DNA of 43,519 nt, from positions 1-43,519 of the forward strand of contig JAENYQ010000022.1 of NCBI GenBank assembly GCA_016841675.1, read 5' to 3'. Made by a program: the position numbers and the translations under genes. Within the stretch, counting starts at the first letter, position 1; each line of letters begins with the position of its first letter. This document shows positions 1 to 43,519 of this stretch, piece by piece. The stretch is from Desulfotomaculum sp. (lineage in GTDB: Bacteria; Bacillota; Desulfotomaculia; Desulfotomaculales; Desulfallaceae). The notes under the pieces were generated by a model that saw nothing but the letters and a program-made list of their open reading frames with translations, was not told the DNA's origin and searched no databases.

Positions 1-1
1 T

Positions 2-508
2 GCCGGGGTGCAGTCGGCTATGGAAAACCTGCCCGGCTCTTATTTCGCTCTGGAAGGCGATGAAGAGGCCATGCCTGTGGCAAAGCAGGTGGTCAGCGAC
101 TTGGACGGCCGGTGCTTTACCATTTCAGCGGCCGATAAACCGCTTTACCATGCTGCTGCCTGTATTGCCTCCAATTACCTGGTTTCGCTGATGCATTTTG
201 CTACCGGGTTATATGCCCGGTTCGGTCTGGGACCCGAAGAAGCGTTTGCGGCGCTGTTACCTTTGGTGCGGGGCACAGTGGCCAATATAGCCAAGGTTGG
301 CCCCACCGGGGCGCTCACCGGCCCGGTAGCCAGGGGAGACAGTACCACTATCGCGGGACACATTGACGCTTTTAAGCAACTGGAACCTGAAATGCGGGAA
401 TTGTACGGTAAACTTGGTCAGTATACAGTGCAGGTGGCTCTGGAAAAGGGCAGTATTGACGAAGCACAGGGACACGAGTTAAACCAAATTTTCAGGGAGG
501 TTCTATAA
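2..508 (+). CDS. Rossmann-like/DUF2520 domain protein, C-terminal part (5' truncated)
   Basis: The reading frame is open from the first bases of the window to a TAA at 506-508, so only about 168 C-terminal residues are present. They are helical, with a core reading HAAACIASNYLVSLMHFA, and resemble the C-terminal DUF2520 half of NAD(P)-binding Rossmann proteins often found just before panB in Firmicutes. The nucleotide-binding half would lie outside the window. The panB start codon follows the stop directly and its ribosome site is inside this gene, so the two are probably cotranscribed. The family assignment comes from pattern and neighbourhood; the substrate is not known. Confidence 0.7.
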   Translation, partial: AGVQSAMENLPGSYFALEGDEEAMPVAKQVVSDLDGRCFTISAADKPLYHAAACIASNYLVSLMHFATGLYARFGLGPEEAFAALLPLVRGTVANIAKVGPTGALTGPVARGDSTTIAGHIDAFKQLEPEMRELYGKLGQYTVQVALEKGSIDEAQGHELNQIFREVL

Positions 509-1345
509 ATGGCTAATGAACGCGTAACCACTGCTAATTTTAGGAAATACAAGGCGGAAGGCAAAAAAATAACCATGCTTACTGCTTACGATTATCCCAC
601 CGCCAGGCTGGTGGACGATGCCGGTATTGATGCTATTCTAGTGGGCGACTCGCTGGGCAACGTGGTGCTGGGGTACGGTTCCACCATCCCGGTGACCATG
701 GATGATATGGTGCATCACGTCAAGGCAGTGGTGCGCGGTGTGCAGCGGGCCATGGTAGTGGCCGATATGCCTTTTCTATCCTATCATATATCCAAGAAGG
801 AAGCGTTGCGCAACGCCGGACGTTTAATGCAGGAGGCCGGCGCCCAGGCCGTCAAGTTGGAGGGCGGCATTGAAGTGGCGGAAAGTGTAAAGAAAATCAC
901 CGAGGCCGGCATTCCGGTGATGGGTCATCTGGGCCTGACTCCACAATCTGTGCACCAGATGGGTGGGTATCGGGTACAGGGCAAAGATGAAGCAGCGGCT
1001 AAAAAACTACTGGAGGACGCCAGGGCGTTGGAAGAGGCGGGCGCCTTTGCTGTAGTGCTGGAATGCGTGCCTGCCCCGCTGGCCAAGCTGGTGACCGAGA
1101 GTATCGGCATCCCCACCATCGGTATCGGCGCCGGGCCGGACTGCAGCGGCCAGGTGCTGGTAACTCACGACATGCTGGGCTTTTACGGCCAGTTTGCACC
1201 CAAATTTGTCAAACGCTATGCCAATCTGCACGAAAGCATCATGCAGGGGTTGCAGGGTTACCGCAGTGAGGTTGAAAATGGCTCTTTCCCCGGCCCGGAG
1301 CATGGTTTCGGTATCGACGAAGAAGTGCTTAAAAAGCTTTATTAA
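509..1345 (+). CDS. panB: 3-methyl-2-oxobutanoate hydroxymethyltransferase
   Basis: PanB transfers a hydroxymethyl group from methylene-tetrahydrofolate to 2-oxoisovalerate, giving ketopantoate, the first committed step of pantothenate and CoA synthesis in the cytoplasm. The protein is 278 residues, near the family norm of about 265-280. Metal ligands match Asp47 (VGDS), Asp86 (ADMPF) and Glu118 (KLEGG), and the general base matches Glu185 in LECVPAPLA. The ATG directly follows the stop of the upstream gene, with AGGGAGG at 494-500 as ribosome site. panC and panD follow, but repeat DNA at about 1350-1513 interrupts the spacing. Confidence 0.97.
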   Translation: MANERVTTANFRKYKAEGKKITMLTAYDYPTARLVDDAGIDAILVGDSLGNVVLGYGSTIPVTMDDMVHHVKAVVRGVQRAMVVADMPFLSYHISKKEALRNAGRLMQEAGAQAVKLEGGIEVAESVKKITEAGIPVMGHLGLTPQSVHQMGGYRVQGKDEAAAKKLLEDARALEEAGAFAVVLECVPAPLAKLVTESIGIPTIGIGAGPDCSGQVLVTHDMLGFYGQFAPKFVKRYANLHESIMQGLQGYRSEVENGSFPGPEHGFGIDEEVLKKLY

Positions 1346-1349
1346 TACA

Positions 1350-1513
1350 GTAGTCAGGAGTCAGAATGACGGAACGGTTCTTGTCTCTACCCTGAATTAG
1401 ACTTAGGTTGTCATCCTGCGCGTAGCGAAGGATCTAGATTCTTCACTTCGCTCAGAATGACATCAAAAGGTTTTCCTAACCAACTAACTACTAACCAACT
1501 AACCAACTAACCC
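1350..1513. repeat. Dispersed repeats (families R2 and R1) plus simple repeat
   Basis: Three pieces are visible. At 1353-1365 there is a copy of the TCAGGAGTCAGAAT motif (family R2 here). At about 1409-1462 an inverted repeat pairs a GTCATCCTG..GCGAAGGATCT arm with AGATTCTTC..CTCAGAATGAC (family R1). At 1476-1513 a simple CTAACCAA-type repeat leads into the panC ribosome site. R1 and R2 recur across the window, almost always between genes. Confidence 0.8.
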
Positions 1514-1528
1514 AAAGGAGCTATCAAC

Positions 1529-2383
1529 ATGCACATCCACCGCACCATTGCGGAAATTAGACAATTTGTGCGCCATTTTAAGGCCGCCGGCAAAACTATT
1601 GGCCTGGTGCCTACCATGGGTTACTTCCATGAGGGACACCTGGCACTGATGCGGGAAGCAAAAAAGACATGTGATGTTGTAGTGGTCTCCCTGTATGTTA
1701 ACCCGTTGCAGTTTGGCCCCAAAGAAGATCTGGCTCAATACCCCCGGGATTTTGAGCGGGACTGCACTATGGCCCGGGACGTGGGAGTGGATGCTATCTT
1801 TACTCCTTCGGACCAGGAAATGTACCCGCAAGGTTTTAGCACTTTTAGTACTTTTGTTGAAGTAACCGGTCTAACGGCTAGGCTATGCGGGCAATCCCGC
1901 CCCGGCCATTTCCGCGGCGTTACCACAGTAGTGACCAAATTGTTCAACATCGTTACTCCCGACCGGGCCTTTTTCGGACAGAAAGACGCCCAGCAGGCTA
2001 TAGTTATCCAGCGCATGGCCAGGGATCTGAACATGGGCCTGGATGTCACTATCCTGCCCACAGTGCGGGAGAAAGACGGGTTAGCCATGAGTTCACGCAA
2101 CGTTTACCTGACCGGGGAACAGCGCCGGGATGCTCTAGTTCTAAACCGCAGTTTGTGCACTTTTCGGGATGCGATACAGGAAGGTGAGCGGGACGCAGGC
2201 AGGCTGCGCGGGATGATCATGGACATGATTACTGCCGTCCCGGGTGCGCAGCCGGATTACGTGGAAATACTTGCGGTGCCGGATTTGCAGCCGCTGGAAA
2301 CTCTGCAGGGTAGGGTTATTGCCGCCCTGGCGGTACGGTTCGGTAAAACTAGATTAATCGACAACATCATTGTGGAGGTGTAA
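1529..2383 (+). CDS. panC: Pantothenate synthetase (pantoate-beta-alanine ligase)
   Basis: PanC joins pantoate and beta-alanine using ATP through a pantoyl-adenylate intermediate. The 284-residue length fits the family. The nucleotide-binding HxGH motif is HEGH at residues 34-37 within VPTMGYFHEGHLAL, and the KMSKS-like signature appears as AMSSRNVYL. The loop PTMGYFHEGH has Tyr-Phe where many family members have Ala-Leu. The start is supported by AAAGGAG at 1514-1520, eight bases before the ATG. panD begins three bases after the stop, so beta-alanine supply and use are encoded together. Confidence 0.97.
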   Translation: MHIHRTIAEIRQFVRHFKAAGKTIGLVPTMGYFHEGHLALMREAKKTCDVVVVSLYVNPLQFGPKEDLAQYPRDFERDCTMARDVGVDAIFTPSDQEMYPQGFSTFSTFVEVTGLTARLCGQSRPGHFRGVTTVVTKLFNIVTPDRAFFGQKDAQQAIVIQRMARDLNMGLDVTILPTVREKDGLAMSSRNVYLTGEQRRDALVLNRSLCTFRDAIQEGERDAGRLRGMIMDMITAVPGAQPDYVEILAVPDLQPLETLQGRVIAALAVRFGKTRLIDNIIVEV

Positions 2384-2386
2384 AAG

Positions 2387-2767
2387 GTGTTTGTAACTTT
2401 GTTTAAATCCAAAATCCACCGGGCTGTGATCACTGAAGCTAATTTAAACTACGTGGGCAGCATCACCATTGACGAGGCCCTCATGGAGGCCGCCGATATT
2501 ATGCCCAACGAAAAAGTGCAGGTGGTGGACAACAATAACGGTTCCCGCCTTGAAACTTATGTTATTCCAGGCCCCCGTGATTCCGGCGTTATTTGTTTGA
2601 ACGGGGCGGCGGCCAGACTGGTACAGCCCGGGGACACTGCCATTATCATTACCTATGCCATGATGACCAGGGAAGAGGCCCGGACCTTTAAACCCACGGC
2701 AGTGCTGGTGGACGAAAACAACCGCGTCATCCGCGTGATGGAAGAAATACACGGTCAAACAGCCTAG
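2387..2767 (+). CDS. panD: Aspartate 1-decarboxylase (pyruvoyl enzyme)
   Basis: PanD makes beta-alanine from aspartate for pantothenate synthesis. It is made as a proenzyme that cleaves itself between Gly24 and Ser25 to form the pyruvoyl group; both residues are present in NYVGSITID. The 126-residue length is typical. Translation starts at GTG 2387, and the ribosome site GTGGAGGTG overlaps the end of panC (2372-2380), pointing to coupled translation. With panB and panC this completes pantoate plus beta-alanine to pantothenate; coaX at 10938 provides the next enzyme. Confidence 0.97.
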
Positions 2768-2863
2768 CTCCCCTAACTGAAACTTTGCATGAGGCACATC
2801 TGGGCAGGTATTGGTGTTTTAGTTTCCGTAGGGCGCGGGCGGCTTGCTCCTCTAAAATGTTGG

Positions 2864-2919
2864 TTGAGATATAGAAATTGAGATATAGAGGTTGAGATAT
2901 AGAGATAATTGTGTATAAT
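2864..2919 (+). promoter_or_regulatory. nadA promoter built on a 14-base tandem repeat
   Basis: A 14-base unit, TTGAGATATAGA plus two variable bases, starts at 2864, 2878 and 2892. The third copy gives TTGAGA (2892-2897), 16 bases before a perfect TATAAT (2914-2919). This is a good vegetative promoter about 75 bases upstream of the nadA start. The other copies put two more -35-like hexamers at 14-base steps. Confidence 0.6.
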
Positions 2920-2991
2920 AATTGGGTGACTATAAGTCGTCGAAATTTCTGTCACAATATAAACTTTATTTAGACTTTAAGGAGTGATCAC

Positions 2992-3915
2992 GTGCCAGCC
3001 GCTGGCGAAATTAAACAATTAACAGATGAAATAATCAAGCTGAAACAAGAGCGGAACGCGATTATTCTCAGCCACGTCTACCAGCGGCCCGAAGTGCAGG
3101 AAGCCGCAGACTTTGTAGGTGATTCACTGGAATTGTCCCGCAAGGCCGCCGGCACTGACGCCGACGTAATCGTTTTTTGCGGAGTGCATTTTATGGCCGA
3201 AAGTGCATTCATTCTATCGCCGCAGAAAATTGTACTGCTGCCTGACGAATATGCCGGTTGCCCCATGGCGGATATGGTAACCGCTGAAGCGCTGCGAGCC
3301 AAAAAGGCCGAAGTGCCCGAGGCGGTTGTGGTCTGCTATGTAAACACATCAGCCGAGGTCAAGGCCCAATGCGATGTCGCATGTACATCGGCCAATGCCG
3401 TGAAAGTGGTGGCCTCCTTACCGAAGGATAGGCCGATTATATTTGTACCGGATCAAAACCTGGGCGCTTATGTTGTCAGCCAGACGGGACGAGAAATGAT
3501 CATGTGGGAAGGTTTTTGTAATACCCACCACCGCCTTGCTGCCGACGAGGTGGTTGCCGTTAAGAAAAGCCACCCCGGTGCCCTGCTGCTGGTGCACCCG
3601 GAATGCCAGCCGGAAGTAGTGGCTATGGCCGATCACGTGGCCAGCACCACCGGTATGCTGCGTTATGCCGGAGAAAACTCGGCCATGGAATACATTGTGG
3701 CCACTGAAATGGGAATTTTACACCAGTTCAGCAAAAGATACCCGCACAAAATGTTTTACCCAGCCTCGAACAAGCTGGTCTGTCCCAATATGAAGGCCAC
3801 CACCCTGGACAAGGTGTTGACCGCGCTGCAGACACTGGAGCCGCGGGTAACCGTACCGGAAGAGATCAGGGAACGGGCACTCAAATGCCTGGAACGGATG
3901 CTGGCCGTACAGTAA
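2992..3915 (+). CDS. nadA: Quinolinate synthase
   Basis: NadA condenses iminoaspartate from NadB with dihydroxyacetone phosphate to give quinolinate, using an oxygen-sensitive 4Fe-4S cluster. The protein is 307 residues, the compact form seen in Thermotoga and many clostridia. By spacing the three cluster ligands are Cys90 (AGCPMADM), Cys176 (GFCNTHHR) and Cys264 (LVCPNMKATTL). It starts at GTG 2992, with AAGGAG at 2979-2984. It has its own promoter upstream and leads directly into nadB and nadC. Confidence 0.97.
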   Translation: MPAAGEIKQLTDEIIKLKQERNAIILSHVYQRPEVQEAADFVGDSLELSRKAAGTDADVIVFCGVHFMAESAFILSPQKIVLLPDEYAGCPMADMVTAEALRAKKAEVPEAVVVCYVNTSAEVKAQCDVACTSANAVKVVASLPKDRPIIFVPDQNLGAYVVSQTGREMIMWEGFCNTHHRLAADEVVAVKKSHPGALLLVHPECQPEVVAMADHVASTTGMLRYAGENSAMEYIVATEMGILHQFSKRYPHKMFYPASNKLVCPNMKATTLDKVLTALQTLEPRVTVPEEIRERALKCLERMLAVQ

Positions 3916-3929
3916 CGGAGGGTTTGCCC

Positions 3930-5513
3930 GTGGGCAACCATTTAATAATGAACTTTAATACCCGGGATCTGACCGATCATCAGTCCGATATCGTCGTGCT
4001 GGGCAGCGGCATCGCCGGGTTTTTCACCGCCCTGCTGGCTGCCCGGCTGGGAGCGGCGGTAACGGTGATCACCAAACGGACCACCCAAGACAGCAATACC
4101 GACAAAGCCCAGGGCGGCATTGCCGCCGCTATGGACGCGTCCGATTCACCGGAACTGCACTATCGGGATACCCTGCTGGCCGGGGCCGGGTTGTGCGACT
4201 GGGAAGCCGTGCGCATTCTGGTGCATGAAGGGCCCCGCCGGGTATTGCAGTTGATGGATATGGGAGCACGTTTTGATTTTGAAGGTGGGCGCTTGGCCCT
4301 GACCATGGAAGGGGCTCACAGCTGTCGCCGTATTCTGCACGCCTGCGGTGATGCCACTGGAGCGGAAATACAGCGGGTGCTGAACCAGCAGGCGCTGATC
4401 GAAAAAAATATTGAGGTGTTGGAGCGGCACTTTGCCGTAGATTTGCTAGTAAGAGACAATGTCTGTCACGGCGTACTGGCTTATGACGAGCAGGGTGACC
4501 GTCTAAAGGTTTTTCGTAGTCGGGCGGTAATCCTTTCCACCGGGGGCCTGGGTCAGCTGTTTGACCACAGTACCAACCCCGATGTAGCCACCGGTGACGG
4601 TATTGCTATGGCCTACCGGGCCGGAGCCGAGGTGATGGACATGGAGTTCATCCAATTCCACCCCACGGTGTTTAATCTGCCTGGCGCACCCCGGTTTCTA
4701 ATTAGCGAGGCGGTGCGGGGCGAAGGGGCTTATCTGCGCAACCGCAGCGGTGACCGGTTTATGCCCGGATATCATGAGTTGGCTGAACTGGCGCCCCGGG
4801 ATGTAGTGGTGCGGGCTATTCTGGAAGAAATGCGCCGGGAGCGGCAAGGTGCAGTGTACCTGGACCTCCGGCACCTGGACGGGGAGCTGGTGCTGCGCCG
4901 TTTTCCCAATATCCACCGCACCTGCCTGGAGCACGGGCTGGATATCACTCAAGATATGATTCCGGTGGCCCCGGCGGCCCATTATATGATGGGCGGGGTT
5001 AAAACCAACTATTTTGGGGAAACAAACATAGAGAGGCTGTATGCCTGCGGTGAAGTGGCCTGCCAAGGGGTCCACGGGGCCAACCGGCTGGCCAGTAACT
5101 CGCTGCTGGATGGGTTGGTATACGGTGGACGCATCGCCGAGCGCACCGCCGGGCTATGGCGTGAGCCCATGCCCGCCCGGGTTGACTTTGCTTCGAAGAT
5201 GCCCGCTCCGGGGGATACAGTAAGCCACAATGAGGTTCGTGAAGAACTGCGGCGGTTGATGAGTATGTACGTGGGACCGGCTCGGGATCGCCAGGGACTG
5301 GAGCGGATATTGGATTACATGGATGGCCTGACCTGCCTTGAAAGCACCGCTGCAAGAGCCATCCAGGGAGCCGAGCTGCGCAACCGGCTGCTGGTATCCC
5401 GGTTGGTGGCCGAAACCGCCCTGATGCGCACCGAGAGCAGGGGCGGTCATTTTCGCGATGATTACCCCCGCCAGCGGGAAAGCTGGCTAAAGCACATTAT
5501 TCTACGCAAATAG
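3930..5513 (+). CDS. nadB: L-aspartate oxidase
   Basis: NadB is the FAD enzyme that oxidises aspartate to iminoaspartate for NadA. I place the start at GTG 3930 because GGAGGG (3917-3922) lies seven bases upstream; a longer in-frame start at 3885 would overlap nadA and lacks a site. This gives 527 residues. The FAD fold begins with GSGIAG at residues 25-30. The flavoprotein signatures DKAQGGIAAA, EFIQFHPT, HYMMGGV and ANRLASNSLLD are present in order. The fumarate-reductase-like C-terminal helical domain ends at a hairpin that overlaps the stop codon. Confidence 0.95.
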   Translation: MGNHLIMNFNTRDLTDHQSDIVVLGSGIAGFFTALLAARLGAAVTVITKRTTQDSNTDKAQGGIAAAMDASDSPELHYRDTLLAGAGLCDWEAVRILVHEGPRRVLQLMDMGARFDFEGGRLALTMEGAHSCRRILHACGDATGAEIQRVLNQQALIEKNIEVLERHFAVDLLVRDNVCHGVLAYDEQGDRLKVFRSRAVILSTGGLGQLFDHSTNPDVATGDGIAMAYRAGAEVMDMEFIQFHPTVFNLPGAPRFLISEAVRGEGAYLRNRSGDRFMPGYHELAELAPRDVVVRAILEEMRRERQGAVYLDLRHLDGELVLRRFPNIHRTCLEHGLDITQDMIPVAPAAHYMMGGVKTNYFGETNIERLYACGEVACQGVHGANRLASNSLLDGLVYGGRIAERTAGLWREPMPARVDFASKMPAPGDTVSHNEVREELRRLMSMYVGPARDRQGLERILDYMDGLTCLESTAARAIQGAELRNRLLVSRLVAETALMRTESRGGHFRDDYPRQRESWLKHIILRK

Positions 5514-5541
5514 ATTAGCCGGGAGAGCCCCGGCTAATCTA
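5511..5541 (+). terminator. Hairpin overlapping the nadB stop
   Basis: A perfect 13-base inverted repeat (arms 5511-5523 and 5529-5541, five-base loop) begins at the nadB TAG itself. The arm is TAGATTAGCCGGG. No long U-run follows, so it may be a weak terminator or an mRNA 3' end stabiliser. Confidence 0.5.
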
Positions 5542-5548
5542 TTACATA

Positions 5549-5806
5549 GTAGACGTAGGGGCTCCTCTTGCAGGTGCTCCTACAACCATGGCTGCCAAAA
5601 ACTGTTTTATAGTGTTATTCAGAGCATAGTGAAGGTCTTAAAGAAAGATTCTTCACTTTGTTCAGAATGACAATCTACGCTCAGAATTACAATCCACATT
5701 TAGGATGACAATCCACCTCAGGACGGCAATTCAACAGCTCTTAGGTTGTCATCCTGAGCGTTAGCGAAGGATCTTGAGTTCTGACTCCTGAATTCAGAAT
5801 ACCTTT
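5549..5806. repeat. Repeat-filled gap between nadB and nadC
   Basis: This gap has no gene. It holds a small hairpin element with GTAGGGGCTCC..GGTGCTCCTAC arms (about 5553-5586), several R1 half-copies such as AGATTCTTCACTTTGTTCAG (about 5645-5670) and GTCATCCTGAGCGTTAGCG (about 5748-5766), and an R2 motif (TTCTGACTCCTGAATTCAG, 5777-5796). It separates nadC from nadAB, although the three genes belong to one pathway. Confidence 0.75.
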
Positions 5807-5830
5807 CCAAAAGGTTGTGAGCAATATTAG

Positions 5831-6700
5831 ATGAATATTAACCTGCATTCCTTAAACCAGTTAATCGACCGATGCCTGGAAGAGGACATCGGACCGGGGG
5901 ACATCACTACCAACAGCGTGGTTCCACCAGAGCTAAAAACCACTGCCTTTATCAAGGCCAAGCAGGACGGAGTGGTGGCCGGCCTGCCCGTAGCCCGGGC
6001 GGTTTTCCTGCGGCTGGATCCCGCACTGGAGTTTACCCTCCTGGTGGATGAGGGGGCGGCAGTAACCGCCGGTACCGTGCTGGCCAGGCTTGAAGGTCGG
6101 GCCAGGACTATCCTCACCGGTGAAAGGCTAGCCCTCAATTTCCTGCAGCGCCTTTCCGGGGTGGCCACGCTGACCAGCCGGCTGGTGCAGTTGGTTGGAA
6201 ATTACCCGGTACGGGTGGTGGACACCCGCAAAACCACCCCCGGTCTGCGAGTCTTGGAAAAGTACGCCGTTCAGGTGGGTGGTGGTCATAATCACCGGTT
6301 GGGCCTTTTTGACGCGGTGTTAATTAAGGACAACCACATCCAAGCAGCCGGCAGCATCAGTCGGGCGGTGGAGCAGGCCCGGATGGCCGTCCCCCACACC
6401 GTTAAAATTGAAGTGGAAGCAGAGGACCTGGCCGGTGTAACTGAAGCCTTGGAAGCGGGAGCGGACATTATTATGCTGGACAACATGGATCCCCAAACCA
6501 TGGCCCGGGCGGTAAAACTGGTCCAGGGCCAGGCGCTAGTGGAGGCTTCAGGAGGCATTACTGCCGGCACCCTGGTGGCGGTTGCCGCCGCCGGTGTCGA
6601 CGTGATTTCCATGGGAGCACTAACCCACTCTGCACCTGCACTGGATATCAGTCTGGACTTGGGCCGGCTAAAAGCCATGCCGGGCGTTACGGAAACGTAA
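5831..6700 (+). CDS. nadC: Nicotinate-nucleotide diphosphorylase (carboxylating)
   Basis: NadC converts quinolinate and phosphoribosyl pyrophosphate to nicotinate mononucleotide with loss of CO2, completing the de novo NAD branch begun by NadB and NadA. At 289 residues the length is normal. The family signature is DTRKTTPGLR at residues 131-140, then GGGHNHR (150-156) and IKDNH (165-169), which form the substrate pocket. The barrel continues through EVEAEDL, MLDNMDP and EASGGI. The ribosome site is weak (AAAAGGTTGTGAG about 12 bases upstream), so the ATG is set mainly by alignment with the family N-terminus. Confidence 0.96.
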   Translation: MNINLHSLNQLIDRCLEEDIGPGDITTNSVVPPELKTTAFIKAKQDGVVAGLPVARAVFLRLDPALEFTLLVDEGAAVTAGTVLARLEGRARTILTGERLALNFLQRLSGVATLTSRLVQLVGNYPVRVVDTRKTTPGLRVLEKYAVQVGGGHNHRLGLFDAVLIKDNHIQAAGSISRAVEQARMAVPHTVKIEVEAEDLAGVTEALEAGADIIMLDNMDPQTMARAVKLVQGQALVEASGGITAGTLVAVAAAGVDVISMGALTHSAPALDISLDLGRLKAMPGVTET

Positions 6701-6720
6701 ACCAAATTTATTTTTTAAGG

Positions 6721-6749
6721 TTGACAATAAGCTCGTTAATAATTACAAT
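6721..6749 (+). promoter_or_regulatory. Vegetative promoter downstream of nadC
   Basis: TTGACA (6721-6726), a 17-base spacer and TACAAT (6744-6749) form a strong sigma-A type promoter just after nadC. The next gene, birA, starts about 520 bases further on across repeat DNA, so this may drive birA through a long leader or may only transcribe the repeats. Confidence 0.5.
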
Positions 6750-6750
6750 C

Positions 6751-7200
6751 ATGGTTATACCGTTAACTCAGTAAGTGGTACAGCGTTGTGTCATTGCTGT
6801 AAATAAAAGAAGTGAGGAACTTTGCCTTAAGCCTGTTGCTATGAATACAACGAAGTGCAGAACCTTGCCTTTAAGCCTGTCATTACTATGAATATAACTG
6901 GTAACCGATGTTTTATCCGTTTATCTCCAAGGTTTGTATTATCTCCGCCGTGGCAGGGTCGTAGGGAACGACCCCTGTGCCGTTCCGTTCCGTTCCAACG
7001 ACATCGCTGCCCTGTGGACGGAACGCCACAGGGGGAGTTCCCTACAATTGGCCTTTTTCCCGGGACGCTAAAATAGTCATTGTTATGAATACAGCCAGCA
7101 AGTTGTATTCATTTATCGTGGTGCGGGTACGCGTTGCAATTCTGAGCGCAGCGAAGAATCTTAAAACCAGATCCTTCGCTGCGCTCAGGATGACAAGCTT
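6751..7200. repeat. Composite repeat block between nadC and birA
   Basis: No gene is supported here; short open frames across the block follow repeat sequence. It contains the family R6 segment TATACCGTTAACTCAGTAAG (about 6754-6773), internal direct repeats around TAAGCCTGT..CTATGAATA (about 6829-6898), a large hairpin with GTAGGGAAC (6961-6969) and GTTCCCTAC (7037-7045) ends, and an R1 inverted repeat (about 7141-7195). The R6 segment and the sequence leading into R1 recur near 9045-9272. Confidence 0.75.
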
Positions 7201-7274
7201 AATTTAAACGAAGTGAAGAATTATAATGTGTTTAAAGGCAATAGTTATGTAAATTTAGGTTGCGGAGCAATAGT

Positions 7275-8246
7275 ATGAAAAACAGGATTTTAGAAATTTT
7301 AAAACAAACCGGAGACTGGGCCTCGGGTGAAACTCTCTGCCGTGAAATGGGCGTATCCCGCACTGCGGTCTGGAAACACATTCGTTCTCTGCGGGAAGAC
7401 GGGTACCATATCGAAGCCAGGTCAAACCTGGGCTACCGTCTGCTGCAAGCGCCCGATATCCCCCTGCCTGGTGAAATTGCCGCCGGGTTGCTCACGGTGG
7501 TTATGGGCCAGCGGATCGAATATCTACCCGAACTGCCTTCCACCAATGATGCAGCCAGGAAACTGGCCCGGGCAGGCTGTCCGGAAGGCACGGTGGTGGT
7601 CACCGAATCGCAAACCGGAGGTAAAGGACGAATGGGCCGGCCCTGGTTTTCTCCACGGGGAAAAGGGCTGTGGTTTACAATAGTACTGCGCCCGCCGGTG
7701 AATCCGGCCCAAACACCCCAGGTTACCATGGTGGCGGCGGTGGCCGTGGCCGAGACCATACGTGAACACACCGGGGTGGAAGCAGATATCAAGTGGCCCA
7801 ATGATATTTTGGTGCACGGCAAAAAGCTTTGCGGCATCCTGGTGGAACTTAATGCCGAAATGGACCGGGTTAATTTCATGGTGGTCGGGATGGGCCTGAA
7901 TGTGAACGTCCCCCGGAGCGAATTTCCGCCTGAAATCAGCAACATTGCCACTTCGCTGCAGGCTGAATCCGGCCGGCATATCCCTCGGGTGCCCCTTTTA
8001 AGAGCCTTGCTTAAATCTTTTGAAGACTGGTATCGCCTTTGGCTTGACGAGGGGTTTGCCCCGATACTGAGCAAGTGGCGTGAACTTTGTGTGACCCTGG
8101 ACTGTCCGGTGACCGTGCACACCATCCGGGAAAGTTACACCGGTCACGCCATCGACGTTGACCAAACAGGTGCGCTGCTTGTAAAAACCGAAGACGGCAG
8201 TATCGAGCGCCTGCTGGCCGGGGAGGTGACTCTGCGGAAGAAATGA
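7275..8246 (+). CDS. birA: Bifunctional biotin-protein ligase and biotin repressor
   Basis: BirA attaches biotin to carboxylase carrier domains and, when charged with biotinyl-AMP, represses biotin genes. I chose ATG 7275, seven bases after GGAG at 7264-7267, giving 323 residues; an in-frame TTG at 7260 is less likely. Residues 16-45 form the winged helix-turn-helix (SGETLCREMGVSRTAVWKHI), which marks the repressor type. The adenylate loop is GGKGRMGRPW (115-124) and the conserved KWPND lies at 173-177. The C-terminal SH3-like domain is present. A BirA box follows directly, in front of bioY. Confidence 0.96.
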   Translation: MKNRILEILKQTGDWASGETLCREMGVSRTAVWKHIRSLREDGYHIEARSNLGYRLLQAPDIPLPGEIAAGLLTVVMGQRIEYLPELPSTNDAARKLARAGCPEGTVVVTESQTGGKGRMGRPWFSPRGKGLWFTIVLRPPVNPAQTPQVTMVAAVAVAETIREHTGVEADIKWPNDILVHGKKLCGILVELNAEMDRVNFMVVGMGLNVNVPRSEFPPEISNIATSLQAESGRHIPRVPLLRALLKSFEDWYRLWLDEGFAPILSKWRELCVTLDCPVTVHTIRESYTGHAIDVDQTGALLVKTEDGSIERLLAGEVTLRKK

Positions 8247-8265
8247 ACCGATTAATATGCCCTTA

Positions 8266-8297
8266 TTGTTAACCAAATAAATGTTATAGGTTGACCA
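8266..8297 (+). promoter_or_regulatory. BirA operator upstream of bioY
   Basis: TTGTTAACC (8266-8274), a 14-base spacer and GGTTGACCA (8289-8297) match the known BirA box pattern TTGTNAACC-N14/16-GGTTNACAA in all but one base. It lies between birA and bioY. The second half-site contains TTGACC, which could act as a -35 element, so bound BirA would block transcription of bioY. Confidence 0.75.
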
Positions 8298-8441
8298 TTG
8301 GTGTTTGGTGTTACATTTAAATTAGTTTCAACTTGCTTAAATTATATGTAAATTATATGTAAGGTTATCAATGCTGCTGATTATATATTACCTGTAATGG
8401 TTCATACTCACCCCTGCGGGGGTAAAAGGAGTGTTTTAAAA

Positions 8442-9011
8442 TTGAGTAAATTGACCCCCCGGGATATGGTACTGGTGGCGCTGTTTGCTGCATTGGCCGT
8501 AACGGCGGCCCTGCTATTTCGGTTTTTTGGCGGGATGATCGTTCCTTTCAGTCTGCTGCCCTTTGTGGTGCTGCTGGCCGGCGGCTTGCTTGGCGCCAGG
8601 TTGGGAGCGTTGAGCATGGGCATTTACGTGATCATGGGCCTGGTAGGTATTCCAGTTTTTGAAAAACCTCCCTTTGGCGGCCCGGCTTATGTCTTATCTC
8701 CTACATTTGGGTTCTTAATTGGCTTCATTGTGGCGGCTTATGTGGTCGGTTTAATTTTGCAAGAACGTGATGCAAGTCCGGTACGCCTGGCAGCAGCTAT
8801 GCTGACCGGGGTGGTGATCATCTACGTCGTCGGGATGCCCTACTTGTATGCCATAATTAATTTCTACATGGGCAAAGCAATAGACATCCCCGGTGCATTA
8901 ATGATCGGGTTTGTACCGTTCATCGGATTTGATTTGCTTAAAGCGCTGGCTGCCGGGGTGTTGGTTAAGGCGGTCAGTGTACGGCTGCCCCAACCCAGCA
9001 GACAGCGGTAG
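8442..9011 (+). CDS. bioY: Biotin transporter substrate-binding subunit BioY (ECF-type)
   Basis: BioY is the membrane S-component that captures biotin for an energy-coupling factor transporter. The mature frame gives 189 residues with about six hydrophobic segments and family signatures PFVVLLAGGLLGARLGALSM and LSPTFGFLIGF. I chose TTG 8442, ten bases after AAGGAG (8426-8431). A longer frame from ATG 8397 would run through a small hairpin, ACCCC..GGGGT, and add an atypical N-terminus. No energising module is in the window, so it works alone or with shared components. The BirA box upstream supports biotin as substrate. Confidence 0.9.
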   Translation: MSKLTPRDMVLVALFAALAVTAALLFRFFGGMIVPFSLLPFVVLLAGGLLGARLGALSMGIYVIMGLVGIPVFEKPPFGGPAYVLSPTFGFLIGFIVAAYVVGLILQERDASPVRLAAAMLTGVVIIYVVGMPYLYAIINFYMGKAIDIPGALMIGFVPFIGFDLLKALAAGVLVKAVSVRLPQPSRQR

Positions 9012-9040
9012 GGCGGGGAATGTAGGATAAAAATGTTTAT

Positions 9041-9272
9041 TGATTATACCGTTAACTCAGTAAGTGGTACAGGCATGTCATTGCTATGAATACAACGAAT
9101 CTGTCATTCTGAGCGCAGCGAAGAATCTTAAAGACTAGATCCTTCGCTACGCTCAGGATGACAAGCTTAATCTGGACGAAGGTAGATTGTATTCGTTTAT
9201 TGTGGTGCGGGCACGCATAGTAATTCTGAGCGTTAGCGAAGAATCTAGATCCTTCGCTAACGCTCAGATGAC
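9041..9272. repeat. Repeat block after bioY (R6 and two R1 elements)
   Basis: This block holds a second copy of R6 (about 9045-9103), with TATACCGTTAACTCAGTAAG and CTATGAATACAACGAA. An R1 inverted repeat follows (about 9104-9165), then a TGTATTCGTTTATTGTGGTG stretch shared with 7105-7125 and another R1 hairpin (about 9220-9272). No gene is seen from 9012 to 9435 on either strand. Confidence 0.75.
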
Positions 9273-9378
9273 AGTTTCCCTGTGGTGCACAATTGTTGAT
9301 GAAAAGTGTTGTTCACAACAAAAGGGATTACAAAGTAAAGGGAAGACATGAAATGTTTTAAATTTATAGCAAAGCTAA

Positions 9379-9399
9379 AGGGGCGGTTAATCCGCCCCT
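9379..9399 (-). terminator. Hairpin terminator for the zinc-ribbon gene
   Basis: On the minus strand, AGGGGCGG and CCGCCCCT arms (8 bp, five-base loop) are followed by TTTAGCTTT. The hairpin lies 37 bases past the stop of the zinc-ribbon gene. Confidence 0.6.
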
Positions 9400-9435
9400 G
9401 TCTATTGCACCAGCAAGTAACCTTTATCCTCTAAT

Positions 9436-9744
9436 TTAGTAGCTGGAAACACGCCGGAAGCAATCTCTGCAATATACCGGTCTTTCTCCGCTGGGTTTGA
9501 AAGGGACTTCGGTCTCTTTACCGCAATTTGAGCATACCGCAGGATGCATTTGGCGATTTTGTTGATACCCGCCGCCGCTATTATTGTTGGGCCTGTTGTT
9601 CCGGTTCTTACGGGCCGCCCGGCACGGATTACAACGGCTGGGATCGTTATGAAACCCTTTCTCCGCAAAAAACTCCTGTTCCGATACAGTAAATACAAAC
9701 TCTTCCCCGCAGTCGCGACATGTCAGATTACGGTCTTGATACAT
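9436..9744 (-). CDS. Double zinc-ribbon protein of unknown function
   Basis: The 102-residue protein has two four-cysteine zinc ribbons: Cys9, Cys12, Cys38, Cys41, and Cys71, Cys74, Cys92, Cys95. A polar Asn/Arg/Gly-rich linker (about 43-66) joins them. The first resembles the probable zinc-ribbon domain family zf-trcl; the second (CSNCGKETEVPFKPSGERPV) resembles the CxxC ribbon common in small clostridial proteins. I chose the start at 9744 because GGGAGG precedes it by seven bases; an upstream in-frame ATG at 9780 lacks a site. It has its own promoter and terminator, so it is a single-gene unit. Nucleic-acid binding is a guess. Confidence 0.85.
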   Translation of the reverse strand: MYQDRNLTCRDCGEEFVFTVSEQEFFAEKGFHNDPSRCNPCRAARKNRNNRPNNNSGGGYQQNRQMHPAVCSNCGKETEVPFKPSGERPVYCRDCFRRVSSY

Positions 9745-9856
9745 TTGATAACCTCCCTGAGTTTTTGGATCCATTGGCACTGGTAAAACGATTTTTTACT
9801 CTTTGGATAATTTCTCAGAGAGAAAAAATGCGCAACCTTGACCCTGGAATTATCTT

Positions 9857-9886
9857 ACTATAACACAAGATATATATCCTAGTCAA
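9857..9886 (-). promoter_or_regulatory. Promoter of the zinc-ribbon gene
   Basis: Reading the minus strand, TTGACT (9886-9881), an 18-base spacer and TATAGT (9862-9857) stand about 115 bases before the start codon. Confidence 0.55.
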
Positions 9887-9993
9887 AGCCTCAGACGTCC
9901 CTAAAAAGGCCGATTTCCCTAGTTAATTCCCCCTCAAAAAGCACCTAACCCCGCACCAGACTTTTTCAGGGGAAACTAGTTCGGTTGTCGGGT

Positions 9994-10698
9994 TTAAGCA
10001 GATTTGGCCGCCTTAACTATATCTTCCACAGACGCAGGATTTTCGTAAATAACGTTCCCTACAACGATGGTGTCTACCAGTGCAGCCATGATGCGGGCCC
10101 GGTCGGCGGAATTTATTCCGCCTCCGTAAAACAGGTGAATTTTTTTTCTCTGCCGAGCCACAGTTTCCACCAGTCCGGGATCTCCGAAGATACCGCTGTA
10201 TTCCAGGTACAGCAGCGGCAGGCCCAGTATATTTTCGGCCAGGTCGCAGTATGCCCGGGCATGCGGCACGCTTACCGGTCTTGTTTCGGTAAGCCTACCA
10301 GCAGCTGAGTGGGAATTGCAGATCACGTAACCTTCCGCCAGGGTTATGTTCCAGGGGATCCGGTCGCCGTATCGCATGATGGCCTGGTGGTGCATGCCGG
10401 ACAACCACATAATATCACCGGCGTTTAGCACCAGCGGCAGGAAATAAGCCTGCACATTGCCCTGTGCCACCACTTCGGCTATAGTCACTTCTTGTACCAC
10501 AGGTCCTTTAAAACCGCTTTGCATAATTAAGCCCAGTAGTTTTAAAGTTTTTTCCCGGGTGATACCCTGAGTTCCACCTACCATGATAGCGTCAAACCCG
10601 GCGCCGGCGACCCTGAGCATAGTTTCCGCATCGATATACTTGTCAGGATCCAGCTTGGCTACCACGCGCCAGCCTGCCCAATTAGACTCTTTCCACAT
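9994..10698 (-). CDS. pcrB: Heptaprenylglyceryl-phosphate synthase family protein
   Basis: PcrB is a TIM-barrel prenyltransferase that attaches a long prenyl chain to sn-glycerol-1-phosphate, the bacterial relative of the archaeal lipid enzyme GGGPS. The 234-residue protein shows the family order: KLDPDK near the start, DAIMVGGTQGIT, VLNAGDIMWLSGMHHQA, LEYSGIFGDP and LFYGGGI..VGNVIYENP at the phosphate-binding end. I start it at ATG 10698, after GGCGGTGGAA; a longer frame to 10887 adds an unrelated N-terminus. It stands alone on the minus strand, divergent from coaX. No partner araM-like gene is in the window. Confidence 0.9.
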   Translation of the reverse strand: MWKESNWAGWRVVAKLDPDKYIDAETMLRVAGAGFDAIMVGGTQGITREKTLKLLGLIMQSGFKGPVVQEVTIAEVVAQGNVQAYFLPLVLNAGDIMWLSGMHHQAIMRYGDRIPWNITLAEGYVICNSHSAAGRLTETRPVSVPHARAYCDLAENILGLPLLYLEYSGIFGDPGLVETVARQRKKIHLFYGGGINSADRARIMAALVDTIVVGNVIYENPASVEDIVKAAKSA

Positions 10699-10786
10699 AT
10701 TGTTCCACCGCCTGTTGAATGCTGAGGATATTATATAACATTTGTTACTATTCAGGTATTCGAATTTAGAATGTCTCGAAAGTATC

Positions 10787-10810
10787 CGGAAGGTTTCCGG
10801 AAACCTTCCG
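10787..10810. other. 24-base perfect palindrome between pcrB and coaX
   Basis: The sequence from CGGAAGGTTTCC (10787-10798) reads the same on both strands through 10810, with no loop. It lies between the divergent pcrB and coaX genes, away from either stop codon, so an operator is more likely than a terminator. No regulator is assigned. Confidence 0.55.
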
Positions 10811-10937
10811 CAATATAAGAAAGTGTGCCTCCAAAAATGATTTATTGCATAGTGCCGGATGGTTTTGATAAAATTGTCGTAGCGCACATGATGCCGGAGT
10901 CTAATGATTATATTTTAATGTAAAGAGGAGAATTGCT

Positions 10938-11702
10938 GTGATACTGGTTTTTGACGTAGGAAACACTAATATTGTACTGGGCGTTTTCCGGGACAGAGAG
11001 CTGATTCAGAACTGGCGCCTGTCTACTGCCACGCACCGCACCGATGACGAATATGGTATCCTGCTCAGGGACCTGTTCAATTCATCCGGTCTGTCCATGA
11101 CTGATATCAGCGCAGTGGTATTATCGTCGGTGGTTCCGCCCATCAATCCTACTCTGGAGAGAACCTGTCAAAGGTATTTTAACTTAAACCCGTTGTTTAT
11201 CGGGCCAGGTGTTAAAACCGGCATACCCATTAAATACGAAAACCCGCGGGAAGTGGGGGCCGACCGCATTGTCAACGCCGTGTCCGGGTATGAACAGTAC
11301 GGCGGCCCGCTTATAATTGTGGACTTTGGCACTGCCACCACCTTTTGCGCCATCTCGGTCCGGGGTGAATACCTGGGCGGGGCCATTGCCCCCGGCATTG
11401 GCATATCCACGGAAGCCCTTTTTGCCCGGGCGGCCAAACTGCCCCGGGTGGAACTGATTAAACCCCCGACGGTGATTGGCAAAAACACCGTTAACAGTAT
11501 GCAGTCCGGTTTCATATACGGCTTTGCCGGCCAGGTGAACGGTATAGTGGAGCGGATGAAGCGGGAATTGGAAGGTAAACCCCTGGTGCTGGCCACTGGC
11601 GGGCTGGCCGAACTTATTGCCAAGGAAGCCACGGCCATTGATAAAGTGGACAAGTATCTTACCCTGACCGGGTTGTTGTTAATTTACGAGCGTAATAGCT
11701 AG
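10938..11702 (+). CDS. coaX: Type III pantothenate kinase
   Basis: CoaX phosphorylates pantothenate, the first step from the vitamin to CoA, and needs a monovalent cation. The 254-residue protein has the acetate/sugar-kinase (ASKHA) fold signatures: [10 protein letters not shown] at residues 6-15, GADR at 107-110 and DFGTATTF at 129-136. The start is GTG 10938, with AGAGGAG about nine bases upstream. Together with panBCD it covers pantothenate synthesis and activation in the same region. dusB follows after a repeat-filled gap. Confidence 0.96.
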
Positions 11703-11715
11703 AATGTAACTACTT

Positions 11716-11805
11716 AGGAGACAGGAGTCAGGAGTCAGAATGAGGGAAAAAACCGGCAGTCTATGCCTGTGCATTCTGAATTCTGACTCCTGAATTCTGA
11801 CTCCT
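11716..11805. repeat. R2 repeat hairpin between coaX and dusB
   Basis: GACAGGAGTCAGGAGTCAG on the left and its complement (TTCTGACTCCTGAATTCTG then ACTCCT) on the right enclose about 40 bases. The AGGAGTC unit is repeated in each arm. The same motifs occur at 1353, 5777, 33535-33690 and 42375-42515. Confidence 0.75.
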
Positions 11806-11823
11806 TTAAGAGTAGGTGTTTAG

Positions 11824-12813
11824 ATGTTCAATATTGGTAGTGTCAAAATAGAGAACCCGGTGGTGGCGGCGCCTATGGCCGGGGTTACTGACCGGGCTTT
11901 CCGGATTCTGGCCCGGGAGCACGGCTGCGGCTTGGTTTGCACAGAAATGATTAGCGACCAGGCGCTTATTTATGGCAACCCCAAAACAAATATTTTACTG
12001 GACTGCCATGGCGAACAAGGTCCCATCAGCACGCAGTTGTTTGGCAGCAACGTGGAACATATGACCCGGGCGGCGGAAATAGTTGCCGGCCGGGGTGCTG
12101 ACATTATTGATATTAATATGGGTTGTCCTACGCCCAAAATAGTCAAAAATGGCGAGGGCGCCGCGTTGATGAGAAACCCGTCCCTGGCGGCATCAATTGT
12201 GGCAGCGGTGGTAGAAAGGGTTAAATGTCCTGTAACGGTTAAGATACGCAAAGGCTGGGATGAGCATTCAGTGAACGCTGTCGATTTTGCCCGCCAGATG
12301 GTGCGGGCCGGGGCGACCGCGGTGACTGTGCACGGACGCACCAGGTCTCAGTTTTACAGCGGTGAGGCTGACTGGGACATCATCAGGCAAGTGCGGGAAG
12401 CGTTGGATGTACCGGTAATCGGCAACGGAGATGTAAACAGCCCCGAGGAGGCCGCCCGGATGATGCACGAAACCGGTTGCTTGGGGGTGATGATTGGCCG
12501 GGCGGCCATGGGCAACCCCTGGATATTTAGCCGCACTTTACATTACTTGGCCACGGGGGAAATCCTGCCCGGCCCTACGCCGACAATGCGTCGCGAAACC
12601 GCTGCCCGGCACTATGAACTGATGGCCCAAAGCAAGGGCGAGCATATCGCCAATCGGGAAATGCGCAAGCACCTGGCCTGGTACACCCGGGGCCTGCGGG
12701 GGGCGGCCTACCTACGGGGGCGCATTAACCAGGGTTGCAGCAGGGAGTTCTTTACCCGGGAATTTTGGTTGTTGCTAAATGAAGCCAATAATAATACTAA
12801 AGACATCCGTTAA
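11824..12813 (+). CDS. dusB: tRNA-dihydrouridine synthase B
   Basis: DusB is an FMN enzyme that reduces uridine to dihydrouridine in the tRNA D-loop. The 329-residue protein shows the flavin barrel start APMAGVTDRAFR, then TEMIS, and the catalytic cysteine Cys101 in NMGCPTPKIVKNGEGAALM. IRKGWDEH, VHGRTR and IGNGDV..GRAAMGNPW complete the FMN and phosphate sites, and the C-terminal helical tRNA-binding domain is present. The upstream gap is repeat DNA, so promoter assignment is uncertain. The coaX-dusB-greA-lysS order is common in this bacterial group. Confidence 0.96.
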   Translation: MFNIGSVKIENPVVAAPMAGVTDRAFRILAREHGCGLVCTEMISDQALIYGNPKTNILLDCHGEQGPISTQLFGSNVEHMTRAAEIVAGRGADIIDINMGCPTPKIVKNGEGAALMRNPSLAASIVAAVVERVKCPVTVKIRKGWDEHSVNAVDFARQMVRAGATAVTVHGRTRSQFYSGEADWDIIRQVREALDVPVIGNGDVNSPEEAARMMHETGCLGVMIGRAAMGNPWIFSRTLHYLATGEILPGPTPTMRRETAARHYELMAQSKGEHIANREMRKHLAWYTRGLRGAAYLRGRINQGCSREFFTREFWLLLNEANNNTKDIR

Positions 12814-12870
12814 GGACAGGCCTGAACCCAATATGATCATGTGGATGAATTAAGTTTTTCTAGAAAAATT

Positions 12871-12900
12871 TTGACATTCCATATTCAGCACTGTTACAAT
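12871..12900 (+). promoter_or_regulatory. Promoter of the HTH regulator gene
   Basis: TTGACA (12871-12876), an 18-base spacer and TACAAT (12895-12900) form a near-consensus promoter 57 bases upstream of the TTG start at 12957. Confidence 0.7.
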
Positions 12901-12930
12901 ATGACTGTTCACAGAATTGTGCACAGTCAT
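12901..12930 (+). promoter_or_regulatory. 30-base palindromic operator at the transcription start
   Basis: The 15-base arms match their complements at all but three or four central positions (ATGACTGTTCAC and GTGCACAGTCAT). The palindrome begins directly after the -10 box, so it covers the start site. Bound protein would block transcription; the HTH protein encoded just downstream is the obvious candidate, which is inference. Confidence 0.6.
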
Positions 12931-12956
12931 TGCTTTTATAAGGAGGATATCTTAAC

Positions 12957-13487
12957 TTGGACCTGATACGCATCGGCGATAAGGTAGTAAGTAGACACAA
13001 GATAGACTTCGTGATCAATGAAATATTGCAGATGAGGTCGTCGGGGCTTTCCCAAACCGAGGTGGCCGCGCGCTTGGGTGTGGATCGTACTTTGGTATCC
13101 CGTATGGAAAACCTGGGTGAAGTGCGCAAGGGTAAAAGCGTGGCCGTAATTGGTTTTCCCATTGCCAACCGGAAAGAAATATTCGACTTGCTGGAACAAG
13201 AGGGCGTGGATTTCACCCTGCTGATGAGCGAATCCGAACGCTGGGAGTTCGTACGTCAAAAAAGCGGCATCGAGCTTTTTGATTTTATCATGGAATTAAC
13301 TGCCCGGGCGCATTCTTTTGACCAGATAGTGGTAATCGGTTCGGATAAACGGATAAAAATTATCAGGGCCGCCTTAGATAAAGAAGTGGTGGGGTTGGAA
13401 ATAGGTGAATCCCCCATCCGGGAAGATAAATATGTAGACCCGGCTGAAATGCTGACAGTCATCCGGGCTGTCAAGGCCGATAGTTAG
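12957..13487 (+). CDS. Helix-turn-helix regulator with uncharacterised C-terminal domain
   Basis: The 176-residue protein has an N-terminal helix-turn-helix at about residues 29-54 (SGLSQTEVAARLGVDRTLVS). A second domain (about 60-170) alternates strands and helices, with SVAVIGFPIANRKEIFDLL and IVVIGSDKRIKIIRAAL, like a small nucleotide- or ligand-binding fold. I do not recognise a ligand family. The TTG start at 12957 follows AGGAGG (12941-12946). Its promoter carries a palindrome at the start site, suggesting self-repression. The acyl-ACP-reductase-like gene follows 138 bases later, so the pair may form a small lipid-related unit. Confidence 0.8.
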   Translation: MDLIRIGDKVVSRHKIDFVINEILQMRSSGLSQTEVAARLGVDRTLVSRMENLGEVRKGKSVAVIGFPIANRKEIFDLLEQEGVDFTLLMSESERWEFVRQKSGIELFDFIMELTARAHSFDQIVVIGSDKRIKIIRAALDKEVVGLEIGESPIREDKYVDPAEMLTVIRAVKADS

Positions 13488-13517
13488 TTTCCTTTTGGAA
13501 TAGGGATATGTCTGCTT

Positions 13518-13565
13518 GGATTGTCATTCCGAACGCAGTGAGGAATCTAAAGCTCAGGATGACAA
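13518..13565. repeat. R1 repeat between the regulator and reductase genes
   Basis: GTCATTCCGAACGCAGTGAG and the shortened right arm GCTCAGGATGAC form a degenerate R1 element. A related copy starts at about 31951. Confidence 0.7.
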
Positions 13566-13625
13566 AACCCATGTTTATTTTCCGGGTAGGAGCTAGTTAG
13601 GGACGAAACAAGGAGGAAACAATGT

Positions 13626-14714
13626 ATGAACACCTTTGCTTTTATCATCCACCCCCTGGATATTAGCGACTTCTCAAGAAAATTCGGTCTGGTGGGCAAA
13701 CTGCCGCCGCGTATACAGGAAAACCTATTCAAGCTGGTTCCGCCTATTAAAGTCTCAAAAATTACCGGTATCTATTCCGAGCATGCCCGGACCGAGGGCT
13801 GGTTTGTAGCCTGCCCGCTTACGGCCCGGCTGATGGTTGAATTGCCCGAGGAATACGTGCTGAAAAAAATTATTAAGGCCGGTCGATTGGCCCAAAAACT
13901 GGGCGCTAAAATCGTGGGCCTGGGGGCTTTTACCTCGGTGGTGGCTGATGCCGGCATTACCATCGCCAAAAACCTGGATATTGCGGTGACCACAGGGAAC
14001 AGCTATACGGTGGCTACGGCACTGGAGGGAGCCAAGGAAGCGGCCCGCCTGATGGGGCACGACTTGAAAAAAAGCCACGCCGTCGTGGTGGGAGCAACCG
14101 GTTCTATCGGCCGGGTGTGCGCCCGGATGCTAGCCAAAGATGTACGTTCACTTACCCTGGTGGCCCGTGATAAAAACCGTCTTGAGGAGCTGGCCCGCCG
14201 GATAACCTACGACACCGGCGTAGCGGCTCGGATTACTTCGGATATTAAACACGCTCTAAAAAGTGCCCAAATCGTGATTACCGTGACCAGCGCTGTAGAT
14301 ACCATCATTGGACCTGAGGATTTAAGGCCTGGTACCGTGGTGTGCGACGTCAGCCGTCCTCGTAATGTATCCAAGCAGGTGGCCGAACAGCGTAAGGACG
14401 TGTTAGTCATCGAAGGCGGTGTGGTACAGGTGCCCGGCAAGGTTAATTTTAATTTTAATTTTGGTTTTCCACCCGGTATGTCTTACGCCTGCATGGCGGA
14501 AACCATGATGCTGTCTATGGATGGTCGATATGATAATTTTACCCTGGGGCGCGACCTTACGCTGCAGCAGGTAGAGGAAATAACTGCCATAGCTAAAAAA
14601 CACAATTTTAAAATAGCCGGGTTTCGAAGTTTTGAAAGAGCAGTCAGCGCCACAGAAATTGAACAAATACGCGAACGAGCCCGGGTTGGTTTAAATCTGG
14701 AAGCGGTAAAATAA
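13626..14714 (+). CDS. Acyl-ACP reductase-like (AAR family) oxidoreductase
   Basis: The 362-residue protein resembles cyanobacterial long-chain acyl-ACP reductase, which makes fatty aldehydes. Shared features are the stretch GLGAFTSVVADAG (98-110), the NADP-binding VGATGSIGRVCARML (155-169) and the catalytic-cysteine region ACMAETMML, whose Cys289 lines up with Cys294 of the Synechococcus enzyme (ACFAEAMLL). The TTGNSYTVA segment before the Rossmann domain also fits. Such genes are often annotated as shikimate dehydrogenase-like. The ATG at 13626 follows AAGGAGG (13609-13615); ATG 13622 is out of frame. No aldehyde decarbonylase is nearby, so the aldehyde's fate is unknown. Confidence 0.7.
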   Translation: MNTFAFIIHPLDISDFSRKFGLVGKLPPRIQENLFKLVPPIKVSKITGIYSEHARTEGWFVACPLTARLMVELPEEYVLKKIIKAGRLAQKLGAKIVGLGAFTSVVADAGITIAKNLDIAVTTGNSYTVATALEGAKEAARLMGHDLKKSHAVVVGATGSIGRVCARMLAKDVRSLTLVARDKNRLEELARRITYDTGVAARITSDIKHALKSAQIVITVTSAVDTIIGPEDLRPGTVVCDVSRPRNVSKQVAEQRKDVLVIEGGVVQVPGKVNFNFNFGFPPGMSYACMAETMMLSMDGRYDNFTLGRDLTLQQVEEITAIAKKHNFKIAGFRSFERAVSATEIEQIRERARVGLNLEAVK

Positions 14715-14748
14715 TCAAACTAAAGTCTGAACGTACCTTTAACATACC

Positions 14749-14777
14749 TTGACAGAAGCCTATAGCCCTCATATAAT
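14749..14777 (+). promoter_or_regulatory. Consensus promoter of greA
   Basis: TTGACA (14749-14754), exactly 17 bases, then TATAAT (14772-14777): a perfect sigma-A promoter about 175 bases before greA. Confidence 0.8.
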
Positions 14778-14790
14778 ATTATGGAAAAAT

Positions 14791-14900
14791 AGCCGTGCGG
14801 CAGGGCACTGCAAAACAGCTTGTTTTGCAGTGCTTTTAATAATCTTATGCTTATCACGTCTTTCGCGGGCCAGTTTTTAGTCTGAATAATTTGCACGGCT
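14791..14900 (+). terminator. greA leader with internal intrinsic terminator
   Basis: About 20 bases after the expected start, a 13-base perfect stem (arms 14805-14817 and 14821-14833, loop GCT) is followed by TTTT, a strong terminator lying before greA. AGCCGTGC (14791-14798) can also pair with GCACGGCT (14893-14900), closing an outer helix around the terminator. Transcription from the consensus promoter would often stop at about 14837, making a roughly 55-base RNA. Confidence 0.65.
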
Positions 14901-14956
14901 CATCATATATTGTTCAGTGAATTATTCTGCAAAATTAGATTAAGGAGACGGAATGA

Positions 14957-15436
14957 ATGAGTAATAACAAGGAAGTCATTCTTACCATAGAGGGCTTGAA
15001 AAACCTGGAGGAAGAACTGGAACAGCTTAAATCCGTCAAACGGCGGGAAGTGGCGATGCGGATTAAGCAGGCTATTGAATTCGGCGATATTAGTGAAAAC
15101 TCCGAGTATGAGGACGCCAAGAATGAGCAGGCGTTCATCGAAGGACGGATTTTAACCCTGGAGAAAATGCTGCGAAACGCCAAAATCATTGATGATGAAA
15201 ACCTCGGCACCGAGGTTGTTTCTATTGGTTCCCGGGTGCTAATACGGGACCTGGAATTTGGCGAGGAGTTTGAGTGTACCATCGTGGGTTCTGCCGAGGC
15301 TGACCCGGGCAACAGCAAGATTTCCAACGAGTCGCCAGTGGGCAAGGCCATACTTGGCTGCCCCAAAGACGAAATTGTTGAGGTAATAGTACCGGCCGGC
15401 GCGTTGAAATACCAGATTGTTGATATAATCAGGTAG
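14957..15436 (+). CDS. greA: Transcription elongation factor GreA
   Basis: GreA rescues backtracked RNA polymerase by stimulating cleavage of the nascent RNA 3' end. The 159-residue protein has the N-terminal coiled coil, whose acidic tip is in [18 protein letters not shown] (about residues 43-60), and the C-terminal FKBP-like domain ending [17 protein letters not shown]. The start is ATG 14957 after AAGGAG; an ATG at 14953 stops after two codons. The leader contains a terminator hairpin, so expression is probably attenuated. lysS follows after a 373-base gap filled by repeat R5. Confidence 0.96.
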
Positions 15437-15475
15437 ACCAGCAGGCCGCAAAAACGCGACACTAGCAGTGTAGAT

Positions 15476-15667
15476 AAAAACAAACGTATGGAGGCGGTCC
15501 GGTGGTATCCGGAGAGAGCGGTGCACCTGATTGCGTTGAATCGTGCAGCAACGCAAAAGCAAGTATTAGCTTGTACAGATTCAAACCTTTGTTGCTTTGC
15601 GTTAAAGCTGCACGTGTTAATCAGGGCATGCGCCGCAGGCGCTTGCCACGTCATAGCCCCGAATTCA
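15476..15667. repeat. 192-base dispersed element R5, copy A (before lysS)
   Basis: This element matches 31728-31920 nearly end to end, from AAAAACAAACGTA to CCCCGAATTC. It has two stem-loops: CGTGCAGCAACGCAAAA pairs with the downstream TTTGCGTTAAAGCTGCACG with an AAA bulge, and GGCATGCGCC pairs with GGCGCTTGCC around a three-base loop. No protein is credible. The rest of the 373-base gap, 15668-15809, shows only AT-rich sequence and the lysS ribosome site. Confidence 0.8.
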
Positions 15668-15809
15668 TAGCTACTTAGGGCGTAAGTAATGGTTAGGTAA
15701 GTATGCTAAAAATTATTTCATGAATTATTTTACAACTATTAATTCTACAGTTTTTACCCTTATAACATGTAATACAAGCAGCTTTTGAATCAAGTGGAGG
15801 TAGTGGACA

Positions 15810-17309
15810 ATGTCCCAGGAAAAAAAAGACCATCCCGCAACCGGTCAGGAAACTGAAGACCTTAATGAATTAATGCAGATTCGGCGGGAAAAACTGGCCG
15901 AATTTAGGGAGCAGGGTATTGAACCGTACGGCAGTAAGTACGAGTTTAACCACAATGCCGCCCTGGTAACAGGAGATTTCGATGCTTTTGAAGGGCAGGA
16001 AGTATCCCTGGCCGGCCGGATTATGGCCAAGCGGGGGCACGGCAAGGCGGCATTTGCCAACATCCAGGATGCCACCGGACTAATCCAAATTTATGCGCGC
16101 CTGAACGATGTGGGCGAAGAGGCCTACGAGCTGTTCACCAAACTGGATATTGGCGATATCGTCGGGGTTACCGGTAAAGTGTTTAAAACCCGTACCGGGG
16201 AAGTCACCGTGGCGGTGCAAGTCTTGCAGCTGTTAAGCAAGTCCCTGCGCCCGCTGCCCGAAAAATGGCACGGCCTGCGTGATGTGGAACTACGCTATCG
16301 CCAACGTTACGTGGACCTAATTGTCAATCCCCAGGTCAAAGATACCTTTGTCAAGCGCAGTCGGATCATCCATGCCATCCGCAGCTATATGGAGCAGCGA
16401 GGTTTTTTGGAGGTTGAAACCCCCATGATGCACCCCATTGCCGGGGGGGCCACTGCCAAGCCCTTTACCACACACCATAATACCCTGGATATGAATTTGT
16501 TCCTGCGCATTGCGCCGGAATTGTACCTCAAACGGCTGCTGGTAGGCGGTTTTGAAAAGGTTTATGAAATTAACCGCAGCTTCCGTAACGAGGGCATCAG
16601 CACCAGGCACAACCCGGAATTCACCATGCTGGAGCTATATCAGGCTTACGCCGATTACACCGATATGATGGACCTCGCTGAGGATTTAATTACCAACGTA
16701 GCCCGGCAAGTGCTGAGCACACTGGAGCTGCGTTATGGTGAACAGGAAATTAAGCTGGACAAGCCCTGGGCCCGGATACCCATGCTGGAAGCGGTAAAAC
16801 AGCACAGCGGGGTGGATTTTGCCTCGCTGCAGACCGGCGCTGAGGCCTATGAGGCCGTGCGTCACTTGCACCTGGAAGTGGACCGTGATGAGTCCTGGGG
16901 TTCTGTACTGAATAAAGTGTTTGAGGAGCTGGTGGAGCCCAAACTAATCCAGCCTACTTTTATTTTCGATTACCCGGTTGATATTTCCCCCCTGGCCAAA
17001 AAAAGAGAGGACCGGCCCGACCTGACTTACCGGTTTGAATTGTTCATCTGCGGCCGGGAAATGGCCAATGCCTTTTCCGAACTGAACGATCCCCTGGATC
17101 AACGGGAAAGATTTGTGAATCAGCTGGAGAAAAGACGCGCCGGGGATGATGAGGCGCACATGATGGACGAGGATTATATCAACGCCCTGGAATACGGCAT
17201 GCCTCCCGCCGGCGGGATGGGCATCGGCATTGATCGGCTGGTGATGCTGCTTACCGATTCCCCATCCATCCGAGACGTGATCCTGTTTCCACTGTTGAAA
17301 CCCAGATAG
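15810..17309 (+). CDS. lysS: Lysine-tRNA ligase (class II)
   Basis: LysS charges tRNA-Lys with lysine. The 499-residue protein has the N-terminal OB-fold anticodon-binding domain (about 60-160, with [19 protein letters not shown]) and the class II catalytic core. Motif 2 reads [18 protein letters not shown] and motif 3 reads [12 protein letters not shown] near the C-terminus. An acidic, disordered N-terminal stretch of about 25 residues is usual. The ribosome site is TGGAGG about 11 bases before the ATG. A long hairpin of family R3 follows directly, probably ending the transcript. Confidence 0.97.
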
Positions 17310-17315
17310 GTGCGT

Positions 17316-17390
17316 GGTGCCAGGTGTTGCAAGTTGGGTTTGTTGCAAATCTTTGATTTGCAACAAACCCAACTTGCAACACCTGGCACC
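17316..17390. repeat. Long hairpin element R3, copy 1
   Basis: A 75-base near-perfect inverted repeat. The arms start GGTGCCAGGTGTTGCAAG and end CTTGCAACACCTGGCACC. A five-base inner segment reads TTGGG on the left and CCCAA on the right, then TTTGTTGCAAAT closes on its complement. It begins seven bases after the lysS stop. Copies at 22415 and 43465 carry different but complementary inner segments. Confidence 0.85.
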
Positions 17391-17413
17391 AAAGCTTGGC
17401 ACCAAACAGCATA

Positions 17414-17442
17414 TTGACAATTGAAAAACCTTATGGTAACAT
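17414..17442 (+). promoter_or_regulatory. Promoter before the Ala/Asn tRNA locus
   Basis: TTGACA (17414-17419), a 17-base spacer and TAACAT (17437-17442), about 65 bases upstream of the tRNA-like sequence at 17508. Confidence 0.6.
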
Positions 17443-17507
17443 TAGAACTCGGGGCGTGAGGATACGCGTTACCGCCTTGGTTCCACAGCTATCGTTTTTG
17501 CAGATAC

Positions 17508-17611
17508 GGGGGTGTAGCTCAGTTGGGAGAGCACCTGCCTTGCAAGCAGGGGGTCACCGCATCCGGCTGTTAACCGGAGGGTTGCTGGTTCGAATCCAGC
17601 TCGGGGAGCCA
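17508..17611 (+). pseudogene. Chimeric tRNA: tRNA-Ala(UGC) 5' part fused to tRNA-Asn(GUU) 3' part
   Basis: The first 50 or so bases are a normal tRNA-Ala: acceptor strand GGGGGTG, D-arm, and anticodon arm CCTGC-CTTGCAA-GCAGG (UGC). After GGGTCACCG the sequence switches to tRNA-Asn from the end of its D-arm: anticodon arm TCCGG-CTGTTAA-CCGGA (GUU), T-arm GCTGG-TTCGAAT-CCAGC, acceptor TCGGGGA, G and CCA. The 104-base product has two anticodon arms and acceptor strands that cannot pair (GGGGGTG against TCGGGGA). It looks like a deletion joining two adjacent tRNA genes and should not work as either. Confidence 0.85.
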
Positions 17612-17673
17612 AAAAAAAGGGGACAGGCTACTTTTTTCGATTTTTGAAAAAAGTAGCCTGTCCCCTTTTTTTT
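17611..17673. repeat. R4-type palindrome acting as terminator after the tRNA
   Basis: Arms of 28 bases (17611-17638 and 17646-17673) are perfectly complementary: eight A, then GGGGACAGGCTAC, six T and C. The run of eight T at the right end makes it a terminator on the plus strand, and the A run does the same on the minus strand. Nothing else is seen between here and 17760. Confidence 0.8.
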
Positions 17674-17767
17674 TGGAATGCACAAAAAAACAAAAAATAA
17701 TGAGCAATAAAGCCTGGGATGGAGATATTATAGGATAAATGATTAAAACTGACGTTTTATGAATTGA

Positions 17768-17811
17768 AGTCAAAAGTGTTATACTGTACGTAAAAGTTAG
17801 TCAAAGTCAAA
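17768..17811 (+). promoter_or_regulatory. Possible CtsR-binding region before ctsR
   Basis: AGTCAAA occurs at 17768, 17799 and 17805, and a TATACT -10-like box lies at 17780-17785. CtsR in Bacillus binds two RGTCAAA heptads three bases apart; the spacing here does not match that rule, so the call is tentative. Confidence 0.35.
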
Positions 17812-17854
17812 GTCTAATGAGGCTTAAGCTAAAGTGAGGGGGTGCTGACTAAAA

Positions 17855-18328
17855 ATGGCTAGTTTGGCCAGCCTTATTGAGAGCTATTTAAATAGTTTAA
17901 TGAGTGAGAGCGGTAAAAAGTTAATTGAAATACAGCGCAACGAACTGGCCGAAAAATTTAACTGCGCGCCTTCCCAGATTAATTATGTGCTTACCACCAG
18001 GTTTACTATTGCCAGGGGTTACACAGTGGAAAGCCGCCGGGGTGGCGGGGGCTATGTGCGCATAGAAAAGGTACCCCTTAACACCGGGGAAATTGATCTA
18101 ATTGCCGAGATAGTCGACCTGGTGGGCGACAGCATTTCCGAGCGGGGCGCCGTAGCAATACTAGCGCGGCTGTTGGAAGAAGGCCTAATTACCCGCCGGG
18201 AGGCGGCCCTGATTAATTCCGTAATCATTCGCAATGTGCTGCGCATTGGACAGCCGGCCCGGAATCAGCTACGGGCCAATATAATAAAATCCGTGCTGAT
18301 AACTCTGTTCAAGAACCAAAATAAATAA
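17855..18328 (+). CDS. ctsR: Transcriptional repressor CtsR
   Basis: CtsR represses clp protease genes until heat or protein damage inactivates it. The 157-residue protein has the winged helix-turn-helix in its first half (RNELAEKFNCAPSQINYVL) and the wing SRRGGGGYVRI, the temperature-sensing glycine loop of CtsR. The C-terminal dimerisation and ClpC-contact half follows. It is the first gene of ctsR-mcsA-mcsB-clpC, the usual arrangement, and probably controls its own operon. The ribosome site AGGGGGT is about 11 bases before the ATG. Confidence 0.95.
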   Translation: MASLASLIESYLNSLMSESGKKLIEIQRNELAEKFNCAPSQINYVLTTRFTIARGYTVESRRGGGGYVRIEKVPLNTGEIDLIAEIVDLVGDSISERGAVAILARLLEEGLITRREAALINSVIIRNVLRIGQPARNQLRANIIKSVLITLFKNQNK

Positions 18329-18349
18329 TCATCCGGAGTGTGATTAGAT

Positions 18350-18859
18350 ATGCTTTGTGAAAGGTGCCAGGAAAGACCGGCCACCGTACACTATACTGAA
18401 GTGATTAACAACAAACAAAGGAAGATGAACCTTTGCGAAATCTGTGCCGGGCAGGTGCAGGCCGAAGGGCTTGGTTTTCTACCGCAAATGAACCTGCACA
18501 ATTTCCTGGCCGGTTTTTGGAATCAAATGCCCGGAGCGCAGCAGTTTACGCCCCAGGCCCGGGAAGATGTCAAATGCCAGGTTTGCAACATGCCCGAAAG
18601 CCTGCTGGCCCAAAAAGGGTTGTTGGGCTGCGGTGATTGTTACCAGCATTTCGGCGACCGCCTGGACCCGTTAATGAAAAGAATACACGGTTCATGTAAT
18701 CATACCGGCAAGGTGCCGGCACGTACCGGTGGCCACATCCGGTCTGTTAAACAAATCGAAGCACTGCGCGGCCAATTGCGTGACGCGGTGACCGCCGAAG
18801 AATTCGAGAAAGCGGCCAAACTGCGTGACCAAATTAAACAGCTGGAACAGGAATTGTAG
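18350..18859 (+). CDS. mcsA: McsA zinc-finger adaptor, activator of McsB
   Basis: McsA binds and activates the protein-arginine kinase McsB and links it to CtsR and ClpC. The 169-residue protein carries two four-cysteine zinc modules: Cys3, Cys6, Cys29, Cys32, and Cys76, Cys79, Cys94, Cys97. A C-terminal UVR motif (AEEFEKAAKLRDQIKQLE, about 149-166) forms the helical hairpin that contacts McsB. All parts expected of McsA are present. mcsB starts within 12 bases of the stop. Confidence 0.94.
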   Translation: MLCERCQERPATVHYTEVINNKQRKMNLCEICAGQVQAEGLGFLPQMNLHNFLAGFWNQMPGAQQFTPQAREDVKCQVCNMPESLLAQKGLLGCGDCYQHFGDRLDPLMKRIHGSCNHTGKVPARTGGHIRSVKQIEALRGQLRDAVTAEEFEKAAKLRDQIKQLEQEL

Positions 18860-18870
18860 GAGGGGTGCCC

Positions 18871-19941
18871 GTGGGTATCAAAGAGACAGTCAGCAATGCT
18901 TACAGCGCCTGGATGGAGTCCGACGGGTTGGATGGGGATATTGCCATTAGCTGCCGGGTTAGAATAGCCCGCAACTTAAAAGGGTACCCCTTCCCGCACC
19001 TGTTGGACCAGGAAAAGGCCGGGGAGATCATTAATACCGTCCAGCCCGTGCTGGAAAGTGAATTCATGTTAGAAAAGGCGGGTAAATTTGAAGTTACCCG
19101 CATGGTTGAATTGAGCCCGGTGGAGAGGCAGATACTAGTAGAGAAGCACCTAATCAGCCCCGACCTGCTGCAGAAACACGAAAAGAAGGCGGTGGCCCTA
19201 CGGGAGGATGAGGTGCTTAGCGTGATGATTAATGAGGAGGACCACCTGCGGATCCAGTGCTTGCTGCCGGGGCTGCAGCTGAAAAAAGCCTGGGAATTGG
19301 TGGACCGGGTGGACGACGGATTGGAAAACACCGTTGACTTTGCTTTTTCAGAGAAATACGGCTACCTGACCGCCTGCCCCACCAACGCTGGTACCGGACT
19401 GCGAGCATCAGTAATGCTGCACTTACCCGGCCTGGTACTGTTAGACCAGGTTAGAGGAATCTTCGCCAGTATGTCCAAGCTTGGTTTCGCCGTCCGCGGC
19501 CTTTATGGTGAGGGCACCGAGGCCTTGGGCAACCTGTTCCAGGTTTCCAACCAGGTTACCATGGGGCATTCCGAGCAAGAAGTAATCAATAGTCTGGTTT
19601 CCGTGGCCGGGCAGCTGATGCTTCAGGAGCGTATGGCGCGTAAGGTGCTGCTGCGTGAGCGGCGGGAACAGCTGCAAGATCGGGTAGGACGTTCTTATGG
19701 GATTCTGAAACACGCCCGGATTATCTCCTCTGAAGAGAGTATGCGCCGGTTATCCGACCTTAAAATGGGTCTTGATCTTGGTTTGACAGAAGGTACCCAG
19801 CCAGGCCAGCTTATTGAATTGATGATTATGACCAGGCCCGCATTTTTACTCCAAGAAAAGCAGCGCGAGCTTACTCCTCTGCAGCGGGATGTGCTGCGGG
19901 CCGATTTAATTAGAAAAAGTTTAAACCAGGGGGTGAAATAA
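18871..19941 (+). CDS. mcsB: Protein-arginine kinase McsB
   Basis: McsB phosphorylates arginines on damaged or regulatory proteins, marking them for ClpC-ClpP and inactivating CtsR. It is a bacterial phosphagen-kinase fold of 356 residues. Signatures are SCRVRIARNL near the N-terminus, NEEDHLRIQ for substrate binding, and CPTNAGTGLRASVMLHLPGL with the conserved cysteine. I chose GTG 18871, seven bases after AGGAGGGG; GTG 18865 is too close to that site. The clpC start codon directly follows the stop. Confidence 0.94.
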   Translation: MGIKETVSNAYSAWMESDGLDGDIAISCRVRIARNLKGYPFPHLLDQEKAGEIINTVQPVLESEFMLEKAGKFEVTRMVELSPVERQILVEKHLISPDLLQKHEKKAVALREDEVLSVMINEEDHLRIQCLLPGLQLKKAWELVDRVDDGLENTVDFAFSEKYGYLTACPTNAGTGLRASVMLHLPGLVLLDQVRGIFASMSKLGFAVRGLYGEGTEALGNLFQVSNQVTMGHSEQEVINSLVSVAGQLMLQERMARKVLLRERREQLQDRVGRSYGILKHARIISSEESMRRLSDLKMGLDLGLTEGTQPGQLIELMIMTRPAFLLQEKQRELTPLQRDVLRADLIRKSLNQGVK

Positions 19942-22389
19942 ATGAACGGAAAATTTACGCAAGGAGCCCAGAAAGTTTTTATGCTGTCCAGAGAAGAAGC
20001 AGGCGGATTAAAGCACCCTTACCTTGGTACCGAGCATGTTCTGCTGGGGCTGATTAGGGAAGGCGAAGGTCTGGCGGCCAAAGCATTGGCCGGACTTGGC
20101 ATCGGAGCGGATCAGGTGCGCGAAATAGTTGAACAAACCACCGGCCGGGGGGAAAACGAGGTTAAAGAAATAGTGCCGACGGCCCGGGTCAAAAAAGTAA
20201 TCGAGCTATCGGTAGAGGAAGCTCGTCGGATGGGTAACAGCTATGTGGGTACCGAACACATCCTTTTAGGCCTGATTAGGGAAGGCGAAGGTATGGCCGC
20301 CCAGATTATGGCCGCTTTTGGTGTGGACCACGATAAAATGATTAATTTGGTCACCCAGCTCCTGAGCGGCAGCGGCGGCGCTTCCCAAGGGCAGCAGTCC
20401 CAGCAGGGTTGTCCCAACGGCACCTGCGGCGCCGGTAACACTGTGGCCCTGGACCAGTTTGGCCGTGATCTTACTGCCATGGCCAGGGAAGATGGCTTGG
20501 ACCCGGTGGTGGGTCGTGAAAAGGAAATTGAGCGGGTGGTGCAGATCCTGAGCCGCCGCACTAAGAACAACCCGGTACTCATCGGCGACCCCGGCGTAGG
20601 CAAAACCGCTATTGTAGAAGGCTTGGCCCAGCGCATCACCTCCGGCGGTGTGCCCGAGATGTTAACCGACAAGCGGCTGGTGACCCTGGATCTGGCTTCA
20701 TTGGTGGCCGGTACCAAGTACCGGGGCGAGTTTGAGGATCGGCTGAAAAAAGTAGTCGAAGAAATCATTCGGGAAAAAAACATTATTGTATTTATTGATG
20801 AACTGCATACCATAATCGGGGCCGGTGCCGCCGAGGGGGCCATCGATGCTGCCAACATTTTAAAGCCTGCTCTGGCCAGGGGGGAACTGCAGTGCATTGG
20901 CGCCACTACCCTGGACGAATACCGCAAGTACATCGAACGGGATTCCGCCCTGGAACGGCGCTTTCAGCCCATCACAGTGGATGAACCCACCGTAGATGAA
21001 ACAGTGGAGATCTTAAAAGGGCTGCGGGACCGGTACGAAGCCCATCACCGAGTACGGATCACCGATGAAGCGCTGGAGGCTGCCGCCCGGCTGGGTGACC
21101 GCTATATAGCAGACCGGTTCCTGCCGGACAAAGCCATCGACCTGATGGATGAAGCCGGTTCCCGGGTACGGCTGCAGGTGCTTACCGTGCCCCCCGAGGT
21201 TAAAGAACTTGAAGGGCGCATCGAGGAAGCGCATAAAGAAAAAGAATCTGCGGTTAATAACCAGGAGTTTGAAAAGGCAGCCCAATTTAGGGACGAGGAA
21301 AATAAATTGCGGGGCGAACTGGAGAGTATGCGCGGCAGCTGGCAGAAGCAGAAGGGCGGCGCCGAACTTGAAGTGACCGCCGAAGATATCGCCCAAATTG
21401 TGGGCAGTTGGACCGGCATCCCGGTCCGTCAGCTGGCTGAGGAAGAGTCTGAGCGGTTGCTGCGGATGGAGTCAATTCTGCACCAGCGGGTAATTGGCCA
21501 GGATGAAGCTGTTAAAGCGGTTTCCCGGGCCATGCGCCGCGCCCGGGCCGGGCTTAAAGATCCCAAACGGCCCATTGGCTCTTTTATCTTCCTGGGCCCC
21601 ACCGGTGTAGGCAAGACCGAGCTGGCCCGAGCCCTGGCCGAGGCCCTCTTTGGCGATGAAGACGCCATGGTGCGCATGGACATGAGTGAATACATGGAAA
21701 AATTCGCGGTCAGCCGCCTGGTGGGGGCACCTCCGGGCTACGTGGGCTACGATGAAGGCGGCCAACTAACCGAGGCGGTGCGCCGTAAGCCGTACTCCGT
21801 GGTGCTGCTGGACGAGATTGAAAAAGCGCACCCCGATGTGTTCAACATACTACTACAGGTACTGGAGGACGGCCGCCTGACCGACGCCAAGGGTCGTACC
21901 GTGGACTTCCGCAACACCGTTATTATTATGACCACTAATGTGGGCGTGAGCATGATTAAACGGGCCACTACGCTGGGATTCAGGACTGACGATAATCAGG
22001 ATTCGGGTTACGCAGGGATGAAGAAAAAGCTCACTGACGAACTGCGCCGCACCTTCCGGCCCGAATTTCTCAACCGGGTTGACGAGACAATCGTGTTCCA
22101 CTCCCTGACCCGGGACCACATCAAGGACATCGTCGGGTTGATGGTGCGCGAGGTGGCCCAGCGGCTGGCCGAGCAGGAGATCAAAGTTGAAGTTACCGAG
22201 CCCGCTATGGAATACCTGGCCCGGGAGGGTTTTGACGAGGACTACGGCGCCAGACCACTGCGTCGGGCCATCCAAAAAGAAATCGAAGATCGATTGTCCG
22301 AGGAGATGCTGCGCGGCACCTTCAAACGCGGCGACCGGGTACGCATTCACCGCGAGGCCGAGGATGACCTAACAGTAGAAAAAGTCTAG
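19942..22389 (+). CDS. clpC: ATP-dependent Clp protease ATP-binding subunit ClpC
   Basis: ClpC is the Hsp100 unfoldase that feeds proteins to ClpP, with McsB acting as marker or adaptor. The 815-residue protein has two N-terminal Clp_N repeats (about 1-145), a first AAA+ module with Walker A GDPGVGKT at 215-222, a middle domain with a UVR motif near residue 439 ([11 protein letters not shown]) and a second AAA+ module with GPTGVGKT at 552-559. The C-terminal ClpP-docking part is intact. The ATG immediately follows the mcsB stop. An R3 hairpin ends the operon. Confidence 0.97.
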
Positions 22390-22392
22390 ACT

Positions 22393-22489
22393 CTGGTGCC
22401 AGGTGATGGAGCTTGGTGCCAGGTGTTGCAAGATGGATTTGTTGCACATCTATGATTTGCAACAAATCCATCTTGCAACACCTGGCACC
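22393..22489. repeat. Long hairpin element R3, copy 2
   Basis: The 75-base hairpin at 22415-22489 has the same outer arms as copy 1 but an inner ATGGA on the left matched by TCCAT on the right. A preceding partial unit, GGTGCCAGGTGATGGAG (22395-22411), shows the element is partly duplicated. It begins a few bases after the clpC stop. Confidence 0.85.
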
Positions 22490-22504
22490 AAAGCCTGCCA
22501 CCCA

Positions 22505-22513
22505 TGCTATAAT
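22505..22513 (+). promoter_or_regulatory. Extended -10 promoter of radA
   Basis: TGCTATAAT at 22505-22513 is an extended -10 element about 30 bases before the radA ATG. The expected -35 region falls in the tail of the R3 hairpin and is not a good match. A similar TGCTATAATAG precedes gltX. Confidence 0.5.
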
Positions 22514-22543
22514 AGAAAAACAAATATTACGGGAGAGTTTACC

Positions 22544-23899
22544 ATGTCTGCCAAAAAAACTGGTTTTTACTGTAACGCGTGCGGGCATTTCACCTCCCGC
22601 TGGCTGGGCCGGTGTGCCGGGTGCGGAGAATGGAACACCTATGTTGAAGAAACGCTGCCAACCGGGCGGGAAAGCCGCTCCGCCGCTGCTGGCGGTGAGG
22701 CTCCCGTTGCGGTAACCGAGGTATCCCTGGTAGATGACGAGCGGCGGTCTACCGGCATGGCTGAGTTGGACCGGGTGCTGGGTGGTGGTCTGGTGCCGGG
22801 CTCACTGGTGCTCTTGGGCGGCGATCCCGGGATTGGGAAATCCACCCTGATGTTGCAGGTGGCCGGCACCATCAGTTCCGGCGGCAGCCGGGTGCTATAT
22901 GTATCCGGTGAGGAGTCGACCCGGCAAATCAGGCTTAGGGCGGACAGGCTTGGGGCAGTAAGGCCGGAACTGTACCTGTATGCTGAAACTGATCTGGATG
23001 CTATAGAAAAACAAGTGGGTAAAGTTAACCCGCTGCTCATGGTGGTGGATTCCATCCAGACTATGTACGGCCCGGATTTGGGTTCATCGCCGGGCAGCGT
23101 CAGCCAGGTGCGGGAATGCACGGCGCGGCTAATGCGTCTGGCCAAGGAGCGTTCCATCTCGGTTTTTGTGGTGGGGCACGTGACCAAGGAAGGCATGATT
23201 GCCGGTCCCCGGGTGATGGAACATATGGTGGACGTGGTCTTATATTTTGAGGGTGAAAGGCACCAGTCCTTTCGGATCCTGCGCGGTGTTAAAAATCGCT
23301 TCGGTTCTACCAATGAAATCGGTATCTTTGAAATGTCGGGGACCGGATTGCGTGAAGTAACCAATCCTTCATCATTTTTCCTGATGGATTATGCGCACCG
23401 GGACGCCGCCGGTTCGGTGGTGGTACCCACTATGGAGGGTACCAGGCCGCTGTTGGTGGAGATGCAAGCCCTGGTAAGCCCCACATCCTTTGGGGTGCCT
23501 CGGCGCATGACCACCGGGGTGGACCACAATCGGACCGCGCTGATTATGGCGGTGCTGGAAAAACGGCTGGGGTTGATGTTGGGTAACTGTGACGCCTACG
23601 TGAACGTTGTGGGCGGGGTACGGATTGATGAACCGGCCGTAGACCTTGGTATCGCGGTGGCCCTGGCCTCCAGCTTCCGGGAACGGGTTATTGACGGCAA
23701 TACCGTTGTGCTGGGTGAATTGGGTCTAACTGGCGAACTAAGGCCGGTGTCGGCAGTGGAAAAACGGGTGCGCGAGGCAGCCCGGCTAGGTTTTGGGCGC
23801 TGTATCATTCCCCGGCAGAAAGACGTCCCAGCCGAATCCGGGCTGCAAATTATGCAGGCGGCTACACTGGCCGAGGCGTTTGAACTTTTATTTGGTTAA
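22544..23899 (+). CDS. radA: DNA repair protein RadA
   Basis: RadA is a RecA-like motor that drives branch migration and processing of recombination intermediates. I set the start at ATG 22544, after GGGAGAG, giving 451 residues; a longer open frame to 22403 only reads through repeat R3. The N-terminal C4 zinc finger uses Cys10, Cys13, Cys24 and Cys27. Walker A is GGDPGIGKST at 92-101 and the RadA-specific KNRFG is at 250-254. The C-terminal Lon-protease-like domain follows. It sits between clpC and disA, as in Bacillus. Confidence 0.96.
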   Translation: MSAKKTGFYCNACGHFTSRWLGRCAGCGEWNTYVEETLPTGRESRSAAAGGEAPVAVTEVSLVDDERRSTGMAELDRVLGGGLVPGSLVLLGGDPGIGKSTLMLQVAGTISSGGSRVLYVSGEESTRQIRLRADRLGAVRPELYLYAETDLDAIEKQVGKVNPLLMVVDSIQTMYGPDLGSSPGSVSQVRECTARLMRLAKERSISVFVVGHVTKEGMIAGPRVMEHMVDVVLYFEGERHQSFRILRGVKNRFGSTNEIGIFEMSGTGLREVTNPSSFFLMDYAHRDAAGSVVVPTMEGTRPLLVEMQALVSPTSFGVPRRMTTGVDHNRTALIMAVLEKRLGLMLGNCDAYVNVVGGVRIDEPAVDLGIAVALASSFRERVIDGNTVVLGELGLTGELRPVSAVEKRVREAARLGFGRCIIPRQKDVPAESGLQIMQAATLAEAFELLFG

Positions 23900-24008
23900 G
23901 CATATACTATAAAGAGAGTCTAAAAGCGCACGGAACACGCTCAAGGCTTTTACAACATACGCTGTAATGAATTAGTTTTTAAGTGGCAATATTTGGAGGA
24001 GAGACAAA

Positions 24009-25070
24009 GTGGAAGACAGGTTGCTCATAGTACTACGCATTGTGGCACCCGGTACAGCGTTGCGGGATGGCCTGGAGAATATTTTGCGGGCCAAGACCGG
24101 CGGATTACTGGTCATTGGCGACGGTCCGGATATAATGGAGCTTGCCGAAGGTGGTTTTGCAGTTAATGCCGCTTTTACGCCGGCTAACCTGTATGAACTG
24201 GCGAAAATGGACGGAGCTATTATTATCACTAAAGACATTAAAAGCATCATTGCTGCCAATACCCAGCTGATTCCCAACTTAAGCATCCCGTCCAGTGAAA
24301 CGGGCATTAGGCATCGCACTGCGGAGCGGGTGGCAAAGCAGACCGATTCGCTGGTGATATCAATCTCTCAACGGCGGGGAGTTATAACCATCTATAAGGG
24401 CAGCCTAAAATACGTATTAAAAGATCTGGGGGTAATCCTCACCAAGGCCAACCAGGCACTGCAGACACTGGAAAAATACCGCAGTGTTCTAGACCGGGTC
24501 ATGGCTAATTTGGGGATCCTTGAATTTGAGGATGCAGTGACACTATTCGATGTGGCCAAAGTTATCCAGCGCACCGAAATGGTCTTGCGTGTGGTCAAGG
24601 AAATTGATCGTTACATAAGTGAGCTGGGGACAGAAGGCCGCCTAATTACCATGCAAATGGAAGAACTGGTAGCTAACGTAGACCACGAAGCCCTGTTGGT
24701 GGTCCACGATTACAGTACCCCGGGGCTGGAAAAGACACCCGAGAATATCATGGCTATGCTCAGCAGTTGGCCTGCCGAGGACCTGCTGGATCTCTCCCTG
24801 ATTGCCCGGGCTCTGGGTTACCCGGGTAGCGCCAGTATCTTGGACCAGGGCGTTACCTCCCGCGGATACCGGGTATTACAAAAGATACCGCGTTTACCCA
24901 TGCAGGTGGTGGAAAATATGGTCCAGGAATTCGCAACGTTCCGTAAAATCCTTGGTGCCACCATAGAAGAACTGGACGCGGTGGAAGGCATCGGAGAGGT
25001 TCGGGCCCGGTCCATCAAAGAAGGGCTCCAGCGTTACCGTGAACAGCTAGCCCAAGAACGCCACGTTTAA
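24009..25070 (+). CDS. disA: Diadenylate cyclase and DNA integrity scanning protein DisA
   Basis: DisA makes cyclic di-AMP and scans DNA for branched lesions, linking genome integrity to signalling. The 353-residue protein has the DAC catalytic motifs DGA at 68-70 and RHRTAER at 101-107, a helical linker, and a C-terminal helix-hairpin-helix domain (IEELDAVEGIGEVRARSIKE) that binds DNA. The start is GTG 24009, preceded by GGAGGAG. An R4 palindrome begins six bases after the stop. Its place after radA matches Bacillus order. Confidence 0.96.
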   Translation: MEDRLLIVLRIVAPGTALRDGLENILRAKTGGLLVIGDGPDIMELAEGGFAVNAAFTPANLYELAKMDGAIIITKDIKSIIAANTQLIPNLSIPSSETGIRHRTAERVAKQTDSLVISISQRRGVITIYKGSLKYVLKDLGVILTKANQALQTLEKYRSVLDRVMANLGILEFEDAVTLFDVAKVIQRTEMVLRVVKEIDRYISELGTEGRLITMQMEELVANVDHEALLVVHDYSTPGLEKTPENIMAMLSSWPAEDLLDLSLIARALGYPGSASILDQGVTSRGYRVLQKIPRLPMQVVENMVQEFATFRKILGATIEELDAVEGIGEVRARSIKEGLQRYREQLAQERHV

Positions 25071-25075
25071 ACAAG

Positions 25076-25159
25076 GGGGTCAGGCCTGTCGTAACTTCCT
25101 AACTGCGAAATTGCTATATGAAGATAATGCAGTTAGGAAGTTACGACAGGCCTGACCCC
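25076..25159. repeat. R4 palindrome, copy a (after disA)
   Basis: A perfect 31-base stem (25076-25106 with 25129-25159) around a 22-base loop. The arm begins GGGGTCAGGCCTGTCGTAAC. The same arm occurs at 28315 and 28881; the loops differ. It may also terminate disA transcription. Confidence 0.85.
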
Positions 25160-25238
25160 TTTACCTCTTCAAAGTTATATTTTGCAATAAAGGAAAACAA
25201 ACTTTAATGTCGAATACCTATAAGTATAACCCTACTAA

Positions 25239-25637
25239 TCAAGCCATATTAAATAGCCCCAGAGTTCGCAGCGATTTTTGCTCTTTAATCAAAATGTCAT
25301 AAATATTCAAGTCCAGTAAGTTGCATAGGGCGGCCAGGTAAAAAAGCGCGTGCCCAATCTCCTGTTCTACTGTGTCGCGACAGCTATCGCACAGCTTGCC
25401 CTCAAGGTGGGATTCCAGGAGTTTTCTAAGTTCTTCCAGTGGTACCTCGGAAGGGATTTTCTTTTTTTGGGCGGTAATTTTAACGCACCCGCACCCGGTT
25501 ACTGATTTAATTACGGCCCGGTTCATTCTGGCGTTGGATTCTTGTGATTTGGCCAGCAGATCGAGGATGCTGCGATTGTACAGCAGCAGTTCAGAAACCG
25601 TGTTTTGGAATTCGTCATACACCATATCTTTTAGCAA
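25239..25637 (-). CDS. Uncharacterised protein with MazG-like C-terminal segment
   Basis: I prefer a TTG start at 25637, eight bases after AAGGAG, giving 132 residues; an ATG at 25667 would lie at the transcription start. The N-terminal half is helical, followed by TGCGCVKI with two cysteines and later LCDSCRDTVEQEIG with a CxxC. The C-terminal EIGHALFYLAALCNLLDLNI resembles the last helices of MazG-type pyrophosphohydrolases, but the full acidic metal-binding set is not evident. I do not assign a function. It has its own promoter, divergent from the CarD-like gene. Confidence 0.75.
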   Translation of the reverse strand: MLKDMVYDEFQNTVSELLLYNRSILDLLAKSQESNARMNRAVIKSVTGCGCVKITAQKKKIPSEVPLEELRKLLESHLEGKLCDSCRDTVEQEIGHALFYLAALCNLLDLNIYDILIKEQKSLRTLGLFNMA

Positions 25638-25673
25638 CGGTTTCACTCCTTGGTTATATTCGCTCATGCAGTT

Positions 25674-25703
25674 ATTATAACGGCCTGTTGCTTGGACTGT
25701 CAA
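25674..25703 (-). promoter_or_regulatory. Promoter of the minus-strand 132-residue gene
   Basis: On the minus strand, TTGACA (25703-25698), an 18-base spacer and TATAAT (25679-25674) give a full-consensus promoter about 37 bases before the TTG start. Confidence 0.75.
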
Positions 25704-25727
25704 ACTAGGCAATATTAAAAAATATTA

Positions 25728-25795
25728 TTGACACGTGCAATACGCTATGCTACAATATACTATTTCTTGACAGAGAATAGATTTTGTGATAAAGT
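25728..25795 (+). promoter_or_regulatory. Two tandem promoters for the CarD-like gene
   Basis: First: TTGACA (25728-25733), 17 bases, TACAAT (25751-25756). Second: TTGACA (25767-25772), 17 bases, TAAAGT (25790-25795). Both face the CarD-like gene at 25826 and are back to back with the minus-strand promoter at 25674-25703. Confidence 0.7.
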
Positions 25796-25825
25796 ATTTC
25801 TGTACTAAGTAAGGAGGGCCGGGAA

Positions 25826-26302
25826 TTGTTCAATATCGGAGATAAGGTTGTTTATCCCATGCACGGTGCTGGGGTTATCGAGTCCATCGAGGAAAAAGAA
25901 GTTCTCGGAGAGACTAAAAAGTATTACGTGCTTAGATTACCGGTTGGCGATATGAAAGTTATGATACCCGTCACTAACTATAAAGATGTGGGTCTGCGCC
26001 AGGTAATTGACGGAGATGGGGTATCGCGGGTTTTCCGGATTCTGAGCGAACAATGCACAAGCATGTCGTCCAATTGGAACAGACGCTATCGGGCCAACCT
26101 GGAAAAGATTAAAAGCGGCAACGTTTACGAGGTGGCCGAAGTGGTAAGGAATCTGATTACCAGGGACAAGGAAAAAGGTCTTTCCTCGGGGGAAAGAAAA
26201 ATGTTGGAAAGCGCCAGGCAGATATTAATCAGTGAACTGGTGCTGGCTACAGAGATGAACGAGGATAAAACAAAATCCATGATTGAAAGAGCTTTTGCCT
26301 AA
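25826..26302 (+). CDS. CarD/CdnL-TRCF family transcription factor
   Basis: Proteins of this family bind the RNA polymerase beta subunit and stabilise open promoter complexes, often at rRNA promoters. The 158-residue protein begins with the Tudor-like RNAP-interaction domain (FNIGDKVVYPMHGAGVIESI) and ends with a helical DNA-binding domain (about 75-158). Length matches clostridial and mycobacterial CarD. The start is TTG 25826 after AAGGAGGG. It has two promoters and a strong terminator, so it is a single-gene unit. Confidence 0.93.
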   Translation: MFNIGDKVVYPMHGAGVIESIEEKEVLGETKKYYVLRLPVGDMKVMIPVTNYKDVGLRQVIDGDGVSRVFRILSEQCTSMSSNWNRRYRANLEKIKSGNVYEVAEVVRNLITRDKEKGLSSGERKMLESARQILISELVLATEMNEDKTKSMIERAFA

Positions 26303-26330
26303 TACGCCAGTGAAAAACTGGCGTATTTTT
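26301..26330 (+). terminator. Intrinsic terminator of the CarD-like gene
   Basis: AATACGCCAGT (26301-26311), loop GAAAA, ACTGGCGTATT (26317-26327), running into TTTTT (26326-26330). It overlaps the TAA stop of the gene. Confidence 0.85.
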
Positions 26331-26500
26331 ATTTGTCGGAAAAAATATCCAAAAAGAGTTGAAACAAACTTTTAAATCAGCCATAATAGAATAAAATACC
26401 GGTGTAAATAATAATTACTGTAATATGTGCTAATTTCACTGAGCTGCCGGGTTGTACCTGTCTCCAAGTTTAATTAACACCACACAAAGGAGGTGAACAA

Positions 26501-27652
26501 ATGGCCAGAAAGATTATATTTGTTTTTATGGTTCTTTTATTTTCGGCAACCGGTTTATACTCCGGGCTGTATCTGGTCAGCCAAGACATTATACCCCTGC
26601 CTGAAACCATACCCCAGTTGGGCTCCGGTTTTATCGGCCTGACAACCCTTGCCGGTCTGGTGCTGGGGATATTGTTAACCCCGTGGCTGATTCGATTTTC
26701 TTTGTGGTTAACCGCACTGCTGGAGCAAATGCTCAGCAAGACGCCGGTCCAAGACCTGGTTATGGGATCGGTTGGTTTGATTGTCGGACTCATAATAGCT
26801 AATTTACTGGGCTCTGTTTTTACGTTTATGGGTATTATCGGTAAGGTAATCTGGCTCGCCTTTACTTTACTACTGGGCTACCTCGGCATGACTATCAGCG
26901 TTAAGAAAAGAGAGGAAATAGCCGGATTTATCGGTAGTGTTACCCGCTTAGGTGGAGGAAAGGATAAAGCTGCTCCAGAAGGCAAGGGCAGTTCCCAAAA
27001 ACTGCTTGATACCAGTGTCATCATTGACGGGCGTATTGCCGATTTGTGTGCCAGCGGGTTTATCGAAGGCACTTTGGTGGTGCCCGGATTTGTGTTGGAG
27101 GAACTGCGGCACATTGCCGATTCATCGGACTTGCTTAAGCGCAACCGGGGGCGGCGGGGGTTGGATATTTTAAACCACCTGCGCAAAGAATCCACGGTGA
27201 AAGTGCAAATTAACGACAATACCAAAGGTCTGGATGAAAAAGCCGAGGTGGACACCAAGCTGGTCAAGCTGGCCCAAAAACTGGGCGCCAAAATTCTCAC
27301 CAACGATTTTAACCTGAACAAAGTCGCTGAACTGCACGGTGTTATAGTGCTGAACATCAACGAGCTGGCTAACGCAGTAAAGCCCATTGTACTGCCGGGT
27401 GAGGAAATGGTGGTCCAGGTGGTCAAAGAAGGCAAAGAGTCCGGTCAGGGTGTTGCTTACCTGGATGATGGCACCATGATCGTGGTGGACGGCGGCAAAC
27501 GCTATATGAACCAAACCATATCCGTGCTGGTAACCAGCGTGCTGCAAACAGCGGCGGGGCGGATGATTTTTGCCAAGCCCAAGTCAGCCGACCGGCGCGG
27601 TGATTCACAGCCGGGCGCGCAGCGCTACAAAGAGGTGAACGTGCTTGGGTAG
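26501..27652 (+). CDS. yacL: Membrane PIN/TRAM domain protein (YacL family)
   Basis: The 383-residue protein has four hydrophobic helices (about 4-24, 45-62, 88-108 and 115-133), then a PIN nuclease-like domain starting LLDTSVIIDGRIADL (168-182), and a C-terminal TRAM RNA-binding segment (VYQ-type region with QGVAYLDDGTMIVVDGG). The PIN acidic residues are present, so membrane-anchored RNase activity is plausible, but the family's substrate is not established. The ribosome site AAAGGAGGTG is strong. ispD overlaps its last eight bases, so translation is probably coupled. Confidence 0.92.
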   Translation: MARKIIFVFMVLLFSATGLYSGLYLVSQDIIPLPETIPQLGSGFIGLTTLAGLVLGILLTPWLIRFSLWLTALLEQMLSKTPVQDLVMGSVGLIVGLIIANLLGSVFTFMGIIGKVIWLAFTLLLGYLGMTISVKKREEIAGFIGSVTRLGGGKDKAAPEGKGSSQKLLDTSVIIDGRIADLCASGFIEGTLVVPGFVLEELRHIADSSDLLKRNRGRRGLDILNHLRKESTVKVQINDNTKGLDEKAEVDTKLVKLAQKLGAKILTNDFNLNKVAELHGVIVLNINELANAVKPIVLPGEEMVVQVVKEGKESGQGVAYLDDGTMIVVDGGKRYMNQTISVLVTSVLQTAAGRMIFAKPKSADRRGDSQPGAQRYKEVNVLG

Positions 27653-28334
27653 CACCTGGGCCGTGGTACCTGCTGCCGGCAGGAGCACCCGGATGGGCGG
27701 TGAGGTAAATAAGCAACTGCTCCACCTGGCAGGCCGTCCGGTGATAGAATATTCTCTGCAAGCGCTGCTGGCGGTCCCCGTGGCCGGGGTCATCCTGGTG
27801 ACGGCACCGGGCGAGGAGCAGTGTTTTGCCCGCATCCTGGGCGACCTGGTACCGGGTAATCAAATTATTATAGTCGCCGGTGGAGACTCCCGCCGGGATT
27901 CAGTAAGGCAGGGCCTTAAGGCCCTGCCTGCTGGTGTTAGTCTGGTGGTGGTGCACGACGGCGCCCGGCCTTTGGTTAAGCCGGGTTCGATTAGGGCGGC
28001 CATCGAAGAAGCGCGACGTTGGGGGGCCTCCACCCTGGCGGTGCCGGTTAAAGACACTGTGAAATTGGCCGGCCCGGATAATCTGGTGCGGGAAACCCTA
28101 CCCCGGGAACTACTCTGGCAAGTGCAGACCCCCCAGGTTTTCAACCTGGATATCTTACTGGAAGCCCACCGGGCAGCCGCGCAAGACGCCTTTGAAAGCA
28201 CCGACGACGCCTCCCTGGTGGAGCGCCTGGGCCGCCCCGTCAAACTGGTACCCGGCGACTACACCAACATCAAAATCACCACCCCCGACGACATCCTCCT
28301 GGCCGAAAAAATTAGGGGGTCAGGCCTGTCGTAA
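27645..28334 (+). CDS. ispD: 2-C-methyl-D-erythritol 4-phosphate cytidylyltransferase, C-terminus written by a repeat
   Basis: IspD forms CDP-methylerythritol in the non-mevalonate isoprenoid pathway. The 229-residue protein has the nucleotide loop VPAAGRSTRMGGEVNKQLL at the N-terminus, VVVHDGARPLV and QTPQVFN in the middle, and the family end DYTNIKITTPDDILLAEKI. The start is TTG 27645, seven bases after AGAGGTG. The final residues RGSGLS and the TAA stop lie inside an R4 palindrome (28315-28400), so the native 3' end was replaced. The catalytic part is complete, so activity is expected. Confidence 0.95.
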   Translation: MGSTWAVVPAAGRSTRMGGEVNKQLLHLAGRPVIEYSLQALLAVPVAGVILVTAPGEEQCFARILGDLVPGNQIIIVAGGDSRRDSVRQGLKALPAGVSLVVVHDGARPLVKPGSIRAAIEEARRWGASTLAVPVKDTVKLAGPDNLVRETLPRELLWQVQTPQVFNLDILLEAHRAAAQDAFESTDDASLVERLGRPVKLVPGDYTNIKITTPDDILLAEKIRGSGLS

Positions 28335-28400
28335 CTTCCTAACTGCAATATGAATATATAATAATATTGCAGTTAGGAAGTTACGACAGGCCTGACCCCC
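28315..28400. repeat. R4 palindrome, copy b (over the ispD stop)
   Basis: A perfect 37-base stem (28315-28351 with 28364-28400) around a 12-base AT loop. The left arm encodes Gly-Ser-Gly-Leu-Ser and the TAA that end ispD. The right arm stops a few bases before the ispF ribosome site. Confidence 0.9.
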
Positions 28401-28416
28401 TCTTGAGGTGCTTACT

Positions 28417-28899
28417 TTGCGGATTGGCATTGGTTATGACGTACATAGACTAGTGGCAGGCAGGTCCCTGGTGTTGGGTGGAGTAACGGTTCCCTATCAC
28501 CTGGGGCTGGATGGCCATTCCGATGCCGACGTACTGGTGCACGCCATTATGGACGCCCTGCTGGGGGCGGCCGGGGCGGGCGATATCGGCATGCATTTTC
28601 CGGATACCGACCCCCGTTACCGGGGCATTTCCAGCCTGCTGCTGCTGCGCCATGTGATAGAACACCTGGACAAGCTGGGCTGGTCAGTGGGCAACGTGGA
28701 CGCCGTAATCGTGGCCCAAGCCCCCAAATTAGCCCGGTACAGGGAGCAGATGCAACAAAACTTAGCCCGGGAGATGCGGGTGCCCCCCAACCAGGTTGGC
28801 ATCAAAGCCACCACCACCGAGGGGCTGGGCTTTACCGGCCGGGGCGAAGGCATCGCCGCCCAAGCAGTCACCCTAATTAGGGGGTCAGGCCTGTCGTAA
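28417..28899 (+). CDS. ispF: 2-C-methyl-D-erythritol 2,4-cyclodiphosphate synthase, C-terminus written by a repeat
   Basis: IspF closes the cyclic diphosphate in the non-mevalonate pathway, downstream of IspD. I chose TTG 28417, which gives the family N-terminus RIGIGYDVHRL and follows TGAGGTG by six bases; an in-frame GTG at 28408 overlaps that site. The 160-residue protein keeps the zinc ligands in GYDVH and GHSDADVLVHA, and the CDP-binding KATTTEGLGFTGRGEGIAAQAV. Its last residues RGSGLS and stop lie inside an R4 palindrome, exactly as in ispD. Confidence 0.95.
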   Translation: MRIGIGYDVHRLVAGRSLVLGGVTVPYHLGLDGHSDADVLVHAIMDALLGAAGAGDIGMHFPDTDPRYRGISSLLLLRHVIEHLDKLGWSVGNVDAVIVAQAPKLARYREQMQQNLAREMRVPPNQVGIKATTTEGLGFTGRGEGIAAQAVTLIRGSGLS

Positions 28900-28964
28900 C
28901 TTCCTAACTGCAATATCTTTATATATTAATTTCGCAGTTAGGAAGTTACGACAGGCCTGACCCC
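28881..28964. repeat. R4 palindrome, copy c (over the ispF stop)
   Basis: A perfect 31-base stem (28881-28911 with 28934-28964). The arms are identical to copies a and b; the loop differs. Its left arm encodes the end of ispF, and ATTAGGGGGTCAGG matches the ispD junction base for base. Confidence 0.9.
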
Positions 28965-28969
28965 GTGTC

Positions 28970-28999
28970 TTGCTACCTTGCAAAGGGCAATGCTATAAT
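28970..28999 (+). promoter_or_regulatory. Promoter of gltX
   Basis: TTGCTA (28970-28975), an 18-base spacer and the extended -10 TGCTATAAT ending at 28999, starting just past the R4 palindrome. The TTG start of gltX is 43 bases further on. Confidence 0.65.
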
Positions 29000-29041
29000 A
29001 GAGTGTCAAAAAATAGATGTTTTTACGAGGAGAGAACGGAT

Positions 29042-30502
29042 TTGAGCGAGATTAAAGTTAGATTTGCACCCAGCCCCACCGGGCCTTTACATATCGGCGG
29101 CGCGCGCTCTGCGCTGTTTAATTGGTTGTTTGCCCGCCGTTACAACGGCAAAGTTGTCGTTCGTATTGAGGATACTGACCTGGAACGTTCCTCCCGGGAG
29201 TCCGAGTCAAACATCCTATCATCCCTGCGCTGGCTGGGGCTTGATTGGGATGAGGGCATTTCCGTGGGCGGGCCCAACGGCCCCTACCGCCAGACCGAGA
29301 GACTGGAACTGTACAAACAGTACACCGAAGAGCTGCTTGCAAGCGGTTGGGTGTACCGATGTTACTGCAGTGAGGAAGAATTGGCCACCCAGCGGGAGGC
29401 CCAAATGGCTGCCGGCGAGATGGTCGGCTACACTGGCAAGTGCCGCGACCTGTTTGAGGAAGACTGTAAGCGGTTGGAAGGTGAAGGCCGCAGGCCGGTG
29501 CTGCGTTTCAGGGTGCCCCAGGGTAAAGTGCTTACCATTCGTGACCAGGTGCGCGGTGACGTGAGCTTTGACTGCAATGGTATCGGTGATTTCATTATCG
29601 TTAAATCGGACGGCATCCCTACATATAATTTTGCCGTGGTGGTAGACGATTACACCATGGGCATAACCCACGTTGTCCGGGCCGAGGAACACCTTTCCAA
29701 TACGCCCTTGCAAGTACTGTTATTCGAGGCGATGGGCTGGCCCGTGCCGGAATTTGCCCATATATCACTGATTTTGGGTCAAGACCGGTCCAAAATGAGC
29801 AAACGCCATGGTGCCACCTCCATCCAGCAGTACCGCGACATGGGTTATCTGCCGGAAGCGATGATCAATTTCCTGGCCCTGTTGGGCTGGTCTACAGGCA
29901 CCGAGGACGAGGTATTCACCTTGGACCAGGTTAAAGAAAGTTTTTCTCTGGAGCGGGTGGCGAAAAGTCCGGCGGTATTCGACTTGGAGAAATTAAACTG
30001 GCTAAACGGCTATTATATAAGACACAGCCCGGTGGAAAAGATTGCCGAACTGGCTGTCCCGTACCTGCAGCAGGCCGGGTACCTGCCCGAAATAGTCGAC
30101 GACAGGCTGATGGAGAAGGTACGCTTGGTAACGGTCGCCGTGCGTGAATATCTGGAGTACATGGCCCAGATTGTTGACTACGCCGGAGTGTTCTTCGATG
30201 ACCCCGCCTATGATGACCCGGAAGCCAAAGAAGTGCTGTCTCAAGAGCAGGTGCCCGTTGTGTTTGGCGCACTGCGGGATAAGTTGACCAATGCCGGTAC
30301 CCTGGACGAGGCCGGGGTCAAGGCAATGCTGAAGAAGTTGCCCAAAGAACTGGGCCTGGGCGGTAAGAATGTTTACCAACCCCTGCGGGTGGGACTGACC
30401 GGTAAAACCAAGGGCCCGGAATTGTACCACCTGCTGCCCGCACTAGGTGGACCAAAGGCGACTGAACGGCTGGAAAGGGCACTGGCACAAGCTAGAGGCT
30501 AG
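29042..30502 (+). CDS. gltX: Glutamate-tRNA ligase
   Basis: GltX charges tRNA-Glu with glutamate, and in organisms lacking GlnRS also supplies the precursor for Gln-tRNA. The start is TTG 29042, nine bases after AGGAG; a longer open frame to 28970 runs back into the promoter. The 486-residue class I enzyme has the HIGH motif as HIGG at 17-20 ([17 protein letters not shown]) and KMSKRHG at 251-257. The C-terminal anticodon-binding helical domain is complete. It has its own promoter and sits between ispF and cysE, as in Bacillus. Confidence 0.95.
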
Positions 30503-30569
30503 AGGGTGGGTCACTATGCCGCAAGAGCGTGGCACCATCTGTACATGAAATTTGTTTTCAGACAGTATC

Positions 30570-30783
30570 ATGTCATTTTGAACGCAGCAAAGAATTTTTC
30601 TTTAAAATTCTTTGCTGCGTTCAAAATGACATTCACCTAGTATATTTTTAGATAGCCATAGGATCCACAAATCGTAGGGGCAGCCCTCACGGGTGCCCCT
30701 ACGACTACGATTGGGGATATTGTTGGTGGATATAAATTAATCGTCACAAATAGTTTAGATCCTTCGCTGCGCTCAGGATGACA
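30570..30783. repeat. R1 repeats and a small hairpin between gltX and cysE
   Basis: No gene is seen from 30503 to 30962. At 30571-30631 a perfect inverted repeat (GTCATTTTGAACGCAGC and its complement) forms a long stem. At about 30675-30707, GTAGGGGCAGCCC and GGGTGCCCCTAC pair. At about 30757-30782 there is an R1 right arm, AGATCCTTCGCTGCGCTCAG. The remainder to the cysE ribosome site shows nothing recognisable. Confidence 0.75.
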
Positions 30784-30962
30784 GCCCTACCCAAAAGTCT
30801 ATTTTCAGGGTGGTGCTTCACAAAGAGCCTGCTGACCACAACGAGTAGAATTACAGTAGCGACCGGAGTGATACCATCAGAGCGATACCACCAGAGCGCC
30901 AGATACGATAACAATCAAAACTATTTTCTTTAACTTGTGCTTTTTACGATGGAGGGATTGAC

Positions 30963-31697
30963 TTGTTATTTGGTCGACTCCGGAAAGAAATAAAAGCTGT
31001 ATTTGAACGGGACCCGGCCGCCAGGTCGGTGCTGGAAGTACTGCTCTGCTACCCCGGCCTGCATGCGATACTGCTGCACCGGGTGGCTCATTTTTTTTAT
31101 CGTTACCAGCTCTTTCTAATTGCCCGGCTGATTTCCCAATTTGCCCGGGCTGTGACCCATATTGAAATCCACCCTGGTGCCCGATTGGGCGAGGGGTTGT
31201 TTATCGACCACGGCGCCGGGGTGGTTATCGGCGAAACCACTGAAGTAGGCAACAACGTCACCATTTACCAGGGGGTGACCCTGGGGGGTACCGGTAAGGA
31301 GAAGGGCAAACGCCACCCCACCATCGGAGATAACGTGGTCATCAGCGCCGGGGCCAAGATACTGGGTTCATTCACCGTGGGTAATAACAGCAAAGTTGGC
31401 GCGGGCTCAGTGGTGCTTAAACCCGTTCCGCCCAACAGTACAGTGGTGGGTGTGCCCGGCAAGGTAATTATCCGGGACGGTGAAAAGGTGGGACACCCCG
31501 GGAATGTCTTTATGATCGATTTACGGCACGATCTGATGCCCGACCCGGTTACCGAAGCGATGTACTGCATGCAAATGAACATTGATATACTGGAAAAACG
31601 CGTGCTGGACCTGGAAAAGAGACTGCGGGATAGCTCTACCGGCGGGGAGCAAGACATGGCCCGCTGCCTGGACAGCCCGGATCTAAACGATAAATAG
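30963..31697 (+). CDS. cysE: Serine O-acetyltransferase
   Basis: CysE acetylates serine to O-acetylserine, the carbon acceptor for sulfide in cysteine synthesis. The 244-residue protein has the N-terminal helical part and the left-handed beta-helix of hexapeptide repeats ([18 protein letters not shown] through VVGVPGKVI). The catalytic histidines lie in IDHGAG and in the segment around GKRHPTIGD. The tail from about 185 onward is longer than in short CysE forms and partly coiled ([19 protein letters not shown]). The start is TTG 30963 after GGAGGG. Its product supports the cysteine that cysS, next, charges onto tRNA. Confidence 0.95.
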
Positions 31698-31727
31698 TAT
31701 GCCGCTAATGCGTCACTATCAGTGCAT

Positions 31728-31920
31728 GAAAAACAAACGTACGGAGGCGATCCGGTGGTATCAGGAAAGAGCGGTGCACCTGGCTGCGTTGAATCGTGCA
31801 GCAACGCAAAAACAAGTAATAACCTGCTGCATACTCAACTTGCGGTGCTTTTGCGTTAAAGCTGCACGTTTTAATCAGGGCATGCGCCACAGGCGCTTGC
31901 CCCGTCATAGCCCCGAATTC
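31728..31920. repeat. 193-base dispersed element R5, copy B (before cysS)
   Basis: This second copy of the element at 15476 has the same limits and both stem-loops. The long stem CGTGCAGCAACGCAAAA with TTTTGCGTTAAAGCTGCACG is complete. The small stem-loop GCGCC-ACA-GGCGC differs from copy A only in the loop (GCA there). The middle loop region, 31817-31850, has diverged. Confidence 0.8.
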
Positions 31921-31950
31921 GTGGCATCAGAAAGATGAAAATCTGCTTGG

Positions 31951-32022
31951 ATTGTCATTCCGAACAAAGTGAGGAATCTAGATCTTTAAGATCCTTCGCT
32001 GCGCTCAGGATGACAAAACCCA
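31951..32022. repeat. R1 repeat before cysS
   Basis: GTCATTCCGAACAAAGTGAG and GATCCTTCGCTGCGCTCAGG flank a short centre. It is the nearest relative of the copy at 13518: both continue into ATGACAAAACCC and a TTTATTTTCC stretch. Confidence 0.75.
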
Positions 32023-32078
32023 AAGTTTATTTTCCAGGTAACATAGATCAGATAAGCACTTCTTAAGGGGGATGTCAA

Positions 32079-33530
32079 ATGCACATATACAACACCAAAA
32101 CCGGTAAGAAAGAGTCGTTAATACCCCGGGAGCCCGGGAAGGTGACCATGTATGTCTGCGGTCCCACCACCTATAACTATATCCACCTGGGCAACGCCCG
32201 CCCCGTCGTATTTTTTGACACCGTGCGCCGATATCTTAAATACAAAGGTTATGAAGTGCTGTATGTGCAGAATTTTACCGACGTAGACGACAAAATTATC
32301 AACCGGGCCCGGGAAGAAAAGGATGACCCCATAGTCCTGGCGGCACGCTATATAGAAGAATATTTTCGGGATGCCGACGCCCTGAACGTAATGCGGGCCG
32401 ACATTCACCCCCGGGTATCGGAACACATGACGGAAATAATTGACATGGTGCGCACCCTGGTGGAAAAAGGCTTCGCCTACGCCGTTGACGGGGATGTTTA
32501 CTACGATGTGTACAAGTTTGAGGGGTACGGCAAACTTTCCGGCCGCACCCTGGAAGACATGCGGGCCGGAGCACGGGTTGATGTAGATGAACGCAAGCAT
32601 CATCCCATGGACTTTGCGCTGTGGAAATCGGCCAAACCCGGCGAACCCGCCTGGGCTAGCCCCTGGGGCCAAGGCCGGCCGGGTTGGCATATTGAATGCT
32701 CGGCCATGTCGCTTAAATACCTGGGCACCAATTTTGATATCCATGGCGGTGGCTATGACCTGATTTTCCCCCACCACGAAAACGAAACCGCCCAGTCCGA
32801 GGCTGCTACCGGCGAGCCCTTTGTCCGCTATTGGATGCACAACGGCTTTATCACGATCAACCAGGAAAAAATGAGCAAATCCCTGGGTAACTTCTTCCTG
32901 GTGCGGGAAATTCTCGAAAAGTTCAAGCCCGAAGTTGTACGATTTTACCTGCTTAGTACCCACTACCGCAGTCCGTTAGACTTTGATGACGAAAAGCTGA
33001 CTGCCGCCGGCAAAGGCCTGGAACGGCTGAAAACCAGCCTACGTCTGCTGGATGAGGCCCTGGCGGGCCGTGAGCCGGGTGACGCCATCCCCGATGCCGG
33101 TTTGGCCGTACGATTGGATGAACTGCGCGTTCAATTTGAGACCGCCATGGATGACGATTTCAACACCGCCTTAGCCACCGGAATTATCTTCGATTTAGCG
33201 CGGGATATTAACAGCTTTTTGCATAGCGCAAGCGCAAACACCCCCGCAGGTGTTGCTGCGCTACAGAAAGCAAAGGAATTATTTTACGCCTTTAATGGTG
33301 TTTTAGGGGTCTTAAAGACCGACAAAAAGGGCAAAATCTTGCTGGATGAACCAGATGGGGAAGATGATTCCCTGGTTGAAAAGCTGCTGCAGGTAATTAT
33401 CCAAATGCGACAGAATGCTCGGAAAAACAAGGACTGGGCCGCTGCCGACGGCATCCGCGATCAGCTCAAGGAGCTCGGTATTGTGCTGGAAGATACCCAT
33501 TCCGGGGTGCGTTGGAAGAAGCAGAGGTAG
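32079..33530 (+). CDS. cysS: Cysteine-tRNA ligase
   Basis: CysS charges tRNA-Cys using a zinc ion to select cysteine. The 483-residue class I enzyme has Cys27 of the zinc site in [17 protein letters not shown], which also contains the HIGH-type motif (HLGN), and KMSKS at 264-268. The zinc-ligand segments WHIECSAM and HHENE are intact. The anticodon-binding helical domain follows. The ribosome site AAGGGGG is nine bases upstream. Elements R5 and R1 fill the gap from cysE. Confidence 0.96.
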
Positions 33531-33534
33531 TATA

Positions 33535-33690
33535 TTAGGAGTCAGGAGTCAGAATTCAGGAGTCAGAATAAAAAAACGGTAAGGCACTTAAGAGTTATAA
33601 GCATGATATCATTTGTCTTGTCGGGGATTGCTGCCCTATATTGCCTGAACTCATTCTGACTACTGAATCCTGACTACTGAATACTGAATT
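33535..33690. repeat. R2 repeats flanking the cysS-mrnC gap
   Basis: TAGGAGTCAGGAGTCAGAAT twice in tandem on the left (33536-33569) and the complementary CATTCTGACTACTGAATCC and CTGACTACTGAATACTGAA on the right (33652-33690) face each other across about 85 bases. This is the same layout as at 42375-42515. Confidence 0.75.
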
Positions 33691-33705
33691 CAACAGAGGT
33701 ATTTA

Positions 33706-34116
33706 ATGTTCGGACTCACTGGAAAAATTACTAACCCGATAGAACTGCCATCGTTGGTACTGGCTTATATCGGTGATGCGGTGTACGAGCTGGCAGTTCG
33801 TGAATATCTGGTCAACTGCGGCCTGGTCAACGTGAACAAGCTGCATCGGGAAGCTGTGCGCCACGTGCGTGCTTCCACCCAGGCCCGTATCTACCACGCC
33901 TTAGCTGGGCGTCTCACCGAAGCGGAACAGGCGGTCATCCGGCGCGGACGCAACGCCAAGTCGGGCCACAGCCCACGGTGTAACAGTATTATCGAATACC
34001 GGGAAAGCACAGGCTTTGAGAGCTTGGTGGGTTATCTCTATTTAAAGCAGGAATGGAACCGTCTAGAGGAAATTATCACCATGGCCCGGCAGGTTATCGA
34101 AGAAGAACTTAAATAA
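33706..34116 (+). CDS. mrnC: Mini-ribonuclease 3
   Basis: Mini-III is a dimeric RNase III-type nuclease without a dsRNA-binding domain; in Bacillus it matures 23S rRNA. The 136-residue protein has the catalytic signature AYIGDAVYELAVREYL (20-35, with Asp24) and the second acidic cluster near the C-terminus in GFESLVGYLYL. Length and position between cysS and thyX/rlmB match the family. The upstream gap is R2 repeat sequence and the ribosome site (CAGAGGTAT) is modest. Confidence 0.94.
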   Translation: MFGLTGKITNPIELPSLVLAYIGDAVYELAVREYLVNCGLVNVNKLHREAVRHVRASTQARIYHALAGRLTEAEQAVIRRGRNAKSGHSPRCNSIIEYRESTGFESLVGYLYLKQEWNRLEEIITMARQVIEEELK

Positions 34117-34137
34117 ACCAGCACAAGCGGAGGTATA

Positions 34138-34881
34138 ATGATGGGTAGAACAACCCTGCGGGTGGAACTGCTTCGCCACACGGAAAGCCCCGAAGAACTG
34201 GTAGCCATGGCAGCCAAACTGTGCTATTCAGCGGCTGGCGTTGAAGAATTGCGCCAGGGGGTGTCCGAGCAGGACCAGACCTCATTTGTAAGCAAGCTGA
34301 CCGATATGGGTCACCTATCACCCATCGAGCACGCCAACTTCACCTTTGGCGTTGAAGGAGTATCCAGGAGCCTTTTAGCTCAAATTACCCGGCATCGGAT
34401 TGCCAGCTTTAGCGTTAAGTCCCAGCGCTATGTTGGTGAAGACAGCGGCGTTCAGGATGATGGTGTATTCAATTACATCATCCCCCCGCGCATTGCCGAT
34501 TTGGGACTCCAAGAAGTGCAAGAGTTTACCGAGCAGATGGCGCAAATGCAAAAGTGGTATGATTACTGGCTGAACAAGCTCTCTGTTTACGGAGATGCCG
34601 CCAAAGAGGACGCTCGTTTTGTATTACCCAACGCAGCCGAGACCAAACTGGTGGTCACCATGAACGCCCGGGAACTGCTGCACTTTTTTAACATTCGCTG
34701 CTGCAACCGTGCCCAATGGGAAATACGCGATCTGGCCACCGCAATGCTGCGCCTGGTGCGCAGCGTGTCCCCGGTGCTGTTTAGGGAAGCCGGGCCCCGC
34801 TGCCTGACCACCCCCTGCCCCGAAGGACGGATGTCCTGCGGCAAACAAGCCGAGGTCAGGGAAAAATTCAGGCATATTTAG
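34138..34881 (+). CDS. thyX: Flavin-dependent thymidylate synthase
   Basis: ThyX methylates dUMP to dTMP using methylene-tetrahydrofolate and FAD with NADPH, the alternative to ThyA. The ThyX signature RHRxxSxxxxSxRY is present as RHRIASFSVKSQRY at residues 85-98. The protein is 247 residues, or 246 if the second ATG at 34141 is used; GGAGGT at 34129-34134 suits the second slightly better. The C-terminal CGKQAEVREKF and the RNAWEIRDLA-type helix (RAQWEIRDLA) fit the fold. It lies between mrnC and rlmB. Confidence 0.95.
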   Translation: MMGRTTLRVELLRHTESPEELVAMAAKLCYSAAGVEELRQGVSEQDQTSFVSKLTDMGHLSPIEHANFTFGVEGVSRSLLAQITRHRIASFSVKSQRYVGEDSGVQDDGVFNYIIPPRIADLGLQEVQEFTEQMAQMQKWYDYWLNKLSVYGDAAKEDARFVLPNAAETKLVVTMNARELLHFFNIRCCNRAQWEIRDLATAMLRLVRSVSPVLFREAGPRCLTTPCPEGRMSCGKQAEVREKFRHI

Positions 34882-34921
34882 TTTTGTTAGGGATAATTTA
34901 TGAATAACCCGGGAGAGACAT

Positions 34922-35659
34922 ATGGAAGATATAATAGTCGGCCGCAACCCGGTCTGCGAAGCGCTGCGGGCCGGCAGACCAATCAATAAAATATACCTGG
35001 CCCGGAACCTGAAACCGGCCACGGCGGCTGAAGTTTCCGGCCTGGCCAGGGAAAGCCAGGTGCCGGTGCAGAAGGTGGAAAAACAACTCTTGGACCGCAT
35101 GGCCGAGGGTGCGTTGCACCAGGGAATTGTCGCCAGTGTCTCACCTTATGAGTACGCCGACCTGGACGATATTCTAGCCCAATTAGGCGATCAGGTTCCA
35201 CTGCTGGTTCTGCTGGATGGCATCAATGATCCCCACAACCTGGGAGCCATTATCCGCTCCGCTGATGCTGCCGGCGCCCATGCTGTAGTGATCCCGCGTC
35301 GGCGGGCGGCTTCGGTTACCTCGGTAGTGGCCAGGGCCTCAGCCGGGGCGGTGGAGTTTGTACCCGTCGCCAGGGTGACCAATATTGCGGTTACCATTGA
35401 TATGCTAAAAGAGCGCGGCATCTGGGTGGTCGGAGCCGATCCGGCGGCCGAACAATTGCTGTGGGACGCCCCCATGGACGGCCCGCTGGCCGTGGTGGTG
35501 GGCAGCGAGGACAAGGGTATCAGCAGGCTGATACGGGAAAAATGCGACCTTCTGGTGCGGCTGCCCATGGCGGGGCGGGTAAATTCCCTTAACGTTTCGG
35601 TGGCCGCAGCGTTAGTGCTGTTTGAGACGGCGCGGCAAAAACGCAACAGGTTAAGCTGA
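34922..35659 (+). CDS. rlmB: 23S rRNA (guanosine-2'-O-)-methyltransferase RlmB
   Basis: RlmB methylates the ribose of G2251 in the 23S peptidyl-transferase region. The 245-residue SPOUT-class protein has the N-terminal L30e-like RNA-binding part starting IIVGRNPVCEALRAG, then the knotted domain with LDGINDPHNLGAIIRSADAAGA, GSEDKGISRL and the closing NSLNVSVAAALVLFE. All three SPOUT motifs are in place. yacP starts two bases after the stop region, so the two are cotranscribed. Confidence 0.95.
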   Translation: MEDIIVGRNPVCEALRAGRPINKIYLARNLKPATAAEVSGLARESQVPVQKVEKQLLDRMAEGALHQGIVASVSPYEYADLDDILAQLGDQVPLLVLLDGINDPHNLGAIIRSADAAGAHAVVIPRRRAASVTSVVARASAGAVEFVPVARVTNIAVTIDMLKERGIWVVGADPAAEQLLWDAPMDGPLAVVVGSEDKGISRLIREKCDLLVRLPMAGRVNSLNVSVAAALVLFETARQKRNRLS

Positions 35660-35661
35660 AG

Positions 35662-36177
35662 ATGAGTGAATATATTGTAGTTGACGGCTACAATGTGTTA
35701 TACTCATGGCCTGAATTGGCCAAGTTGAAGGAAAAGGGCCTGGAGCACGCTCGGGACCGGCTGGTGGATATACTGGCCGATTACTCCGGTATCAGCGGCG
35801 ACCGGGTTCTGGTGGTCTTTGACGCCCACCAGGTGAGAGGTTTTAGCAGCACCAGGTATGAAGAGGTAAACGGAGTCCAGGTATTTTATACCAGGGAAGA
35901 GGAAACCGCCGACGCAATGATTGAGCGGTTGGTGGGGGACATGCCCAAGGACGGTTACACCAGGGTGGTGACCTCGGACTGGGATGAGCAGCGAATTATC
36001 TTGGGGCGAGGCGCGTACCGCATGACCCCCGGGGAGCTGTACCAACTGGTGCAGCGGGCTAAACAGGAAGGTCAGGAATCGTTTGTGCGCAAAAAACCCA
36101 CCGAAGGTTATCTGGAAAACCGGCTGTCCGATAATATTCGCCAAATGTTTGAACAATGGAGAAGGAAGCGGGACTAG
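35662..36177 (+). CDS. yacP: NYN-domain ribosome-associated RNase (YacP/Rae1)
   Basis: The Bacillus relative Rae1 is an endonuclease that cuts mRNA in the ribosomal A site. The 171-residue protein shows the NYN/PIN-like fold: VDGYNVLYSWPEL at the N-terminus with the first acidic residue, VVFDAHQVRG, and TADAMIERLV with VVTSDWDEQ carrying the later acidic residues. The basic C-terminal tail WRRKRD may aid ribosome contact. It directly follows rlmB and precedes sigH, as in Bacillus. Confidence 0.92.
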   Translation: MSEYIVVDGYNVLYSWPELAKLKEKGLEHARDRLVDILADYSGISGDRVLVVFDAHQVRGFSSTRYEEVNGVQVFYTREEETADAMIERLVGDMPKDGYTRVVTSDWDEQRIILGRGAYRMTPGELYQLVQRAKQEGQESFVRKKPTEGYLENRLSDNIRQMFEQWRRKRD

Positions 36178-36209
36178 GCAACCCCTGCCATTTTGAGCAT
36201 TATTTTAGC

Positions 36210-36238
36210 TTGACGAGCTATAGGGGGGCAGGTATAAT
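36210..36238 (+). promoter_or_regulatory. Promoter of sigH
   Basis: TTGACG (36210-36215), a 17-base spacer and TATAAT (36233-36238). The TTG start codon is about 230 bases downstream, giving an unusually long leader. Confidence 0.7.
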
Positions 36239-36370
36239 ATAGCTTGTAAACATGCTTGTTGACTAACTGATGTTTAATTATTGCATCTGTAACGCTGGTT
36301 TTGGTCCAAGGTGTTAATATATTGACAGACACTGTTGCACTAATTGATTGGCTAAGAAATTATTTTTTTT

Positions 36371-36429
36371 TGCCCCATTGTGCGACTCCGGGGTTTACGC
36401 CCGGTTGGCATTTTCCTACGGTGAGGGCA
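36371..36429 (+). promoter_or_regulatory. Candidate structured RNA in the sigH leader
   Basis: TGCCC (36371-36375) can pair with GGGCA (36425-36429), followed by TTTTTG. Inside, CCGGG (36388-36392) pairs with CCCGG (36400-36404). The layout could be a regulatory stem or an attenuator. It does not match a riboswitch class I know. The rest of the 299-base gap shows only the promoter. Confidence 0.4.
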
Positions 36430-36476
36430 GTTTTTGTTTTCGTTTGCGGGGAAATTCAGGCGGGAGGGATTAGATT

Positions 36477-37121
36477 TTGAATTTAAACGCCCAAAGGGAG
36501 ACGTCCAACCATTTTCAGTTAATGATTGACGAAGAAGTTGTGGAATTTGCCCGCGAAGGCGACGATGTGGCTCTGGAGTACCTAATTAACAAGTATAGAA
36601 ACTTTGTGCGTGCCAAGGCCCGTTCTTATTTTTTGATCGGGGCGGATCGGGAAGATATTATTCAGGAGGGCATGATCGGCCTTTATAAGGCGATTCGTGA
36701 TTTCCGGATGGACAAGTTGTCGTCTTTTAGAGCCTTTGCCGAATTATGTATTACCCGCCAGATTATAACGGCCATCAAAACCGCTACCCGTCAAAAACAT
36801 ATTCCATTGAACTCCTATGTATCGCTCAATAAACCTATCTATGATGAAGACTCCGATCGTACACTGCTGGACGTTATCTCAGGTTCCAAAATTTCCGATC
36901 CCGAGGAGTTAATTATCAGTCGTGAAGAGTTTGACGATATTGAGGAAAAGATGGGCGAAATACTCAGTTCTCTGGAATGGAAAGTACTGATGTCTTATTT
37001 GGAAGGCAAGTCTTACCAGGAGATAGCTGAAGACCTAAAGCGCCACGTCAAGTCAATCGACAACGCGCTGCAGCGAGTTAAACGCAAGCTGGAACGTTAT
37101 CTGGAAAAACGCGAAGCCTAG
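36477..37121 (+). CDS. sigH: RNA polymerase sigma factor SigH (sporulation onset)
   Basis: SigH directs transcription at the start of sporulation and in stationary phase. The 214-residue sigma-70 family protein has region 2 with YLINKYRNFVRAKARSYF and DREDIIQEGMIGLYKAIRDF (about 37-80), and region 4 with the helix-turn-helix GKSYQEIAEDLKRHVKSIDN (about 180-199). The start is TTG 36477, eight bases after GGGAGGG. It follows yacP as in Bacillus. It has its own promoter and a long leader, and faces a Spo0E-like gene across a shared terminator. Confidence 0.95.
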   Translation: MNLNAQRETSNHFQLMIDEEVVEFAREGDDVALEYLINKYRNFVRAKARSYFLIGADREDIIQEGMIGLYKAIRDFRMDKLSSFRAFAELCITRQIITAIKTATRQKHIPLNSYVSLNKPIYDEDSDRTLLDVISGSKISDPEELIISREEFDDIEEKMGEILSSLEWKVLMSYLEGKSYQEIAEDLKRHVKSIDNALQRVKRKLERYLEKREA

Positions 37122-37131
37122 GAGCAAAGCG

Positions 37132-37186
37132 AAATAAGGGGTCAGGCTCTTAAAATAAGTTAAGAGCCTGACCCCTTATTTTTTTT
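37132..37186. repeat. R4-type palindrome d, bidirectional terminator of sigH
   Basis: A perfect 22-base stem (37132-37153 with 37160-37181) with GGGGTCAGGCTCTTAA in the arm and eight T on the plus strand (37179-37186). On the plus strand it ends sigH. On the minus strand its sequence encodes the last residues and stop of the Spo0E-like gene. Confidence 0.85.
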
Positions 37187-37312
37187 ATAATACTCCAATA
37201 TTAGTAAATCCAGTTTCCTGCTCTCCGAGAGCAGTTTTTCTTTTTTACAGGGACAAATAGCGTACAAGCGGCACCGGGACTCTTCAATTTTACGATTGAG
37301 TTCCCTGTTCAT
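37160..37312 (-). CDS. Spo0E-like aspartyl-phosphate phosphatase (50 residues)
   Basis: Spo0E-family proteins dephosphorylate response regulators such as Spo0A and so delay sporulation. The small frame begins MNRELNRKIEESRCRL and contains LLSESRKLDLLILEYYKK, matching the family pattern of a first helix, a loop and S-x-x-x-LD-x-LI-x-x-Y. GAAGGGT lies eight bases before the ATG at 37312. The last residues, NKGSGS, and the TAA come from the R4 palindrome shared with the sigH terminator. The intervening IxxLR region has a CPC insertion-like segment (AICPCKKEK), so loop details differ from typical members. Tail-to-tail pairing with sigH fits a sporulation role. Confidence 0.75.
   Translation of the reverse strand: MNRELNRKIEESRCRLYAICPCKKEKLLSESRKLDLLILEYYKKNKGSGS
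37218..37246 (+). terminator. Second plus-strand terminator past sigH
   Basis: CTGCTCT (37218-37224), loop CCG, AGAGCAG (37228-37234), then TTTTTCTTTTTT. It lies inside the antisense Spo0E-like gene and would stop any read-through from sigH. Confidence 0.65.
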
Positions 37313-37389
37313 AAAATCATACCCTTCAATATATTTCCATGGTAGGAATTGGATATCTTGTGTCTAATTATATTAAGTAACCTTTTTAC

Positions 37390-37418
37390 ATTGTATGCCT
37401 ATTGCGGAAATTTGACAA
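37390..37418 (-). promoter_or_regulatory. Promoter of the Spo0E-like gene
   Basis: On the minus strand, TTGTCA (37418-37413), a 17-base spacer and TACAAT (37395-37390), about 75 bases before the ATG. Confidence 0.6.
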
Positions 37419-37487
37419 AACCGGTGACGGCGAAAAAAATAAATATATCGTTCCAACTCTAACTGTAACTTACTTAAACAGAAAGTT

Positions 37488-37555
37488 TCTGCTATTTGCA
37501 GATTGATTGGGCCTATATTTTATTCTATACTGGAAATGCGTCTGCTAATTGCAGA
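37488..37555 (+). promoter_or_regulatory. XRE-regulator promoter flanked by two palindromic operators
   Basis: TCTGCTATTTGCAGA (37488-37502) and TCTGCTAATTGCAGA (37541-37555) are near-identical palindromes. Between them lie TTGATT (37503-37508), a 17-base spacer and TATACT (37526-37531). The first operator abuts the -35 box and the second covers the start region. This is a classic self-repression layout for the XRE protein encoded next. Confidence 0.75.
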
Positions 37556-37570
37556 CAAGGAGGCTTTGAA

Positions 37571-37933
37571 ATGGATTCTTTTCCCACCAAACTGAAGCTA
37601 TTACGGGAAGAGAAAAGAATAACCCTGGAGAGAGTGGCGGATGAGCTGGCTATTTCTAAATCATTGTTATGGGATTTAGAGCAGGGGAGGCGCAGAGTGC
37701 ATGGTGACTTACTGCGTAAAATCGCACAGTTTTTTGATGTTTCATCAGATTACCTGCTTGGTCTTTCCAAACACCGGGCTAGAAATGTAATTGGTGCTGA
37801 TCCTGATCTGGTCGACTTAATGCGCCGTGTTGAGGGGCTTTCACCCCGTGGAAAAGACCAGTTGACCCGGCTTTTGGAATGGGTTAGCGAAGTTGACGAA
37901 AGGGAAAAAAAATTGGGGTCAAGCCCTGCATAA
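37571..37933 (+). CDS. XRE-family transcriptional regulator, C-terminus written by a repeat
   Basis: The 120-residue protein starts at ATG 37571, seven bases after AAGGAGG; a longer open frame to 37496 runs through the promoter. The XRE helix-turn-helix spans about 6-62 (LKLLREEKRITLERVADEL, then SLLWDLEQGRRR and FFDVSSDYLLGLS). A short helical tail (about 80-113) could support dimerisation. The last residues GSSPA and the stop are encoded by an R4-type palindrome. Paired operators around its promoter suggest it represses itself. Targets are unknown; its position beside sigH and the Spo0E-like gene hints at a stationary-phase role. Confidence 0.88.
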   Translation: MDSFPTKLKLLREEKRITLERVADELAISKSLLWDLEQGRRRVHGDLLRKIAQFFDVSSDYLLGLSKHRARNVIGADPDLVDLMRRVEGLSPRGKDQLTRLLEWVSEVDEREKKLGSSPA

Positions 37934-37966
37934 CAATTGCTATGCAGTTATGCAGGGCTTGACCCC
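37915..37966. repeat. R4-type palindrome e (over the XRE gene stop)
   Basis: A perfect 20-base stem (37915-37934 with 37947-37966) with GGGGTCAAGCCCTGCATAAC as left arm. It encodes the final Gly-Ser-Ser-Pro-Ala and stop of the XRE gene. A further GACCCC follows at 37969. Confidence 0.85.
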
Positions 37967-38052
37967 TTGACCCCTTCCCATTGCCAGTTCTTTCTAGCCT
38001 ACAGGTGTTGACATCTACCTGTATATATCATATAATTGTTTTTGCCGCTATT

Positions 38053-38128
38053 GCCGGCGTAGCTCAATTGGCAGAGCAGCTGATTTGTAATCAGCAGGTT
38101 GCGGGTTCGAGTCCCATCGCCGGCTCCA
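38053..38128 (+). tRNA. tRNA-Thr(UGU)
   Basis: A 76-base cloverleaf with acceptor GCCGGCG/CGCCGGC, anticodon arm GCTGA-TTTGTAA-TCAGC (UGU) and encoded CCA. The T-stem reads GCGGG against CCCAT, leaving a C-A mismatch where related genes have GTGGG. Confidence 0.9.
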
Positions 38129-38181
38129 ACAAGCGATCCGGCTTAAGCCGGGTATAACTTATAGATAGTATTTTTCATTGT

Positions 38182-38270
<89 letters not shown>

Positions 38271-38273
38271 AAT

Positions 38274-38349
<76 letters not shown>

Positions 38350-38363
38350 ATCTCGAAGTTTGA

Positions 38364-38408
38364 AATTCGAAGTTCGAAGTTCGAATAAAGAACTTCGAAC
38401 TTCGAATT
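38364..38408. repeat. TTCGAAGTTCGAA inverted repeat inside the tRNA cluster
   Basis: A perfect 19-base stem (38364-38382 with 38390-38408) made of TTCGAAG units, between the tRNA-Thr(GGU) and tRNA-Met genes. Processing or termination could be affected here. Confidence 0.8.
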
Positions 38409-38444
38409 TTAAATAAGAAAAATGGTATTTCGAAAATCGAATAT

Positions 38445-38521
38445 GGCGGCGTAGCTCAGATGGCTAGAGCATGCGGTTCATACCCGCAGGGTCCGGGGTT
38501 CAAATCCCTGCGCCGCTACCA
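38445..38521 (+). tRNA. tRNA-Met(CAU), elongator type
   Basis: A 77-base cloverleaf with acceptor GGCGGCG/CGCCGCT, anticodon arm TGCGG-TTCATAC-CCGCA (CAU), T-arm CGGGG-TTCAAAT-CCCTG and encoded CCA. The paired first base and the D-arm mark an elongator rather than an initiator. Confidence 0.92.
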
Positions 38522-38525
38522 TTAG

Positions 38526-38548
38526 AACCAGCCCAAGGGCTGGTTTTT
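38526..38548 (+). terminator. Terminator of the tRNA cluster
   Basis: AACCAGCCC (38526-38534), loop AA, GGGCTGGTT (38537-38545), with TTTTT (38544-38548). Confidence 0.8.
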
Positions 38549-38566
38549 ATTATTGTTCAAAAGTAT

Positions 38567-38700
38567 ACCCCAAAGGGGACAGGCTGCTTTTTTCGGTTTT
38601 TGAAAATGCATGTCCCCTTTGGGGTTTTCCAGTTATCCTAAACGTTAGCAGAGGAGTGGGGTCTAAAGAAAGATTCTTCACTTCGTTCAGAATGACAATC
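38567..38700. repeat. R4-type palindrome f and R1 fragment before tuf
   Basis: Outer arms ACCCCAAAGGGGACA (38567-38581) and its complement (38611-38625) enclose GGCTGCTTTTTTCGG, a decayed R4-type core. At about 38667-38698 there is an R1 right arm (AGATTCTTCACTTCGTTCAG). From 38700 to 38962 the gap is AT-rich and must hold the tuf promoter, but I see no clear -35/-10 pair; TTGCTCATAAGCAA is a small hairpin just before the tuf ribosome site. Confidence 0.7.
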
Positions 38701-38962
38701 TGGGCTATTTGCCATATTAATTGACTTTTTCAGCCTCTTTGGCCCCCTTTTTGTTTTTTATGTTTACATATTATTGAAAGGTTATATAAAAATTTTTTGC
38801 TTTTAGAAGGATTTTGCTTACGATTATCGAATATGATGATGGTATTTTGCGTGGGTGTAAATAAAAAGTGGTATTAATGGAAATAATTTAAGTTAGTCTT
38901 TTTGTACACCCGGGTAAGTTGTTCTGTATTGCTCATAAGCAAGTAAGGAGGGAACTTTAACT

Positions 38963-40165
38963 ATGGCCAAAGCGAAATTTGAGCGGAATAAACCGCACTT
39001 GAACATCGGCACCATCGGCCACGTCGACCACGGCAAAACCACCCTGACCGCCGCCATCACCAGCGTGCTGTCCACCGTGGGCGGTGCCACCATCAAGAAA
39101 TACGACGAAATCGACAACGCGCCGGAAGAACGTGAGCGCGGAATTACCATCAACACCGCCCACGTCGAATACGAAACCGCCAACCGCCACTACGCGCACG
39201 TTGACTGCCCGGGCCACGCCGACTACATCAAGAACATGATCACCGGCGCCGCCCAGATGGACGGCTCCATCCTGGTAGTATCAGCCGCCGACGGCCCGAT
39301 GCCCCAGACCCGTGAGCACATCCTGCTCTCCCGTCAGGTGGGCGTGCCCTACATCGTAGTCTACCTGAACAAAGCCGACATGGTCGACGACGAAGAACTA
39401 CTGGAACTGGTCGACATGGAAGTACGCGATCTTCTAAACATCTATGAATTCCCGGGCGACGACACCCCCATCATCACCGGCTCGGCCTTAAAGGCGCTGG
39501 AATGCGCCTGCGGTAAACGTGACTGTGAATGGTGCAAGAGCATCTGGGAACTAATGGACGCCGTCGACTCATACATTCCCAACCCCGAACGTGACGTCGA
39601 CAAGCCATTCCTGATGCCCGTAGAAGACGTATTCACCATCACCGGGCGCGGCACCGTGGCCACCGGCCGTATTGAGCGCGGCGTGATTAAAACCGGCGAA
39701 GAAGTAGAAATCGTCGGCTTGATGGATAAACCCCGCAAGACCGTCGTCACCGGCGTGGAAATGTTCCGCAAAATCCTCGACCGCGGTGAAGCCGGCGACA
39801 ACGTTGGCTGTCTGCTGCGCGGCGTGGACCGCAAAGAGATTGAGCGCGGCCAGGTACTTGCCAAGCCCGGCAGCATTAAGCCGCACACCAAGTACAACGC
39901 CGAAGTATACGTCCTGACCAAAGAAGAAGGCGGCCGGCACACCCCGTTCTTTAACGGCTACCGTCCCCAGTTCTACTTCCGGACCACCGACGTGACCGGC
40001 ATCGTCCAGTTGCCCGAAGGCGTGGAAATGGTTATGCCTGGCGACAACGTCAAGGTAGATATCGAGTTAATCACCCCTATCGCCATCGAAGAAGGCCTGC
40101 GTTTCGCCATCCGTGAAGGCGGCCGTACTGTGGGCGCCGGGGTTGTTACCGGCATTAACGAGTAG
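38963..40165 (+). CDS. tuf: Elongation factor Tu
   Basis: EF-Tu brings aminoacyl-tRNA to the ribosome as a GTP complex. The 400-residue protein has the G domain with GHVDHGKT at 19-26, DCPGH in switch II and NKAD, followed by two beta-barrel domains ending [13 protein letters not shown]. The G domain has a short cysteine-rich segment, [12 protein letters not shown] (Cys181, Cys183, Cys188, Cys191), where many bacteria have an acidic helix. Codon choice is strongly C-ending, unlike its neighbours, as expected for a very highly expressed gene. The ribosome site AAGGAGGG is about 12 bases upstream. Confidence 0.98.
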
Positions 40166-40195
40166 ACAAGTGCACAAATAAGATTAAAAAGACAA

Positions 40196-40370
40196 CGCAT
40201 GCAGGCGATCCGGTGCTACCTGAAGGAACAAGATAAGATCCTTCGCTACGCTCAGGATGACAATCCTAAAATCTATATTCAGGTAAACGCCCATGTCGCA
40301 AAAGTGCGCACCGGCAGGAATAAAAAGACAAACGCACGCAGTCGCTCCGGTGGGATCCGGACCGTCAGAT
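40196..40370. repeat. Fragments of R5 and R1 after tuf
   Basis: ACGCATGCAGGCGATCCGGTG (40196-40216) and ACAAACGCACGCAGTCGCTCC (about 40327-40347) resemble the 5' end of element R5, and AAGATCCTTCGCTACGCTCAG (about 40234-40254) is an R1 arm. They fill the tuf-rpmG gap with no gene; the open frame across it (40293-40580) runs over the rpmG promoter and is not credible. Confidence 0.55.
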
Positions 40371-40424
40371 ATGCTTAAAAAAAGACAGGAATCGGCAGGG
40401 GTCGGTTCCTGGTCCTTAATTTTC

Positions 40425-40453
40425 TTGACACTGTTTATTAACTGTGATAAAGT
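40425..40453 (+). promoter_or_regulatory. Promoter of the rpmG-secE-nusG-rplK-rplA group
   Basis: TTGACA (40425-40430), a 17-base spacer and TAAAGT (40448-40453), about 125 bases before rpmG. Confidence 0.75.
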
Positions 40454-40576
40454 TGCAAAGGTACCCCTAAAATGCGGGTTTTTAAAAGGATTCGATGTGA
40501 TGGCTAATGCAGCATCCTTTAGAACATCCGATTTAAAAGGCGGTATGTCTTTTTTTAGTTTATGGAGGTGGTTTTC

Positions 40577-40726
40577 ATGAGAGTGGGAGTTACCCTGGCT
40601 TGCACCGAATGCAAACGCAGGAATTATTCAACAACCAAGAACAAAAAGAACGATCCTAACCGTATTGAAATGAAAAAATATTGCCGGTTTTGCCAAACAC
40701 ATACCATGCACAAGGAAACCAGGTAA
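40577..40726 (+). CDS. rpmG: 50S ribosomal protein L33
   Basis: L33 is a small large-subunit protein near the E site. The 49-residue frame reads [20 protein letters not shown] and ends [12 protein letters not shown]. It has the zinc-type cysteine pairs, ACTEC and YCRFC, so it is the zinc-binding form. GGAGGTGG precedes the ATG. It is followed by secE and nusG, the usual order in Firmicutes; the tRNA-Trp gene sometimes found between rpmG and secE is absent. Confidence 0.97.
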
Positions 40727-40897
40727 AACCTTATGCCAGGTTATTACAATATTTAGTCGAGTGTTCGAAAAAGAGCACTGCAGATACGGGAACCGAATGC
40801 GCAACCAAAGCGTACATATTGGTGCGTGAGCGTCCAGCTATCGGAACCCGGATTAGGTGCAAACTTTTAGAACATCCTCTTTAAGGATGTGGCATAA

Positions 40898-41197
40898 ATG
40901 GCTGTAGTAAAGACCCCCAAGAAAGACAAAAGCTCCGGTACCGGAAAAGAACTGGCTAAGAAAGACAACCGGAAAGAAGTAACCAAGAAGGCTGCGGCCC
41001 TTGGGCCCAATCGGTTGGAAAATGCCAAGTCGTTTTTTCGCGGAGTGCTAAATGAACTTAAAAAAGTGCACTGGCCCAGCCGCAGGGAAACCGTGATATA
41101 TACAGCGGTGGTTTTAGTCTCGGTGGTGTTTGTTGCCGTACTGATCTGGATTTTCGATTCGATTCTCGGTTCGGTTATGGGCATGTTCATAAAATAA
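40898..41197 (+). CDS. secE: Preprotein translocase subunit SecE
   Basis: SecE clamps the SecY channel in the cytoplasmic membrane. The 99-residue protein has a basic, disordered N-terminal extension (about 1-38), the amphipathic helix with the conserved NELKKVHWPSRRE, and a single transmembrane helix (about 67-88). The extension is longer than in the roughly 60-residue minimal form. The start follows a small hairpin, ACATCC/GGATGT, that includes the ribosome site AAGGATG. Confidence 0.95.
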   Translation: MAVVKTPKKDKSSGTGKELAKKDNRKEVTKKAAALGPNRLENAKSFFRGVLNELKKVHWPSRRETVIYTAVVLVSVVFVAVLIWIFDSILGSVMGMFIK

Positions 41198-41206
41198 AGA
41201 AGACTT

Positions 41207-41386
41207 GGTTCAGGTGGGGTTTTGACCCATACGTTGGGGACATTTCTCCGAAGGATGTGTGTCCCCTGACCGCTGAACCTTAGTCGCACTTATTTCGAGC
41301 TTACACCTGTTAATCCCCGACCTAAGAGGGCAGGTTCTTACAGGCTGTGCGAAGATAGACAGGGAGGTGAGGGGCCTGCTTGACGC
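41207..41386 (+). promoter_or_regulatory. Structured leader between secE and nusG
   Basis: Two paired domains are visible. In the first, GGTTCAG (41207-41213) pairs with CTGAACC (41273-41279) and GGGGACA (41236-41242) with TGTCCCC (41260-41266). In the second, TCGCAC (41284-41289) pairs with GTGCGA (41347-41352), CCTGT with ACAGG and GACCT with AGGTT. The strong ribosome site AGGGAGGTGAGG (41361-41372) is about 30 bases from the nusG ATG, with a small AGGGGCC/GGTCCCT hairpin between. Confidence 0.5.
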
Positions 41387-41401
41387 CGGTCCCTTGTATT
41401 T

Positions 41402-41929
41402 ATGAGCAGGCAATGGTATGTCATACACACCTATTCGGGGTATGAAAACAAAGTCAAGGCGAACCTGGAAAAACGAATTGAATCCATGAACATGGAAGAT
41501 AAGATTTTTCGGATCCTTGTGCCCATGGAAGACGAGATTGAAATCAAAGACGGGAAAAAGAAGGTCACCAAACGCAAAGTGTTCCCGGGTTACGTTTTGG
41601 TTGAAATGATTATGACCGACGATTCATGGTACGTTGTGCGCAACACCCCCGGGGTGACCGGTTTTGTAGGTAGCGGTTCCAAACCCATCCCCCTGGACGA
41701 GGATGAAGTGCAGCAGATTATCAGGCAAATGGGTATGGACGAGCCGCGCACCAAGGTTAATTTTGCCGTCGGCGAACAAGTCCGAGTGATCTCGGGCCCC
41801 TTTGAGAATTTTGGCGGAGCGGTGGAAGAAATATTAATTGATAAGGGCAAAATCAGAGTACTTATCAACATGTTCGGCCGGGAAACTCCGGTGGAACTTG
41901 AGTATAATCAGGCAGAAAAAATAAACTAA
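41402..41929 (+). CDS. nusG: Transcription termination/antitermination factor NusG
   Basis: NusG binds RNA polymerase and couples transcription with Rho or the ribosome. The 175-residue protein has the NGN domain (WYVIHTYSGYENKVKANLEKR onward, to about 110) and a C-terminal KOW domain (VGEQVRVISGPFENFGGAVEE). ATG 41402 is the only possible start, since a stop lies in frame at 41381-41383. The nearest good ribosome site is about 30 bases upstream across a hairpin, which may regulate translation. rplK follows after 21 bases. Confidence 0.96.
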   Translation: MSRQWYVIHTYSGYENKVKANLEKRIESMNMEDKIFRILVPMEDEIEIKDGKKKVTKRKVFPGYVLVEMIMTDDSWYVVRNTPGVTGFVGSGSKPIPLDEDEVQQIIRQMGMDEPRTKVNFAVGEQVRVISGPFENFGGAVEEILIDKGKIRVLINMFGRETPVELEYNQAEKIN

Positions 41930-41950
41930 GCAGCGGAGGAGGTGGACATT

Positions 41951-42373
41951 ATGGCCAAACGTGTGGCAGCGATTATCAAGCTGCAGGTGCCGGCAGGCAA
42001 GGCTACCCCCGCTCCGCCGGTGGGTCCCGCCCTGGGTCAGCACGGGGTTAACATTATGCAATTTGTTAAGGATTATAACGAGCGTACCGCCAAACAAGCG
42101 GGGATGATCGTTCCGGTGGAGATTACCGTATATGAAGACCGTTCATTTACATTCGTAACTAAAACCCCGCCGGCAGCGGTGCTGCTAAAAAAAGCAGCGG
42201 GATTGGAAACTGCATCCGGTGAGCCCAACAAGAAAAAGGTGGGCAAGGTAAGTAAAGACCAGGTGCAAGAAATTGCTCAGCTGAAAATGGAAGACCTAAA
42301 CGCCAACAACGTGGAAGCGGCTATGCGCATGGTTGAAGGTACGGCCCGCAGCATGGGGATAGAAGTAGTTTAA
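41951..42373 (+). CDS. rplK: 50S ribosomal protein L11
   Basis: L11 forms the stalk base with 23S rRNA and is the site where thiopeptides act. The 140-residue protein has the N-terminal domain with the proline-rich [19 protein letters not shown] (about 18-36) and the rRNA-binding C-terminal domain ([16 protein letters not shown]). I use ATG 41951, after GGAGGAGGTGG; an in-frame ATG at 41942 lies inside that site. rplA follows, interrupted by an R2 repeat. Confidence 0.97.
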
Positions 42374-42374
42374 A

Positions 42375-42515
42375 TCAGGAGTCAGAATGAAAGAACGAAG
42401 ACTTTAAGGAATTCTGGCATAGCTCCAAAATGTATTAGATTGTGTTGCGATGCAAAGGAATGAAAGCATGTTTTATAAGTATTCTGAATTCTGACTACTG
42501 AATTCTGAATACTGC
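42375..42515. repeat. R2 repeat pair between rplK and rplA
   Basis: TCAGGAGTCAGAAT (42375-42388) on the left and ATTCTGAATTCTGACTACTG on the right (about 42480-42500) face each other across about 90 bases, with an extra AATTCTGAATACTG. The repeat splits two genes that are normally adjacent in a tightly controlled operon. Confidence 0.75.
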
Positions 42516-42570
42516 TTTTCAAATACGTGGGAGGATTAATTTCCGCTACTACCACAAGGAGGTATGTAAA

Positions 42571-43269
42571 TTGCCCAAGCATGGTAAGAAATATCAGGAT
42601 GCCGTGAAAAAAATTGACCGGTCCAAGCTGTATGAATCCATGGAAGCAATGGAACTGGTCAAGGAAACTGCCGGAGCCAAGTTCGATGAAACTATTGAAG
42701 CCGCTATCCGGCTCGGTGTCGACCCGAGGCACGCAGACCAGCAAGTGCGCGGAGCTATGGTGTTGCCGCACGGAACGGGCAAAACCCGTACAGTGCTGGT
42801 ATTTGCCAAAGGTGATAAGGTTAAAGAAGCCGAAGAGGCCGGCGCTGATTTTGTAGGTGCTGAAGATATGGTGGAAAAGATTCAGAAGGAAGGTTGGCTG
42901 GGGTTTGAAGTAGCCATTGCCACTCCGGATATGATGGGCGTGGTTGGTAAACTAGGCCGGGTTCTTGGTCCCCGCGGACTGATGCCCAACCCCAAAACCG
43001 GTACCGTTACCTTCGATGTAGCTCGTGCGATACAAGAAGTTAAAGCCGGTAAGATTGAATACCGGGTAGATAAAGCCGGAAACATTCATACCCCCATCGG
43101 CAAAGCTTCCTTTGAGCCGCAAAAACTGGTTGAAAACATGAGGGCGCTGGTCGCTCAACTGATCAAGGTTAAGCCGTCGGCTGCCAAGGGTCAGTATATC
43201 AAGTCTGTTACAGTGTCCACCACAATGGGCCCCGGTATTAAGATGAACGCACAGAAAATTACCCTTTAA
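42571..43269 (+). CDS. rplA: 50S ribosomal protein L1
   Basis: L1 forms the mobile L1 stalk that moves deacylated tRNA, and in many bacteria it represses translation of its own mRNA. The 232-residue protein has domain I ([20 protein letters not shown] and the C-terminal half) and domain II with the family signature [20 protein letters not shown]. The start is TTG 42571, eight bases after AAGGAGG (42556-42562); ATG 42564 stops at once. An L10-type leader follows. Confidence 0.97.
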
Positions 43270-43302
43270 GAGTTTAGATTATTTAAATCTAATATGTTTT
43301 AC

Positions 43303-43433
43303 CAGCCGTAGACAGTTTGGCACCCCCCAGGGGTTTAATGGCTAATGAGCCGCCAGCCGAGGCCGGAGTATTGACCCAAAAAGCGTTTGCTTTACGGGGC
43401 CTCTGGCATGCTGTCTGCGCCGGAGGCTTTTTT
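43303..43433 (+). promoter_or_regulatory. L10-type ribosomal leader with attenuator
   Basis: The region after rplA matches the leader that L10(L12)4 binds before rplJ. AGACAG (43310-43315) can pair with CTGTCT (43411-43416). A terminator follows: GCCTCTGGC (43399-43407) with GCCGGAGGC (43419-43427), then six T (43428-43433). rplJ would lie just outside the window. Confidence 0.8.
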
Positions 43434-43440
43434 GGTTTTT

Positions 43441-43519
43441 GGTGCCAGGTGTTGCAAGTTGAGAGGTGCCAGGTGTTGCAAGTTTAATTTGTTGCAAATC
43501 TAGATTTGCAACAAATTAA
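43441..43519. repeat. Long hairpin element R3, copy 3 (cut by the window end)
   Basis: A partial unit GGTGCCAGGTGTTGCAAG (43441-43458) is followed by a second, complete left arm from 43465 whose inner segment reads TTTAA. The right arm runs to the window edge with ATTTGCAACAAATTAA, complementary to it. It sits directly after the L10-type attenuator. Confidence 0.8.

Follow-up and report, generated by a model that had tools for sequence, protein, structure and literature searches.

Palindromic repeats resembling TIRYT-type mobile elements crowd gene ends and supply short C-terminal tails in a Desulfotomaculum genome

The window, a stretch of 43,519 nucleotides, is contig 63 among the 162 contigs that make up a 3.84-Mb draft genome of Desulfotomaculum sp. 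(G000). It contains five palindromes built on GGGGTCA(G/A)GC, at positions 25076-25159, 28316-28399, 28881-28964, 37138-37175 and 37915-37966. With one mismatch at most, GGGGTCAGGC matched the window 17 times compared with 3.76 matches expected, and none of 100 shuffles reached 17. The first three palindromes are 84 bp long and belong to subfamily B (see below). The one at 25076-25159 lies 5 nt 3' of the stop codon of a gene at 24009-25070. The other two lie at the 3' ends of ispD (27645-28334, plus strand; Pfam IspD, 6.6e-69) and ispF (28408-28899, plus strand; Pfam YgbB, 3.9e-69), whose stop codons fall within them. The 38-bp palindrome at 37138-37175 separates two convergent genes. On its plus side, a sigma-factor-like gene (36477-37121), which we take to be sigH, stops 16 nt 5' of it; this gene has 94-98% identical matches in 14 of 15 relatives and a match of only 33% in G003. 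On the minus strand, a Spo0E-like ORF (37160-37312) ends in the right arm of the same palindrome. Its match to Pfam SpoOE-like (E = 2e-4, 21.7 bits) was below the cut-off of 23 bits, and similar ORFs were found at the corresponding place in G002, G004 and G005. Finally, an XRE/HTH regulator gene (37571-37933, plus strand; Pfam HTH_31, 4.4e-10) has its stop codon inside the 52-bp palindrome at 37915-37966, an GGGGTCAAGC variant.

The original prediction stated that these four genes end within a palindrome and read the motif as GGG TCA RGC, from either strand. The codons agree with it in four of four cases, the Spo0E-like ORF being on the minus strand and the other three genes on the plus strand. 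Tails are given here as the residues before the stop codon. The last codons of ispD are ATT AGG GGG TCA GGC CTG TCG TAA (...AEKIR-GSGLS), and the last seven codons and stop of ispF (...QAVTLIR-GSGLS) are identical to them. The Spo0E-like ORF ends with AAT AAG GGG TCA GGC TCT TAA (GSGS), and the XRE gene ends with TTG GGG TCA AGC CCT GCA TAA (GSSPA). Residues 6-223 of 229 in IspD match positions 3-218 of 221 in the Pfam IspD profile, and residues 4-157 of 163 in IspF match positions 1-154 of 155 in the YgbB profile. The four cases are not fully independent, because the ispD and ispF palindromes have their first 36 nt in common. In addition, the context ATTAG-GGGG of these two elements places TAG directly 5' of the element in one frame, so that frame is barred from running in.

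The five palindromes were predicted to fold as near-perfect hairpins, with energies of -70.6, -63.5, -31.2, -41.2 and -64.5 kcal/mol; the first value is that of the ispD palindrome (z -17), and -31.2 kcal/mol is that of positions 37138-37185. The palindrome at 37138-37175 has a T tract on its plus side, and positions 37133-37180 give a full match to an intrinsic terminator on the plus strand. A terminator had been expected to follow each tail. The hairpins are very strong, but among 85 gene-facing elements only 22 were followed by TTTT within 10 nt (background, 383 of 5,156 windows), and the expectation is borne out only in part. The hairpins may act as terminators or as translation brakes. 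A search of positions 24900-38700 against Rfam at the gathering score returned four tRNAs and no structured-RNA family match for the palindromes. The possibility that the flanks are halves of a split native terminator was rejected; the 6-nt flank complementarity was 2.20, compared with 2.02 after shuffling (SD 0.12, n = 87), with no clear excess.

The motif GGGGTCARGC occurs at 144 sites in G000, compared with 18 for a reversed-pattern control. Among these sites, 134 are GGGGTCAG and fit GGGGWSAS, the consensus reported for the terminal inverted repeats (TIRs) of TIRYT transposases (PMC3733652; PMC6006769); the other 10, including the XRE element, are GGGGTCAA and miss the final letter. This test is partly circular, because the sites were chosen by that motif. 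They form 94 units, consisting of 50 two-armed palindromes of 24-86 bp and 44 single arms, some of which are mere 10-mers within genes. The main subfamilies are A (…TCTTAACTTATTAACTTATT), B (…CTGTCGTAACT…) and C (…CCTGCATAACTGCATAAC). A TAA starts at position 14 of the arm in A and at position 17 in B and C, in the same frame. The loops vary among copies, and a B-type 20-mer was present in 3 of the 60 genomes searched, G000 counted.

A copy containing a transposase gene was found at locus L047 of G000, a 956-bp unit in which two A-type ends, identical at 30/30 positions, enclose a Y1_Tnp gene whose frame is open. Seventeen Y1 matches were obtained, and 14 of these loci were examined. Inverted ends agreed at 30/30 positions in L047, 21/30 in L044, 18/30 in L040 (ends GGGGACA) and 13/30 in L041 (ends mixed); ends on both sides were absent at the other 10. 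The transposase of L233 in G004 matched Bac_DnaA_C with an E value of 3.7e-6 and 27.3 bits, below the cut-off of 31.5; this comparison of the DnaA-type C-terminal helix-turn-helix covered 171 residues of the L047 protein. Since the tag fits GGGGWSAS and L047 has identical ends around Y1_Tnp, the palindromes look like non-autonomous, REP-like repeats of the TIR type belonging to the TIRYT (IS200-like tyrosine transposase) family. The short palindromes are probably mobile. Two loci showed further arrangements. The Y1 transposase gene at L233:7003-7893 is itself capped by an element (...LQ-GSGLS), and L092:2501-2749 contains three GGGGTCAGGC units spaced 119-120 bp apart, beside a run of N.

Placement and frames were counted at the loci around the sites of three genomes: G000, G002 from the same genus and G004 from the same family. 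The counts cover the 64 site clusters of G000 without exception (2 in the window and 62 in 61 stretches), together with 97 of the 107 sites in G002, 100 of which were listed, and 40 of 40 in G004; 80 named loci stand outside the counts. Genes were called with a codon score of our own, for which G000 loci were the training set and which was used in G002 and G004 as well. A crude real-arm filter, which L062 (a 10-mer within a gene) also passed, retained 242 of 284 arms. A gene ran into 24 of these arms, and in 98 no gene on the same strand ended within 150 nt; many of these 98 are a palindrome's far arm. For the remaining 120, the distance to the stop codon was -1 to 17 nt in 98, 18-39 nt in 3 and at least 40 nt in 19.

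The excess at gene ends that the original prediction called for was large. In tandem junctions, 49 of 60 two-armed elements lay at -30 to 17 nt from the 3' end of a gene, compared with 14.8 expected if each was placed uniformly in its own gap and with a maximum of 24 in 20,000 simulations; 9 of the 60 were on the 5' side. When 28 one-armed elements with the GGGG end facing the gene end were added, the count was 72 of 88 (expected, 19.8; simulation maximum, 32), a figure that omits 20 one-armed elements in which GGGG is not turned toward the gene end. After subtraction of the element length, convergent gaps were 25 nt or shorter in 14 of 24 cases compared with 5 of 40 control gaps (Fisher's P = 2e-4; control gaps of more than 1500 nt omitted). 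Divergent junctions were underused, with 6 of 146 elements versus 69 of 600 junctions (P = 0.006). Among the stops preceding an element, 45 of 99 distances were congruent to 2 modulo 3 (P = 0.03; 27/53 in G000, 16/38 in G002 and 2/8 in G004), and thus these stops lean to the same phase as the run-in genes. The idea that the elements merely sit at native terminator sites was discarded; native terminators were found in 61 of 488 genes, with stems starting at a median of 24 nt (quartiles, 12 and 37), unlike the range of -1 to 17 nt, and in 49 cases examined, a terminator 3' of the element was present twice.

The same genome provided a control in the form of a sister palindrome family, GGGGACAGGC, with 159 sites and a 10-base tag one base off that of the main family. 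It has its own Y1 gene, at L040, between ends that agree at 18/30 positions. From the 100 sites listed among these 159, 102 arms were analysed, and no gene was found to run into any of them. Their stop distances (n = 42) were spread: up to 17 nt in 9 cases, 18-39 nt in 11 and at least 40 nt in 22. In the main family of G000, 53 of 63 stops were within 17 nt, compared with these 9 of 42 (Fisher's P = 2e-10). Since the sister family has spread stop distances and no run-ins, the hugging of gene ends is a trait of the main family and not of the genome. A pure safe-space explanation predicts that GGGGACAGGC elements hug gene ends too, which they do not; a factor specific to the main family, either an insertion preference or a function, is therefore also needed. 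Members of the sister family are present in the window at 17619-17665 and 38575-38584. The former is a 47-bp palindrome with an A tract on one side and a T tract on the other, directly 3' of a tRNA-like 3' end at about 17560-17611, where ARAGORN made no call. Two tRNA genes also flank a GAAGTTCGAA-type inverted repeat at 38350-38440.

The statistics on tails depend on curation. Automatic calling gave 24 run-in genes, which read GGG-TCA in 14 cases, GGG-GTC in 6 and GGT-CAG in 4. Five entries were removed: L062, which has no element; L086, a 62-codon ORF without a Pfam match (GGT-CAG, tail of 7); L106 on the minus strand, with a weak score of 9.2 (GGG-TCA, tail of 4); L229 on the minus strand at 6576, a suspected spurious ORF (GGG-GTC, tail of 36); and L248, which is the same event as L102. 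Four were added: the Spo0E-like and XRE genes, which have Pfam support but lie below the codon-score cut-off, and the presumed SLH-like protein of L231 and Pgi of L233, whose arms lack the TAA demanded by the filter. The names SLH, PIN and Pgi are our assumptions from the sequences, and the Pgi case may not be an element at all.

In the resulting 23 run-in genes, the frame was GGG-TCA in 15, GGG-GTC in 5 and GGT-CAG in 3 (P = 0.0017 against one third). A bias toward GGG-TCA is thus supported, whereas a single fixed frame, as first proposed, is rejected, 8 of 23 genes using another. The outcome named as contrary to the original prediction, even use of the frames without enrichment at gene ends, did not occur. 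The prediction of a short Gly-Ser tail and a stop fared better: tails were 7 residues or shorter in 21 of 23 genes, compared with 10.7 expected (P = 2.9e-6, with the limit of 7 chosen post hoc). Without the doubtful Pgi and one of the two ispD cases, the count was 19 of 21 (P = 1.1e-5, with the same post hoc limit), and with L086, L106 and L229-minus restored, GGG-TCA was used in 16 of 26 and short tails were found in 23 of 26. The frame in use was the one with the shortest tail in 16 of 23 genes (P = 4e-4). Among the eight genes in other frames, six have tails of 4-7 residues and two have long ones. GVRP ends a CCG-domain protein of G002 and a MoxR-type ATPase and Pgi of G004, GVRLLTY ends a DASS transporter and a shortened activase of G000, and GQALHN ends UvrA of G002 in frame 2, where the arm reads AAC TGA. 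The short-tail rule is broken by PabA of G004, with 19 residues, and by PyrK of G004, which reads through an element inside the protein. In this PyrK-like gene (L240:1948-3039), an GGGGTCAGGC arm lies in frame between domains (GFSR-GQACRNCNNSS...), like a Rickettsia RPE insertion. Matched C-terminal domains were nearly complete before the tail, except in PyrK and in the glycyl-radical-activase-like protein of L090:2487-2984; in the latter, the match extends only to about position 193 of a 293-position profile, and GVRLLTY lies in an A-type half element.

The frame pattern mirrors the stop positions in the arms: when 67 distinct arm starts of 22 nt were read in GGG-TCA, 54 had a stop within 6 codons, compared with 13 and 18 in the other frames. 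We read it as a survival filter on gene-end insertions and not as a designed frame.

Gene ends with and without an element could be compared among relatives. The XRE ortholog in G002 ends EKR-VGTGHC, and the next 110 nt contain no element, whereas the window has EKK-LGSSPA; no element was found at this 3' end in G001, G004 or G005 either. IspD ends LAEKLWDFLF in G003, LAQALLAAGAVK in G005 and LARALLREA in G014 and G015, compared with LAEKIRGSGLS in the window, and IspF ends QAVAIIQKDML in G003 and QAVTLIRGSGLS in the window. The tail thus takes the place of a variable end of broadly similar length. The Spo0E-like ORF of G002 ends AAT TAG, with the G of TAG being the first G of the element; the window has AAT AAG and continues into GSGS.

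At the ispD-ispF junction, an element or its remains was seen by eye in 9 of 16 genomes. The left arm is in the GGG-TCA frame in G000, G001, G002, G004, G008 and G010, with tails outside G000 of GLNPA (decayed, G001), GS followed by a C-type element (G002), GSGLE (G004), GSDLN (G008) and GSGLNQL (G010). Right-arm remains only were seen in G009, G011 and G013, and no element was seen in G003, G005, G006, G007, G012, G014 or G015. We read this junction as a probable single old insertion with turnover, which would make the six frame matches one event; repeated insertion is possible. The ispD and ispF junctions of G002 (L270:2000-2663) have C-type elements beside apparent older remains (GGGGTCATAAG and GGGGTCAGTTTAG) and look like nested or replaced insertions. 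The elements 3' of sigH belong to different subfamilies in G000 and G002 and have a T tract after them in both genomes, and most gene-bearing relatives have an ordinary hairpin with a T run there. UvrA has an element at nearly the same site in G002 and in G004, but the arms and the frames used differ between the two. Several element types occupy the same junctions, and one junction (XRE in G002) is without an element.

The elements were compared with known systems. They resemble TIRtron/TIRYT TIRs in the GGGGWSAS tag, in the inverted copies flanking an IS200-like tyrosine transposase, and in forming dispersed short families with paired inverted units (PMC3733652, PMC6006769). The DnaA-like C-terminal match of the G004 transposase, below cut-off, may be a further likeness. 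Compared with the TIRs as described in sections of these papers, the present elements differ in that one genome holds several subfamilies, in that the palindromes are long and near-perfect, and in their strong placement at gene ends with in-arm stops. GTAG REPs, including REPINs with RAYTs, are similarly close to 3' ends; sections of PMC2817692 and PMC3733652 place most conv-REPs less than 20 bp from both flanking 3' ends and uni-REPs near the 3' end of the upstream ORF. However, the ends here are GGGG and not GTAG. In Coxiella, QMITE1 and QMITE2 overlap gene 3' ends and supply terminal residues, a likeness of description and not of sequence; QMITE2 extends enhC in one strain and the stop is just before the element in another, but the enhC tail is 33 residues long (PMC5896051, in part). 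Rickettsia RPEs insert in frame inside proteins (PMC3733652, in part), as in PyrK of G004, the only such case found here. For GGGGTCAGGC elements in this bacterial group, no report was found in one collection of open-licence papers, which is weak evidence of absence.

Taken together, the sequence-level identity of the elements, their gene-end placement and the excess of short tails lead us to the following explanation, to which we assign a probability of roughly 0.7. The palindromes would be non-autonomous mobile repeats of a TIRYT-like (IS200/IS605-type tyrosine transposase) system with the tag GGGGTCAG. Near a gene end, they would come to lie mostly just 3' of the stop (-1 to 17 nt) or to start just 5' of it. 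In the latter case, translation would enter the arm and halt at the in-arm stop, and since this stop closes the frame, the last few native residues would be swapped for a short tail. Frames without an early stop would produce long tails, and most such insertions would presumably have been lost. Because most arms stop within 6 codons in GGG-TCA, the tails GSGLS, GSGS and GSSPA dominate.

It is also possible, if somewhat unlikely, that the transposase prefers sites next to translation stops, in which case targeting, and not purging, would account for the distance limit and for some of the frame bias. Such a preference would suit the sharp fall beyond 17 nt, the lack of such an edge in the sister family and the excess of distances congruent to 2 modulo 3. 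G004 still has 19 of its 27 arms at gene ends although 19 of its 23 elements are one-armed; a gene runs into 11 of these arms (one case being doubtful), and the other 8 lie no more than 17 nt from a stop. The distances are, however, scattered over -1 to 17 nt with no single cut site, and the flanks vary by genome as judged by eye, G000 subfamily B often being A/T-rich and ending in AG and G004 often having pyrimidines and then CA. The one-armed elements may also hold a diverged second arm. We know of no mechanism by which stop codons are marked in DNA.

The same G004 elements bear on a functional alternative, which we regard as rather doubtful: that elements are kept since a hairpin within about 15 nt of the stop tunes translation or mRNA turnover, as in E. 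coli REPs. Those REPs, a different sequence family in a like position relative to the stop, lower translation when within 15 nt of it, as cited in PMC12306157. The 17-nt edge is near this limit, the folds of -31 to -71 kcal/mol are strong, and an element or remains has been kept at ispD-ispF in the 9 genomes. On the other hand, one-armed elements should not form the hairpin and still lie at gene ends in G004; a long RNA hairpin therefore seems not to be required, and their closeness would favour insertion preference, or decay after insertion, over hairpin function alone. Moreover, of the 4,072 REPs predicted in E. coli by PMC12306157, only 446 lie within 15 nt of a stop.

An extended scenario, speculative and in our view unlikely, is that the insertion of this TIRYT family is directed around translation stops and that the arm stop in the commonest frame makes it a self-capping gene-end parasite, with junctions such as ispD-ispF and sigH-Spo0E long occupied and the element types replaced there. 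That the arm was itself selected as a harmless gene-ending cassette, as originally predicted, seems very unlikely. The 54 of 67 early stops and the TAA in one frame (position 14 or 17) agree with it, but the arms share ancestry, so these are not 54 independent events. Arms with early stops in other frames exist and serve (L225 and L260, both GVRP with TGA or TAA in frame 0), and the sister family shows no frame rule, the numbers out of 64 arms with a stop in the first 8 codons being 8, 19 and 18 for the three frames. Shaping of the element to end reading frames is also superfluous, as the purging of long tails would yield the bias. Chance or an assembly artefact is negligible despite the draft assembly and the close similarity of two of the four window elements, given that G002 and G004 behave similarly, that loops differ among copies and that the simulation and tail statistics are strong (72/88 versus 19.8; P = 2.9e-6).

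On the explanation we prefer, mobile repeats at gene ends whose in-arm stops cap the run-in frames, core enzymes such as IspD, IspF, UvrA and a phosphoglucomutase-type enzyme can take their last residues from repeat DNA, which matters for the annotation of C termini. The crowding of REP-like repeats beside stop codons is a long-standing question, and the tightness of this family near stop codons is the interesting part of it. One genome with two palindrome families, one bound to stops and the other not, offers a natural contrast between insertion targeting and selection.
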